Assembly: GCF_000002985.6 (NCBI RefSeq)
Contig: NC_003284.9
Span: 1,674,001-1,738,000 of the forward strand
DNA: 64,000 nt
DNA from: Caenorhabditis elegans
Lineage: Eukaryota; Nematoda; Chromadorea; Rhabditida; Rhabditidae
Direction of reading: 5' to 3'
Part shown: positions 1-64,000 of the stretch, piece by piece
How the letters are laid out: every line of letters starts with the position of its first letter
Position numbering within the stretch: position 1 is the first letter of the stretch
Notes under the pieces: model-generated
The model's input: only the letters and a program-made list of their open reading frames with translations
Database searches by the model: none
What the model was told of the DNA's origin: nothing
Position numbers and translations under genes: made by a program

Positions 1-156
1 TAGAAGCAAGTAGTGAAGATCTTGAGAAATATTAGTCTTCTTCCTTTTTGTCAACATTTGTTCTAGGAAATGATCATCTGAAGTTCTGGAACTTCCGATC
101 ACATTGACTTGGATGTTGTTGAGCGGACAACTGTAGTTCGAATATTGAGATGTCAT
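1..156 (-). CDS. Hypothetical protein, 5' exon, runs off left edge
   Basis: An open frame of exactly 52 codons starts at an ATG (complement of 154-156) and stays open to base 1. The peptide begins MTSQYSNYSCPLNNIQV and ends with a basic stretch KRKK followed by TNISQDLHYLLL. Third-codon positions vary and the composition is not that of a simple repeat, so it looks like a real first exon cut by the window edge. No family is recognised. The start is the first ATG after an in-frame break. There is no clear splice acceptor upstream, so this could be the true N-terminus. An internal exon or chance ORF remains possible. Confidence 0.4.
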   Translation of the reverse strand, partial: MTSQYSNYSCPLNNIQVNVIGSSRTSDDHFLEQMLTKRKKTNISQDLHYLLL

Positions 157-2496
157 TTTGAAGATCTGAAAGCTTTATAACTTGAAGCTAATAAGCACAA
201 AATTATTGATTATTGAGATAATGCAAGATAAGGATAGGAAAAAGTATTCTGCTGACATTTCAACATTGATAAGAAAAGACTGAAAATTATTTAAGCTCCT
301 GCTCTTGTAAGGATAATTGTTAATTGGAAAATTGTCTAAAATGGTATTGACCAGAAAGAGAGAATAATATTTTAAAATTTCCCAAAACTACTACAGAACA
401 GAAACAATATGCTGTTCAAAAATTTAAATTTCTAAAACGGAATTCAAAAAAAAAAGTCATCTAGAAAGTATTCCAACTGTGAATATTGGTTTTCTTAAAT
501 AAACTTTTTTGGAAAATTGAACACTGATATTCCATTAACACCATTTTTAATTTGAACACAAGAATTCGAATTCAAAATTATATTTTTATTCAAAAAATGA
601 TAGGAAAAGTTGAGCAGGATAGGATACATTACTGGATTTGTATTTCTCGAAAGTTAAATTTTATAATAAAAATTGAACTCTTTTTAAAAAAATATAATGA
701 CTATATCTGAAAGTTAGAAATGTCTGGGATGATCAAAAAGTTTCATTTTAGTTACGGTATTGAACAAATTATAAATAAAACGGAAAATGAATAAAAATTA
801 AAGAAAAGACTGACTGATTTTTCTTTGCAAATCGTTTTATTCTTCTCACAAAATGCTCCATTTTTGTGTAACAAATCCCCGCCTCTTGAATAATGCTCCA
901 TGTTGACCACACCCCTCCTTCCCGAATCAATCGATATGTGCTCATCCGGTTGGTGCTCCTATCCCATAGTCGTAAAAGGTGCAAGGTCCTATCTGATTGG
1001 AAGTGTGGAGGTGTTTAAGAATTGATGAGAATGACAGATAACAATGACAATTCTTGAGAGCAACATGGTGAGCAGCTGGTATAAATTAAGAAAACTACGG
1101 TACAACTGTCAACTTGAACAAACTATGAAATTGGTTCAGATCTTAACGCAAAGTACAGCGAAAATAAAAACTACTGGGAAACACTGAAATTATGAAAATC
1201 AGAAAGACTATGGCCACGTAGCCAAAATTTTTTTTTTTTTTGTTCTAGGAGTACCCTTTCCTATTATTCTAAGACAGTGGAACGAACACTGAATTCCCAT
1301 TTAAGGCTGGAAGGACCTAGGGGGTGGGGGTCGAACTTGTGACCTTGTGATTGCAAGCAGCGCGCATAGGCACTGAGCCATGCACCCCCCGATAATGTCA
1401 GTTACTAATGGAATATATGAAATCGATCGCCGGAGAAGCTGCTCGGCAACTCGTAGTCACTTCTCAACCAACTTTAGCCACTTTTTGACTGCCATTAGAT
1501 TTCAACCACTTTCCAACAAACTTTGAGCACTTCTTAACCAACTTTGGCCAATTTTTGCCAACTCTCATCAAGTCAGGTGTTAAAAGCGTCAAAACACTGC
1601 TAAAATTGACCAACTTTAACCAACTTTTGCCACTTCTGTAAATGGCATTTAGAAAATGGCTAAAGTTAGTTGAGAAGCGGCGCCGATTTGAGGAGTGCTT
1701 CTGAAGTGTGAAACGAGTGTATATCTGTGTGAACTGATAAAATTTCATGTAAAGTTTAACTTTAATATTAGGGTGACCGAAAAAGACATGATCCGAGTTG
1801 GCCAGTTATCTTGTCTGAACATGATTTCAATTATTATAATTTTTACATCCAAACTATGTATGACTTTCCGCTTTGTTGGATAGTTAAATATTGAACATTT
1901 TTGTCGTCTTTTTTTCTGAAAAATTCATGTTTTTTGTTGAATATGGCCAATTCAGTCAAACATTTTGATATTCTTATATAGTTTTTTCTGCGTTGAACTT
2001 CAGGCTTCCCAAGTCATGCCACCAGCTCTTTTTATTGTTGTTCACAACCGTTTGTAGGTGCATGTTCACCTTTCTAATTAGATAGTACCTTGCACCTTTT
2101 ACGACTATGGCAGAAGACCACGAGTTGAGCACCAGTGAATATCGATTACTTACTCCAAACTGAAGTTTCTGACAAATGGAAATCTGCTTGTTTCCAAGAG
2201 AACTGCAATGCACAACCATTTATCATATAACACTGGAAAATGAAAATTAGAATGAGCAAAACTTCTAAACGGGGGAATGTGAGATTTTTCAGTTAGAGTT
2301 AGTGGAAGGAAGGGGCTCTAAATAACAATATACTCAATATAGGTTGACATTAAATACATTATCTACAAACAAAATGATTCTATACAAATATTCACATATA
2401 ACGATAAAATTTGATTTTAATCGCCATTGTAATATATTACATTCACAAATGAAACAATTATATACAAATATTTACATGTAAAGATAGTATTCAATT
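157..2496. other. Gene-poor stretch with repeat remnants
   Basis: Mostly AT-rich non-coding sequence. It holds a minus-strand tRNA-derived SINE (separate entry). A shared segment of about 24 bp (CCATAGTCGTAAAAGGTGCA...) occurs near 966-989 on the plus strand and again near 2086-2112 in reverse orientation, so these are pieces of one duplicated sequence. A tract near 1450-1690 repeats variants of CAACTTTAGCCAACTTTTGCC. I see no convincing exon besides the edge gene. Confidence 0.5.
1229..1447 (-). repeat. tRNA-derived SINE-like element, uninterrupted copy
   Basis: Read on the minus strand, the element runs from a leader (GCAGCTTCTCCGGCGATCGA) through GGGGGGTGCATGGCTCAGTG, which resembles a polymerase III A box, to AAGTTCGACCCCCACC, which resembles a B box, and ends in an A-rich tail (T12 at about 1229-1240 on the plus strand). 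A second copy lies at 6826-7939 on the plus strand, split by a hAT-type insertion. In this copy the corresponding target site is empty (GTTACTAA on plus at 1401-1408). Confidence 0.65.
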
Positions 2497-4107
2497 TTAA
2501 TCGGAATTGGAACGTTTTTTGATCGAGAACTTGTCAACTGGATCGTCTTCATCAGGCTCATCATTTTTTCCAAAAGTAACCGTGAACTTCGCATTGGCTG
2601 GAGTGAAATAATCAAATGCTTGCTCGTCTTCCTCTTCATTAGCGACAAAGATAAGTCCAAAAACATTCGCAACACTTGGTAGGTCCATGACTCTGCTAGT
2701 GATATCAGCGCTTATGAAATCGGAAGATTCATCAATCATCTGAAAATAAGACTTTTGCAAATCTGGGAACTTTGCCTTTTAATGTGAAGTGGCGCACTTC
2801 TAAGAAGTCTAAAACTGAAGAAGTTGGTTGATTGGAAACTGGGCATGTCTACTTATTTTGGAGGAAGTTCAAAAATTGGGATTTGTCATCATTTCTCGTT
2901 TTTTTTTTCAATTTTTTCTTTAGTAAATATTTCTGAATTATAGACAATTTTGGATTTCTTGAAGCGAAATCCCAATCCCTTCTACATCATCTTCAATATT
3001 CACATAAACTCACGTCTCGAAGTTTCACAGCGTCTTCTTCGGTGAACTCCCGTAGCACGACGTCGAATAATTTAAAATGGAAGAAGCTTCCAATTGGGAC
3101 ATCCAAACTGAAGCCTCTACCAAAAAACCTCTCAGCCATCTTCCATTGGTCCATGCTTGAAAGATGCTCACAATGCTCGAGGGTTTCAAGTTCCGCGCGA
3201 TCGAAAGTGTAGGGATCGATATTGAGTGATTCCAATTTTCCAGCAGGGAAGATCTCCAATAGTGAGGCATAATCGCTGATCGATACTTGAAGTGCATCGA
3301 AGTCTTCTACCTCAATGCTTCTCGTTGACTTGAGCATCTTAGTGATATCCGTGAAGCATTTCGTGTACAAATCTTTTTCCTCGATACTGAAATCGATAAT
3401 GAGACTCTGCAGTATCACTCTTCGGTTTTCCAACACCAATTTCAAGTCATTGTGGCACAACTGAACGGCATCGCCTCCTTGAATGAATTTATTCGATGGT
3501 TCCAACTTCGGCTCTGTGTCGTCATACTGATCGACACAGGAAACTTTGCATCCTCCATTTACCGGTTGGTAAGTGATTTTGTATCCGTCGTACTCGATCC
3601 TTGAAAAATTATTTTCATCCGAACCATTAACCGAATAATTGTGAATGATGTTAAAATCCTCGAGATCAACTTCCGGGATTCTCACGACATCGCGGAACCC
3701 TGTGCATACTTTTGCGAGAGCCAATCTGCAATTCATATTTTATTATTTATTCAACTTTTTTTCAAAACTCTCTTACGTGTCAATGAAATCAACCCTGTCG
3801 ACGATGAAATGAATCATATTGAGTGGGAGAGCATACATAGTCGATTTTGAATCGAGACTGAAAGATTTAAAAATTTATAATTTTAGGTTGATGTTTAAAC
3901 CAATTTTTACCTTTTATCATGGTCCAAATTATCATTCACGTTGGAGAAATGATAGTACCAGTAGTCGAACTCCTCTTGTGGAATAGCGTCCTTTCCAACC
4001 TTCCTACAGAAGTTCTCATAGGCCTTTGAAAGTCGAGTCTTATCGAGTGCTTCGTAGAGAATGCATGCTCGAATGATTTGGTCGTTTTTGCGCAAAGAAG
4101 CCGACAT
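2497..4107 (-). CDS. F-box A family protein (HTH_48-like + F-box + FTH/DUF38)
   Basis: Four exons: 4107-3911, 3857-3777, 3725-3014 and 2739-2497. Every junction is GT-AG and phase-consistent, giving 410 aa. Residues 1-66 (MSASLRKNDQIIRACILYEA...) match the Mos1-type HTH_48 segment seen at the N-terminus of some nematode FBXA proteins. Residues about 70-105 (YALPLNMIHFIVDRVDFIDT + LALAKVCTGFRDVV) are the F-box. The large exon is the FTH/DUF38 domain with its typical ending (EHLSSMDQWKMAERF, then HFKLFDVVLREFTEEDAVKLRD). F-box proteins of this group are thought to recruit substrates to SCF ubiquitin ligases. The C-terminus is unusually acidic then basic (KNDEPDEDDPVDKF...KKRSNSD). An acceptor (TTTTCAG) 12 bp upstream of the ATG suggests trans-splicing or a 5' UTR intron. 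No coding break is seen. Confidence 0.85.
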
Positions 4108-4590
4108 TTGAGGAATTGTCTGAAAAACAATACAATTGAATAACAGTAAACTGGGAATTATTTTAATAATTAGAGTTACTAAGAAACGAGCAGATAATGA
4201 GATTCCATACAATTAAGTATTTCAAAAGTATGAAAAAAAAACAACTTTTTAAAAAGAGCAAAAACAAAGAAGATTGGATGAAGAATCATCGCCCAAAAAC
4301 AAATGAAAATTTTGATTAAAAAGGAGAAAAATGGAGAAAAATACTTGTAAAAATACAAATGCAAATCGATTGCGAAACAAGGGAAGAGAATGCGTGGACA
4401 CCAGAACACTTGCCGCTGTGAATGTAGGATGGCGCACCGCGGTCTGTTCAATAGAGCGCACATGCGCATTTACTCGGCCGCGGCCACGATGAACGGTCAT
4501 GATCCAATAGTTTTCAGAAACAATGATTATTTGTCTGGATTTGTTTGAATGAGGAGTATCGGTTTGTAATTTTTCATTTTTCGAAATATA

Positions 4591-5527
4591 CAGGGTGGTC
4601 CATAATTATGGCGACCTGCTACACGCGTGCAAGAACTTGATTTCTGGGGTTACCCTGTTACGAAAGTTTTAAAATTTGATTATTTAAAAAAAGTTCACAA
4701 TATTTACTGTCGTTCACGTCAATTTCCATACAACATGCTTCAACTTTGAAAGTAGTGAGAGCCTTACAACATCGGTAGTCTATAATTTTCCTCCATTTTA
4801 TAGGAGGTCTAGCGCCCGACGTCTCCTGCTGCGCTCATAGGATCAAGCAACTAGTTTCTATGTTTTAAATAATTATCAAGACTTCCGACACTCAAAATAG
4901 CAAAATCCGAGACGATAGACATATTTTGAGCCAACTTATGTTCGGATTTAGGTCGTTTTTTGCCCTCTAATAACAGTGCAAACAGTCCGTTGCAAAAAAA
5001 ATTGCCCAAACATTCTGTATTCTGTGGAATATATCGAAATATTGAAAACCAAATTATCATTTTAAGCTAAGACAAATTAAAACTGGACACATTCGCATTT
5101 TCAACATGAATGAGCGTTGGTAAGGAAGAAAAATCACAAAACTTGGGGGAGCTTGCTTTTCTTGACTTTATCAATTTTCACAAGATGCCACTTCCGTCAC
5201 CGGACACCAATCTCAAAAATTATTTGTGAAAAGCTTTGTTGTATCAAGGGTATTCTTAATATATAATCAAAATAATAAATCACTCAAAGTATCTCATTTA
5301 AAAATCACCAATAAGCTAAATCGAGCCTACTTGTGCGCTACGGCCATTCGGATTTTTGAGTGTCTTGTGTTCTGTGCGGATGTAGGTGGTGATAACTATC
5401 AAGTATTATATGTCGTTAAGTTTGTTTTTTTCTAACCAATAAAATGTGTATATTCACTTCTTTTGCTCGCTGTCCAAAAAAAAGTTACAGTGCCCCAAAG
5501 TGGTCGCCATAATTATGGACCACCCTG
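4591..5527. mobile_element. Tc1/mariner-type MITE, TIR CAGGGTGGTCCATAATTATG
   Basis: The two ends are inverted copies of CAGGGTGGTCCATAATTATG followed by GCGACC. The left end follows TA. The right flank reads TG, so the TA target duplication is decayed or mutated. The 937-bp interior has no long transposase frame. A related end pair occurs at 60118-60963, and a 30-bp end-to-end remnant at 30512-30541. Confidence 0.75.
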
Positions 5528-6041
5528 TGAAAGTTTTAGTTTCAATTTGGAGAGTGTTGAGTTTTCAACTCATTGGAAAACGATTTTAAATGTTTAAAGT
5601 TGTAGTTAATAAAGTGTTCAAAACCACACGAATGGTGCCAGAATGACCGAATATAATAATGTAAAACTTTTCACAAAAAAAGTTTGAAAGTTGTCAAAAA
5701 ATGACAGTTACTCAGTTGATAAATTGGAATTGCTGGTAAAGCCAACCGACAGCCGACCGACAAATTTTCGTCTGATAGAAAATTTATAGGATAGTAAAAA
5801 TTTTAGCAGAGCTCGCTGTACCAGCTGAAAGCCGAAAAAATCAGTCAGCCGCACACTCCTATTCAATTTTTTTTTTTGTTTGTTTTAAGTTCAAATTCCA
5901 CTCGGATTTCAATGGTTACTTAACTGTTATTTTACGTTCTCGGTGAAAACATTGTAAATGAGAAGCAAGAATGAGATACCATTGAATGAAAAACAAAAAA
6001 TTAAAACAAAAAAGTGAGCAATAAGTGTTGTATATTTACGT

Positions 6042-6623
6042 ATCATGATAAAAAATTCAAAAAAATTTTCTAGATTTTATATGATTTTTTTGAAAATTGC
6101 AAAAATCTCAGTTTTCCCCTAATTCCTATTTGAATTTCCGCCAATTGAATTCGTTCGCTGGAGCACACTTGCATTATTTTTATTAATTTATTATATTGTT
6201 TCTCATTATTTCACTGATTTTCTTCATTCTTTGTGTATTTTTATCGGAAAAAGAGAGAAAAATTCAAGATAAATGCAAATTATTTATTTAAAAATCACTG
6301 AAAATGGGTAAAACTGTAAAATTATGAGTTCCGACGATAGCAAGCCTGAAATTAGCTTATTTCACAGTTTCACCCATTCTCAGTTATTTTTAAATAAATA
6401 ATTTGCATTTATCTTCTCTCTTGTTTTCCGATAAAAATACACAAAGAATGAAGAAAATCAGTGTAATAATGAGAAAAAATAAAATAAATTAATAAAAATA
6501 ATGCAAGTGCGCTCCAGCGAACGAATTCATTCGGCGGAAATTCGAATAGGAATTAGAGGAAAACTGAGATTTTTGCAATTTTCAAAAAATCATATGAAAT
6601 CTAGAAAATTTTTTATCATGATA
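6042..6623. repeat. Foldback element, arms about 280 bp
   Basis: The sequence ATCATGATAAAAAATT...TTTTCTAG near 6042-6071 returns in reverse complement at 6601-6622, and the arms stay alignable inward to about 6326 and 6359. The spacer is about 31 bp (TTCCGACGATAGCAAGCCTG...). Arms are diverged by scattered substitutions and small indels, so this is old. Confidence 0.75.
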
Positions 6624-6825
6624 TTCGGTCATTGTGGTAACATAGGCGTGTTTTAAAACAATTTCCCCATTTCGAATTTGAACTCATTATAAATACTTGC
6701 TTGGCAGTTTGGGAATTTTGGTTACAACGCATATAGAGACTTTGGAAAAGTCTCAATATTTTATAAGAAAAGCCACTCTAGAGAGATCAATTGAAAATAA
6801 AAAATAAAAAAGATCCTTTGTATGC

Positions 6826-7939
6826 TGCTTGCAGCTTCTCCGGCGATCGATTTCATATAATTCATTAGTGACTAGGGGTGGCAAGAGTGCGACCTAGGTC
6901 GCTAGGTCGCTGTTTTCATTTAGGTCGCATTGCGACCTGCGACCTAGCGACCTGCGACCTAGCGATCTGGGTTGCATTGCGACCTGCGACCTAGCGACCT
7001 GGGTCGCATTGCGACCTGCGACCTAGCGACCTAGGTCGCATTGCGACCTGAATTACCGACATTTTGTTCTCTTTCGGTTTTGATTCACTTGAGTTGTTAA
7101 AATCCGTATAACTCGAAAACTGCATTGCGACCTGAATTACCGACAATTTTTATACTAACAAATTGCTACAAATCATTTATTTTACATTGTTTTCGATTTC
7201 TCATCCATAAGACACCTTGTCGAAAAAAGTTAGAACAGCCGACATCCGCCGGATTTGCTGCTTTTTTCTACGTTTTTAATTCGAAAAGTGGAAAATGAAA
7301 TTTTAGAAACAACAAAAACCACAAAAACGTGAACTTTTTGAAAAAATTTGCTGAAATGCATGGTTTTATTTGTAGAAATGAATTCTTTGTTCCGTACTTT
7401 TGAAAAAAAACTACGCATAAACTTATAAAATCTTAATAGAGAAAATGTTAGTGGAATATATCATACATATTCTGCAATCTTTAGTTTTCGAGTTATACGG
7501 ATTTTAACAACTCAAGTGAATCAAAACCGAAAGAGAACAAAATGTCGGTAATTCAGGTCGCGATGCGACCTAGGTCGCTAGGTCGCAGGTCGCAAAGCGA
7601 CCCAGGTCGCTAGGTCGCAGGTCGCAAAGCGACCCAGGTCGCTAGGTCGCAGGTCGCAATGCGACCTAGGTCGCGATGCGACCTAACCCTCTAGGTCGCA
7701 GGTCGACCTAGGTCGACCTATAGCCACCCCTATTAGTGACTCATGCTTCCGGGGGGTGCATGGCTCAGTGCCTATGCGCGCTGCTTGCAATCACAAGGTC
7801 ACAAGTTCGACCCCCACCTCCTAGGTCCTTCCAGCCTTAAATGGGAATTCAGTGTTCGTTCCACTGTCTTACAGCTTACATACGGCATTTATCCAGGCAA
7901 GACCTGTAGAAAAAAACCAAAAAAAAAAAAAAAAAAAAA
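6826..7939 (+). repeat. tRNA-derived SINE-like element split by a hAT MITE
   Basis: The leader GCAGCTTCTCCGGCGATCGA is at about 6832-6851 and the body resumes after the insertion with GGGGGGTGCATGGCTCAGTG at about 7751. A-box-like TGGCTCAGTGCC lies at 7761-7772, B-box-like sequence at 7797-7815 (TTCGACCCCC), and an A-rich tail at about 7910-7939. It is the same family as the element at 1229-1447. Confidence 0.65.
6873..7732. mobile_element. hAT-type MITE with 8-bp target duplication and GCGACCTAGGTCG repeats
   Basis: Ends are TAGGGGTGGC and GCCACCCCTA. They are flanked by the direct repeat TTAGTGAC at 6865-6872 and 7733-7740, an 8-bp duplication as expected for hAT transposons. The subterminal 150-200 bp on each side are tandem self-complementary units built from GCGACCTAGGTCGC. 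The inner arms (about 7057-7121 and 7481-7546) are inverted copies of each other. No transposase is encoded. Confidence 0.85.
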
Positions 7940-8760
7940 TTTTGCCACGTGGGGCAACCTGGCAGTATTTAATGATTTCATTTTGGTATTGAAACATGAG
8001 ACAGTCTAGAAAATTAATTGGCAGAAGTTATCGACCACAGTCCTCAAGATTTTCATTTGATCCCACGTGGCAAACTGTTTGAGTTTTCTTCATTTTTTCT
8101 TTGTGTCATAATTTGAAATTTTACTTGCCACATTTTCAGACATTTTTCCGTAAAGAAAATTGGCTGCTCACTTGGAAACGCTGAAATTAGTCTAAAAATC
8201 GATAATTCAGTATTAATTTTAACTTACTTTACTGAAACATTACTGAAAAATGTATGAAACTGTGAAAAATTAAAGTTTTAAGTTTTAAATCAAAGAAAAT
8301 ATTAAGAAAAATGTCAAAGATCAGGTCAATAATTTGCGCTGGAATTGAAAAATAATTCGGCCCTTTTTTTTTGCAAAATTGAAAAAAATCATAAAATTTC
8401 AAAGAAAATGTTCGGAATTTTTTTACAGTTTTATTCGATATTTACATTGAAACTCTATTTTGTCATTAAGGTACAAAAAACCCACAAACGCTACTCCACC
8501 TTTAAACTAACAAGTACACGGAACCAAAGATTTTTCCTTATTTTTCTTCTTCTCGTGTTTTATTCAGTGATTATCTTTCCGGTCACCAATATTCCAGAGA
8601 ATTAACTATCAATATCCGACTTTTTACTCAACTGTTCCTCAAACCTCCAATACTCTTGAAAAACAGCCGGTACCATACAAACGTTTTGTGTTGTTTTGGT
8701 AATACCCCTGCCGCATTTTAACTGTGTTTTTGCCGCGCGCATGCATTCCCCTGACCGTTT

Positions 8761-8838
8761 CCCCACACACTATTTCGCGCTCTCTTTCTCTACCTCTCTC
8801 ACTCTCTCACTTCTCGCACTCACTCACTCACAGGTCTC
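8761..8838 (+). promoter_or_regulatory. CT-rich promoter-proximal tract
   Basis: A dense pyrimidine tract (CTCTCTTTCTCTACCTCTCTC and repeats of CACT) lies about 120-190 bp upstream of the ATG at 8956, next to a GC-rich patch (GCCGCGCGCATGCATTCCCC). Such CT blocks are common in nematode core promoters. Function is inferred from position only. Confidence 0.3.
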
Positions 8839-8955
8839 CATTCTTGCTTTTTGGTCCCACCGGTTTTCATTAATTCCTCTCTCCCTCATTATTTTCTTTA
8901 CATTTTTACATTTTTACATTTTGTAATATTTCATTAAGTTTTTTTTGTTGCAGGT

Positions 8956-11900
8956 ATGAGTTCTTCAAAGCTTTCCTCATGTGATCTGCCAAACTCCAGA
9001 GGAAACAGAGAAGGTAAGCATTTTTTAAATCAATTTTTTTCTTCAATTTGTAATTTCAGGTCACCGCTCTCATAGTCGAAGCAATTTGGAAAGTGCATCG
9101 AAAAATATGGGACACCACATTAGTATTGAAGAATTGTTTTATTCGTTCGTAAAGCAAGACGGTGTTCAGTCAACAAGCCGTGGATATGGTGGCAGATCTC
9201 ACCACGGATCCGTGTCTTTTAACGGGAATCCTTCCATGAACGGCGACCAGTTGAATCACTCGATTAATCAATCGATGAATGCAGCTCGAGCTAACAGAAA
9301 CGTCTTCAACTCATCGAGCATTCCTCCAACGGCCCCCGTGTTCTCTGCAGACTTCCGTCAAAACTCGCAGACACGCAATAACTCCAGCTGGAATCAACGG
9401 AACTTGTCAGTTTCCACTTATCAGTACAACACTCAGCAGTCAAATACAGGGCACAGTAGAAGCCGTCCGAATGGACAACTTGGCCGAAGCTTCTCGGATG
9501 GATCGAACAATCATGGCCATGCTGGGAATGTGTCATTCAGTGGGAGTTCCGTTCCAGCTGGGTTCCAGAAACAAGAAACCAAGGCTTACCAACAACTTCA
9601 TGGAAATAAAAGCTTCAACGCTCAAGCTGGAGTTCAAGCTCCTGGAGATCACAAGGACAAGAGATATGGAGGCATGTTTGGAAATGAGCTTATCAATTCG
9701 ATCAATTCTAGTTTTGGCCAACAGCATGATGTCTTCAAGCCGCGGAATTTGAACCAGAGCTTTTCCGGATTTACTATTAATGAAGCTTTAACAAGGAAGC
9801 ATCATCAAGAAGGATCAAGAAACGATAGAAGAAGATCACATGGGAGCACTAATGTCCAGGATCGTGCTTTCTACAACACAGATGACAATGAACTGTCTGA
9901 CGACGTGTTCATAGAAGATTCCAATGGTGTTGCAAACGGTCCAAAATCTGTCACTAACAAATCTCAACAACAGTCTCGCGGAACGAAGGATGCTGGCAGT
10001 CAAGTGGCGGAGAAACTGAACTCTTCCAGAGGAGCTGCTCAACGTAATCTGAAATCCAATGTGTTCAGCAAGGACGGCACCGAACTTTCTGTGGAACAGT
10101 TACTGGAAATTGTCAGCATGAAGATCGGACAACACTTGCACTCAGCTTCCAGTTCTCACGGAGAATGCAGCAATTTGAATCGGACATTACCAGCTAGAAG
10201 TGATCTAAATTGCTCAATTGGTGAAGACTTCGACTCCAGTTTTCTGGATGTAAACAATCGAACCCTGCCAGAAAATCTTTCGAAGAAAACTTCAGTGCAG
10301 AAACATCGTCGTGGAAGTTCTCGTAGTGCGTCCCGTCTCGCCAGTCTTGACGTGACGCTGGAGACTGTAGAAGAAGATGTCGAACCCACACCAAGTCCAC
10401 ATCCGAGTTCTCCTCCAAAGATCTCAAGAAGAAAGTGGACAGGAACTTTTGATGCCAACGTTGAGGAAATGAGACGTTTACTTCATGGGGACCCTGGGAA
10501 GCCGAAATCTACAAAACGTGCTTTCTCAAGGTATGTAGTGATAAAAAGTGAAGTATTTAGTAAAAGTTTGAATTTCAGCAAGGATCAGAGAACACCTTCC
10601 TTGTCAATCATCACAAGCCCGAAGGCTTTGATCGGAGAAAAATGTCTGACAGCATCCAACAAGTTAGTTTTACACTTGGAGCTGCTTTTTTCATTATGTT
10701 TGTATTGCAGGTCTTCAAAGATTGACAAGTCACTTGGCATGATTGATTCGAAACTCACAAAGTCACCAATGTACTCCGCCACGGTTTCTGGGAAGGAAGC
10801 AACTTCAGGAAACCGAATCGCTCGAAAGTTGACTCCAGGGCTTGATGGACTGAAAAGGTATGGAACTACAAAGAACAAACAACATTTTTAAATGTTCTTT
10901 TCCAGCTCTCATTGTACCGGAAATCCAGTTTCCATAGATTGTAATGGTTGCCCAACTCCGAAAAGAAGTGGAATCAATTGTGATAATCGTATGGCTGAAG
11001 TGAACAACCAAGCCGGGAGATGGTCCTCTGAAGCCACCAGGTAAGGCCCAAATCAATAAATTCGCAATGAGTTTCGTATTATATAAATTTCTGAATTCTC
11101 AAAAAATCGTGGATCAAACATATGGAAAATAATGTGCAAGTTGAGTAGATTGAGGTCAAGACTAGACCTCTCGAGTAAAAAAATAGAGCATTAATCTTGC
11201 ACAACTCCGCAAAAAGCCCTCTGCTTTTGTCTATTGCCCAGAAGGTGTGCGGCAAATTTGTACGGTTTTGCCGAAACAACTTTGCCGAATTAGCCTAATT
11301 TGCCGTTTGCCGAGCTCAGACAATTTTGATCAAAGCTATGGATTTTGTCGCCAAAAATTTAGTAGTGCTCGGCAACTTTTGAGATTTTCCACACATCCCT
11401 GGAGCCCAGTCTAATCACTTGATATTATAATTACTAAACGGTGAATTGCGAGCCCGCTAATAAATTTAATTTCCTCAGAATATATAAATTTTTGCCGCAC
11501 AGCTTGATTCGATTTCTGTAACATACTTTCCAAGTACAATTAATTTTTTTTTCAGTCAGCCTGCCCCACTCCCTTGCAAGTCAGCCAACCCGACCGAAGA
11601 TTCTTCTCAAGATGCACCTCCAACTTCACCACCACCTCGTATTTCTGATAGCTTGACGGCATTCCTGGAAGCTCAACAAGACTTCAATGATTATATTGAT
11701 GCTCACTACAAAGAGAAGACACAACTCTTGAAAGTGAATTTGAATATTCACGGGATGTCACCTGAAAGATGGCTGTACTTGAATTATTTTTGCACCGAGA
11801 CAATTCCAAGATTGGATGGTCCTTATGCCGATGGTAAGAAAGATAAGACATATTTAATCTTGAAAAACGTAAATTTTTTCAGATCCAAGGGTTCCACCTG

Positions 11901-12208
11901 TGCGAAATATATTCAGAAGATGGTTTCTCCGGTTTGCTGAAGCCTGCTTAGGAAATCCAAATGACCTTGCAGTTCAGAAAGATATTGCTCTCGAGTTCGT
12001 TCAGGCTCGGCTTGACGATACGAGCAGCTCCACAGATTCCACCAATATGCTCTACATGTTGTGGAAGGAGTGTATCGGACAGAAGAATATCATCTCAATT
12101 GCTGATGCGTGTCTCCTTGTATATCTTCGGAAATCGGATCCTGTCAGATACTTGAATGCAAAACGAGAATGGCTGGAATCTATTTTTGACCCACCCAGAG
12201 ATCAATGA
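8956..12208 (+). CDS. N/S/Q/G-rich protein with conserved C-terminal helical domain
   Basis: Seven exons: 8956-9013, 9060-10530, 10579-10662, 10711-10857, 10906-11040, 11556-11833 and 11883-12208. All are GT-AG and in phase, giving 832 aa. The ATG sits 2 bp after an acceptor (TTGCAG), which fits trans-splicing or a 5' UTR intron. Residues about 1-500 are low complexity and rich in Asn, Ser, Gln, Gly and His (for example NQSMNAARANRNVFNSSS, SFNAQAGVQAP), followed by a Ser/Arg-rich basic part. The last two exons encode an ordered helical domain (MSPERWLYLNYFCTE, NIFRRWFLRFAEACLGNP, MLYMLWKECIGQKN) of about 190 residues. The intrinsically disordered N-terminus with a folded tail recalls RNA-granule or germline regulators, but that is inference. 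I do not recognise the family, and no known domain is claimed. Confidence 0.85.
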
Positions 12209-12402
12209 TTGTACTGATATATATCTATTTCATGTCGAGTATTTTGTATTTTATTCTTGTTCATTGACCTTTTAACCACTCTTTTTATACTCCAACTTGC
12301 TCCTTCTTGTGAATTTATTTATGGTCTGCCCAGGAACTTGTAACGGGTAGTTTTCTATTGTTATCAGGACTGCTGCTCATTCAAAATTCAAAGTTGAATT
12401 TC

Positions 12403-12408
12403 AATAAA
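12403..12408 (+). promoter_or_regulatory. Poly(A) signal AATAAA
   Basis: AATAAA lies 195 bp downstream of the TGA at 12206-12208 and fits as the 3' processing signal of the preceding gene. Confidence 0.5.
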
Positions 12409-13046
12409 GCGAATGTTTGAAATAGGTATATAATTGGCAACTGATTAGTAGAAATATGTCTCTTCTTTGGCTTTTTGTAAAAGTTAGGCAAAAAAGTGGT
12501 CACGGATTCAATTTCAAAAGCGATGCTTCAGACTTATCCGCTACGATAGCGAAGGTTCCGTTTGTACTGAAAAACACAGTAGAGGAAATTGGTATAGGCG
12601 CGTATAAATAGAATTCTAGTAGTTGACTCTGAAATATAAAAAGTTATTAACAATCCAAATTGGCAATTACTGATTATAAGGATAGGAATGTTAAGTTTTC
12701 TTAATACTACTAGATACTACCCTCTACATTTTTATTGATAGGCATGCCTACTTGCCTGCCTAACTTCATTTGAAGGTCTTCTCTTTGAACGTCCACTTGC
12801 GCCATTTCCCGCCTTAAACTTGTTGTGTTTTCCTTGGATGGCTATTTGACTAGCGATTTCAGCTTTCAAGAATGAAAACAATGTTAAGTGCTGGCCTTAG
12901 ATATCCAGTGTTTCCTGTGAAATTTCATTTCAGTGGCAGCATGCCAGACCAAATCCAAAAAAACCAAAGGGGAAATTGTTAAAAACTACTCCTATGATCC
13001 CAAAATGACAAATTATCATAGTCAAAATTTTCTAGAATATCGCTTA
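12409..13046. other. Intergenic stretch, nothing recognised
   Basis: AT-rich sequence between the 3' end of the 832-aa gene and the telomere-like tract. I see no exon with consistent splice sites, no tRNA and no clear element ends. Confidence 0.4.
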
Positions 13047-13119
13047 CATCCGAAGCCTAAGCCTACGCCAAGGCCTAAGCCAAATCATAGGCCTACGCAT
13101 AGGCCTAAGCCTAAGCCTG
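13047..13119 (+). repeat. Interstitial telomere-like repeats (GCCTAA units)
   Basis: Degenerate tandem GCCTAA units, the complement of the nematode telomere repeat TTAGGC: CCTAAGCCTACGCCAAGGCC and further units such as AGGCCTAAGCCTAAGCC. The tract ends one base before the first base of the left arm of palindrome 1 (13121). Confidence 0.8.
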
Positions 13120-13539
13120 ATGAAATAAAACAGTATAGTTTCATTTAAATGAAACACCAGAACCATCAAAAACACTTGATTTTTTTTCAAATTTTTTTTA
13201 AACTAAAATATTTTTAAAGTTCGAAGGAAAACTGTTTAGCATCTTTTTCTTTTTGTGTGTCACTCTACATTAATATAAAATTTTATTGCAGTCCGCTACA
13301 CACTTTTTCATTGTTTTTGTTTCTCTGCTCCTCTACTTTCTTATCAAAATTTTTTCCCGGAGGTATCATTTGGTCTTCCTGCGGCGGCTTGTGTGGCTGG
13401 CACCACCATTTTTTTCTGGATTAAAACAAATTAAAAAAATTTATGTATTGTATGTGTGGTGAGTTTTAAAGTTATATTAGTTTCAAGAAGCTAATTTTCA
13501 TTACTTTCAGAAATTTAATTTCTGCTATCCGCACCCCGA

Positions 13540-14123
13540 ATGTCTACAAAAAATCTTCTGACTCAAGATGGTAAATTGGTGAGTTTTTGTATCAAAAAAG
13601 TTTCGAAAACCTTCAGAAATTAATTTCAGAGTAAGAATCGGCAAGTCGAGGAGAAAAATATCTTTAATGCAAATCCCACATTGTAAGTGCTTTTCTCGAA
13701 AATCTATAATAACATGGAATAAGGTTATGGAATAATGTATACATTAGATACATAGTAGCGTCCTATAAAAATACCAAACTGCCAAAAAATATTAAAAATT
13801 TTGAAACTTCGGTCTAATTAAAAGATATCAAGCAGATAAACGCTTAAGATTAGCCCAAAACTGAAACATTTCAATTTTGAACAATCGTTAGCTAATTAAA
13901 AACTACAAGCATTAAACCGACTCCAAAATACCATTAAAAAAGCTCACGAGAATTGCGCCAGTAGCCTTCTTGGATCATTTCCAAGTAGGAGCCTATGTCA
14001 TAATAATACTATATTTTCAGAGTGAATAAAATTGTCTGCGACCTCGAATCATTCTGAGACTTTTGCGAAGTCAACAAGGACATGAACATTTATGATAATT
14101 TCGACGGAATGGCATTTGACTGA
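13540..14123 (+). pseudogene. Small three-exon gene copy 1 with in-frame TGA
   Basis: Exons 13540-13578, 13630-13682 and 14021-14123 have GT-AG junctions and agree in phase. The peptide starts MSTKNLLTQDGKL, continues SKNRQVEEKNIFNANP and reaches a TGA at 14055-14057. The same frame then continues (DFCEVNKDMNIYDNFDGMAFD) to a second TGA at 14121-14123. The reading is therefore either a 42-aa protein with an accidental open tail or a 64-residue frame with a nonsense codon. The acidic tail looks like coding sequence, so I favour a disabled copy. Function unknown. The mirrored copy is at 15350-15933. Confidence 0.5.
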
Positions 14124-15349
14124 TAATTGTTTATATAACTGTTTCATTTTTCATATCCTTTATTATATTTCCCCTCCCCCCTTTATTCAATGTTCCCATT
14201 TTTCAACTATTCCTTTACTTTCCACTTTCTGAATTTCTTGTTTCATGTTTCAAATCCCGATTCTCATTGCCTAATCCCACAAGTTTTAAAATAAACTTGT
14301 CACAATAATAAACCCCCAAACAGTATTCAATTCTCGCTGCTCTCGTGCTATTCTTGTGCTATTCTTGGATTTTCTGAATCCAACACGTTTCAGGTCTTTT
14401 GGTCTGCTGTTCTGTTCAAAAACAGTTTGAAGCAATCTCTATTATTACGGTACACTCATTCTAGGACTCATTGGTAGTGAAGTTCTTGAGGGAAACGACA
14501 CCCAACTAGTGATAGCCGCCCCAGTTATTTTGTCGAAATGGAGTAAATATTTAGAGCCAAGTTTTCCAGATTTAAGTAATTTTACCAAGATGTTTAGATA
14601 AAATCATTAGAAATCCTAAAAACCGAAAGATTTGTGAATTGCAATTTTCTCTATTGTACTCTAGAGCTTTGGAGCTAATTTACTTATTGATTCTTTGACT
14701 TGGAGCTAGAAACTCTCGCCCTTCCGTTCTCATTTGTCTCTTTCTCTGCCCTCTCTATAGTTTCCTACAAATTAGGCAGGGCACCTTACTCTACGTGGTG
14801 TACGACCTTTCTCTGTTTGCGTCTTTTGTTATTCCCTTTCCCCGCATTTCCTTTTCTGTAGTGTTCTAGCGGCCCAGTGCACGGGCCGCCGACAAATGGA
14901 CCATTGCTCATCTTGGCTCTAAATATTTACTCCATTTCGACAAAATAACTGGGGCGGCTATCACTAGTTGGGTGTCGTTTCCCTCAAGAACTTCACTACC
15001 AATGAGTCCTAGAATGAGTGTACCGTAATAATAGAGATTGCTTCAAACTGTTTTTGAACAGAACAGCAGACCAAAAGACCTGAAACGTGTTGGATTCAGA
15101 AAATCCAAGAATAGCACAAGAATAGCACGAGAGCAGCGAGAATTGAATACTGTTTGGGGGTTTATTATTGTGACAAGTTTATTTTAAAACTTGTGGGATT
15201 AGGCAATGAGAATCGGGATTTGAAACATGAAACAAGAAATTCAGAAAGTGGAAAGTAAAGGAATAGTTGAAAAATGGGAACATTGAATAAAGGGGGGAGG
15301 GGAAATATAATAAAGGATATGAAAAATGAAACAGTTATATAAACAATTA

Positions 15350-15933
15350 TCAGTCAAATGCCATTCCGTCGAAATTATCATAAATGTTCATGTCCTTGTT
15401 GACTTCGCAAAAGTCTCAGAATGATTCGAGGTCGCAGACAATTTTATTCACTCTGAAAATATAGTATTATTATGACATAGGCTCCTACTTGGAAATGATC
15501 CAAGAAGGCTACTGGCGCAATTCTCGTGAGCTTTTTTAATGGTATTTTGGAGTCGGTTTAATGCTTGTAGTTTTTAATTAGCTAACGATTGTTCAAAATT
15601 GAAATGTTTCAGTTTTGGGCTAATCTTAAGCGTTTATCTGCTTGATATCTTTTAATTAGACCGAAGTTTCAAAATTTTTAATATTTTTTGGCAGTTTGGT
15701 ATTTTTATAGGACGCTACTATGTATCTAATGTATACATTATTCCATAACCTTATTCCATGTTATTATAGATTTTCGAGAAAAGCACTTACAATGTGGGAT
15801 TTGCATTAAAGCTATTTTTCTCCTCGACTTGCCGATTCTTACTCTGAAATTAATTTCTGAAGGTTTTCGAAACTTTTTTGATACAAAAACTCACCAATTT
15901 ACCATCTTGAGTCAGAAGATTTTTTGTAGACAT
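15350..15933 (-). pseudogene. Small three-exon gene copy 2 (mirror image) with the same TGA
   Basis: Mirror copy of the fragment at 13540-14123: exons 15933-15895, 15843-15791 and 15452-15350. The in-frame TGA is shared (15418-15416). One codon differs: ATC (Ile) in copy 1 is AGC (Ser) here. Because the nonsense codon is in both copies it predates the duplication. Confidence 0.5.
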
Positions 15934-16711
15934 TCGGGGTGCGGATAGCAGAAATTAAATTTCTGAAAGTAATGAAAATTAGCTTCTTGAAACTAATATA
16001 ACTTTAAAACTCACCACACATACAATACATAAATTTTTTTAATTTGTTTTAATCCAGAAAAAAATGGTGGTGCCAGCCACACAAGCCGCCGCAGGAAGAC
16101 CAAATGATACCTCCGGGAAAAAATTTTGATAAGAAAGTAGAGGAGCAGAGAAACAAAAACAATGAAAAAGTGTGTAGCGGACTGCAATAAAATTTTATAT
16201 TAATGTAGAGTGACACACAAAAAGAAAAAGATGCTAAACAGTTTTCCTTCGAACTTTAAAAATATTTTAGTTTAAAAAAAATTTGAAAAAAAATCAAGTG
16301 TTTTTGATGGTTCTGGTGTTTCATTTAAATGAAACTATACTGTTTTATTTCAGAAAACTTTGTTAAAGCTTTAAAAAGTGCGCAAAATTGCTGGAATTTT
16401 CTGGTAAAATTTCCAAATTTGACCACTTATTTGCGACCCGAAAATGAAGATTTTTTCTGAGTTATCTTTTTTTGCATACTTTGGTAGCTTATTTCACATT
16501 ATTTTGTAGATTAAGGTACATTTAATTCAAAAATGTCATCTTCGGACCGTTGCAAAAATGACCAAAATTGAGGATTTTAGCGAAAATCAGCCCAATTTTT
16601 TTGAAATCTAAAACCGCCAAAAACATTTTTGAAAAAAAATTTAAGTTCAATAATTTCCTCAATATGAGCACATTTTGACTAAATGCGCTTTTTAGTTTCA
16701 GTACTTCTTAC

Positions 16712-16917
16712 CTATCTCACTGCAGATTTTTGCATCCAGGTGGGTCACGGGTGCCCCAGGCACTTCCAACAGGCGACAGAGCTCAACGAAATTGAGCTCG
16801 TTGTCTTCATCCGCGTCAGCTTCGTAGAGCATCTCTACCAATTCCTTGACCAGGTGCTTGGTGAAGCTTGGACAGAAACGGAGTCCAAAAAAACAATGAT
16901 TCCAATCAGATAAGGTT
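16712..16917 (-). pseudogene. EF-hand exon, copy 1
   Basis: A single exon bounded by an acceptor (TTTTTAG) and a donor (GTAAGAAG). The peptide contains LVEMLYEADADEDNELNFVEL, whose loop D-A-D-E-D-N-E-L-N-F-V-E places acidic residues at loop positions 1, 3, 5, 7 and 12, as in a calcium-binding EF-hand. Neither a start codon exon nor a following exon was found nearby, so it is an isolated gene fragment. Mirror copy at 18967-19172. Confidence 0.5.
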
Positions 16918-17082
16918 CTAAAAATCAAATTTTTATAATAAACCATTGAAAATATGAAATGAGAATAAATATATTTCAACTGAAAAAAAAACATGAAACT
17001 GATGGAGTACTTTATTAAACAAAGTAAATATTTATAGCCGTACAAGCAAAAAAAAAGCAGTGCAAAAAGAAAAAAAAGAAAC

Positions 17083-17145
17083 TTCCCATGCCGGGAATCG
17101 AACCCGGGCCGCGTGGGTGAAAACCACGAATCCTAACCACTCACA
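17083..17145 (-). pseudogene. 5'-truncated tRNA-Glu(TTC), copy 1
   Basis: The sequence from AGTGGTTAGGATTCGTGG through the TTTTCAC anticodon loop (anticodon TTC), the variable region and the T arm (GGGTTCGATTCCC) to the 3' acceptor half CATGGGA is typical of tRNA-Glu. The 5' acceptor strand and first half of the D arm (expected to begin TCCCAT) are replaced by the end of another repeat (CGCAAATCAACTGTG). It cannot form an acceptor stem. Confidence 0.85.
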
Positions 17146-17149
17146 GTTG

Positions 17150-17440
17150 ATTTGCGGTTCGCGAATTATTCGTTAAAAAATTCTTCGCGTGCTCATTATT
17201 CGAGTACCCGCTAACATGTGTATTGTACGTGTGTTATACGCGTATCCCGAACACACATGTACAATTCGCGAATAAATCGCGTATACCGAAGGATTTTTTC
17301 GGGATTCGTGTACAAATAACGTATAATTGATGTATTTTCCGATAATTTGTTCGGGATTCGCGAATAAATTGAAAATTTCGAGGAAATTGTTCATGAATAG
17401 CAATTTTTCCCATAACATTGTTCTTCAATATTATATTCAT
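17150..17440. repeat. CG-containing palindromic repeat ending CGCAAATCAACTGTG
   Basis: AT-rich sequence with many CGCGTAT/ATACGCG, ATTCGCGAAT and GAATAATTCGCGAACC motifs. Its end, GCGAACCGCAAATCAACTGT, recurs at 18717-18740 (mirror copy) and at 24305-24340, where the flank is not a tRNA. It is a dispersed repeat family whose terminus replaced the 5' part of the tRNA-Glu. Confidence 0.5.
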
Positions 17441-17491
17441 AGGATGAGTTTATTAGTAAGAAAAACATAACAACGAAATAATAATGGCACA

Positions 17492-18392
17492 GGCAAGGCT
17501 CGATGGAGGCATTTCAGAAGGCACACAAAGAAATTAAATGTGTGAAAGAACAACAAAAAAAAACAATTTGTAACAAGGGAAATAGAAAAATATGTAAAAA
17601 ATTATGAAAAAAATTGTATTAAAACCTCTAATCCATCATATCATCCGGCTCCTCATTTTCCTTTTCACGTCGATTTTTTTCTTGAACAGGTGCTTCGAAG
17701 ACATCGATTTCCATATCTTCATCCAAACGTCATTGGTTGCTGATGGGAGTTGCAGCCTTGTTCTGTAATCAAAAGTTCGAGCAATATTCATTAAAAAAAG
17801 TGTTTTTTTCCTTCTAAATTAACTTGATTATTTTTTCTGCCATTATTTTAACGTATTCTTTCCGATTTTAATTCAAAACTTTTAAATCCTCGTACTTTTA
17901 ATTAGTTTTTATTAATCTAGACTTGTTTCTTTATAAAAACAGAAACTACGGTGTGCAAGTACGCAAACACCGCGGCGGCAATTTGCACGCACTGACTTTT
18001 GCGTTCTGACATTTTAGTTTTTATTTATTTTTTCTCTCTTTTTTTTGTAAATTTCTTGATCATTTCCGTTTTTTTTTTCTTTTTTTTTCAAGAAATCGAT
18101 TTACACAAAATTTTGTTGCAGCACGAAGGAGCCGAGTTTAGGAACCGCGGTTAGTTCGAGCACAAGACCACTCAGGTTCTCTCCGCCAAAATTTCAGGTT
18201 TTGGTGTTGAATTCGGGATAGGAAAAGGACACCAGGCTCAACAATCGTGAGTTTTTTATTTCAAAAATCATAAATTGAAAAAAAAAATTACCAACCTCAC
18301 TAGTTCTCCGCAATTTTCCTTTTTGAGCTCCATTTGCATCCATTTTCCCGCCTCTTCACTCTTGTTTGCGCCTTTTTCTTGATTGTAGCGAT
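17492..18392 (-). pseudogene. Palindrome 2 spacer with broken minus-strand gene fragments
   Basis: A first exon candidate (18345-18298) reads MDANGAQKGKLRRTSE and is followed by a GT donor. A terminal exon candidate (about 17760-17630) reads NKAATPISNQ, then an in-frame TGA, then RLDEDMEIDVFEAPVQEKN and an acidic end EEPDDMMD with TAG. The acidic peptide looks genuinely coding, so the internal TGA marks a pseudogene. The middle exon could not be placed in one frame. Family not recognised. Confidence 0.35.
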
Positions 18393-18738
18393 TGTGCCAT
18401 TATTATTTCGTTGTTATGTTTTTCTTACTAATAAACTCATCCTATGAATATAATATTGAAGAACAATGTTATGGGAAAAATTGCTATTCATGAACAATTT
18501 CCTCGAAATTTTCAATTTATTCGCGAATCCCGAACAAATTATCGGAAAATACATCAATTATACGTTATTTGTACACGAATCCCGAAAAAATCCTTCGGTA
18601 TACGCGATTTATTCGCGAATTGTACATGTGTGTTCGGGATACGCGTATAACACACGTACAATACACATGTTAGCGGGTACTCGAATAATGAGCACGCGAA
18701 GAATTTTTTAACGAATAATTCGCGAACCGCAAATCAAC

Positions 18739-18801
18739 TGTGAGTGGTTAGGATTCGTGGTTTTCACCCACGCGGCCCGGGTTCGATTCCCGGCATGGGA
18801 A
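18739..18801 (+). pseudogene. 5'-truncated tRNA-Glu(TTC), copy 2
   Basis: Exact mirror of the fragment at 17083-17145, on the plus strand. Anticodon loop, variable region and T arm are intact, while the 5' acceptor strand is missing at the same base. The truncation therefore happened before the inverted duplication. Confidence 0.85.
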
Positions 18802-18966
18802 GTTTCTTTTTTTTCTTTTTGCACTGCTTTTTTTTTGCTTGTACGGCTATAAATATTTACTTTGTTTAATAAAGTACTCCATCAGTTTCATGTTTTTTTT
18901 TCAGTTGAAATATATTTATTCTCATTTCATATTTTCAATGGTTTATTATAAAAATTTGATTTTTAG

Positions 18967-19172
18967 AACCTTATCTGATTGGAATCATTGTTTTTTTGGA
19001 CTCCGTTTCTGTCCAAGCTTCACCAAGCACCTGGTCAAGGAATTGGTAGAGATGCTCTACGAAGCTGACGCGGATGAAGACAACGAGCTCAATTTCGTTG
19101 AGCTCTGTCGCCTGTTGGAAGTGCCTGGGGCACCCGTGACCCACCTGGATGCAAAAATCTGCAGTGAGATAG
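18967..19172 (+). pseudogene. EF-hand exon, copy 2
   Basis: Mirror copy of 16712-16917, preceded by TTTTTAG and followed by GTAAGAAG. It encodes FTKHLVKELVEMLYEADADE and the rest of one EF-hand loop plus a short tail (VPGAPVTHLDAKICSEI). No other exon of the parent gene is visible next to it. Confidence 0.5.
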
Positions 19173-20778
19173 GTAAGAAGTACTGAAACTAAAAAGCGCA
19201 TTTAGTCAAAATGTGCTCATATTGAGGAAATTATTGAACTTAAATTTTTTTTCAAAAATGTTTTTGGCGGTTTTAGATTTCAAAAAAATTGGGCTGATTT
19301 TCGCTAAAATCCTCAATTTTGGTCATTTTTGCAACGGTCCGAAGATGACATTTTTGAATTAAATGTACCTTAATCTACAAAATAATGTGAAATAAGCTAC
19401 CAAAGTATGCAAAAAAAGATAACTCAGAAAAAATCTTCATTTTCGGGTCGCAAATAAGTGGTCAAATTTGGAAATTTTACCAGAAAATTCCAGCAATTTT
19501 GCGCACTTTTTAAAGCTTTAACAAAGTTTTCTGAAATAAAACAGTATAGTTTCATTTAAATGAAACACCAGAACCATCAAAAACACTTGATTTTTTTTCA
19601 AATTTTTTTTAAACTAAAATATTTTTAAAGTTCGAAGGAAAACTGTTTAGCATCTTTTTCTTTTTGTGTGTCACTCTACATTAATATAAAATTTTATTGC
19701 AGTCCGCTACACACTTTTTCATTGTTTTTGTTTCTCTGCTCCTCTACTTTCTTATCAAAATTTTTTCCCGGAGGTATCATTTGGTCTTCCTGCGGCGGCT
19801 TGTGTGGCTGGCACCACCATTTTTTTCTGGATTAAAACAAATTAAAAAAATTTATGTATTGTATGTGTGGTGAGTTTTAAAGTTATATTAGTTTCAAGAA
19901 GCTAATTTTCATTACTTTCAGAAATTTAATTTCTGCTATCCGCACCCCGAATGTCTTTTCATTCTTCCATGTAGATTTAACTGGTACAATATCCGGCGTC
20001 AATGCCACAAACTTTTGCAGAGCTGTGGTGGGTTCGTTGATTACTCGAAATGCGATTTCCCGTCTGATGCTTGTATGAAGTAGTACCCTAAATCATACAT
20101 TTCACAAACTTCATTTTTTAAAGATTGAAAACTGACTTAGTCGACGCGTTCTGAACAAAACTGCGTGTCGTACGGCTACTGTATCCACAAAGAGCAAATT
20201 GATAAAAGCTTTCGAATGAAAATGTTGAGAGTGATCCAGTATTACCGAACAACTCATTAATTTCTGGCAGATGAAAAAGTACTTCCTAAATTTGTATGCT
20301 TTTGAAAAGTACTAAAAATCGATAAACATACATGAGCTTTGATGGAAAGATACTCTACGTTAGCTTCGGATAGAAACCATGCTGCACCGGCTGCCATTTG
20401 CTGCTCAAACAAACAAGAGGCTTTCGAGTTCGTATACATCTCATTTCCCAGCATTCCTAGTCCTACAATAACAACCCGGGCCTCAGGAGAAAGAGTGTCG
20501 AAGCTCAGAGCAACTAAGCAGATGACTATTCGAAAGAACTGAAATTAAATTTTATATAAGTTATATTCCTAGCCTTCTGTTACATTAGTCTTGTCCGTTC
20601 CATTCCGACATGCTTCCACGTTTGTAAAATTTGAATGTAGTACAACTTTTCGAAATGCTTCTTTGAGGACTCCTTTATTGTTCGAAAAAGGAGGTGATCT
20701 AGGCTTGATCTTTTTGAATTCAGACAACAACAACTCTGTAAGCAAAACATATATTTTCGCGTTTTGAATTATTCAGAT

Positions 20779-20987
20779 CAGGGGTGGACGGCAAACCATT
20801 TTGTCCGGCAAATGGGTAAATTGCCGGAATTCTAATATCCGGCAAATCGGCAAATGGGTAAATTGCCGGAATTCTAATATCCGGCAAATCGGCAAATGGG
20901 TAAATTGCCGGAATTGAAATTTCCGGCAAATCGGCAAATGGGCAAATTGTCGAATTTGTCGGCAAATCAATTTACCGCGCACCCCTG
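20779..20987. mobile_element. hAT-type MITE inside a transposase-gene intron
   Basis: Ends are CAGGGGTGG and CACCCCTG, flanked by the exact 8-bp direct repeat ATTCAGAT at 20771-20778 and 20988-20995. The interior is three tandem units of CGGCAAATGGGTAAATTGCC plus GGAATTCTAATATC. It lies in the intron 20736-21000 of the transposase gene. Confidence 0.9.
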
Positions 20988-22011
20988 ATTCAGATATCAC
21001 CTTTTCTAATGAATGTATAGATTCCCTCTCCCAAGTTGTGCAAAATATCGATTGGTGTATTGTACGGGAGAACGTGGGGAACAATTTTTGCTGGAATTGG
21101 ACCAAAACCATGCACACCCTGCTCTGAATCCACGATTGTTTCATATCCAGGGCGTTCCTCACGGCGTTTTCGATCACCAAATTTGTACAAAGTTCCTGGC
21201 GACATACAAAAAAAACATGACTCTGCCGACTGATGTGCCATGAAACCAAAGAAAGCCCGCTTTGCCTGAAATCGCCGTTTTTAATTTAGAATATAGGTAG
21301 TAATTGACACTACGAACACAGTTGTCATCAAAGAAAGATACTACTTACGGGCTGATCGGCTGAGCATGGTCGAATGTGGCAAGTGAATGATGTATTTCTG
21401 ACTTTTCCAGTATGTGATTCTACATCAGATAGTATGAACGGAATAAGTGCATTCCACAGAGTTGTAGTTGGATTTTCACTACACTCTACAATTCCACCTA
21501 GTACAATGTTTGTAGACTTCTGCATCAGTCCAGTTGGCAGATCAAAGATGATGTAACTGACTGGCCAAAGCTTCCTAGAAATTAAAATACTCAAATGAAT
21601 ATTTTTTCTAAATGCGAAACCAACTTCTTATTTCCAGAAATGCGCACTCCGTCAATCGATACGACCAAGGACAGACGAAGACGATTCGGAGATTCAGTTT
21701 CTCGGAAACTAGAGAAAAATGGACTAGCCAGGTTATGTTCAAGATTTCGATCATTTTTCAGCTGTTCCCGTAGCTCCAGAATGTCATCCATGTAAGTTTC
21801 GACGAGCTCTACAATTTGGGTAAACGATCCAACCCGGACAAAGGAGGCAACAGGACCACCACAATGTTTGCTGAATTGGTAATTTTTGCATTTTCAAAAA
21901 TTTCCAAATAACCAACTTCTTGCCTCGAGAAATTTTCATTTTCAAAACGTTATCATTGAAACATTTGGGATTTTCAATTTCCAAAAAACTTTTAAATTAT
22001 TTTCCTTATTT

Positions 22012-22430
22012 CTTCGAAATTTTTGGATGTTCGATTTTTAAAAAATTCTAAGTTTTTTTGGATTTTCAAATACTAAAAATTCTTCGAAATTTTTGGATGT
22101 TCGATTTTTTAAAATTCTAAAAATTATTTGGATTTTCAAATACTAAAAATCTTCGAAATTTTTGGATGTTCGATTTTTTAAAATTCTAAAAATTATTTGG
22201 ATTTTCAAATACTAAAAATTCTTCGAAATTTTTGAATGTTCGATTTTTAAACAATTTTAAAAATTGTTTGGATTTTCAAATACTAAAAATTCTTCGAAAT
22301 TTTTGGATGTTCGATTTTTAAAAAATTCTAAAAATTATTTGGATTCTCAAATACTAAAAATTCTTCGAAATTTTTGAATGTTCGATTTTTAAAAAATTCT
22401 AAGTTTTTTTGGATATTTGATTTTCAAAAA
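22012..22430. repeat. Intronic minisatellite, about 70-bp unit x 6
   Basis: CTTCGAAATTTTTGGATGTT starts recur at about 22012, 22082, 22151, 22221, 22292 and 22363, a period of 69-71 bp. The array fills the large intron between the two exons that together form the zinc knuckle of the transposase gene. Confidence 0.85.
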
Positions 22431-23174
22431 AAAAGGAATTTTTCAACGAAATTGTGAAATATCAAAGAGACTTTCAGATATTGTACTAATCTTCAAAATT
22501 TACCAAGGCAAGAAGTTGATTGATAAATAGAAATTACCATTTCTTAGAATTTTGTGCAACTTTTCCACATTTGTTGCAGAAATGATGTGTGGAAAAATTG
22601 TTTTTATTATATGTCCATATTGAATTTGCAGACTCGGCCACCGATTCATCGAGGGATAACAAAGACCGTTTGAATGCTAAATTTTTTTGAAATAAATAAA
22701 TTTTTTTGTTATTTTTAACCTAGATTTGAATAGCGTGACACACAAGCTGAAGCAACATGAAGAAGGGCTGGAGTTGAAGCATCTCTAAGCATTTGTCTCA
22801 TTTCTGAGAGTAACACTTTAAATTCATTTCCTAGGTTTTTTGCACGTACCGGAAGCTGCATCTTCGACGTCACCTGAATCACCAAATTCAAGTAATTCGT
22901 CCACTGGATAATCAATCTGGTCATCGTCTCCCATGTCCATTTCTTCAGCTCCATCACCAAGGTCATCGTCCAACATCATATCCTCAATGTCATTGATGTC
23001 ATTGATTCGTCTTCATCTGCATAGATCTGATTCGATGTCTCGTTTTCATTCACTGCCACATCATTTTCTGATTCTACAAAAAATTATTCTCAAAAATAGT
23101 GAACATGATCAGAAATATATACCTAATCTTTCTCGTCTATCCGGATCGAAGTCTCTGAAGCTGGTACGAGGCAT

Positions 23175-24673
23175 CCTTGTACACTTTAAAGTATACGGTA
23201 CTCTGATAAACTCCTACTATTTGCATATGTCAGTGATACTCAACGTGTTTAATATTATAACTTTCCCTTTCTACAGTGCAGAAAATTTTGGTTTGGATTT
23301 CAATGGGTTTTTTTTTTGAGAAGAAGGAACATTTGGATGAACGGGTCTCGACGCTCGTATTGAATTTTTAAATGATTTTTCAAGTATGCACCTTTAAGAT
23401 TACTGTACGGATTCGGCAAGAACTCTCGCATCTTGACATTTATTATTGTTTTATTATCTCTTGGTTTTCTTCTCTTCTCCCATTCATCGAAAATATAATA
23501 ACAATTATTCCGGGAAAGTGATGAAAACGAAAAGAATGAGAAAATCAAAATTTTGTTTTCTTTTCGAAGCTACAGTAATCCTAGCAAATTTTGCCATCGA
23601 CCGCTCGGCGAATTTGTCAATTTTTTGCACATCCCTGGTTCAGATTCAGAACTCGAAAATTTATCTATTTTTTTTCGAATTTTCCAGGTTTGCTGTCACC
23701 TTGAAAGTAGAATTTAGTTTTGATTTTTAAATTTTCAAAAAGGTTACTGTAGTTTCGAAAAAAAATTAATTAAAGGAATTCAAAAAGTTCTCACTGATTC
23801 TGTACAGTAATATCGAATCTTTAAAGGCACATAAAACATTTTTAAAGTTATTTTTTGGGAAAGTCTAGAAAATATTCTTTAACTGTATAATTTAGAAACT
23901 ATTGTACTAATTTTCTGAACTCTAATTAAGCAGGAATCCTCAAAAAGTGTGTTCCTTCTTCTTGGAAATCATTAAAAGGGGAACATTTTCCCAAAATCAT
24001 TGATTATCTCGACTATTTCTGCATAAACTTGAGAAAAAATACAATATTGACGATATTTTTGAACAAAAATAGGAAAAAATTACTTAAAAAACAAAAAAAT
24101 TACTTAAAAAAGGGCAAAAAATAATTAATAAAATAATTTATTGATTTGAATGACTCTCTTTCGTTATTCCTGATTAATTCGCGAATTATACGCGTATCCC
24201 GAAAATGGTCGCATTTTTTCGTTATACGCGTATTTTCAACGAATTTTTTTTGTGTCTCAAATATTCGTTTCGCGATACATGATTTATACGCGAATTGAAC
24301 GCGTATACGAATAATACGCGAACCGCAAATCAACTGTGACTAGACCACATGGGAGGACGGAGGAGCCAGTCTGATGGAGCTAGACGAGAGTGTGGAAGGT
24401 TGCAGGGAGAAGGCGGCATGGAGGAGAAATGTAGAGCAGGGCTGACATAAGGTCGGGAGCACTGCGAACTAGACCGCAATCAATATATTTTTTGCAAAAC
24501 CGTCCGCTACCGACTACCAGCTGACGGCAAATTAGCCGCATTTCAAAAAAAAACGGCTAACGGCTATTTCGGCTAATCGGGAACATATTCGGCTAACGGG
24601 AACTCGGCTGAATCGGCTATTAGCCGCCCACCCCTGGTCGCAACATAAGACCACCTGCATAAACGTGGCGTGT
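23175..24673. other. Intergenic stretch with repeat fragments
   Basis: Non-coding AT-rich sequence. 24100-24340 holds a dispersed CG-rich palindromic repeat with ATACGCG motifs, ending CGCAAATCAACTGTGA. 24437-24636 looks like a hAT-type MITE (CAGGGCTGAC ... CCACCCCTG) with an interior of GGCTAACGGCTATTTCGGCT units, but its flanks show no clear target duplication. Confidence 0.45.
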
Positions 24674-24746
24674 GGCCGCGTGGCCTAATGGATAAGGCAC
24701 CAGACTTCGAATCTGGGGATTGCAGGTTCGATCCCTGCCGTGGTCG
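24674..24746 (+). tRNA. tRNA-Arg (anticodon TCG)
   Basis: 73 bases. Acceptor stem GGCCGCG pairs with CGTGGTC (two G-T wobbles), with discriminator G. The anticodon stem CCAGA/TCTGG encloses loop CTTCGAA with anticodon TCG at 24707-24709. The T arm is GCAGG-TTCGATC-CCTGC. It is followed by a T-rich stretch (TTTTT at about 24751) that can terminate polymerase III. All arms pair, so this looks functional. Confidence 0.95.
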
Positions 24747-25303
24747 TATATTTTTCCATGTTTTTTTCTAAACTCTAATGTCAAAGTTAAATGGTACTTG
24801 TGTATTATTTCCCTTTTTTTTTAATTTTTAAAATTAAATAAACTTCCATTTATTTATCTAATTTAATGAAACGTGATGCCCATTTTCCATCTGAAGGCTT
24901 AGAAGTGGTTTTTCTCAGAAAACTCTATAAATTTTTATTGAAAAATTTATCCCAAACCAAATAGTGGCTACCTGGACTATTATGTAGGCAATTGACTTTT
25001 CTAGATGCATGACCATTTTCAGATAAGGTAATTCTTTAAAGGTTACAATTAATGCCACGTAATATAATTATTTTCTTACGAAAAACCAGAAAATTGCAAT
25101 ATTTAACAATATTTAACCAGCAGCTATTTTTCAATTTTCAAAATAATATTTTTATTTTCACGAAAATATTGAAAACATAATATATAATATTATGGAAAAC
25201 AAATGGCGAAACTATGCTATTAAAAAGTGGGGTAAAACTGAACAAAAAATGAGTTTTCACGGTGGAGCCTAGGCTCTTTGAGGATTCACTTTTCGGGGGT
25301 TAA

Positions 25304-28300
25304 CTACTTGTTGCTGCCTGCATTTGAAGTAGAAGCGTTGCCGTGCATCGAACGGTTTGATGAAAGTTCTTGCTGAAATATGTATTTTTTTGTTTTATTT
25401 CCAATCTGCTGGTAAGGATTTTGTTGAGAAAACCGACCATTGTCATTATTCCACCCACAACTCTTATTGCGCGTTTTGACCAATCATCCGGCGCAGTTCT
25501 CATCAATTCAAAAAAAAAACGCTGAAAAATTAGCGCAAGTAGGTACACACCAAAAAATTTAACAAATTTTTCTAAACTTTATATGATTTTTTTAAAAATG
25601 GGCAAAATCTCAGTTTTTGACTGGCAATAATAATTTCTCTCGGTGTATACAATGAAGTGCGAAAAGGTAGTTAGTTGGAGCGGCCGACAAGTTCGGGGTT
25701 TTGCAGATTGGCGTAAAAAGTTAGGTACTTGGAAGCGGGGGTTCCGCGCCGTACAATACATTCAAATGCGGCGACCTCATGGGTGCCCTATGCCAATTTC
25801 CGGAGCTCAGATTTAAGTTCCGCCGCTAAACAATTACTGTAGTTACCAAATCTACTAACCAAAAAATTAGATTTAACTTCAGTGGGCAATGCTTGGGCAA
25901 CCTTTTCATCTGGGCAGATTGGTCGACTTTCCTGAAAAATCATGTTTCTGTAAGCAACAAGTAGCGGTTAATACCTTCACAGGTGCGTTGTTCAGCAGTT
26001 GAGAACTTCCGTTGATTTTTGTGGGTTCTGGTAAATCAATCATAATATGCACAGTTTCTCCTAGCATATCTGGAATGAAATGGTGGATGAAACATTAAAA
26101 AAAAAACATTAAAAAGCCAAGTTTCAAAATTTGAATTTTTTCAAACTTTTCACGTATTCAAAATCGTGGTTCTGTTTAGAATTACACAATAACTGTTCTA
26201 AAATTGAACAGGTTCTGGGTAATTTAAATATCTAGACTCAAAGTATGATAAATTGAACGAATTTTGTGATGAAGCTTCTGAAAAAGGTTTTCAAACATTT
26301 TTGGCGGTTCAAAATCTCCAAAAAAAAAAGTCGAAATTGTAGCTAAACTCTCAAATTTTGAACTTTTTTCCACGTCGCAGCAGTCGGAAATTGACTTTTT
26401 CAAATTATCAACCTTATATGATCTGACTTTTTTAGTGTTTTTGCTAATGAGCATTACGGCTGCCATTTAGGCGCTAAAACGCCTGCCGCCTGCCTCGCGG
26501 CTTCGTATATACAGGCGTCAGGCTCTAAACCGCGCCTACCTCTCATGGAAGCCCTAATGAGCAGTGCGTAGCTTTTACTCGCATGCAAGCATTGACTGAT
26601 TAAATCATTTTTTCATACTTACTTGACGTGTTGCTTTCAAGCATGATGTGAAGTGTAGGGGGCTCCATATTGGGCTTAGGAAGTGGAAGGCTAGAAATCT
26701 TCAAATGAAAATGGGTCCCGCGAGCACCTGAAACCATAGCTTAAAAGTGTGTACGTACCAATCAGTAGACAAGCTAACTATGTAGCTATGAACTTTGAAT
26801 AATTTTTTTAAAAAAATTTTTGTTAAAAAAAGCAGATTTTGTTCAAAACATTAATAATACGAACAAGCTCCCAGAAAATTTTTTGAATGTGTAGAGCCGT
26901 AACTAAGAGGTTTTTAAAATGACATATGTTTCATTTAGTCCAAATAATCAGCATTAGAAAAACAAAAAATAGGTACTTACCTGACATGCTGTTGTGAAGC
27001 ATGCGGTATGTTCGGTCATTATGCTGTGGAAGGCTGGAGATCAGGTTAAGATGAGATCGGTAAGAACCTGAAACCATAGCTTAAGACTTTTGTGTATACG
27101 TACCAATTAGTGAATCCAGACAAGCTAACTATATAGGCTCCTAGACTAATTTTTGAATGCCCAATAACTTTGGAAAGTGAAAAAATTTTAATAGAAAACT
27201 TAACTTGATACCGCTCTAACAATGAAAAAGATAAAATTTAAAAAAAAGGAGTGCAAGACTATTAGAGACTGCAATATTAATAGAGGCTGCAAGATTCATT
27301 TTCTATCGACCTCCAGGGGTGCAATACTAATAGAGACTGCAAGAAATTTTGGATAATTCTTCTAGAATTTTTTTTTTGGAAAAAAAATCAGATTTTATTT
27401 AAAGCATTAATAAAACGAACACTCCCAAACATTTTTTTTTCAATTTCTATGGTCCTAATTAAAAAATTTTTCAAATGGCATAGTATAAATTCAGCACAAA
27501 AATAAGTATTAAAAACACAAAATGCGTGCTTACCTGGAATGCTGCTGTGAAGCATGTTGTATGTATGGGCATTGTGCTCAGGACATGGAAGGCCGGAGTT
27601 TAAATTGAAATAGGCCCTCTGAGCACCTGAAACCATAGCTTAACACTTTTGAATCCAAATAACTATGTAGATATGAATGCTGGACAATTCTTCTAGATAT
27701 TTCTTTTGGTAAAAAAATTCATATTCTGTTCAAAGCATTAATTATCCGAGCAAGCACCCAGAAAGTTTTTTTTTGTTAGTTTTCTCAAGACCCATGGAAA
27801 GTTATTAAAAATTTGCAAAATTTGTCTGGCTTCGAGAAATAGTTACAACACAAAGTTTTTTTTAAATTTTTGTGTACGATCCTTATTAAAAATCTTTTTT
27901 TTTGAAATTACATAGGTTTTATTCAGCCAAAAAATGAGCTTTAGCAACACAAAAAATGCGAGCTTACCTGGCATGCTGTTGTGAAGCATGCTGTAAGTAG
28001 ATCCATTGTGCCCAGGACGTGGAAGGCCGGAGGTTACATTGAAATAGGTCCTATGAGCACCTGAAACCATAGCTTAAAACTTTTGAGTAAAAGTCCCAAT
28101 CAGTGAATCCAAACAAGCTAACTGTATAGTTATGAATATTGGATAATTCTCCTAGAATATTTTTTTGGAAAAAAAAAATGAATTCAGATTTTGTTCAAAA
28201 TATGAACTTTAAAAAAAAAACTTTTAAACATTAAAAACCCTCAAAAATTGCACAGTTTTGAAAGTAGTGATAACAAAATACTTGTTCTATTTTTTCAATG

Positions 28301-31300
28301 TGTAGGGTTCTACTTAAAACAATATATGTAGTTCAAATGGCACAGGTCTCAATCAATTCAAAAATAAACATTAGATACAGAAAAAGCCGTGCCTACCTGA
28401 CGAGTTGTTGTGAAGCTTGCAGTATGTATGATCATGGTTGGTGGTGAAGTTGGGAGAAAGCGCACGAACTCCTGAAACCACAGCTTCAAATGTTTTAGGG
28501 TTTTTTTTCGATCAACATACCAGTCAGGGAATCCAGAAACGCCTCACATTTTCTTCGGTAGTCCATGGTTTCTTCTGAACTTCCCTCAGAAACTTCCATT
28601 TTGGTGAAAAACGGGCCTGGCGCGACAAAATCATTTCTACTCTGTTCCAAAGAATTTTTCGTTGGAGTTTTTTGAATTCCTCGGAAATTTGTTTGCAAAT
28701 CTTCTTGCTCTGAAATTTTTAGATTTTTCCCTTAATGCCAGAAGTATCCTATCATATAAAAAACCAAAATTCACCAAAAAGTTCACGCTTTATCTTCTTC
28801 TTTTTTGCATGCTTCTCTTCATTGGTAAAAAGCCGAATATATCCCAACTGAATTTGCTTTTGATGTTCCAGCAATAAAGTTTCACGTCTTCTCAGCCAAA
28901 TTTTGTATTCCGGGTGATTAGTGGCTTTTATTTCATCCCACTCGAATACTGAAAATTGGCAATTTTTATAACTTAAGAACTCAGGTAAATTTATGTAAGT
29001 TAAAAAGTTGGTAGCATCACTATTTTTTTAGTATTTTTTTTAGAATTTCAGCATCTAATGCTGAGCCTTCCATGGGAGGCAGGCGCGGTTTCAAGGCCTG
29101 ACGCCTGCCTCCAGCCTGCCTGCCCTATTTTTGTAATCTGGCGAGAAGTCAAAGGCTTGAACACACAGTGCGAAATGAGGTTCTCTCGCCGCGGCCGACA
29201 CTCTCCGGGTTTCGCGCCACGCTATACGGGAGGCGCGGCTTGCGGCGCAAGGCAGGCGCAGGCCGCCGTGAAGCGTGCGCGGCAGGCGTTTTGGCGCCTA
29301 TATGGCGCCTACACCCCTATCTTATTCATAACACATTTTTCACTCACTTTCTTCTTTCTTGTTTCGGTCTAGAAACTTTGTCGAGCAGCTCTGGAATAGG
29401 CTGTAGGAATTGAGGGGTTGCGGAACGGGCTGCGGTATTGGGATGTCAGAGTTTGGGTTGAAAAGTGATGTGCGGACACCTGAAACCATAGTTTTAAACT
29501 TTTGAAGTTTTCAGTCCAGCTCACCGATATATTTATCTTGGCAAGCTTTACATGTTTTGTTGTTTTGCACAGCTTCATCCCATCGCTTTTTGTAAGCTTC
29601 CGTTCCTGGGACCAATGGCTCAGGGGCTATAAGATCCTTTTTTCTCTTTTTCACACGATTTGGCTCAGTTCGAGCATTTGCTCGTGCTCGTGATTGTTCT
29701 TGTTGCTCTAAAATTTTGGGGTTTTTTTATAGTCCGAAAAATTTCAATTTTTCAATGTTTTTTTTTTCACCAAAATTGTTATTTTGAGAGATAAATTTAA
29801 GAATAGTCGCCTCCCATTTCTCTGCTATTTTTGCGAGACTTACTTACCTTCAAGCTTCTTCTTATCCGGCTTAGTTTCACTCTCTTCACTCTCAGCTTGT
29901 TCAGTGACATGGTGCAACGAGTTCGGCGAGGGTAGCATTTCTACCTAAAAATTGTTTTCTAAATTGTTTTTTAAGCCGTTTCACAGCTGAATGGGCTTGC
30001 AATAGACAAAAAGAGCAGAGAGGTAAATGTGAAAAAAAAAGATAATGAGCCGCCGAGCTCTCCATTTGTTGCTAGGGGTTATGCCCCCACAAACACGCAC
30101 TTCTCTAATCCTTATCTCTCATGTGTGTTGTTGCTACTGGTAACTGGGTGGGGCGGGCTTGGAAAGGTAGAATACTCCTCCCATATTAGTGGAGCAAAAG
30201 CTGAAAGAAGGAATTGTAGGGTGGGCAGCAAACGATTATTTCCGGCAAGTTGGCAATTTGCCGGAATTGAAATTATTGTCAAATTGGCACATTCCCGGAA
30301 TTAAAAATTTCGGTCAAACCGGCAAGTTGCCGGAATTAAAAATTTCCGGAAAAAATCGGCAAACCGGCAAATTGTTTGAACAACGCAAATTGTTGAAAAT
30401 TTTCTGTGGTTTTGCACTAACCTTTTTTTTTGAAAATTTCAGAATAACAATTTTATTGTTAGCAAAATTGTACGCATCCTATAAATATCCATACATTTTT
30501 TTTGAAAAGTACAGGGTGACCCATAATTATGGACCACCCTGCAAGCAAATTCTATGGAAAATCTAAAGAAAACGAGAACAAATTTCAGAAAGGCACAGTT
30601 TTAAGTGTTTCTGTTGTATAAAAAACCCTATGAAAACTTCCTGAACATTGATGTTCGGCAAACGGCAAATTGGCAAATTAACGAAAATCAAAATCCCGGC
30701 AAATTGGCAAACCGGCAATTTACTGATTTGCTAAATTTGCCGATTGGCAATTACCCCTGATAGTGAGCAATTGTGCTTGCGAAATTTGCTTCGAAATTTT
30801 TTTTTGAAAAGTTTTACAATGACATTTGGTCATTTTGGCATAATATGAGTTCCTCTTTCCGTAATTTTCTCTATTTTTAACTAGAATCAAAATCCATTGA
30901 CGTATCATAATTGCAGTCTCCCAAGAGAATCTTACTCCACAATTTCGTGTGTAAATGACGCAGGTTTTCCAACTGATGGACACAAAAACTACATTACATT
31001 AGATAGATATCACATGTTGTTGAATCACTTATTTTTCCCACAAATGGAGCAGGAGTGGTAAACAAGAGCATTGAGCACTTTGTGATGTTTTGAACTAAAA
31101 ATTGGATAAGTATAGATAATAAATGAGGGAGAAGAATTCAAGTTGACGGGGATTTTTGAAGAAATTTTAGCTAGTTGTAGCCAAAGTTTTAACCTATTTT
31201 CAAGAATTTTTGAACGGTCATAAAAAATTTTTTGATAATTATATTAGGTCGGCAAATAATTATTGACTTATTTTGCCATTTTACGATTTTTTGTAAATTT

Positions 31301-32638
31301 TAAATATGTGACTAATAGTAGGCAGTGAGTATATGAAATCATATAAATTTCAGCTACTTTGGTCATCTGCGTAGTATTAAGATTTGAACAAATTGAAAAT
31401 TTTTTGAAATTTTTTTTTCGTGATTTTTTGAGTTAGACGTATGAGAACTGATGTTAATATCTAAATCAATTAAGTTTTGTTTGTTTAGTGCAAAAAATGA
31501 ATCCCAACTCAATTGAGCCATTCCCAAAATTTTTATAGTGAATAAAAGTCAAAAAGTGAACCACACTAAAAATACGACATTTTTCAGTTTCGATTAATTT
31601 TTGAAAATATTTATGATAAATTGTATAAAATTATCATTTTTATTTATTTTATTAAAATTCAAGTCATTTCCTGAAGATTTCGCAATTTTTCAAAATTCAA
31701 TTTTACCTTAATGTCTGGTATTTGGATAACTTTTACACTTTGTCAGTGACAATTTTTCATATCAACAACATTAAAATTATATAAATTGAGCATTGTTGTT
31801 ACATTGTTACTGTGTTTCTTCATCACTTGGTTTCTTTGAGCAAATAAAAAACGCTTACGATTTTTTCAAAGAAGGTTATCCGACAGTAGGAAGGGAAATT
31901 CAATTTTGAAAACGCCAAATTATAAATAAAAATAAAAAAATTTTTGGAATGGCTCAATTGAGTTGGAATTCATTTTTTGCACTAAACAAACAAAACTTAA
32001 TTGATTTAGATATTAACATCAGTTCTCATACGTCTAACTCAAAAAATCACGAAAAAAAAATTTCAAAAAATTTTCGATTTGTTCAAATCTTAATACTACG
32101 CAGATGACCAAAGTAGCTGAAATTTGTATGATTTTATATACTCACTGCCTACTATCAGTCACATATTTAAAATTTACAAAAAATCGTAAAATGACAAAAT
32201 ACGTCAATAATTATTTGCCGACCTAATATATTTCTAGTGCCATAAAACTAACCAACGTTTTTTCACCACACTACAACTATACTTCACCAATTTTTCAAAT
32301 TTTCAATCATATAAACTATAAAATCTCACCAATAGCTCCTAAACTTGAATGAGTTGCTGGCATACACGGCTAATTGGAAACCTGGTGTTGTGACGAGTTC
32401 TTAGCCTGAAAACAAATAAATTGCTGAAATCGACTTGAAACAAAAACTGACAGGTTCTTGAAACTCTTGTGCACTGCCACGTTGCTGGAGAGCAGGGTTA
32501 TGGGGACGAACTGGCAGAGACATAGTCGGTTTGGTCTGTAAAAAATGTAACATTTTTATTGAAAAATGTGAAAAAAGTTACCTTTTGAATTTTATTCCCT
32601 TGGGCTACTTTTTTGGAAGTGTTGCTTGATGACGGCAT
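25304..32638 (-). CDS. 17-exon gene with tandemly amplified exon
   Basis: Exons: 32638-32582, 32535-32452, 32405-32382, 29944-29848, 29707-29525, 29479-29348, 28948-28775, 28709-28521, 28471-28397, 28060-27968, 27626-27534, 27067-26981, 26727-26623, 26069-25975, 25931-25860, 25521-25438 and 25372-25304. All are GT-AG, and the summed length of 1713 nt stays in frame (570 aa). The start is MPSSSNTSKKVAQGNKIQK. Basic, coiled-looking parts follow (EQQEQSRARANARTEPNR; EYKIWLRRRETLLLEHQKQ), then the repeated module (see exon array). The last exons are Ser/Asn-rich. Exon 3 and the final two exons are the least certain. No known domain is recognised; a lone CKACQDKYIG is too little to call a zinc site. 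Intron 3 (2.4 kb) holds a hAT-type and a mariner-type element. Confidence 0.7.
26623..29479 (-). repeat. Array of six homologous exons
   Basis: Exons 29479-29348, 28471-28397, 28060-27968, 27626-27534, 27067-26981 and 26727-26623 share the acceptor context CTATGGTTTCAG and phase 1-1 boundaries. They encode related 25-44-residue modules. The best conserved pair reads GAHRTYFNVTSGLPRPGHN and GAQRAYFNLNSGLPCPEHN, each followed by TY-ML-H. Intron sequence next to the acceptor (AAGTTTTAAGCTATGG) is also shared, so whole exon-plus-intron units were duplicated. Exons 28948-28775 and 28709-28521, between the first and second copies, are not of this family. Confidence 0.8.
30216..30759. mobile_element. 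hAT-type repeat of GCCGGAATT / GGCAAATTGCC units
   Basis: It begins about GTAGGGTGGGCAGC and ends TTACCCCTG, with an interior of CGGCAAATTG/TTGCCGGAATT repeats. A 30-bp Tc-type end-to-end remnant (30512-30541) is nested in it. No clear target duplication is visible. Confidence 0.5.
30512..30541. mobile_element. 30-bp remnant made only of two Tc-type terminal inverted repeats
   Basis: CAGGGTGACCCATAATTATG runs directly into ATTATGGACCACCCTG, sharing the central ATAATTAT. The same ends bound the 937-bp element at 4591-5527. A TA dinucleotide precedes it (the GTA before CAGGG). It has no internal sequence at all. Confidence 0.75.
31244..32226. mobile_element. Mariner-type MITE with long arms, in intron 3
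   Basis: Terminal inverted repeats TTAGGTCGGCAAATAATTATTGAC are flanked by TA on both sides (31242-31243 and 32227-32228). Arms stay complementary for roughly 300 bp (for example AACTCAATTGAGCCATTCC near 31508 and its complement near 31955). No transposase frame is seen. Confidence 0.85.
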
Positions 32639-33089
32639 TATGGCCTGGCAAGTTGAGGTCTGGAAAATCGGAAAAAAAAATCAATAAAAATCAAAGAGCG
32701 AAAGTAAGGCCCCACGATTTTAGGCCCAAAAAATTTTGAATGTAGTAGATGGGCGCGTGATTTGTACGATGGGGCAAGCTTGCATATCTAAGAGGTCAAG
32801 CTATTTCCGGAGATTTGATACTTGGAAAATGGGCGGGGTATACATATACGTTTTGTTTTATTCTTATTTAAAAAGATTTGAAAAACCTTTTTGACAGAGA
32901 TGTCCGGCAAATTTGCCAAATTAGTCAAGTTTGCCGTGCTCTGCAAATATTGTAAAAGTCGATTTGCCGAATTTGCCAAAATATCAAAACTTGCCGCCCA
33001 CCCCTGTTCTGCATCTTTTTTTTGTGAGGTAAATTTTTCAGAAGCTCCTATTTCAAATAACATCAGATCTTATTGAAAAATTCAGACTA

Positions 33090-33108
33090 GCGGGCCCTAC
33101 GGGCCCGC
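33090..33108. repeat. GC-rich perfect hairpin
   Basis: GCGGGCCC-TAC-GGGCCCGC has a perfect 8-bp stem and 3-base loop. It is followed at about 33150-33175 by a second hairpin (GGTTCTCGGCTTCGCCTCGAACC). It stands out sharply from the AT-rich surroundings. Confidence 0.7.
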
Positions 33109-33393
33109 CAGTTGTAGTGGGTGTAAGGCGAGTCTCCTTGCCGGGCGTAGGTTCTCGGCTTCGCCTCGAACCTGTTAGAGGGTTCGTGAAAATTTCAGTA
33201 GGTCAATGGGAGTCTTCTTGATTTTTGAGTTCGGTTTGACCAAAAACAGATGCACCCGATGAATCAGTTAAAGCTGAGTTTCGATCAATTGAAGTTTGAG
33301 AAGGCTTTATATTGGGGGAGACGTACCCGTTTTTGTATAAAATCGAGTATTTCTATTCGAATCCCGATTACTCACAAAAAAAACAAAAAAGTT

Positions 33394-33471
33394 TGTCAGT
33401 TGGTAGAATTGAACCAACTACCAAAATTTCTGCAGACATACGCACTAACCACTCGGCCATGCGAGAGACAC
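33394..33471 (-). pseudogene. Decayed tRNA-like sequence
   Basis: On the minus strand, TGGCCGAGTGGTTAGTGCG resembles an A box / D arm of a class II tRNA, and GTTGGTTCAATTCTACCAAC resembles a T arm / B box. The acceptor and anticodon stems do not pair properly, so this is a tRNA-derived repeat or dead tRNA. Confidence 0.4.
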
Positions 33472-35043
33472 CTCAAACTGGGATGTAGGGAAGAAAATTT
33501 TCTGGAGGGAGTCGACTTTCGATTCCGCTTTCTTCAATTATGACTATTTGGGGAAAGACGTTCGAAAACCGCTTATCACTGATATTGAAAATTTTATTAC
33601 AGAATTGTACTCATCATAAAATTCCCGGAAGGGAGACGTACAGTTGAGGGCTATATCTTGTACACAGACAGATGTATAGAAAAAAAAAACAAGTTTTGGC
33701 CTGAAAATTAAAAAAAATATATCTCTTGGCAGAGCATATTTAACGCCACGAAACTTCATCTTCCATTAGATAAAATCAAAAACTATGAATTAAAAATACA
33801 TTCCGAAAAACTTTAGTGGAAAAAATGTTCAGGTGACCCAGGAAACCACTCCCCCCAGTACTAAATTTTTGAATTAATTTTTTCTTGAAAAATTTTCCCA
33901 CTGAACTTTTTACAAATTTTATATGTCTCGATGCGTCTTGATGAGACCTACACGTCAATTTTTGGAAAACTAAGAAAACTTGAAAACTGACCGAGTTATG
34001 ATTGAAAAAGTAGATTCGCGAAAATCGGAGAATGTGCAAAATTTGGCACTTATTAGTCTTGCTCGGCCGACTTATAAACTCATATAATTTTTTCAATTCT
34101 GAGTTGAAAATCGTGTTCAGCGTACTTTTTTACGTGGGGTAAACAAAAAAAATATCAAAAAAGATGAAGTAGAACTTGAGATAAAGACGAAAAACTACTT
34201 TTTCGGAAAAAATTTTTTTTTGGCAAAATGTCATCTTTTGGCTTTTTGTTTTATCACAAATTTTTGCCTTTTGCACTTATGAACTCAAACTTTTTTTCAA
34301 AAAATCATTCTCTCTGAGTAGTATCTTGCATATGAATTTGAAACAATACAGAGCAAAACCCGAATTTTAATTCAATTAAAACATGGTTTTTTGGGGGTAA
34401 AAAGAGCAAAAAAAGTTTTTTTCAAACTGGGGAAAGCCGCCCTGAGCTCAAAAAGTTGAAGTACTTTCCCTTTAACTTTCCTAAGTTTTTAGTAGATTTT
34501 TATCAAATTCTAAATGAGCCTAACCGATGTAATGCTTGGTAACTAAACTACTTGTTATGATGAGAATACCATTTCTCTAACACCTCTCACGAACCACTGT
34601 CTATACAATTCCCGTGAGGCTGTACAGCTCTCAGAAACGTATAAACAAATTGGAAGAAAGAATGATGCTCACGTGATAAGAAGAAATTAGCATAAGCATA
34701 GAATTTCTGAATATGAAAAAAATTTAAAACTTAACTGTTGTCTTAATATGAACTTATTATATACCTAGTGTCAAAAAAGTCAAACGTTTCGAAATTGAAA
34801 CTATTCAAAACGAGTAAAACAAAAAAATGAGGATGGCTATTATATGCAGCTCACACCAAATTGTAGGATGAACGGATGGGAGGACTTGATAGAGGTGTCA
34901 CATAGAGTTCCAAACAACATACACTGTACGGAGAGAGCAATTGGTTTGTGTCGGCCACAGGCAACACTGCGGAGCAACAGCTGTTGTGCAAGCGGCAAAT
35001 GTTGACTAACGGTATTTTCTATAGGTCAAAACATCGGATATAC

Positions 35044-35503
35044 CAGGGCTGGGCGGCAATTGCCGTTCGGCAAGTTGATTTGTCGACAATTTCGGCAAAT
35101 CGGCAAACCGGCAATTTGCCGATTTGCCGGAAATTTCTAATTCCGGCAATTTGCCGGTTTGCCGATTTGCCGGAAATTTTAATTTACGGCAAATTGCCGA
35201 CTTGCCGATTTGCCTGATACCAGATTTGCCGGAAATGTTTAGAGGGATTTTTTTATAAGACGGAAGCACTTAAAACTGTCCATTTTTGAATTTTTCCTGT
35301 TTTTTCTACATACTTTCATAGAATATGCGTACTTCTCAAAACAGATATAGGAAAATTCATATGATGCGTTTAATTTTGCCATTTGAAATTGAAATTCCAA
35401 AAAGTAAGTGCAAAACCACAATTTGCCGAAAATTTTCGGCAAATTACCGATTTGTCGGCAAATTCGGCAAATCGGCAATTTGCCGGTTTGCCGCTTTGCC
35501 GTT
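35044..35503. mobile_element. hAT-type repeat, CAGGGCTGGGCGGCAA end
   Basis: It starts CAGGGCTGGGCGGCAATTGCC and consists of CGGCAAATCGGCAAACCGGC units. Its right side runs without a clear terminus into the truncated left arm of a Tc1-type foldback at about 35503. Confidence 0.5.
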
Positions 35504-36083
35504 TTTCGTGAATTTTGGGCTGTGTTTAATTAACCATAACTCAAAAACTACATTATTTTTGAAAACCCTCAACTAACAAAATGTTGACCATGGTGTTGTT
35601 TACATTGCCTGATAAATATTATCTCAAAAAAACTGCCGTCAAAAGTGTTACAGCGGCAGACACCTGGCGAGTCGGTTTTTGACCTTGCAGCCGAAATCGA
35701 CTGTAACTCAAGAAAAAATTGCTTCCATAAAAATAATTTTGTTTAAAAAATCATCTTCATAAAATTTTCTGTCTCATGTTTTTTAAAGATTTTTTTATTA
35801 ATAAAATTATTATTATAGAAGAGATTTTTCTTGAGTTACAGACGATTTCGGATGCAAGGTCAAAAACCAACTCGCCAGGTGTCTGCCGCTGTAAAATTTT
35901 TTTCGGCAGGTTTTTTAAGATAATATTTATCAGGCAATGTAAACAACATCATGACCAACATTTTGTTAGTTGAGGGTTTTCAAAAATAATGTTTAGTTTT
36001 TTTTTTGAGTTATGGTTAGGCCATTTTTACACAGGCCAAAATTCACGAAAAACCGTTTGCGCATACCTTTTTGGCCATCACTG
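35503..36083. mobile_element. Tc1-type foldback MITE, left end lost
   Basis: The right end, read inward on the minus strand, is CAGTGATGGCCAAAAAGGTA, close to the known Tc1 terminus, and is followed by TA at the insertion edge. Arms (about 35505-35717 and 35822-36067) are complementary, including TTTTTCGTGAATTTTGG. The outer 30 or so bases of the left end are missing and hAT-type GGCAAA repeats stand in their place. Confidence 0.7.
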
Positions 36084-36292
36084 TATACAACTTCCTCTTT
36101 GGGTTTTTTGAGGCGTTTTTGAAAATTCATACATATTAAAAGAAAAAATCAAGAGTCTATAAATTTATTCACAAAAAATAAAACAATAAACAAGAACGAG
36201 AATGGGTATTATTCGTTTTCAAAAAAAAAAAACAAAAGCTAGGAAAAAACTTGGTCAGACATTCTCACTTAAAATCAAATTGAAAGGGATTT

Positions 36293-37171
36293 TCACAATC
36301 TTTCCACATTCAATACAAAACACCACGAAAACTCTTTAAGCGAAATGTCGAATTTGTTGTTACAATTTGAAAATTCAATCTTAAACTCATTGCCGCCGGC
36401 ATAGTCCAGTTTGAATACTTTTGCAAGTTCAATTGGATTTGACTTGGATTTTTCAAAAGTTATCTCGCAACTTTGAAATGTACTTCTTCTCAAAAGGTCC
36501 TGCAAAAAAAAAGATAATCAAATGAAAAACTAGGTTATCTTACCTCTCTCATTTGTATCGCGGTTTGAACGGAAACTTTGCCCACATAGTGAATACTGAA
36601 GCATTGAAAATGAAACAAATGAACAATTATTGTACTGGAAATTTTAGAAAAAGGAATAAAAATTCTAAGTTCTTCTGCATTTTGCCATTGCTTCAAATCG
36701 GTTATTCTTTCGAATTGATAAATTGACTTAATCCCCGACAAGTCAATATTTTTGAGCTGTTTAGCATCAAAACATGGGAGAATCGTAAGAACTTGTTCAA
36801 AAGAAAACTTATGAAGTCCTATTTCTTTTACGTGAACACATTTTTGGGTTTTGAAAAACTCGATGAGAGATGAAACTATGTTGCGTCTATATTTCGTGTT
36901 GTTAGCAAATTTAATGTTTTGTGCGTGCTTCGATACTATCTTCAAATCCTTGAGCGCTCTATCCACAAAGTTTTTCCGATCAATTATATATTTCTGTCCA
37001 TTGTGATTAGCATTTGAACTGCCATTTGCTGTTTTAGTATATAGGATTTCGATTCCGTCCAACATCAAATTGAGTTTACAGTCATACAGAATTAAATCCA
37101 CAATATTAAAGCAAGTTCCAATCGTATCAACGGCGGTTCTCAAACTGCGACACACTTTACTCGCTCTTAGT
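36293..37171 (-). pseudogene. F-box A family gene lacking a visible F-box exon
   Basis: Two exons fit: 37171-36544 and 36499-36293 (277 codons from the acceptor). The first begins in phase with LRASKVCRSLRTAVDTIG, the second half of an F-box, followed by the FTH/DUF38 domain (VLTILPCFDAKQLKNIDLSG, ITDLKQWQNAEEL, HLFHFQCFSIHYVGKVS). The second exon starts DLLRRSTFQSCEI. It is a close paralogue of the gene at 42497-44568. The expected first F-box exon (MPLNV... type) was not found. A hAT-type repeat starts at 37328, 157 bp upstream of the exon. It may be a live gene with a distant first exon or a 5'-disrupted pseudogene. Confidence 0.6.
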
Positions 37172-39053
37172 CTGTAACAAATAAATATGATGTTATTTCT
37201 GAAAAATTCCATTGTTAGTGAGATCTATAAAAACTAACAGAGGAAATACCTTGTTCTCAATTATTCCCATTTTGGTACACTCGGAAAATTAAATGGGCGA
37301 TCTATGAATCGTAGGCCACCATACGACCAGGGCTGGGAATTTTTTGGTTTTTTGGTTTTCTGTTTTTTGGTTTTTTTTTGGTATTTTGACGAAAAATCGA
37401 ATTTTGGTTTTTTTTTTGGTTTTTTGGGACCAAAAAAACCAAAAAATCCAAAAAAAAAAGTTTTCCGTGTCTAGTCTCGACTCGAGACTTTTCTGTATGT
37501 ATTTTAACACAGTTGTGACGTTATAAATGTATTTTAATACATTTTGCAACATTACTTGAATAACCCCATTAAAAATCAACTTAAGCATCAACAATTTTTT
37601 TTTGGTTTTTTTTTTGGTTTTTCGAAAATTTCTTTTTTTTGTTTTTTGGTTTTTTGCTAATTCTTCATAATTTTCGAATGAGTATAACTCACAAAATAAG
37701 CATTTCAGAAAGAGAGATTTTACTAATAAACTGTTGCTTAGAATCTTGTCTAAATGTTAACACATGATCCAACAGTGTAAAAAATTCAGGTCAAGAGATA
37801 CAGCGGGAGACACCTCGCGAGTCCATTTTTGGCTATTTCTCTTGAAACGCCTGTAGCTCGAGAATGAGAAGTTTTCATGAGAAAAGTTTTAGTAATAAAA
37901 TAATCTGCAATTATTTTTCTATCACATGCATATAGTCGTTTTTTTAACAAACAACCTGTAGAATAGAGCTGTAAGTTTAAACACGCGCTTCTCAAAGCAC
38001 CGATTTGACCGATTGTTCAAAAACCAGGTCATGTTTTTCAAAAATATATTTTTGTGCATATATTTTGAATAACTAATTGTATAATTGAATTTTATTTACA
38101 TTTCAACTGAAAAGCAAGTATTAGAAAAATTTAACCACCATTTTTAGAAATTGTTCCCGACGAGTGCTGGTACGCAGCTTATTTTCAGAAATCAATTTTT
38201 ACATTTGATCTTGATTACATTTAATCTTGAACACTTACCTAAAATGATTCGTAACCGAAACGTTCTGAAACGTGATAGTGTTACTATTTAAGAGACGTTA
38301 GACATTTTAACCAGTCAGAGATATCCTAACCTATGCTAATTGCTAATTAGTTGATAACCCAACTCTGTGAGCAAAACGAGCCCAAATGAGCTTACAACCA
38401 CAAACCTTATTCATTTCTTTTATTACACCCATTTATTAAACTATGACTAGATTCGAACTCGAGGCCATTTACTCTTCAAAATTTTCTTTCTAAATTTTAT
38501 AAAACTGTAATATATAAAATATTTAACTTTGTGATAAAAATTGAAAACTTACATTTACCATTTCCAATTAAAAAGTGAACATAATTAAGAAGAAAACAAA
38601 AATATCAGAGGGCATCACACAAACGCCCAAATAAAGAAGAATGGAGAAAATAAGGTCTTTCCAAATGTATCGGCTGCTAAGATTTTATCAGCTGTTGACA
38701 ATCTCCGTCCGCCCTTTCGTTCACACATTTGTCAGGGGCATTAAGGAAACCGTCAAAGAAATAATATCTGGAAAGAAGATCAAAGCGATTTATACTCCAC
38801 GTTATATACGAGACCTGTTTCATTTGAAAATTCATGTTAAGACGTCATCACCACAAACATTTCAGCAGCGGCGAAACTGAAATTAAGCTTCAAAGTGGAA
38901 AAGAAGTTTTTCCAGGTTACAAATAGTCAAAATTTGGGTTTTCTGAGAGAAAATTGACCAAAAAAACTATTTTCAGCGATTACAGCAGATATGTTGGACT
39001 TCCGACTATGTAGCTTCAAAAAAACTGTTGAATTTCAGAAGTGTCTTTCATAT

Positions 39054-39415
39054 GTACACTCAAAATAATAAAACTGCGTGGCGTGTACTGCAGAAAACCT
39101 AATATTTAGGCCCCGCCTTTTTCTCGTCCACTCTCGGAGAAAAGGCGAAAATCCTGACCCCAACCAATATCAGGACGCCGACATCTCACGGTTTCCGCGC
39201 GCCGCTGCGTTTAACTCGCTGTGGGCGTGGCGAGCTGTCTCCGCCTGCTGCGAGTTAAACCTAGCGACACGCGGAACCCGTGAGATGTCGGCGGCCTGAT
39301 ATTGGTTGGGGTCCCCAATTTTGCCTTTTCCCCGTGAGTAGACGAGAAAAAGGCGGGGCTTTAATTTTGGGTTTTCTGCGTACACGCCACGCAGTTTTTT
39401 TTTTATTTTGAGTGT
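39054..39415. mobile_element. Foldback MITE, ends CACTCAAAATAA ... TTATTTTGAGTG
   Basis: Inverted ends CACTCAAAATAA + ACTGCGTGGCGTGTAC bracket inner inverted arms with CCCCGCCTTTTTCTCGTC and CCGACATCTCACGG. Related partial copies occur at 43404-43512 and 44170-44340, inside an F-box-gene intron. Confidence 0.8.
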
Positions 39416-39606
39416 AATTAATTTTTTGATAAGTTCCTCTCTCTAAATTAATACAGGAAAAAATGCCTAAACAAAAATGAAAAAAAAAAAATTAAAAATC
39501 ACGTGAAAAGTAAATTTTATAACAACAAAACATTAATTTTTTCAAATTAGAAATGATTCAAATTCACATGAAGTATACTTAATTTGCAATACTTTTATAT
39601 TCTTTC

Positions 39607-39930
39607 GGCGGAGGATGGCTGAGTGGCTCAAGGCGCTGGTTTGAAGCAATCCTCCGAAGGACGTGATGAGTTCGATTCCCACTCCCCCCGCCGTCTTCTG
39701 TAATATGCGACTGGTGGTCAAATGAGATTACCTTCACTGGAAACCCCTGGGGGTCACTGGTTCGACCCACTCCCCCGCCTCAGAATGAGCGAGCCAAGCA
39801 CTCCATGAATTACGACACTGGGAGGACCTCCACAACATTGGTGATGTAGCAGGTAGAAGAATAATAATGGATTGAACTGTTGTGAGATTAATGTAAATGA
39901 AAATGAATAAAGATTTAAAAAATTTTTGCT
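39607..39930 (+). repeat. tRNA-Ser-derived SINE-like element
   Basis: 39607-39693 folds roughly as a class II tRNA. GGCGGAG pairs with CCCCGCC at the ends, the D arm is TGGCTGAGTGGCTCAAGGCG, the anticodon loop TTTGAAG would give TGA, and the T loop is TTCGATT. Several stems contain mismatches. The following sequence is not a tRNA and ends A-rich (AATGAATAAAGATTTAAAA), as in a SINE. Confidence 0.55.
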
Positions 39931-40117
39931 CTGTTTCAGTACTGCAGCTTAATTTTTTCCGGAAACGTCAAATTTCCTTTAAATTATTGCATAAAACCCC
40001 TTTAGAATCTCTACACTTTCTCACACGCAAGGAAAAATAGTAATCATATTTGTGAGTAATTAGGCATTATTAATAACAATTTGAAAAGCTTACAATTTAT
40101 TTCACAATAATATGACG

Positions 40118-40251
40118 TCACTTGACCGAAAACTTCTCATCTGGACGATGAAAGCGCTTTGCTGAGGCACCACCACCACTAACTCCTGAAAAGCCTCCGA
40201 AGACTGACGCTCTCAAATCACCAACATTCCCACGATCATCACCACCAAAAA
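40118..40251 (-). CDS. Orphan 3'-terminal exon, glycine-rich
   Basis: Preceded by a strong acceptor (CTTTTTTGCAG on the minus strand). The frame gives FGGDDRGNVGDLRASVFGGF, then SGVSGGGASAKRFHRPDEKF, SVK and a TGA at 40120-40118. Gly/Phe-rich composition and the good acceptor indicate a true last exon. I could not find the preceding exons: 40252-42496 is occupied by a tandem-repeat fragment and a decayed Tc1-like transposon. It may belong to a gene interrupted by those elements. Confidence 0.45.
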
Positions 40252-40379
40252 CTGCAAAAAAGAGACGGAAAGCTTAGACTGTAAGTTTATTAGTCTTATA
40301 GTTGTCGCTTATTTGTTGCATGTTTTTTGCACAGAAATTCCTTGAAGGTAATGCTGAGCAAGCTTTCCCAGGTTTTTTT

Positions 40380-40690
40380 GATTATGTTGAAGAGTTTTAT
40401 GAAATAAAAAAGAATGACTCCATATGATTTTCCATACTTTTGAATTTTTGAAAAAATCAGCTTTTATATATTTTTATCAATTTTTAAAAAAATACTTCCG
40501 TACAAGCTAATATACTCTGTTTGGCATTTGCTGGTATTTTTGATTATGTTGAAGAGTTTTATGAAATAAAAAAGAATGACTCTATATGATTTTCCCATAC
40601 TTTTGAATTTTTGAAAAAATCTGCTTTTATATACTTTTATCAATTAAAAAAAAAACTTCCGTACAAGCTAATATACTCTGTAAAAATTAT
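40380..40690 (-). repeat. Two reverse-oriented units of the array found at 46.7-53 kb
   Basis: Contains TACTTCCGTACAAGCTAATA and ATGACTCTATATGATTTTCC motifs spaced by about 170 bp, the reverse complement of the array at 46740-47500 and 51627-52158. Confidence 0.75.
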
Positions 40691-40823
40691 GGAATTCCGG
40701 AAATGTTTTGATAGACTTGGATTCTAGATTTTTTTAAAATATTATTGGTAAGTTTGTGGGACAGGAAAGTAAATTTAAGCCGCGCTAGAGAGGCTTTTGT
40801 GTCGAATTCCAATTTTCACAGGT

Positions 40824-42041
40824 ATACTATTTTATTTTAATCATTAAATATTTGTTTTTTGTTGTTGAAAATTTCAGCTCAATCGGGCAATTTTCAACAG
40901 AATGGCACCCTTCAGCGCACATCGTGTTTGAATTATCGACTTTTTTCGGAAGGGAGTGAGCCGAGTTACCATTGCTAAAAAGCTTGCCGTTGCTCGCCAG
41001 ACAGTTTAAGATAAAATTTGAAGGTCCGGGGAGCTCGGCAATTTACAGGACCGTGCTGGACAAGAAAAAGAGTCAGTGTGACCACTCCGGAAGTCGTGAC
41101 GACCGTAAGAGACAGGATCCGAAGAAAACCCCATCGAATTATGAGAATAATGGCTGCTGGCATGGACTCGAGCAGGATGGATCGAAACGAATTGTCAAAG
41201 ACAAGCTGAGACTCACACCGTATCGTGTGAGAAATATCTTCTTTGTTTTCTATGCCAATAAGCTGAAACGGCTTGACAAAGCAAAACGGATCTTTCGCCG
41301 TACGCACCCTGGGGAGAATCTCGTGATTGTTTTCTCTGATGAATACTGTTCACAGAAAGCAGAGTTCAGTTCTCAAAACTGTGGAGAACTTGAATTAAGG
41401 TCTTATGAAGCTAATCAAATAGATGGATCATACATCAAGTCTCCCACCCTCCCAGCACCACAGTTTTGGAGAAGCATGCTGAACTGATGTATTATTTGAA
41501 TTTCATTGATTATGGCGTGAAAATCAAGAAAAAGTGTAAATCAAAGAGATTTTGAAGAAGGAAATTCTTCCTTGATTCCAAAATCATCTCGGAAAATGTC
41601 ATTGTGTGTTCCAGCTATGTGGAGCGCCTGCTTGTACTGCAAAACTCTCCAACAGTCGTGCGCAACTCACATCCAAGCGTTCGAACCAAAGGAAGATTAG
41701 CCTGGTTTCTCGCCGGACTATAATTCCATTGATTATTCCATTCACAGGGTCTTGTAGGGAAAGGTCCCAGCTAAGTCTCACACAAATTTGGTTGTTCTGA
41801 AGGAGACACTGATTAAGGAATGGGACAATTTGTCAGTCAAGTACCTGCGTACGGGCATCGACGCCTACCCTCGATTTCTTCGAGCTGCCATCGCCACGAA
41901 AGGAGGCCGCATGGAGCATGACTAATTAAATTATGTTGTACGGGATATAAATAAACTTTTTGTAAAGTTTCATATTTTTCTGACGTCTGGTGTTAAAGTT
42001 ACACAACAATACTTTTGTACGGGTAATTGTGCGCCACCCTG
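40824..42041 (+). mobile_element. Decayed Tc1-like transposon, 5' end missing
   Basis: The 3' terminus (reverse complement) is CAGGGTGGCGCACAATTACC. The transposase remnant starts at ATG 40902 and ends TAA 41923-41925, with several nonsense codons and frame breaks. Recognisable blocks are an HTH (FFRKGVSRVTIAKKLAVARQ), VTTPEVVTTVRDRIRRKP, KDKLRLTPYR, ANKLKRLDKAKRIFRRT, VIVFSDE (first catalytic Asp region), and near the end LIKEWDNLSVKYLR. It is inactive. The 5' terminal repeat that would precede ATACTATTTTATTTTAATCA is absent here but present in the fragment at 44814. Confidence 0.85.
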
Positions 42042-42496
42042 TAGATTGTACCTTCTGTCATGAAATTTTTTTTTCAATTTGTTTCAGTTTTGCTCATTGT
42101 ACTGTATAGTTTTTATCTGTGCATTTCTTACATATTCAAATAATACGAAAAACTCACGAAAAATTGATTTGCTCAATGGACCTTTAATAATTGCTAATTA
42201 AATTTCAGAAAAGTTGGAGAAAAAACACAATTCTCAGACTGACTTGCCGGAAAGTTACATAAAAGTTTATTCCAGTTTTATTTATTGTATTGTATATCAT
42301 CAAGATTCAACAATAAACTATCACAAATCACTTGAAATTGTCATGAAAAAAGCCTATCAGACAAGCTTAATTCTAAAAATGGTTGCAAAAGTGGAAAGTA
42401 TTTAGTTACAAAAATAGAACAATAAATATGAATAAAATGGACTATATTTATTTCAGAAATAAAAATAACCAAAACTAATAAAACTGATAAGAATTG

Positions 42497-44568
42497 TCAC
42501 AATTTGATAATTTTCAATAGGAAATAGTTTGAATCAGTTTCCCAATATTTGAGCGAAATATCAAATTGGCTGTTGCCATTTGAAAAATGAATCAAAAATA
42601 ATTCACTATCGCCGATGTAGTCAGGTTTGAATACTTTTGCAAGTTCAATCGGATTTGACTTTGATTTTGCAAAAATTATCTCGCAACTTTGAAATGTACT
42701 TCTTCTCAAAAGATTCTGCAAATAGAAGATAATCAAATGAAAAACAAGGTGTTTTTACATCTCTCATTTGGATCGCGATTTGTGCCGGAACCTCGTCCAT
42801 GTCGTGAATACGGAAGCATTTGAAATGAAACATATGAATGATCATTGTACTAGCAATCTTAGAGTCCCAAAATACGAGTTTGTCCGCATTTTTCCATTGC
42901 TCCAAATGGGTGATTTGTTCGAATCTCTCAATTGACGCAATGCATGACAATTCAATTTTTTTGAGCTCTTTATCTTCAAAACATGGAAGAATCGTAAGGA
43001 CTTCATCAAAAGAGAACTTATTGAGTTCTATTTCCATTACGAGAATACATTTTTCGGGCTTCAAAAACTGGATGAGAGAAGAAACAATTCCGCATCCATG
43101 TTCCGTCATGTTCCAGATTACAACGTTCCGTGCATGATTCGATAGTATTTTGAAATCTTTAAGCGCTCTTTCCACAAAGTTCTCTCGATCAATTATTTTT
43201 TTCTCTCCATTGCGACACACAATCCTTCTGGCATTTGCTGCATTAGTATAGATAATTGCAGTTCCGTTCAAGTCTATATCGACACTTTGTTCCCTCAAGA
43301 TCAAATCGATGTCATCAAAACGTAACCCAAATTTCTCGACGGCGGTTTTCAAACTGCGACACACTTTTCTCGCGCTTAGTCTGCAACAAATAAATATGAC
43401 GTTACACTCAAAATAAAAAACTGCGTGGCGTGTACTGCAGAAAACCTAATATTTAGGCCCCGCCTTTTTCTCGTCCACTCACGGAAAAAGGCAAAAATTT
43501 TGGGCGTGGCGAGTAGGCACGAGTTGGTATATCAAATTGATAGGTTATGACAGTTCCATTTGGAATATACAAAGCTAAAATTATAAAGTTTTAAATTTTT
43601 TTTGAAATTTGTGAAAATTCGGATTTTTTTTCATCAAAAATTGCCATTTTGGAAAAGGTCAAAACTGAATGCCTGAAGATAGGCACGAGTTGATATATCA
43701 AATTGATAGGTTATGACAGTTCCAATTGAAATAAACAAAGCTTACAAAGTTTTAAATTTGTTTTCATTCAGTTTTTTTTGTTGGCATTCAGTTTTGACCT
43801 ACTCCAAAATGGCAATTTTTGATGAAAAAAAATCCGAATTTTCACAAATTTCAAAAAAAATTTAAAATTTTATAATTTTAGCTTTGTATATTCCAAATGG
43901 AACTGTCATAACCTATCAATTCGATATATAAACTCGTGCCTACCTTCAGGCATTCAATTTTCATTCAAAAAATAGGTCACTTATCAAAATTCTTGGACAT
44001 TCGAAAATTAGTCTTGCAGCCTCTAATAGTCTTGCAGTCTTTATTAGTCTTGCACACCTACGGGTTGATTGAAAATTAGTCTTGCATGCAAGACTAATAG
44101 AGGAAATACGGTATATAAACTATTGAAATTCGTCGTAGCCTAAAATTTTCTACTTTTTGCGCGGGAGTGTACACTCAAAATAAAAAAAAGCCCCGCCTTT
44201 TCTCGTCTACTCACAGGGAAAAAGCAAAATTCGGGACCCCAACCAATATCAGGCCGCCGACATCTGACGAGTTCCGCGCGCCGCTACGCTTAACTCGCTG
44301 TGGGCGTGGCGGGCTGTGTCCGTGATGGCGAATTTCAACGGATTTTTCCGTTTTTCTTATGCAAAAAATGGAAGTTTGAATAGGGATACTACATTTAGAA
44401 GCAATTTCTTCATTGACCAACCGCATTCTTAAAAATAAAAAAAATAATAACTCACCGATCCACGGGCTCCAACTTTTCCAAAACTAGGTTTGCGACATTC
44501 AGAGGCATATTGAGAAAAGTTGGCAATACCAGATTTCTCTGAGGTGTCTTCAAACCGATATTGGTCAT
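42497..44568 (-). CDS. F-box A family protein (F-box + FTH/DUF38), transposon-filled first intron
   Basis: Three exons: 44568-44456, 43380-42759 and 42715-42497. They are GT-AG and in phase, giving 317 aa. Exon 1 holds the first half of the F-box (LNMPLNVANLVLEKLEPVDR), joined in phase to LSARKVCRSLKTAVEKFG in exon 2. The FTH/DUF38 domain follows (FSFDEVLTILPCFEDKELKK, ITHLEQWKNADKL, HMFHFKCFRIHDMDEVP), and the last exon starts NLLRRSTFQSCEI. Intron 1 (1075 bp) contains foldback-MITE fragments and inverted copies of the 165-bp satellite. An acceptor (TTTTACAG) 13 bp before the ATG suggests an upstream untranslated exon. Likely role: substrate receptor of an SCF ubiquitin ligase (family knowledge). 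Close paralogue of 36293-37171. Confidence 0.8.
43515..43975. repeat. Inverted copies of the 165-bp satellite in the F-box-gene intron
   Basis: GGCACGAGTTGGTATATCAA at about 43520 and GGCACGAGTTGATATATCAA at about 43683 are reverse-oriented units. AACTCGTGCCTACCTTCAGG at about 43930 is in forward orientation. Units therefore meet head to head near 43760. Confidence 0.8.
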
Positions 44569-44813
44569 TTTGGAAATTCCTGTAAAATTAACGTTTGCTC
44601 AAAAATTTTTGAAGACAGAGTAAAACTTACAGGAATCAAAAAAAATTGTTCGAAAGAAATTTGAAAACGATTTAGAAATAGTGGTGACAGTTTGGAATAC
44701 TTTATCAGTTTAACTTTCTTTCTTTACGCCTCTCGAATCCCTTCAATATTTTTTCTTATCATGTTTCAGCTGACGTATGGTTTTTGAGTCAATAAATATA
44801 CATTTTGTGTATA

Positions 44814-45118
44814 CAGGGTGGCGCCCAATTACCCGTACAAAAGTTTGACATAACGATGACGCGCGCTTACGCATGATATGCGCTTCAATACTATTTTATT
44901 TTAATCATTAAATATTTGTTTATTGTTGTTGAAAATTTCAGCTCAATCGGGCAATTTTCAACAGAATGGCACCCTTCAGCGCACATCGTGTTTGAATTAT
45001 CAACTTATTTCGGAAGGGAGTGAGCCGAGTTACCATTGCTAAAAAGCTTGCCGTTGCTCGCCAGACAGTTTAAGATAAAATTTGAAGGTCCGGGGAGCTT
45101 GGCAATTTACAGGACCGT
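44814..45118 (+). mobile_element. 5' fragment of the same Tc1-like family
   Basis: It begins TA + CAGGGTGGCGCCCAATTACC and matches the 40.8-kb element from ATACTATTTTATT through ACAGGACCGT, then stops where the 165-bp tandem array begins. It carries the same in-frame breaks early in the transposase. Confidence 0.85.
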
Positions 45119-45930
45119 AAACTCGTGCCTACCTTCAGGCATTCAGTTTTCACCTTTTCCAAAATGGCAATTTTTGATGAAAAAAATCCGAATTTTCACA
45201 AATTTCAAAAAAATTTTTAAACTTTATAATTTTAGCTTTGAATATTCCAAATGGAACTGTCATAACCTATCAATTTGATATATAAACTCGTGCCTACCTT
45301 CAGGCATTCAGTTTTCACCTTTTCCAAAATGGCAATTTTTGATGAAAAAAATCCGAATTTTCACAAATTTCAAAAAAATTTTTAAACTTTATAATTTTAG
45401 CTTTGAATATTCCAAATGGAACTGTCATAACCTATCAATTTGATATATAAACTCGTGCCTACCTTCAGGCATTCAGTTTTCACCTTTTCCAAAATGGCAA
45501 TTTTTGATGAAAAAAATCCGAATTTTCACAAATTTCAAAAAAATTTTTAAACTTTATAATTTTAGCTTTGAATATTCCAAATGGAACTGTCATAACCTAT
45601 CAATTTGATATATAAACTCGTGCCTACCTTCAGGCATTCAGTTTTCACCTTTTCCAAAATGGCAATTTTTGATGAAAAAAATCCGAATTTTCACAAATTT
45701 AAAAAAAAATTTTTAACTTTATAATTTTAGCTTTGTTTATTTCAAATGGAACTGTCATAACCTATCAATTTGATATATAAACTCGTGCCTACCTTCAGGC
45801 ATTCAGTTTTGACCTACTCCAAAATGGCAATTTTTGATGAAAAAAAAATCCGAATTTTCACAAATTTCAAAAAAATTCTAAAACTTTGTAATTTTAGCTT
45901 TGTTTATTCCAAATGAAACTGTCATAACCG
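45119..45930 (+). repeat. 165-bp satellite, five tandem units
   Basis: ACTCGTGCCTACCTTCAGGC starts at 45121, 45286, 45451, 45616 and 45781, exactly 165 bp apart. The first three units are almost identical and the last two are more diverged. Each unit contains ATGGCAATTTTTGATGAAAA and GGAACTGTCATAACCTATCA. Confidence 0.92.
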
Positions 45931-46092
45931 CTGGGAAATGCTAGAATAGTCTGCTCACTTGACGTGGGGCTTGTTTTTTTTTAAATAAAATTTTAAATGA
46001 AACATTGCGCACCAAATATGATGTAGTATGATTTAGTCTTTTAAAATTGCTTATTTATTCTCAAAAAATATTATTGTAACACAGAATTTTTA

Positions 46093-46428
46093 TCACAGCT
46101 TCATTTTCAATGGCGATGTTGCGACTTCCGACATCTTCTGGGAGACGGTAGAAGATTTAGATTCAAGCAATTTAGTTGAAGCCGAAAATCTACTTTTCAA
46201 TGTTGAGAATAGTCCGAAGGCCTTTGGTTCTGAAAAATTAAAAAATTGCTATTTCAAAAAAACCACAAAAAAAAACAAGAATAGCTCACCAGGAGGTCCC
46301 AAGGCTTTCTCCATTGCTCCGGTTTCACGTCTCAAATAGCGATCGAACGGGCTCGGGGCACCCGACTTCTTCAGCTCATCCGTAGTAGTGCCCGCAGGGA
46401 AGTGTTTGACAGGTGCCTCGAATATCAT
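46093..46428 (-). CDS. Small two-exon gene, 91-aa protein
   Basis: Exons 46428-46290 and 46229-46093 are joined by a 60-bp intron with GTGAGC donor and CAG acceptor, in phase. The protein begins MIFEAPVKHFPAGTTTDELK, continues GAPSPFDRYLRRETGAMEKA, LGPPEPKAFGLF and a Ser/Lys-rich basic tail ending LKMKL. There is no signal peptide or membrane segment. The coding appearance is good (proline/glycine turns, no repeats, both splice sites strong). I do not recognise the family. It is bounded by the 165-bp satellite downstream and unrelated repeats upstream. Confidence 0.7.
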
Positions 46429-46739
46429 AGTTTCTTCTCAGGCAGTCTCAGGCACCGAAAAGGAAAGAATATGATATTTGTGGGGGTTCTCGTCTTTTAT
46501 ACCATTCGCATTTTTATTGTTGCCGCCCGCAAAAATATGCGAAATCATTTGGTTTTATGAGCGGGGGTGTGGAGGAATAAATCGAATAATATGACATGGA
46601 ACAAGAGAACAAGACAAGAGAAACAAAAAATCACAAGCTAATAAGACTAGAAATGAAATCTATGAGGTTTGTGCCGCCTAGAAATTTAACTAAAAGCTGA
46701 TTTTTTTCAAATTCCAGAATGACGGAAAAATATTATGAA

Positions 46740-47501
46740 GCCCTTCTTTTTTCTTCCATAAAACTGTTCAGAGTTGTCATTTCTGCTAATAAATACCGAT
46801 CGATCCATGCTAGCTTACCCGGAAGGTTATTTTAAAAATTGCAAAGTTTAACCAACAGCTGTTTTTTCAAAAATTCAAAAGTACGTGAAAATCATATGAA
46901 GTGATCCTTTTTTTTTTAGAAAACAGTTCAGCTTGATTAAAAATACCAGAAAATACCAAACAAAGTATGCTAGCTTACCCGGAAGGTTATTTTAAAAAAT
47001 CGCAAAATTTAACCAAAAGCAGATTTTTTCAAAAATTCAAAAGTATGGGAAAATCATATGGAGTCATTCTTTTTTATTTCATAAAACTCTTCAACAGAAT
47101 CAAAAATACCAGCAAATGCCAAACAGAGTATATTAGCTTGTACGGAAGTTTTTTTTTTAATTGATAAAAGTATATAAAAGCAGATTTTTTCAAAAATTCA
47201 AAAGTATGGGAAAATCATATAGAGTCATTCTTTTTTATTTTGTAAAACTTTTCAACATAGTCAAAAATACAAGAATATGTCAATCAAAGTACAATAGCTT
47301 GTACGGAAGTATTTTTTAAAAATTGATAAAAATATATAAAAGCTGATTTTTTCAAATATTGAAAAGCTTGGGAAAATCATATGGAGTCATTCTTTTTTAT
47401 TTCAAAAAATTCTTTAGCATAATCAAAAATACCAGAAAATACCAATCAAGGTATATTAGCTTGTACGGAAGTATTTTTTTTTAATTGATAAAAATATATA
47501 A
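46740..47501 (+). repeat. Tandem array, about 165-bp units, left part
   Basis: Units contain AAAAGTATGGGAAAATCATA, GAGTCATTCTTTTTTATTTC and TAGCTTGTACGGAAG, recurring about every 160-165 bp (for example 46968, 47132, 47295, 47458). The array is interrupted by the LTR element at 47502 and resumes at 51624. Confidence 0.85.
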
Positions 47502-50500
47502 TGTAGGGTTTTACCCTTTTTCTCTTTTATTTTTCCCTCAACGCAAGCTCTTTTGTCATTTTGACACGCCAAAACCTCTGATTTCCTGCTCAACAAGTTT
47601 CGCGCCTTGCGATCTTGTTGACGCACTTTCGGTGCCTTGCGCACATGGCGACGCGAATCCAAGAATTCTCATCACTTCTCCCGCAAGAACGGGTGCAAGC
47701 CGGTCGACGCCGTAAGGCTCGCCGTTTTCCATTGTTACAAGTTTTAGGTTTTTATTGTTTTAGTTAAGGTTTAGGGTTCAGTTGAGGAGTTTTCTCCTTG
47801 TTTTCAGTCTGTGGTCTTGATTATTTCAAGATCTTTTGTTTCTCCTGGTTTAAAAAGACTTTTCTTGCTAATAAATCCGTTAGTAAGATATCAAAAGTCT
47901 TCTGTTCTCAATTTTCTCTCTTCGCATCATATCAGACAGGTTCGCATCATATCAGACAGGTTTTGAGTAGAATATACACATTTGCATCAGATCAGACAAG
48001 TCAATTATCGATTTTCTGAGGATTTCACAGAATTGCATCAAAACAGACAGTTTTCCTCACATTTTCACATAATTACACAGTTTTCAGCCCAGTTTCGAGC
48101 ACATCGTCACTTGAGAGCTGTTTTTCAGTGGATTTAAGAAGGAAAATAGCAGAATTACAGGCGAAGCCATCGCCAATTTTTCATTTTTCACAAGAAACTC
48201 GGTTTTTCATAAAAATCGATAATTTTCGCGTGAAATCACAAATTTTCGGATTTTTTTCGAGAAATACTATTTATTTCTTGAGTATACTGGTCTAAGGATT
48301 GATTTCCTTGGTTTTTGTGGAGATTTATTCAGTTTTCAGCTGAAAATCGTCGATTTGCATCACAGAAAATCTCTTACACGCTCAACACTCTCCACATTCC
48401 GCACACTCTCTCGCTCACTGCGGAGATTTCGTCGATAATCGATTTGGCGAAGGAAAAAGGAGATTTTGCACAATTTTTTTGGATTTTTTTCGTCTCATCG
48501 GCTACAAAACACATCGTTCAGTGGATTAAAAAGAAAATTTGCTAAATTAGAGGCAAATCTATCGCCGATTTCACAGGAAAAGCTAAAATCTTTGATTTTC
48601 TGCAGAAATATTCTGAAATTTTCGGAATATCTTCAAGGAATACATCTAAAAGTGTTATTATTGGATTCAACAGATACAAAGGACTGAATTTATTGTGTTT
48701 CATCACAAATAATTCGATTTTCGGTTTTATTTCGTCGATTTCGTCGCCGAAGGTTCAGATTTCTGTCTGCACTCTCCTCTTTCACACAGTCTCTCGCTCC
48801 GCTTTGAGAACTTGTCAATTATCGATTTTTGTCAAGGAAAAAGGATTTCTACAGAGTTTTCACAAGTTTTCTGGAATTAAAAGTTTAAAAAGTAAAACGT
48901 TTTCAGTATTTTCTTGATTTTCATTGATTTGAAGACTAATTTTCATCTGAAAAATCGATTTTCACACAGATTTTCGGTTTCAAGGAAGTTTTTCAAGAGG
49001 AGTGGATACAAATCGTCAAAGATTCTGATTTTAGCATAAATATTGAACAGTTATTGAAAGGTTTTAAACTTTTCATGGGCAATTGAGCAAAATGAGCATC
49101 TCAGACTTTGAAAAACAGTGGAAAGACTTTGAAAAAGAGCGGAAAGAGAGAGACAAAGCTTTGTACAAAGCAGAAATTGATTATAAGTCTCTGAAAATTC
49201 GGGAAGGTCAATCCTTGTCCGATTATTTTGATAATATTGAAACCGTCACAGATGCATACAAAAATAGAGTTTCGGAAGATTTAATTTCGTTAGCTAAAAC
49301 TCAAAAATTGATGGAATTGATTTCTTATGATTTTTGGCATTTAGCGGAAAATGAAAAGAATCGTGTTCCAGTTCTTGAGCAGTTTGACGTTTTGAAAAAT
49401 TGGATTTCTAAAATGATGATAAAATTTAAAAAATCCAAAGATGTTAGTGACATTCAGAAATTCTACAGGGTACCGTACCTACCACCTGACATTCTACATT
49501 ATGCACAGTTTCAGAACTTTTACGAAGACCAAAGATGTTTTGATTTAGACTATATGATGAGAAAGGAAAATAATGAGAATAAGATCCACGTTGTCATGTC
49601 AAACCTTCAACAGTTTTCAAACATGAGCGAAGCTCGTGCTCAAGTAATGGTTGAATATATCACAGAGTGGTTTCAGGATAGAGAAAAAGTGATTGCTGAA
49701 AGAGAAACATATATTTTCGAATTATTGAAGTCTAACATAGAGTTGAGTAATTCTCATTCTGAACAAAAAGTTATGGTTACTGATGAGAAGTCTACAATGT
49801 CAGAGGTTGATACCAAACCTTTGAAAGATCTTGATGTCATTATGAAAAGGTTTAATCTGAACTCTGTAAGTGAAGTTGAGGAAAGGATTCAAGAAAATTA
49901 TCGTTCAGATGATGCTCTTGAAAAGATTGTTCAAATTTATGAAGAGTCACAGAAAGAACTACAAGAGTTACATGCCAAATTCAATGCAGCACAACATGAG
50001 CTAAAAAATCTTGAAATTAAATAGCAAATGGAACAGTATGATCATAAGAATGCAATTGCAAAATATGAAAATACACCAAAATGTTCTGATACAAGTGATG
50101 TACAGTACTTCGAGAATGTTACAGACAGTTTTGAAGTAGAATCAAGCATGAGTTTTTCAAAATCTCTAAAGGATTCAGGTATTAAAAGTTATGGAATTGA
50201 CAAAGAGCACACAGAAAATGATTTGGAAATGGATAAAGTGGACCAGAAAGCCAAGGATACATACTTGGGTCCCCCACTGAACTCCAACATTTTGGAAAAT
50301 TTTCAAAATTGCGAATCTACGTCTATTGTTACAATTGAATGTTCCAAAACTGATTACGAGACTGAACATGAGACTCAAATTATTGATTCTCCAGATGCTA
50401 TTCAAAAAGAAACCACAGCAATTGAGTCAATTACAATCCAGGAGAAATCCTGTGACAATGAAAATGATAAGATTGAGCACATTACGCACAACTCATTGAA

Positions 50501-51623
50501 CAATCAGGTACAAAAGACCGGACTACAAAAGCCGGGAGATGTCGCCTGTGGCGGATTTTTTGACAAGAAAATGAAGCGTAGAGTCAATGAGGAAATGCGT
50601 CCACGTACAGATCCACCAACTGACTTGTCACAACAAGCATGCTATGGTACAGTATCTGATACGTTGGATTGGAATAATTGGAGTCATGAGAATTGGAAGG
50701 ATATGAGTTGGCAAAGATTCGTTCGAGAATCACGTCCTCGCAAGGATCCACCTTGGAGTTCGTGTCGTTCGGAAGTTGGCGTTTGTTATGGATGGAGATG
50801 GGATGTCAGTCAAGTTCCATCTTGCTCTCAGGATTGGAGAAGTCATCACGTCTTGTTCACCCCTCGCCAAGCTGCAGAGGTTCAGTGACTCCATGATTCT
50901 TATGTGCATTTCGATTTATTTGTTATTTTTTTTTCTTATTTTATATTTTTTATCAATTTATGTCCCCATCCCTTAAGAGTAGTAATTTTATTTTAAGTCT
51001 AGGTTCTCACATTTTCATCAATTCTTATATTTCTTTTCCCCACCCTTTTAAGTCCAGGAAATTATATATTTAAGTTAGGTCCTGTGCTTTTATTCTTCAT
51101 TCTCTCATTCCCTATTAGGTCCCGTAGAGTTTTTTATTTAATTATTTTTGTATCCCCTTTTGGTAGTAGCTGAAGCCGATTTTCTGTGTGCGTCGGGATC
51201 AGGGAGGCGGAGCTCGAAAAAGCCGGGGATGTAGGGTTTTACCCTTTTTCTCTTTTATTTTTCCCTCAACGCAAGCTCTTTTGTCATTTTGACACGCCAA
51301 AACCTCTGATTTCCTGCTCAACAAGTTTCGCGCCTTGCGATCTTGTTGACGCACTTTCGGTGCCTTGCGCACATGGCGACGCGAATCCAAGAATTCTCAT
51401 CACTTCTCCCGCAAGAACGGGTGCAAGCCGGTCGACGCCGTAAGGCTCGACTTTTTTTTTTTTTTGTTTCTCCTGGTTTAAAAAGACTTTTCTTGCTAAT
51501 AAATCCGTTAGTAAGATATCAAAAGTCTTCTGTTCTCAATTTTCTCAGTTTTCAAGGTTACAAAGTCTCAGTTACAGGTTACAATTGTCTTATTATCCAG
51601 GTCTTGATTTATCAATTCCTGAC
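47502..51623 (+). mobile_element. Non-autonomous LTR retrotransposon
   Basis: Direct repeats begin TGTAGGGTTTTACCC at 47502 and 51230. They match closely over about 220 bp (47502-47721 and 51230-51450) and again over about 85 bp (47838-47922 and 51464-51546). The 3' copy lacks about 115 bp in the middle. The last 77 bp of the 3' copy are not seen after the 5' copy. A purine-rich tract (GAGCTCGAAAAAGCCGGGGA) precedes the 3' repeat. TATAA flanks both sides (47497-47501 and 51624-51628), a possible 5-bp target duplication. The only long frame is Gag-like. No protease, reverse transcriptase or integrase is visible, so it must be mobilised in trans or be dead. Confidence 0.8.
49092..50888 (+). pseudogene. 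Gag-like ORF of LTR element, split by one in-frame TAG
   Basis: The ATG at 49092 (MSISDFEKQWKDFEKERKER) opens a frame to TAG at 50022-50024. The same frame goes on at once (CAA ATG GAA CAG) to TGA at 50886-50888. The first 310 residues are charged and helical, with likely coiled coil near the end (KELQELHAKFNAAQHELKN). The second part is acidic, then has two similar motifs, RPRTDPP...CYG and RPRKDPP...CYG, around a Trp-rich stretch (WNNWSHENWKDMSWQRF). There are no CCHC knuckles. A 1.1-kb leader with repeats of GCATCATATCAGACAGG precedes it. The family assignment rests on position between the LTRs. Confidence 0.6.
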
Positions 51624-53000
51624 TATAAAAGCTGATTTTTTAAAAATTCAAAAGTATGGGAAAATCATATGGAGTCATTCTTTTTTATTTCATAAAACTG
51701 GTCAGCATAGTCATATATACCAGAATATGCCAATCAAAGTACATTAGCTTGTACGGAAGTATTTTTTTTTAATTGATAAAAATATATAAAAGCTGATTTT
51801 TTCAAAAATTCAAAAGTATGGGAAAATCATATGGAGTCATTCTTTTTTATTTCATAAAACTCTTCAGCATAGTCAGAAATACCAGCAAATGCCAAACAGA
51901 GTATATTAGCTTGTACGGAATTATTTTTTTTAATTGATAAAAATATATACAAGCTGATTTTTTCAAAAAATCAAAAGTATGGGAAAATCATACGGAGTCT
52001 TTCTTTTTTATTTCATAAAACTCTTCAACATAATCAAAAATACCAGCAAATGCCAAACAGAGTATATTAGCTTGTACGGAAGTATTTTTTTTTTAAATTG
52101 ACAAAAATATATAAAAGCTGATTTTTTCAAAAATTCAAAAGTATGGGAAAATCACATGGCTTTTATATATTTTTATCAATCAAAAAAAAAAAACTTCCGT
52201 GCAAGCTAGTACACTTTGATTAACATATTCTGGTATTTTTGACAATGCTGAACAGTTTTACGAAACAAAAAAGAATGACTCCATATGATTTTCCCATACT
52301 TTTGAATTTTTGAAAAAATCTGCTTTTATATATTTTTATCAATTAAAAAAATACTTCCGTACAAGCTAATATACTCTGTTTGGCATTTGCTGGTATTTTT
52401 CACTATGCTGAACAGTTTTATGAAATAAAAAAGAATGATTCCATATGATTTTCCCATACTTTTGAATTTTTGAAAAAACAGCTTTTATATATTTTTATCA
52501 ATTAAAAAAAAAACTTCCGTACAAGCTAGTATAGTTTGATTGGCCTATTCTGGTTATTTTGACTATGCTGAACAGTTTTATGAAATAAAAAATTGCAAAG
52601 TTTAACCAAAAGCTGGTTTTTTCATAAATTCAAAAGTACTTGAACATCATATGAAGTGCTTTTTTTTCATAAAACTGTTCAGCTCGATAAAAAATACCAG
52701 AAAATTTCAAACAAAGTATGCTAGCCCGGAAGGTTATTTTAAAAAATAGCAAAATTTAACCAAAAGCTGGTTTTGTCAAAAATTCAAAAGTACCGCAAAA
52801 TCATATAAAGCGCTTTTTTTTTCTTTCATAAACCTGTTCCAAATTGTCATATATACCAGAAAATACCAAATAAAGCACGCTAGCTTGTACGGACTTATTT
52901 TTTTAATTGCTAAATTTGACTAACAGCTGATTTTTTCCAAGTTTCAGAATGACTGAAAAATCTTATGAAGCCATTTTTTTTAATTGCGCTGTTTAGAATT
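51624..53000. repeat. Tandem array, right part, with orientation switch
   Basis: 51627-52158 continues in the same orientation as the array left of the LTR element. At about 52159 the units flip (TTTTTATCAATCAAAAAAAA, then TTCCGTGCAAGCTAGTACAC) and stay reversed to about 52590, after which diverged forward units follow to about 52990. Confidence 0.85.
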
Positions 53001-53270
53001 GTGCTGTTTAAAATTTAAAAAATTGTACTGAATTTGTTTAATTTTTGTTGGTTTTTCAAATCATCTAGCTGCTTTAAGCACAATTTTTGCCGACATTAGT
53101 TTAAAAAATTAACTGCTCGCTTCTGAGATTACAACAAATTCTGGTATTGCGCAGTGTTCCAATAAAGTACTACATCAGTTTTTTTCCTGTTTCAATTTTT
53201 CTAATCAATATACTCAACCACTAATATGTAAAGGCCATGATGATTTGCATGACACTTGTGACTCCCAAAT

Positions 53271-53335
53271 AATGAGGTGATTTGAATAATCAATGCGATG
53301 ATCGTACCCCTATCTAATTCAAATATCACCTCATT
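53271..53335. promoter_or_regulatory. Inverted repeat upstream of dystroglycan-like gene
   Basis: AATGAGGTGATTTGAAT (53271-53287) faces ATTCAAATATCACCTCATT (53317-53335), an imperfect stem with a 29-base loop ending 21 bp before the ATG at 53356. It could be a hairpin at the 5' end of the transcript or paired factor sites. No function is shown. Confidence 0.4.
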
Positions 53336-53355
53336 CCAATAGATCTCACTTGAAA

Positions 53356-56300
53356 ATGAGATTGTTGCTTCTTCTTATTACTACCGTATTGGTATTTTTG
53401 GTATATGCTGATGAAAATGAATTGGAAAGTAAATTGGAGTTTGAGAAAGTTGTCGTCAGGCACAAGTATTTCAGTGATGATGAAGAGAAAATTGGCGCAG
53501 AGCAGGTATTTTGGCTTGAAACGAACTGTTTTTTTAAACTGAAACTGAAACTGTAAATAATCAAATTCCAGATTCCGACCCCCACGACTAAAAAGGAGGC
53601 AATTCCAAGTTCGAAAAATGAATTTAGGGTAAGCTTTTAAAAAATGAAAAAGCAATTGTGTCGCAAAATAACTGCTTCGGAAAAATGCGAATTTCCACAG
53701 AATTTATTTTTGATCTTGGTTTCATTTTGCTCTAGAAATGAGAAGCTTAGTCCAGTTTGCAAGGTAGATCAAATATATACATGGTGATTTGAGATCGTTT
53801 TTCCAAATAATATGGGATGAGCTAATTAAGAGAACTGTACCTTTTTGCGAATATTGCAAATTCGAGAGGTCATAGCAGTGACGCGGTCAAATTTTTTCTA
53901 AAATTCAGTAAAATCATGGAAATAAAGCGGCCGACATCTCCTGAGTCCTTTTTTGATTAAGGTTTCTAAAACGAATGTAACTCAAACACACGAGATGTCG
54001 GCAGCTTTATACCCCGCCATGATTTTAGATTCAACTACGAGTATACATTTAAAAAATTTAAGTCCAAAAAATATTTGAAATCAGTTTTTATTGTTTTTTA
54101 CAGCCAAGTACACCTGAGTACCCAATGACTTCTCAAAATCGTTTTGCTAGAATGCTACAAACCGACATTGTTACTGCAAATAATTTTACTTTTACAAGTA
54201 CAACCACCTCTGCAGTAAGACCCAATTACAAATTTCAAACTAATTTATTTTGACTTCTAGGTTGAACTTGTGAATTCCACTACTAGGCTTGTGCCAACAC
54301 CGACAAGTTCGATACCAGTTGTGGATCATAAGAAGGTTCTTTCAATTTTTTTATAGTCTTGGAAAAATTCTATTTTAATTTTTCAGGATGTGATTGCAAC
54401 TATGAAAATTGCAAATTTATTTCTGAGCACAAAAGCACCACAACATGTAAGTTGGCACTCAAGCAAATTTCCCTTCATAAATTTAATAACTCTCAACTTC
54501 ATGTTTCAGACGGAAAACGCCGAGATTACTAAAACCGCAAGTGGCTTGGAAGCAACAACTTCATTTGATTCAGATCACTTTTCGAGTTCGGTAAGTTTTA
54601 TTGAAACTGAGATTTATTATTATAAAGCCTTCGTAATTTATTTATAGTTTTAATGAATCTGAGCGTTTTCAACAAGAAAAACAAGTTAGGTAAAATGCAT
54701 AAAAGTCTACCGTGCTTGGTATGGTAGCTAAAAAGTAGTGCTAGGACGTAGCGCTTTCATGCAGGCGCCAAAACGCCTACCTCGCGCCGCGACCTTCGCC
54801 TCCTGTATAGTGTGGCGCGGAACTCGAAAAGTGTCGGCCGCGTCGAAAGACCCCCCCCCATTCAAAATGAAACGCAACATTTTCAAAAATCTAATGTGCT
54901 GTAGCTTGATAAGTTATCAAATCAATTACATTTTCAGCTAATTATCAATATTGCTTCAGACCAAAGACTTATCCACTGACAATTCTACGGACACAATCAA
55001 CGAGGCTATGAGCAAAGATACGGTCAGCCATCAATCAACAGCTCGGCGAAGGAAAGTGTATCGACTACCAGATGTCCCGAAATTCCATTGCACCATTTTT
55101 TTGCACTTTAGAGTGCCTACAAATTTAAAAAAAATTACTAATAGTAAAAATTAGTAGTAAAACAGTAAATTGGGCTCACTCGTTTCTGTTAGAGTAAAAT
55201 TTCATAACTTTTTTCGAGGCTCATAGATTTTTCTAAAATTAAAATTTGGGAGTTTATGAATTTTGTTATCAACTATGATATTTCTACTTCAGGGCCCTAG
55301 CTCGGAGCTTTATTTTTCAGGTTTTTGCCCGACCTAGCTTTTTTCAGCTTTTCGACACAAAATTATTTGAAGATTTTTCAAAAAACCGACAACAAATAAT
55401 GCACATGTTCAAATTTAAAAAAAAAGCGATATCGGCCAGAAGCCAGAAAAAATTGGCTCCGAGCTAGGTCTCCCAGCTGAGTGAAGCCCGAAATGCGGGC
55501 CTCACGCCGACGCCGCGCGCCGTTGTGTGTGTACGCAACGTAGTGCGAAAATAAGTTTTTTTTGGAAGCAGCCGACACGTTCGGGGTTCCGCGTCGCACT
55601 ATACATTTGGATACATGCGGAGGGAGTGATGCTGCGAGGCCCATGCAGGCGCCGTTGCGGCGAGCTTATGAGAGCCCTACTCCGAGCTGACACTTGGATT
55701 TTCGAAATTTCCTTAAAACTCTTAAATCTACGTTTAAATTGAATATCATAGTTCATAGCATAAATTCCAAAAGTTCTAAGCTCATCTCCTTGCTAAACAA
55801 ATCTATTCCAGAGGCCAATACTGCAAACTTTCCTTCAACTCTATCGTGAAGCGAACCATGCACGCGATCGGCATCTCCTCAGTCAATGGTTCGGATATCT
55901 GGTTCTACCAGACTTTGCCCAATGAGTTATCCGGAATCCCGCTTGTTGCTGGAACCTCCGAATATTTGGTCAATAACAAAAACATGGAAATCCTGTTTGA
56001 AGTGCATGTCCGCGAAAATGTGACACCCAAACATCGGTTCTCCCTGGTTTTGCTGAGACCAACAGTTGAACAGATGCTCGGTTTTCCAAGAACGAGGGTG
56101 ATTTTTTTGGAGTTTTTGGCAAACGCAATGAATATATCATCGATTTCTATTTTGAATATTGAATACATACGGTGAGTCTTTTCTGTTAATCTCATCTAGA
56201 ATTACATCTATTTTTATAATAGTGTGTATATCCTGTAGTATGTATGTATGTACCCTTGGCTGTAAATGAGTTTGTTGGCGGCTTAGTTAGGGAAAACCCT

Positions 56301-59300
56301 CTGACGTCATAATGAACAGAGTAGCACAGTTGTTGCGGTAAATCGTCAAATAGTAGATATCATCTACGCCGCAAGTGGTGCCGAGACGTCCAGCAGGTGG
56401 AGAGCCGCCACCAATGAAGGAGCGGCCGACAGTAGACGGGGATTGGCGTCAGGGCTGGGATTTAAAAAACAAAGACACGTGCGCGGGTATTCAAATAATA
56501 GAGCGCGCCGGAATAATGTTATTGGGAGATAGCGAAATGCAGGGATGTGTTTCAGAGGTTTTGAGGTACGACGAAAAGAAGGAAAAGAAGGAATTATGCA
56601 CGAGTCCTCAAAAGGTCACAAAATTGGGAGATGGGACAGAGCCCAGCCCATCTCACAATAGTGTACCTCTGGCCAAAATATACGTAAGAAAATTAATTCT
56701 CAGTCCTTATTAGACTTGCAACACCCTTTTGAATGTTTTCCTATTTTTTTGAAAAAATTCTTTTTGGCTTTTCTCTAAATTTCTTGACGAATTAAATTTT
56801 TTGGTGTATTTTATGGGTTTATTGATGATTTCAAAGTATATATTTATCCGGTATTTAAAAAAAATATACAAATATATATATATATACATTTAATTAGTCT
56901 ATCACGCAAAATTACTGATAGAAACATAAATTTTCCCTCCCTAATAGAGTTCATGTTTAGGCTTATGCTTGAGCATATGTTTGGGCTTAGACTCAGGCTT
57001 AGGCTTAGGCTTAGGCTTAGGCCTTGGCTCAGACTTGGCGTCAGTGGCGAGCGTTAGCTTTAGGCTTAGGATTTTCCGGTTTTTTTTTTTTTGATTTTTG
57101 AGAGGGTTCCAGTTTAGGCTTAGGCTTAGGCTTGGATTTGGGCTTAGGTTGGGCTTAGGTCTGAGCTAAGGAGGAAGAGAGAAAAAAGAAAATCCAGAAA
57201 ATTCAAGAATTCAAAAAAAACCAACGAAAAGTGAGACATTCCAAAGTTGCCAAAAAACAACAGATTCAAAAAATGGTGGCAAAAAGTTTTGCGTGGTGGG
57301 AGTTGTATTTGAAAAATTGCATGCAAAATGTGATAGAAAAACTACGGTGACAAAAGTTTTTTAATTTTTATTTTCAGACTTTCACCTGACAACATGACAA
57401 TTGTGTCATTTCACAACAACTCGAAGGATTCGGAACTGTGCGATTTTAACAGCTTCCACTCAATGCTTACAAAAATGACAAATACGGACGGTAGCCTCAA
57501 GGACGCGTTTGTGCTTTCGATGTTCCCCGACTATTCCGTCCATAGTCTCACCTTCGAACGTTTTGAGGAATGCGCTGATCATCCGACATCCCAGCTGCCA
57601 ACGTCCATGCCTGCTCCTTCTGGTGAGCAAATTGTGTTGTATTTTATTGTTCTATTTGGCGCCAGTTATGGTTTGGCGATGCTTTTTTATGGATGTTATA
57701 TTTGCTTGAGCAGGCAAATTGATAGAGCTCAGAAACGCAGTGCTGGAAGAATTCACAAGAACTATCGGAGAGTGGCGACAGATCACAGTGAGGTTAGTCA
57801 TTTATTTATGGTATTTTGACATAAAAAACTATTAGGTCAGTCAATAAGTTTTGTCGTTTTTTCTCAGTTTTGATTTTTTCTTAGATTTTTTTTTGTGGTT
57901 ATATAGAAGACTGTTAGTAATGACAAGCCCAAAAATATCAGCCATATCAGACTACTTCCAGATATTTTAAATGTCAGAACTGTCATGACGAAAAAAAAAA
58001 TATTTTTTTCGATTTATTTTTTATTTTTTGGCGAAATGAAAAGTTTATATGCCCTAATGTATTTGACAGATAGTTGAACAAAAATCTACAATAAAAGCTT
58101 CAGGCATGACTTTTTGGTCTCGCCATATTCGCTTAAGTTGTCAAAAATGCTTGCAAAAATGATTTTTCAAACTTTGAAGGACGCTAACTTCCGCAATGTG
58201 CAAGATACAAAAAAGTGATCAATTACAACATTAATAAGCACATTAATTACAACATTTTAGCAGTATACCACTTGTTTCTATCTTTACCCGCTGCTCAGTT
58301 ACAGTCTGTTGAAACAAGCCAAGTCCAAGTTTCAATAAACAACCTTTTTCCAGATTTTCGCCTGTAACTCCAAAGCCAGTCGTTTGCCGAAGTTTTGTTT
58401 AACAAATTAAATAATCACTTTTTAATTTTACACATTTTCGTAGTTGAAACTTTTGTCATATTTTAATTGTTGGAGAAGATATCAGACATTCAAGCGAACT
58501 CGTCCAAATTTGTGAAAAATTTCAAAAATCATCGTGAAAAAATTTCGAAAAAATAATTTTCAGAGAAAAAGGCCTACACGTTTTTGAATATGAATAAGTA
58601 ACTTTTAACTAAAACTTTGCATATACTTTCATTGGTCAGCTTTATTTTTGTGGAGAGAAAAACAGAACTTTTGGAGCATTTTTCCATTATTAAACAACTA
58701 CGCATATTTTTTCTTTGATGATTAATATTTTTCCAAAAACCTTAGATTTGACAAAAGTTTCAACTACGAAAATGTGTAAAATTACAAAGTACTTATTTAA
58801 TCTGTTGAACAAAACTTCGGCAAACGACTGGCATTAGAGTTACAGGCGAAAATCTGGAAAAAGGTTGTTTATTGAAACTTGGACTTGGCTTGTTTCAACA
58901 GACTGTAACTGAGCAGCGGGTAAAGATAGAAACAAGTGGTATACTGCTAAAATGTTGTAATTAATGTGCTTATTAATGTTGTAATTGATCACTTTTTTGT
59001 ATCTTGCACATTGCGGAAGTTAGCGTCCTTCAAAGTTTAAAAAATCATTTTTGCAAGCATTTTTGACAACTTAAACGAATATGGCGAGACCAAAAGGCCA
59101 TGCTTGAAGCTGTTATTGCAGATTTTCATTTAACTATCTGTCTAATACATCAGGGCATATAAACTTTTTCATTTCGTCAAAAAATAAAAAAAATCGAAAA
59201 AAATAATTTTTTTTCGTCATGACAGTTCTGACATTTAAAATATCTGGAAGTAGTCTGATATGGCTGATATTGTTGGGCTTGTCATTACTAACAGTCTTCT

Positions 59301-59447
59301 ATATAACCACAAAAAAAAATCTAAGAAAAAATCAAAACTGAGAAAAAACGACAAAACTTATTGACTGACCTAATAATTTTTTTTTAGATTAAAATTTCTA
59401 AAAATTTTAATCAGTTCCATATATTTCAGGCTTCAGTCCACGTCTAA
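53356..59447 (+). CDS. Dystroglycan-like type I membrane protein
   Basis: Exons: 53356-53505, 53572-53628, 54104-54214, 54261-54335, 54387-54446, 54510-54590, 54960 to about 55150 (3' end unresolved), 55812-56171, 57378-57792 and 59430-59447. A signal peptide (MRLLLLLITTVLVFLVYA) is followed by a Ser/Thr/Pro-rich acidic region with many N-glycosylation sites. A cadherin-like segment comes next (SVNGSDIWFYQTLPNELSG, then IPLVAGTSEYLVNN), then a SEA-like/dystroglycan domain (FLANAMNISSISILNIEY, MTIVSFHNNSKDSELC, DAFVLSMFPDYSV). One membrane helix (IVLYFIVLFGASYGLAMLFY) precedes a short basic tail ending ATDHSEASVHV. No PPxY dystrophin-binding motif is seen. The junction between exons 7 and 8 does not agree in phase with any donor I found, so an exon is missing or there is a break. 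Similarity is judged by domain order from memory. Confidence 0.6.
56985..57161 (+). repeat. Interstitial telomere repeats (TTAGGC) in intron 8
   Basis: Clean and degenerate TTAGGC units (AGGCTTAGGCTTAGGCTTAG and variants), interrupted by about 60 bp at 57065-57110. They lie in the intron 56172-57377 of the dystroglycan-like gene. Confidence 0.9.
57832..59373. mobile_element. Mariner-type foldback element in the last intron
   Basis: Ends TTAGGTCAGTCAATAAGTTT are inverted and flanked by TA (57830-57831 and 59374-59375). Almost the whole 1542 bp is one palindrome: arms about 57832-58580 and 58700-59373, for example CGAAGTTTTGTTTAACAAAT against its complement near 58810. The arms differ by scattered substitutions. 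No transposase frame is visible. Confidence 0.9.
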
Positions 59448-60117
59448 AATCGAAGGAGATGTTATATAAGCATACCTTCATTTAATTAGTATTTTCTCTC
59501 AATTTTAATTTTGCAAATGTGTTAATGCCCTTCTTGCAAATAAATCCTTAGACACTGTTATTTTTCATTCAGAAATAAGAAAAGAAAGAGGAAAGTTAGG
59601 CCCCTGCTATTTTTCTAAAAATAAAATTGTAAATTCATGAATTTCGTGCTTAAATTAAACTTATTTTTATTTGAGTGATTTATTTTCCCGATTACATATG
59701 TACAACAAATTATTTATGCATGTTCCAAAATTTAATTAAAATGTAACTCATAAACAAATAGTTCTACACACTGTTCTGGGATCCTCTTTGTTGCTTTTAT
59801 GAAGTTTCTTGGCAACCTCGGCGAAATGATCTCATGACAACACTTATATCACTGCTGACTGTCTGGAATCTTGTTTTGTATACTGAATATTCTAGGGCAA
59901 ACTATGAAAAAAAAATTCCAACTGATTTTTCAAAGCTTCAACACATTATTGTAGAATCTCAAAATTTAATCCTAAAACTCACAATTGCATGTTTGTATTA
60001 GGTTGAACCGGAAGTCTTTGTGACTTTTTCAAACGTTTATAATAAATTATTATTATTATTATTATTATATATATTGCCAACATAATTATGACAGACTCTG
60101 TGAAACAAAGATATAAA

Positions 60118-60963
60118 CAAGGTGGCCCATAATTATGCGGACCGCAAGTCGTGCTCATAAAATCTCATTTGAACATTAAAAAATATGATAACAACACATA
60201 GTTTATTCCACAATATTCTAAGGAACAAAATATGATTTCAAACCCTCAAAGCATCCGCTTGTGCAATGCTACAGGCCTGCTGACATTCCGAACAATGTTT
60301 GACGCAACTCATAGGTGTTTTCCTTCAATTTTGTCATTTCTAAGTACTGTTGCAACTATGATAACTCTTGCAATCATATTTTGATTGACTTTTCTCTGAG
60401 ACTCCGTTTTGCAATAAATTTCATAAATGTTATCAGTTATGTAAAAAGTTAATGTTTTGATAAAAAGTCATAAAATTCTGCTAATACTTTTTTCCCCTTT
60501 TGGAAAAAATTGTGTGTTTATCTAATTTTATGACTTACTATTAGATGTACCGAAATCTGTCATTGGCTACTGAGCCCCTTGTACAATCAGATTTAGTTAC
60601 TGTCCAACAATCACCCCCATAGGAGCTGGAATTATATAAAACAAATTCAATATATTTCAACATTTATGAAAATATATTCTTTGCATCCAAAATGTATGCT
60701 TTACTGTAGAAAAATCGGTTTCGAAACTTCCAGACTCAAAAATAGGTTGCGTGCCAAAAAGTCGTCAGTGTGGGAGATGATGCTAGTTTGCCGACTCTGC
60801 CTAGATTGCAAAGTTTAAAAAATTAAATTGTTTTCAAATCAACTAATAGGAAAATATGTCAGCTATCAAAGAACAAATAAAACAATAACTTAAAATTTAT
60901 CAGGCATGACAAAAACATCTATTCGTGAGAGCAACTCGGTCCGCATAATTATGGGCCACCCTG
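60118..60963. mobile_element. Tc-type MITE related to the one at 4591
   Basis: Left end CAAGGTGGCCCATAATTATG + CGGACC. Right end, inverted, CAGGGTGGCCCATAATTATG + CGGACC. TA follows the right end. The 846-bp interior has no transposase frame. Confidence 0.8.
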
Positions 60964-62072
60964 TATATAACTACATATGAGGTCATTAATTTCATTACTT
61001 TCTCTATCAAATTTATCGGAGACTCCATAATACCCAAACAATAAATAGAATTGTTTCACATCGCCTCTTCCCATTTTACTCACTAGGCTGCCACATTGGC
61101 GGGGCGGTACGTCTCTGAAGGTTGACGATGTGATGACGTGTATGTAGCCGGAAAATAAGCGTGGCTAGATATCGATTAAACTGTGCATTGCGAGACTGGA
61201 AACGATGTCTATTCATTTCCATTGTTTTGTTGGCTGTCTGTGGGACGGCCTCGAATTTTCTCCTATTTTCTTTCTATATTATCTACGGATCTCTTCACCA
61301 AATTTCTTGATTTGGAATTGTAAGTAAGTTTATTTTTCTAAAGCTGTGTGTCGGCAAGATCAAAAGGGTGTATGTGATGTATACAGTGTCTGAAATTTGT
61401 CTGGAAATCCGGAAAAAATCTGAAACTTGTCTGAAACTCTCAAACTTTTTTTTCCACATAGTAATGAAATTTTGCAGCAAATCTGAAAATACAAATGACA
61501 AAGTCTGAAAATCTCAAACTTGGGCATAGTACTGAATCATAGTACTGAAATAATTTCAGAGAAAACTCCACAAGAGCGCATTTTCCAATCACAGTTGATT
61601 CAAACTATTACATACTTACTATTTTCGAAAATACACCTATATAGATTACATACCACCGGTCGCATCGCAACGTTAAATAACTCATCAAAAGGAGATACCG
61701 TCTCGTGTGTATCTGGCAATCTCACCGTACTGAGTGACGTTGTAGAGGTCGAACACGCGTGGGCTCGGAAACCGCTAAATTCAAACTTTCAAATATACGT
61801 TTTGTAATATGTAGTAATAATTGCAATTCCCCCTTTCATTCAAATATAATAATTTCCAACGGTTCACGTATGTGTTGATTTTGAGAAACAAGTCCTAACC
61901 AATTGTCCTTTTCAGAAAACTGTTGCGGAGCTCGAGCTCGAGGAGCTCGATTTTTTGCAAAGACACTTGCTGGTATATGATAATATTATGTCAAGTCAAT
62001 ATCGAAGATGTGAGAATACAGCTGAAAGATGTCGAGCTATTGACACTGATTTGTGTTTGACATTCTCATTAG
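60964..62072. other. Region without a supportable gene
   Basis: 61100-61260 is less AT-rich (GGCGGGGCGGTACGTCTCTG) and could be promoter or exon sequence, but no frame is convincing. An open frame at 61520-61807 has an acceptor-like start (AATTTCAG) and no recognised content. Confidence 0.35.
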
Positions 62073-62514
62073 ACGTCTGATTCACAAAGTTGCCGGAGAC
62101 GTACTGGCTGTAGAATATTCTTCCCATCTCAAACATCCCGATTTTGATGAAAAACCCGGAATCCACCACACACGATCATTGTTAAGGCGAAAGGACTCAC
62201 ACTCAACCACGTGACCTCTCAACGTGTGAATTATCACACAATGCTCAATCTTGTAAGTTTCAAAAATTCACACACTCGATTGAAAAATTAAAATTTTCCA
62301 GATGGAAAATCATCAAGTGGGCATCAAAGAGCAGATTGTAACCGAGCGGATGCGGATGGTTCGTGGAGCAACATTCTTGAGTTCCATAACCACAATGCTC
62401 GAGGAGAAAACTCTTCAGCCAGTACAGGACAAGAGCGATTTTAATGAAAATGGCGAGCACACTCCATTTGGCTTGTTCGAACATGGAGATATTGAAGACG
62501 ATTATGTCTATTAA
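62073..62514 (+). pseudogene. Possible type-B DNA polymerase C-terminal fragment
   Basis: Exon to 62252 (frame ending VKAKGLTLNHVTSQRVNYHT + MLNL), a 49-bp intron with GTAAG and TTCCAG, then 62302-62514 (MENHQVGIKEQIVTERMRMV ... HTPFGLFEHGDIEDDYVY, TAA). The motif K-x-K-G-x-T-L-N followed by a short variable tail recalls the end of protein-primed polymerases of Polinton-type or mitochondrial-plasmid origin that are scattered in nematode genomes. Upstream, GDVLAVEYSSHLKHPDFDEK is in another frame, so the region is broken. The assignment is tentative. Confidence 0.3.
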
Positions 62515-62939
62515 TTCGTGTATTTTTTGTGAATAAAATAAATTTAATACTTTAAAATTTTCGACAGAAATGATTTTAGAAGAAATGCAAGGGTGGGGAA
62601 AACTGATGGGGAGTTGTTCAGCCACCGGTTAACTTTTCTCAAATGTTGAGAGATAGTTAAAATTAGTCGAGTAGACATTCAATTTAATCTATTAGTTCAC
62701 TCCTGAAACAAAATTTCACCGAAAATTATGAAAATATTACAATTTCAAAATTTATTATTAATTTTCCATGTCTAATTTTTTAAATTTTTTTTAACTCTAA
62801 ACATTCTTCATCCAAAATCATATATCCACGTTTTCATAAAATTTCATTCATCTTGTACTGTTTTTTTGTCGAAAAAAACCTGAAAATTTGAAATATTTTT
62901 CTGCACTTTTCTTACAAAAAAATACTGCAAGATACGAAA

Positions 62940-63260
62940 AACAAAAAAAAATTCGGGTTCGGCAATTTGGGCAGTTGCCGGTTGCCGAAAATTTTAGGAT
63001 TCGGCAACTTCGGCAATTGCCGAACTTTTTTTCGGCAACTTCGGCAACTATATCAATGCCAAACATTTTGTAGCTCAAAAAGCATTCAGAGAGCCTGTAA
63101 AATTTCACTGTAAACAAAAAAAACGATCATATTTTTTGCCAAAACACTCAAAAATATAATTTCAACAAAAAACTTTGAAACCTGGTTGCCGAAAAGTTGC
63201 CGGTTGTCGAAAATTTTTGGGTCCGGCAACTTCGGCAATTGCTGGTTGCCGAAAATCTCG
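62940..63260. repeat. GGCAACTTCGGCAATTGCCG repeat cluster
   Basis: Multiple TTCGGCAACTTCGGCAATTG and GTTGCCGGTTGCCGAAAATT units in both orientations, of the same style as the GGCAAATTGCC repeats at 20.8, 30.3 and 35.1 kb. No clear ends or target duplication. Confidence 0.6.
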
Positions 63261-63516
63261 CACAAGGTTCGCCCGAAATTAAGATAAAATCACATACAAA
63301 AAAAATATTTACAAGTTTTTATTAAAAAATGTAGTCAGAAAATAAATTGTAATACTTTGACAGAGTACAAATGATGAGAGCTCGACGATCTGTAATTTTT
63401 TTTTTCTAATGTAAAATAAATATTTTAAAAAAATTGTAAGATTATTTCTGGGAAAAAAAACTCACCATATTGCTTAGATGTCTGCATCGTTCGTTAGTCC
63501 TGCATAGAATTATTTT

Positions 63517-63732
63517 TTTTCGATTCGGAGATCCAAATACTGTTTGACGAGCTTCCCATCAATTTCGGCTCAGATGGTCCTCTCGATAAGGAATCTCGTC
63601 TCGTCTTCACCCAGACCGCCGAACGACCTCCATTTCATCAGCATTTTCGAAAAATGCAGGGTCGGCAATTTGCCGCATGTTTGTAACCAATTTGACAAAG
63701 TGGAACTGGTCAAACAATGGAGCTGGAAGTAA
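63517..63732 (+). other. Possible exon fragment, two frames
   Basis: One frame reads IQILFDELPINFGSDGPLDK and then SRLVFTQTAERPPFHQHF before a stop near 63685. A second frame, entered there, reads CNQFDKVELVKQWSWK with a stop. Both look coding, as if a frameshift or a missed intron lies near 63660-63690. No family recognised. Confidence 0.3.
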
Positions 63733-63922
63733 TTTGAAAATTTATCTCTTTTCTTTTTTGTTTTTTTTCTTCTTTTTTTTTCTTCTTTTGTTCTTATTTT
63801 CCTATTGTGTTATGCAGAATCAAACCAAAAAGGAAAATGCAAGTGCTTTCAATTCGATGTGTATAGAAAATATTTGACTATAAAAATATGTCTCGTTTCG
63901 TTATTCTCGTTAGAAAAAAAAA

Positions 63923-64000
63923 ATGAAATTCGTCATCCTTCTTCTTCTTCTCCTGCCTTTTGTAAACTCTTCCCGTCCAGATTCGGCAAACGACTACATG
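63923..64000 (+). CDS. Secreted or membrane protein, N-terminus only, runs off right edge
   Basis: The ATG at 63923 opens 26 codons to the last base. MKFVILLLLLLPFVNS is a typical signal peptide (Lys, then a Leu-rich core and Ser cleavage region), followed by SRPDSANDYM. It is preceded by an A-rich leader. Mature protein unknown. Confidence 0.6.
   Translation, partial: MKFVILLLLLLPFVNSSRPDSANDYM

Follow-up and report, generated by a model that had tools for sequence, protein, structure and literature searches.

Two overlapping palindromes at a Mirage-type transposon in a tRNA-Glu gene of the Caenorhabditis elegans X chromosome

Inverted duplications are common in rearranged genomes, and it is often difficult to reconstruct which templates were used and in what order. 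In the DUP-TRP/INV-DUP structure of human copy-number variants, the middle copy is inverted and template switching turns at two points. Maize Mu killer is described as a MuDR transposon that has lost part of its interior and carries one of its ends in inverted duplication, from which a read-through transcript could fold back (PMC3440606). The inverted repeats described by Zhao (2007) are paralogous gene pairs conserved across species, with kilobase-scale, ~100% identical arms and a short spacer (PMC1803023). Fusions in C. elegans telomerase mutants are reported to carry duplications and palindromes made by promiscuous DNA synthesis, some of it from interstitial telomere tracts (PMC9071541, PMC9097270, PMC4981268). 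Dada DNA transposons enter a specific place in tRNA and snRNA genes, each family in its own tRNA, with target duplications of 6–7 bp; part of the A box serves as one such target (PMC3706591). Here we analyse a locus that touches on each of these systems and lies within a 64-kb stretch of the X chromosome, the whole of which is referred to as the window (Table 1).

Geometry and content of the palindromes

The two palindromes overlap in the 425-bp block A. The arms of palindrome 1, each of 1,441 bp, are identical at 1,440 positions, the sole mismatch being T at 13661 versus G (mirrored strand) at 15812; those of palindrome 2 are identical at 1,564 of 1,564. Their spacers, s1 and s2, measure 350 and 901 bp, respectively. 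The coordinates, arm lengths, spacer lengths and constant coordinate sums of the preliminary description proved exact, as did its near-identical arms without indels. Identity falls sharply past all four arm ends, where 4–8 of the following 20 bases agree. In ten Markov-1 random 64-kb sequences, exact inverted repeats reached no more than 16–20 bases, which excludes a chance origin of the arms.

Table 1 Features of the locus (window positions)
Feature	Position	Strand	Remark
Degenerate telomere-repeat (GCCTAA/TTAGGC) tract; right edge is the outer end of palindrome 1 (J3)	13053..13120	+	
Palindrome 1 left arm (A'-B'), inverted copy of 14912-16352	13121..14561	-	
Spacer s1 of palindrome 1	14562..14911		Only itself matched in genome search
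Block B of core	14912..15927	+	Small gene remnant, minus strand
Block A, common to both palindromes	15928..16352	+	Three identical copies
C0, host part of block C	16353..17141	+	EF-hand-like exon, tRNA-Glu 3' part
Mirage-type transposon left end (TE 1-348); inner part of palindrome 2 left arm	17142..17491	+	
"Spacer" s2, transposon interior (TE 349-1285)	17492..18392	+	
Filler, inverted copy of 15928-17491; palindrome 2 right arm; replaces TE 1286-4070	18393..19956	-	
Remaining transposon (TE 4071-8372), DUF1258 transposase exons on minus strand	19957..24338	-	
Second copy of target duplication (ACT, 3 bp); 5' part of interrupted tRNA-Glu	24339..24354	-	

The locus had been called an inverted triplication, which holds for block A and fails for blocks B and C, each present in two copies; judged from the sequence, it consists of two inverted insertions that share 425 bp. 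A genome search (100.3 Mb, very common words being passed over) returned three matches to block A, all at this locus; s1 matched itself alone, and block B had only partial matches elsewhere (68–79%). Block B and the edge of A hold a minus-strand gene remnant of three exons, set by eye, with an in-frame TGA within the last. This last exon resembles a chromosome V locus, through which we sought the ancestral order on the left side; the match comprised the last exon and little beyond. Block C0 contains an EF-hand-like exon on the minus strand, inside 16701–16877, and the 3' part of the tRNA-Glu gene at 17083–17141. We followed splicing of the EF-hand exon into A and B by eye and found no open continuation, so that the exon gives no polarity. 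Within block C, the inner 350 bp represent a transposon end, and two short stretches resemble dispersed repeats.

A Mirage-type transposon and its lost interior

The right part of the locus, 17142–24338, is a 7.2-kb Mirage-type (DUF1258) DNA transposon within a tRNA-Glu gene; DUF1258 corresponds to the Mirage group (PMC3985635). Four exons of this element scored above the cut-off for DUF1258 (X:1695074–1696632, about 21074–22632 in the window); matches in the window element were confined to this interval, and the palindrome arms had none. A second copy at X:16514406–16522778 (the X:16.5 copy) has four translated pieces that match PF06869 with E values of 2e-9 to 2e-39. The window element carries the exact 22-bp end on either side, and the terminal inverted repeats of the X:16.5 copy span 32 bp at 93.75% identity. 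Short target duplications of 2–3 bp, the 2-bp ones weak alone, flank five of five two-ended elements, the window element having 3 bp (ACT). When the flanks of 17142 and 24338 were joined, ARAGORN called a tRNA-Glu gene, which places the filler inside the element. Across the 64-kb window, neither ARAGORN nor Rfam called the interrupted gene in place, each finding one tRNA, the Arg gene.

Different tRNA genes host three of the five two-ended copies of the element. At the III:7470698 site, ARAGORN found no tRNA and Rfam gave no tRNA match (E 1). Mirage insertion in C. elegans tRNA genes was unreported among the literature matches listed, as judged from titles and abstract starts, which is not proof of absence.

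The X:16.5 copy is collinear with window positions 17142–18392 and 19957–24339, the exceptions being small indels and a segment that measures 79 bp in that copy and 9 bp in the window. Where the window has the filler, the X:16.5 copy has 2,785 bp of transposon (TE 1286–4070); the filler itself consists of the inverted left 350 bp of the transposon and 1,214 bp of host flank. A 200-aa stop-to-stop frame spans the TE 4071 boundary in the X:16.5 copy and is cut at 19957 in the window, where it is fused to block A, indicating that the X:16.5 copy keeps the older state. The 901 bp had been taken for a plain spacer, but s2 is transposon, and together with the innermost 350 bp of block C it makes up the element's left 1,251 bp.

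Origin of the two palindromes

The transposon, its insertion site, its lost interior, the inverted filler and the four joints can all be read directly. Two accounts in the preliminary description, two template switches and breakage-fusion, are ruled out by the outer flanks together with the X:16.5 copy. Had two switches produced forward-reverse-forward copies, C' would run on to the left of 13121 and B' to the right of 19956. The sequence left of 13121 is unlike C' (27/100 matching bases) and that right of 19956 is unlike B' (22/100), so two switches would not suffice; template switching stands as the likely cause, with four junctions needed. Breakage-fusion fails because the right arm is filler inside the transposon, which continues to the left and right of it. 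A scheme in which one fragment snapped back at its two ends and so made both arms at once was rejected by reasoning, as the 425-bp overlap would need the same strand to be both resected and template.

We give a probability of roughly 0.55 to a single recent event of zig-zag template-switching repair that made both palindromes. The Mirage-type transposon would have entered the tRNA-Glu gene first, and a break or stalled fork would later have arisen at the site, with repair synthesis reversing direction four times in all. Synthesis would have left TE 4071 for 15928, from which it would have proceeded rightwards for 1,564 nt and stopped 350 bp within the transposon's end. A turn at 18392 would have been followed by leftward copying of the 3.8-kb core to 14562, and a further turn at 14912 by rightward copying of 1,441 nt to 16352, before synthesis resumed at the telomere-repeat tract, at 13120. 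The outcome would be a core with inverted copies of its own interior on both sides and the loss of 2,785 bp of transposon. That there was one event, its direction, its youth and the choice of 13120/13121 over 16352/16353 as the novel joint are our inferences. Our best reading of the event's age, from an assumed mutation rate, is about 6x10^4 generations, with a wide interval. One event is favoured by the presence of two overlapping kilobase-scale palindromes of like age (0/1,564 and 1/1,441 mismatches). The near absence of visible microhomology at J1 and J2 (1 and 0 bp, by eye) counts against the template-switching account.

J3 (13120/13121) adjoins the edge of a TTAGGC-like tract; about 0.14% of window positions are no more than 5 bp away from an edge of this kind. 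In C. elegans telomerase mutants, about 5% of uncapped telomeres are reported to begin DNA synthesis at interstitial telomere tracts, producing fusion-point duplications (PMC9071541, citing Lowden 2011). With 1.7 Mb between it and the contig end, the locus is not close to a chromosome end, and 1,229 such tracts occur in the genome (PMC9071541), so the position of J3 may be chance.

The palindromes could instead stem from two separate events, faulty gap repair after a break in the transposon yielding the filler and a later, unrelated inverted duplication yielding the left palindrome. We regard this as possible though unlikely: each palindrome is self-standing with two joints, and Mu killer provides a known case of an internally deleted transposon with one end duplicated in inverse orientation (PMC3440606), but an overlap of 425 bp between kilobase-scale palindromes would require coincidence or a hotspot. 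The confinement of the single mismatch to the left pair fits separate events, although 0 and 1 mismatches are not meaningfully different. It is distinctly less probable that the palindromes are older and were kept identical by arm-to-arm gene conversion, and the "very recent" of the preliminary description is likely, with conversion of an older structure as the competing account. C. elegans gene-pair inverted repeats with arms up to 100% identical are reported to predate a species split (PMC1803023), and divergence from the X:16.5 copy is higher in s2 than in the arm's part of the transposon (54/893 versus 5/348; Fisher p 2.8e-4), which homogenisation of the arms would predict. However, the element's right end, outside the arms, is equally low (17/1,327), so low divergence is not special to the arms; identity runs right up to the four arm edges; and no function to preserve is evident in the arms, which contain a stop-bearing gene remnant, a truncated tRNA gene and transposon ends. 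Divergence within s2 peaks at 17592–18041 (7–9% per 150 bp), and the last short bin before the joint has 3/51 differences, leaving error-prone synthesis beside J1 unsupported though possible.

Large palindromes are hard to clone and assemble, which counts towards an artefact of the reference assembly or of cloning. Such an origin is very improbable here, as the unique s1, the one arm mismatch and joints inside a specific transposon deletion are unexpected from a collapsed or chimeric assembly. A fold-back transposon family with A, B and C as its long inverted repeats matches the locus in shape only and was rejected, with a negligible chance of being correct: in the genome search the arms were not dispersed in many copies, block A matching only here (3/3 matches), B elsewhere only in part and s1 nowhere else.

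Comparison with known systems

The X:16.5 copy still has the interior that the window element lacks, and thereby establishes which sequence was lost, which was copied and where the copy came from, so that a multi-switch event can be dated and put to the test in wild strains. In our view, the locus is a repair scar without selected function. It also offers a naturally occurring long-hairpin locus that includes a transposon end, in a worm that silences Mirage elements through its small-RNA machinery: in mut-16 mutants, MIRAGE mRNA is reported to be raised, and in prg-1 only ~1.2-fold (PMC7038979).

The locus resembles Mu killer in its internally deleted element and its inverted duplication of one end; any read-through transcript could likewise fold back. 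It differs in that each arm joins 350 bp from the transposon's end to 1.2 kb of host sequence and has no DUF1258 match, and in that the window element keeps its true right end. We consider it a long shot that an animal equivalent of Mu killer is at work here, with minus-strand read-through from the truncated transposase gene across both arms of palindrome 2 giving a 1.5-kb dsRNA. Were this so, dsRNA containing a Mirage end common to several elements could seed small RNAs that silence the family, and the host fragments in the arms would be silenced or edited as passengers. The repeats of Zhao (2007) share its kilobase-scale, nearly identical arms and short spacer, but are gene pairs, whereas the window arms are transposon and host fragments. 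As in some telomerase-mutant fusions, a joint adjoins an interstitial telomere tract; the locus, however, is in the interior of an X arm in the reference genome, with no fusion point. With DUP-TRP/INV-DUP it shares the inverted middle copy and the two turning points, but its outer copies are not collinear into the flanks, and explaining it takes four joints and a deletion of 2,785 bp. Finally, as with Dada, a DNA transposon sits at a specific place in tRNA genes, but this family has 2–3-bp target duplications, different tRNAs and a DUF1258 (Mirage group) protein.

Arms of the two palindromes

The repeat coordinates of the preliminary description were reproduced by both a repeat search and an independent script. 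The arms of the right palindrome (15928–17491 and 18393–19956) are identical at 1,564 of 1,564 positions and those of the left (13121–14561 and 14912–16352) at 1,440 of 1,441, the sole difference lying at 13661/15812. Block A, the 425 bp common to both palindromes, exists in three identical copies, and a genome search (100,286,401 bp in 7 contigs, the window being bases 1,674,001–1,738,000 of the sixth contig, with contigs one to six taken as chromosomes I–V and X) placed it at three sites, all at this locus and no other. Similarity is lost abruptly outside each of the four arm ends (4–8 of 20 bases match), and inverted repeats in random sequences of like composition (n=10) reached at most 20 bp. 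Both A–B copies carry a small three-exon gene remnant (13540–14123 and 15350–15933, exons assigned by eye), the last exon of which contains an in-frame TGA and resembles V:1017943–1018362; the single base that differs between the arms falls in this remnant and turns an Ile codon into Ser.

The interrupted transposon and its relatives

In the genome search, the 901-bp spacer of the right palindrome matched X:16,521,494–16,522,430 (89%) and the right flank matched X:16,516,394–16,518,708 (94%), with strand and order as in the window. These matches belong to a second transposon copy (X:16,514,406–16,522,778, 8,373 bp) that has inverted ends, carries DUF1258 (PF06869) on minus-strand frames, and matches window 17142–18393 and 19957–24339, except for small indels and one 79-bp stretch represented by 9 bp in the window. 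The available text of PMC3985635 treats DUF1258 as equivalent to the Mirage group, which is closely related to Transposase_21; the latter groups with CACTA. The window element has the same DUF1258 exons (around 21.07–22.63 kb) and interrupts a tRNA-Glu gene; its rejoined flanks are called as tRNA-Glu by ARAGORN with a 3-bp target duplication, ACT, so the insertion itself fixes where the element begins and ends, with no need of the second copy. Compared with that copy in 150-bp bins, the interior diverges by 7–9% at 17592–18041 and by 8% at 20742–20891, which overlaps a 42-bp tandem repeat; other bins diverge by 0–6%.

Where the second copy has 2,785 bp (element positions 1286–4070), the window instead has 18393–19956, an exact inverted copy of 15928–17491 made up of 350 bp from the left end of the element and 1,214 bp of adjoining host DNA. 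The host part contains a fragment of the tRNA gene as well as an exon resembling an EF-hand, whose Pfam E of 6e-4 falls short of the model's cut-off. In the second copy a 200-aa frame spans element position 4071 unbroken, whereas in the window it is severed there and joined to block A, indicating that the second copy keeps the older state. By eye, microhomology at the right-palindrome joints is 1 bp at J1 and 0 bp at J2.

A genome search for the 22-bp transposon end, allowing up to 2 mismatches, yielded 13 matches versus 0 for the reversed end used as a control. One of the 13 belongs to the inverted copy that fills 18393–19956, and the remaining 12 are spread over seven places, five of which have both ends. 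Three of these five elements interrupt tRNA genes (Glu, Phe and Met with a CAT anticodon, which we take to be initiator Met) at nearly the same place, in the A-box region; with the 2–3-bp target duplication counted, the cut lies 12–16 nt into the tRNA (for Phe, 12 by eye and 13 by the ARAGORN start). A fourth, at X:1,755,205, possibly lies in a tRNA-Arg remnant, as suggested by a 20-bp match to the window's tRNA-Arg (score 30 versus at most 23 in 500 shuffles; no ARAGORN call); at the fifth, III:7,470,698, ARAGORN called no tRNA. The single flank was examined at each of the one-ended places, V:8,688,466 and IV:11,219,613. With matches of at least 80 bp counted, the elements at X:1.755, III and IV:60708 resemble the window family mainly in their outer parts, over about 260 and 470 bp, and the V element does so over 104 and 469 bp; the first three also have short, weak interior matches (46–146 bp, 66–85%). 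Next to the second copy, at X:16522778–16524005, some 650 bp are directly duplicated (98.6% identity), and two tRNA-Phe genes are present.

Coordinates of the window transposon and of elements related to it or sharing its ends
Element	Coordinates	Interrupted gene	Ends
Mirage-type or end-sharing	X:1691142–1698338 (window 17142–24338)	tRNA-Glu	two-ended
Mirage-type or end-sharing	X:16514407–16522778	tRNA-Phe	two-ended
Mirage-type or end-sharing; also outer-end relative	IV:60708–66991	tRNA-Met	two-ended
Outer-end relative	X:1755205–1762504		two-ended
Outer-end relative	III:7470698–7476967		two-ended
Outer-end relative	V:8688466–8694633		second end not found

Age and assembly of the structure

The two transposon copies differ at 5/348, 54/893, 62/2,894 and 17/1,327 positions in four segments, so the palindromes look younger than the split between these copies. 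Taking 2.7e-9 mutations per site and generation, and assuming no gene conversion, 1 difference in 3,005 bp of arm corresponds to 6.2e4 generations (95% 1.6e3–3.4e5). In the available text, Zhao et al. 2007 (PMC1803023) argue for an active mechanism, perhaps gene conversion, that can hold such arms identical. Here such upkeep would fit the faster divergence of the spacer, but the arm edges are sharp and the arms consist of broken pieces, and we rate this explanation lower than recent origin.

The spacer of the left palindrome matched only itself in the genome search. The outer end of this palindrome adjoins a degenerate TTAGGC-type tract (13053–13118, plus two bases to the joint). In the window, 0.14% of positions fall no more than 5 bp from where a telomere-type tract of this kind ends, which multiplied over four joints gives about 0.5%; this rarity favours 13120/13121 as the novel joint over the alternative that the novel joint is 16352/16353 and the left copy is original. 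Elsewhere in the window, further degenerate telomere-repeat tracts cluster at 56957–57159, and 57830–59375 forms another large imperfect hairpin, in which inverted segments of 103, 65 and 202 bp match exactly around almost the same axis.

The two template switches proposed initially would give forward–reverse–forward copies with the outer ones collinear with the flanks, but the outer copies do not run on. Four joints are the smallest account, and one synthesis path that reverses repeatedly is able to produce them: starting from the right flank, synthesis would copy 15928 to 17491, then 18392 to 14562, then 14912 to 16352, before entering the left flank. A model in which the two ends of one fragment snap back at the same time was also considered; by reasoning, the 425-bp overlap rules it out. 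The available texts of PMC9071541, PMC9097270 and PMC4981268 describe duplications in C. elegans telomerase mutants that arose through DNA synthesis or template switching, in some cases starting at interstitial telomere tracts.

Possible function and comparison with Mu killer

No function of the locus is supported. Read-through of the transposase gene on the minus strand would pass through the two arms and might form a fold, and several AATAAA/ATTAAA words on that strand along the route make an early end of the transcript likely. In the available part of PMC7038979, MIRAGE mRNA is increased in mut-16 mutants but only about 1.2-fold in prg-1; the window element may itself be MIRAGE1. The likeness to Mu killer, as described in the accessible text of PMC3440606, is one of shape only: the window arms carry no DUF1258 match, and that text links Mu killer silencing with short antisense transcripts and not with the long hairpin.
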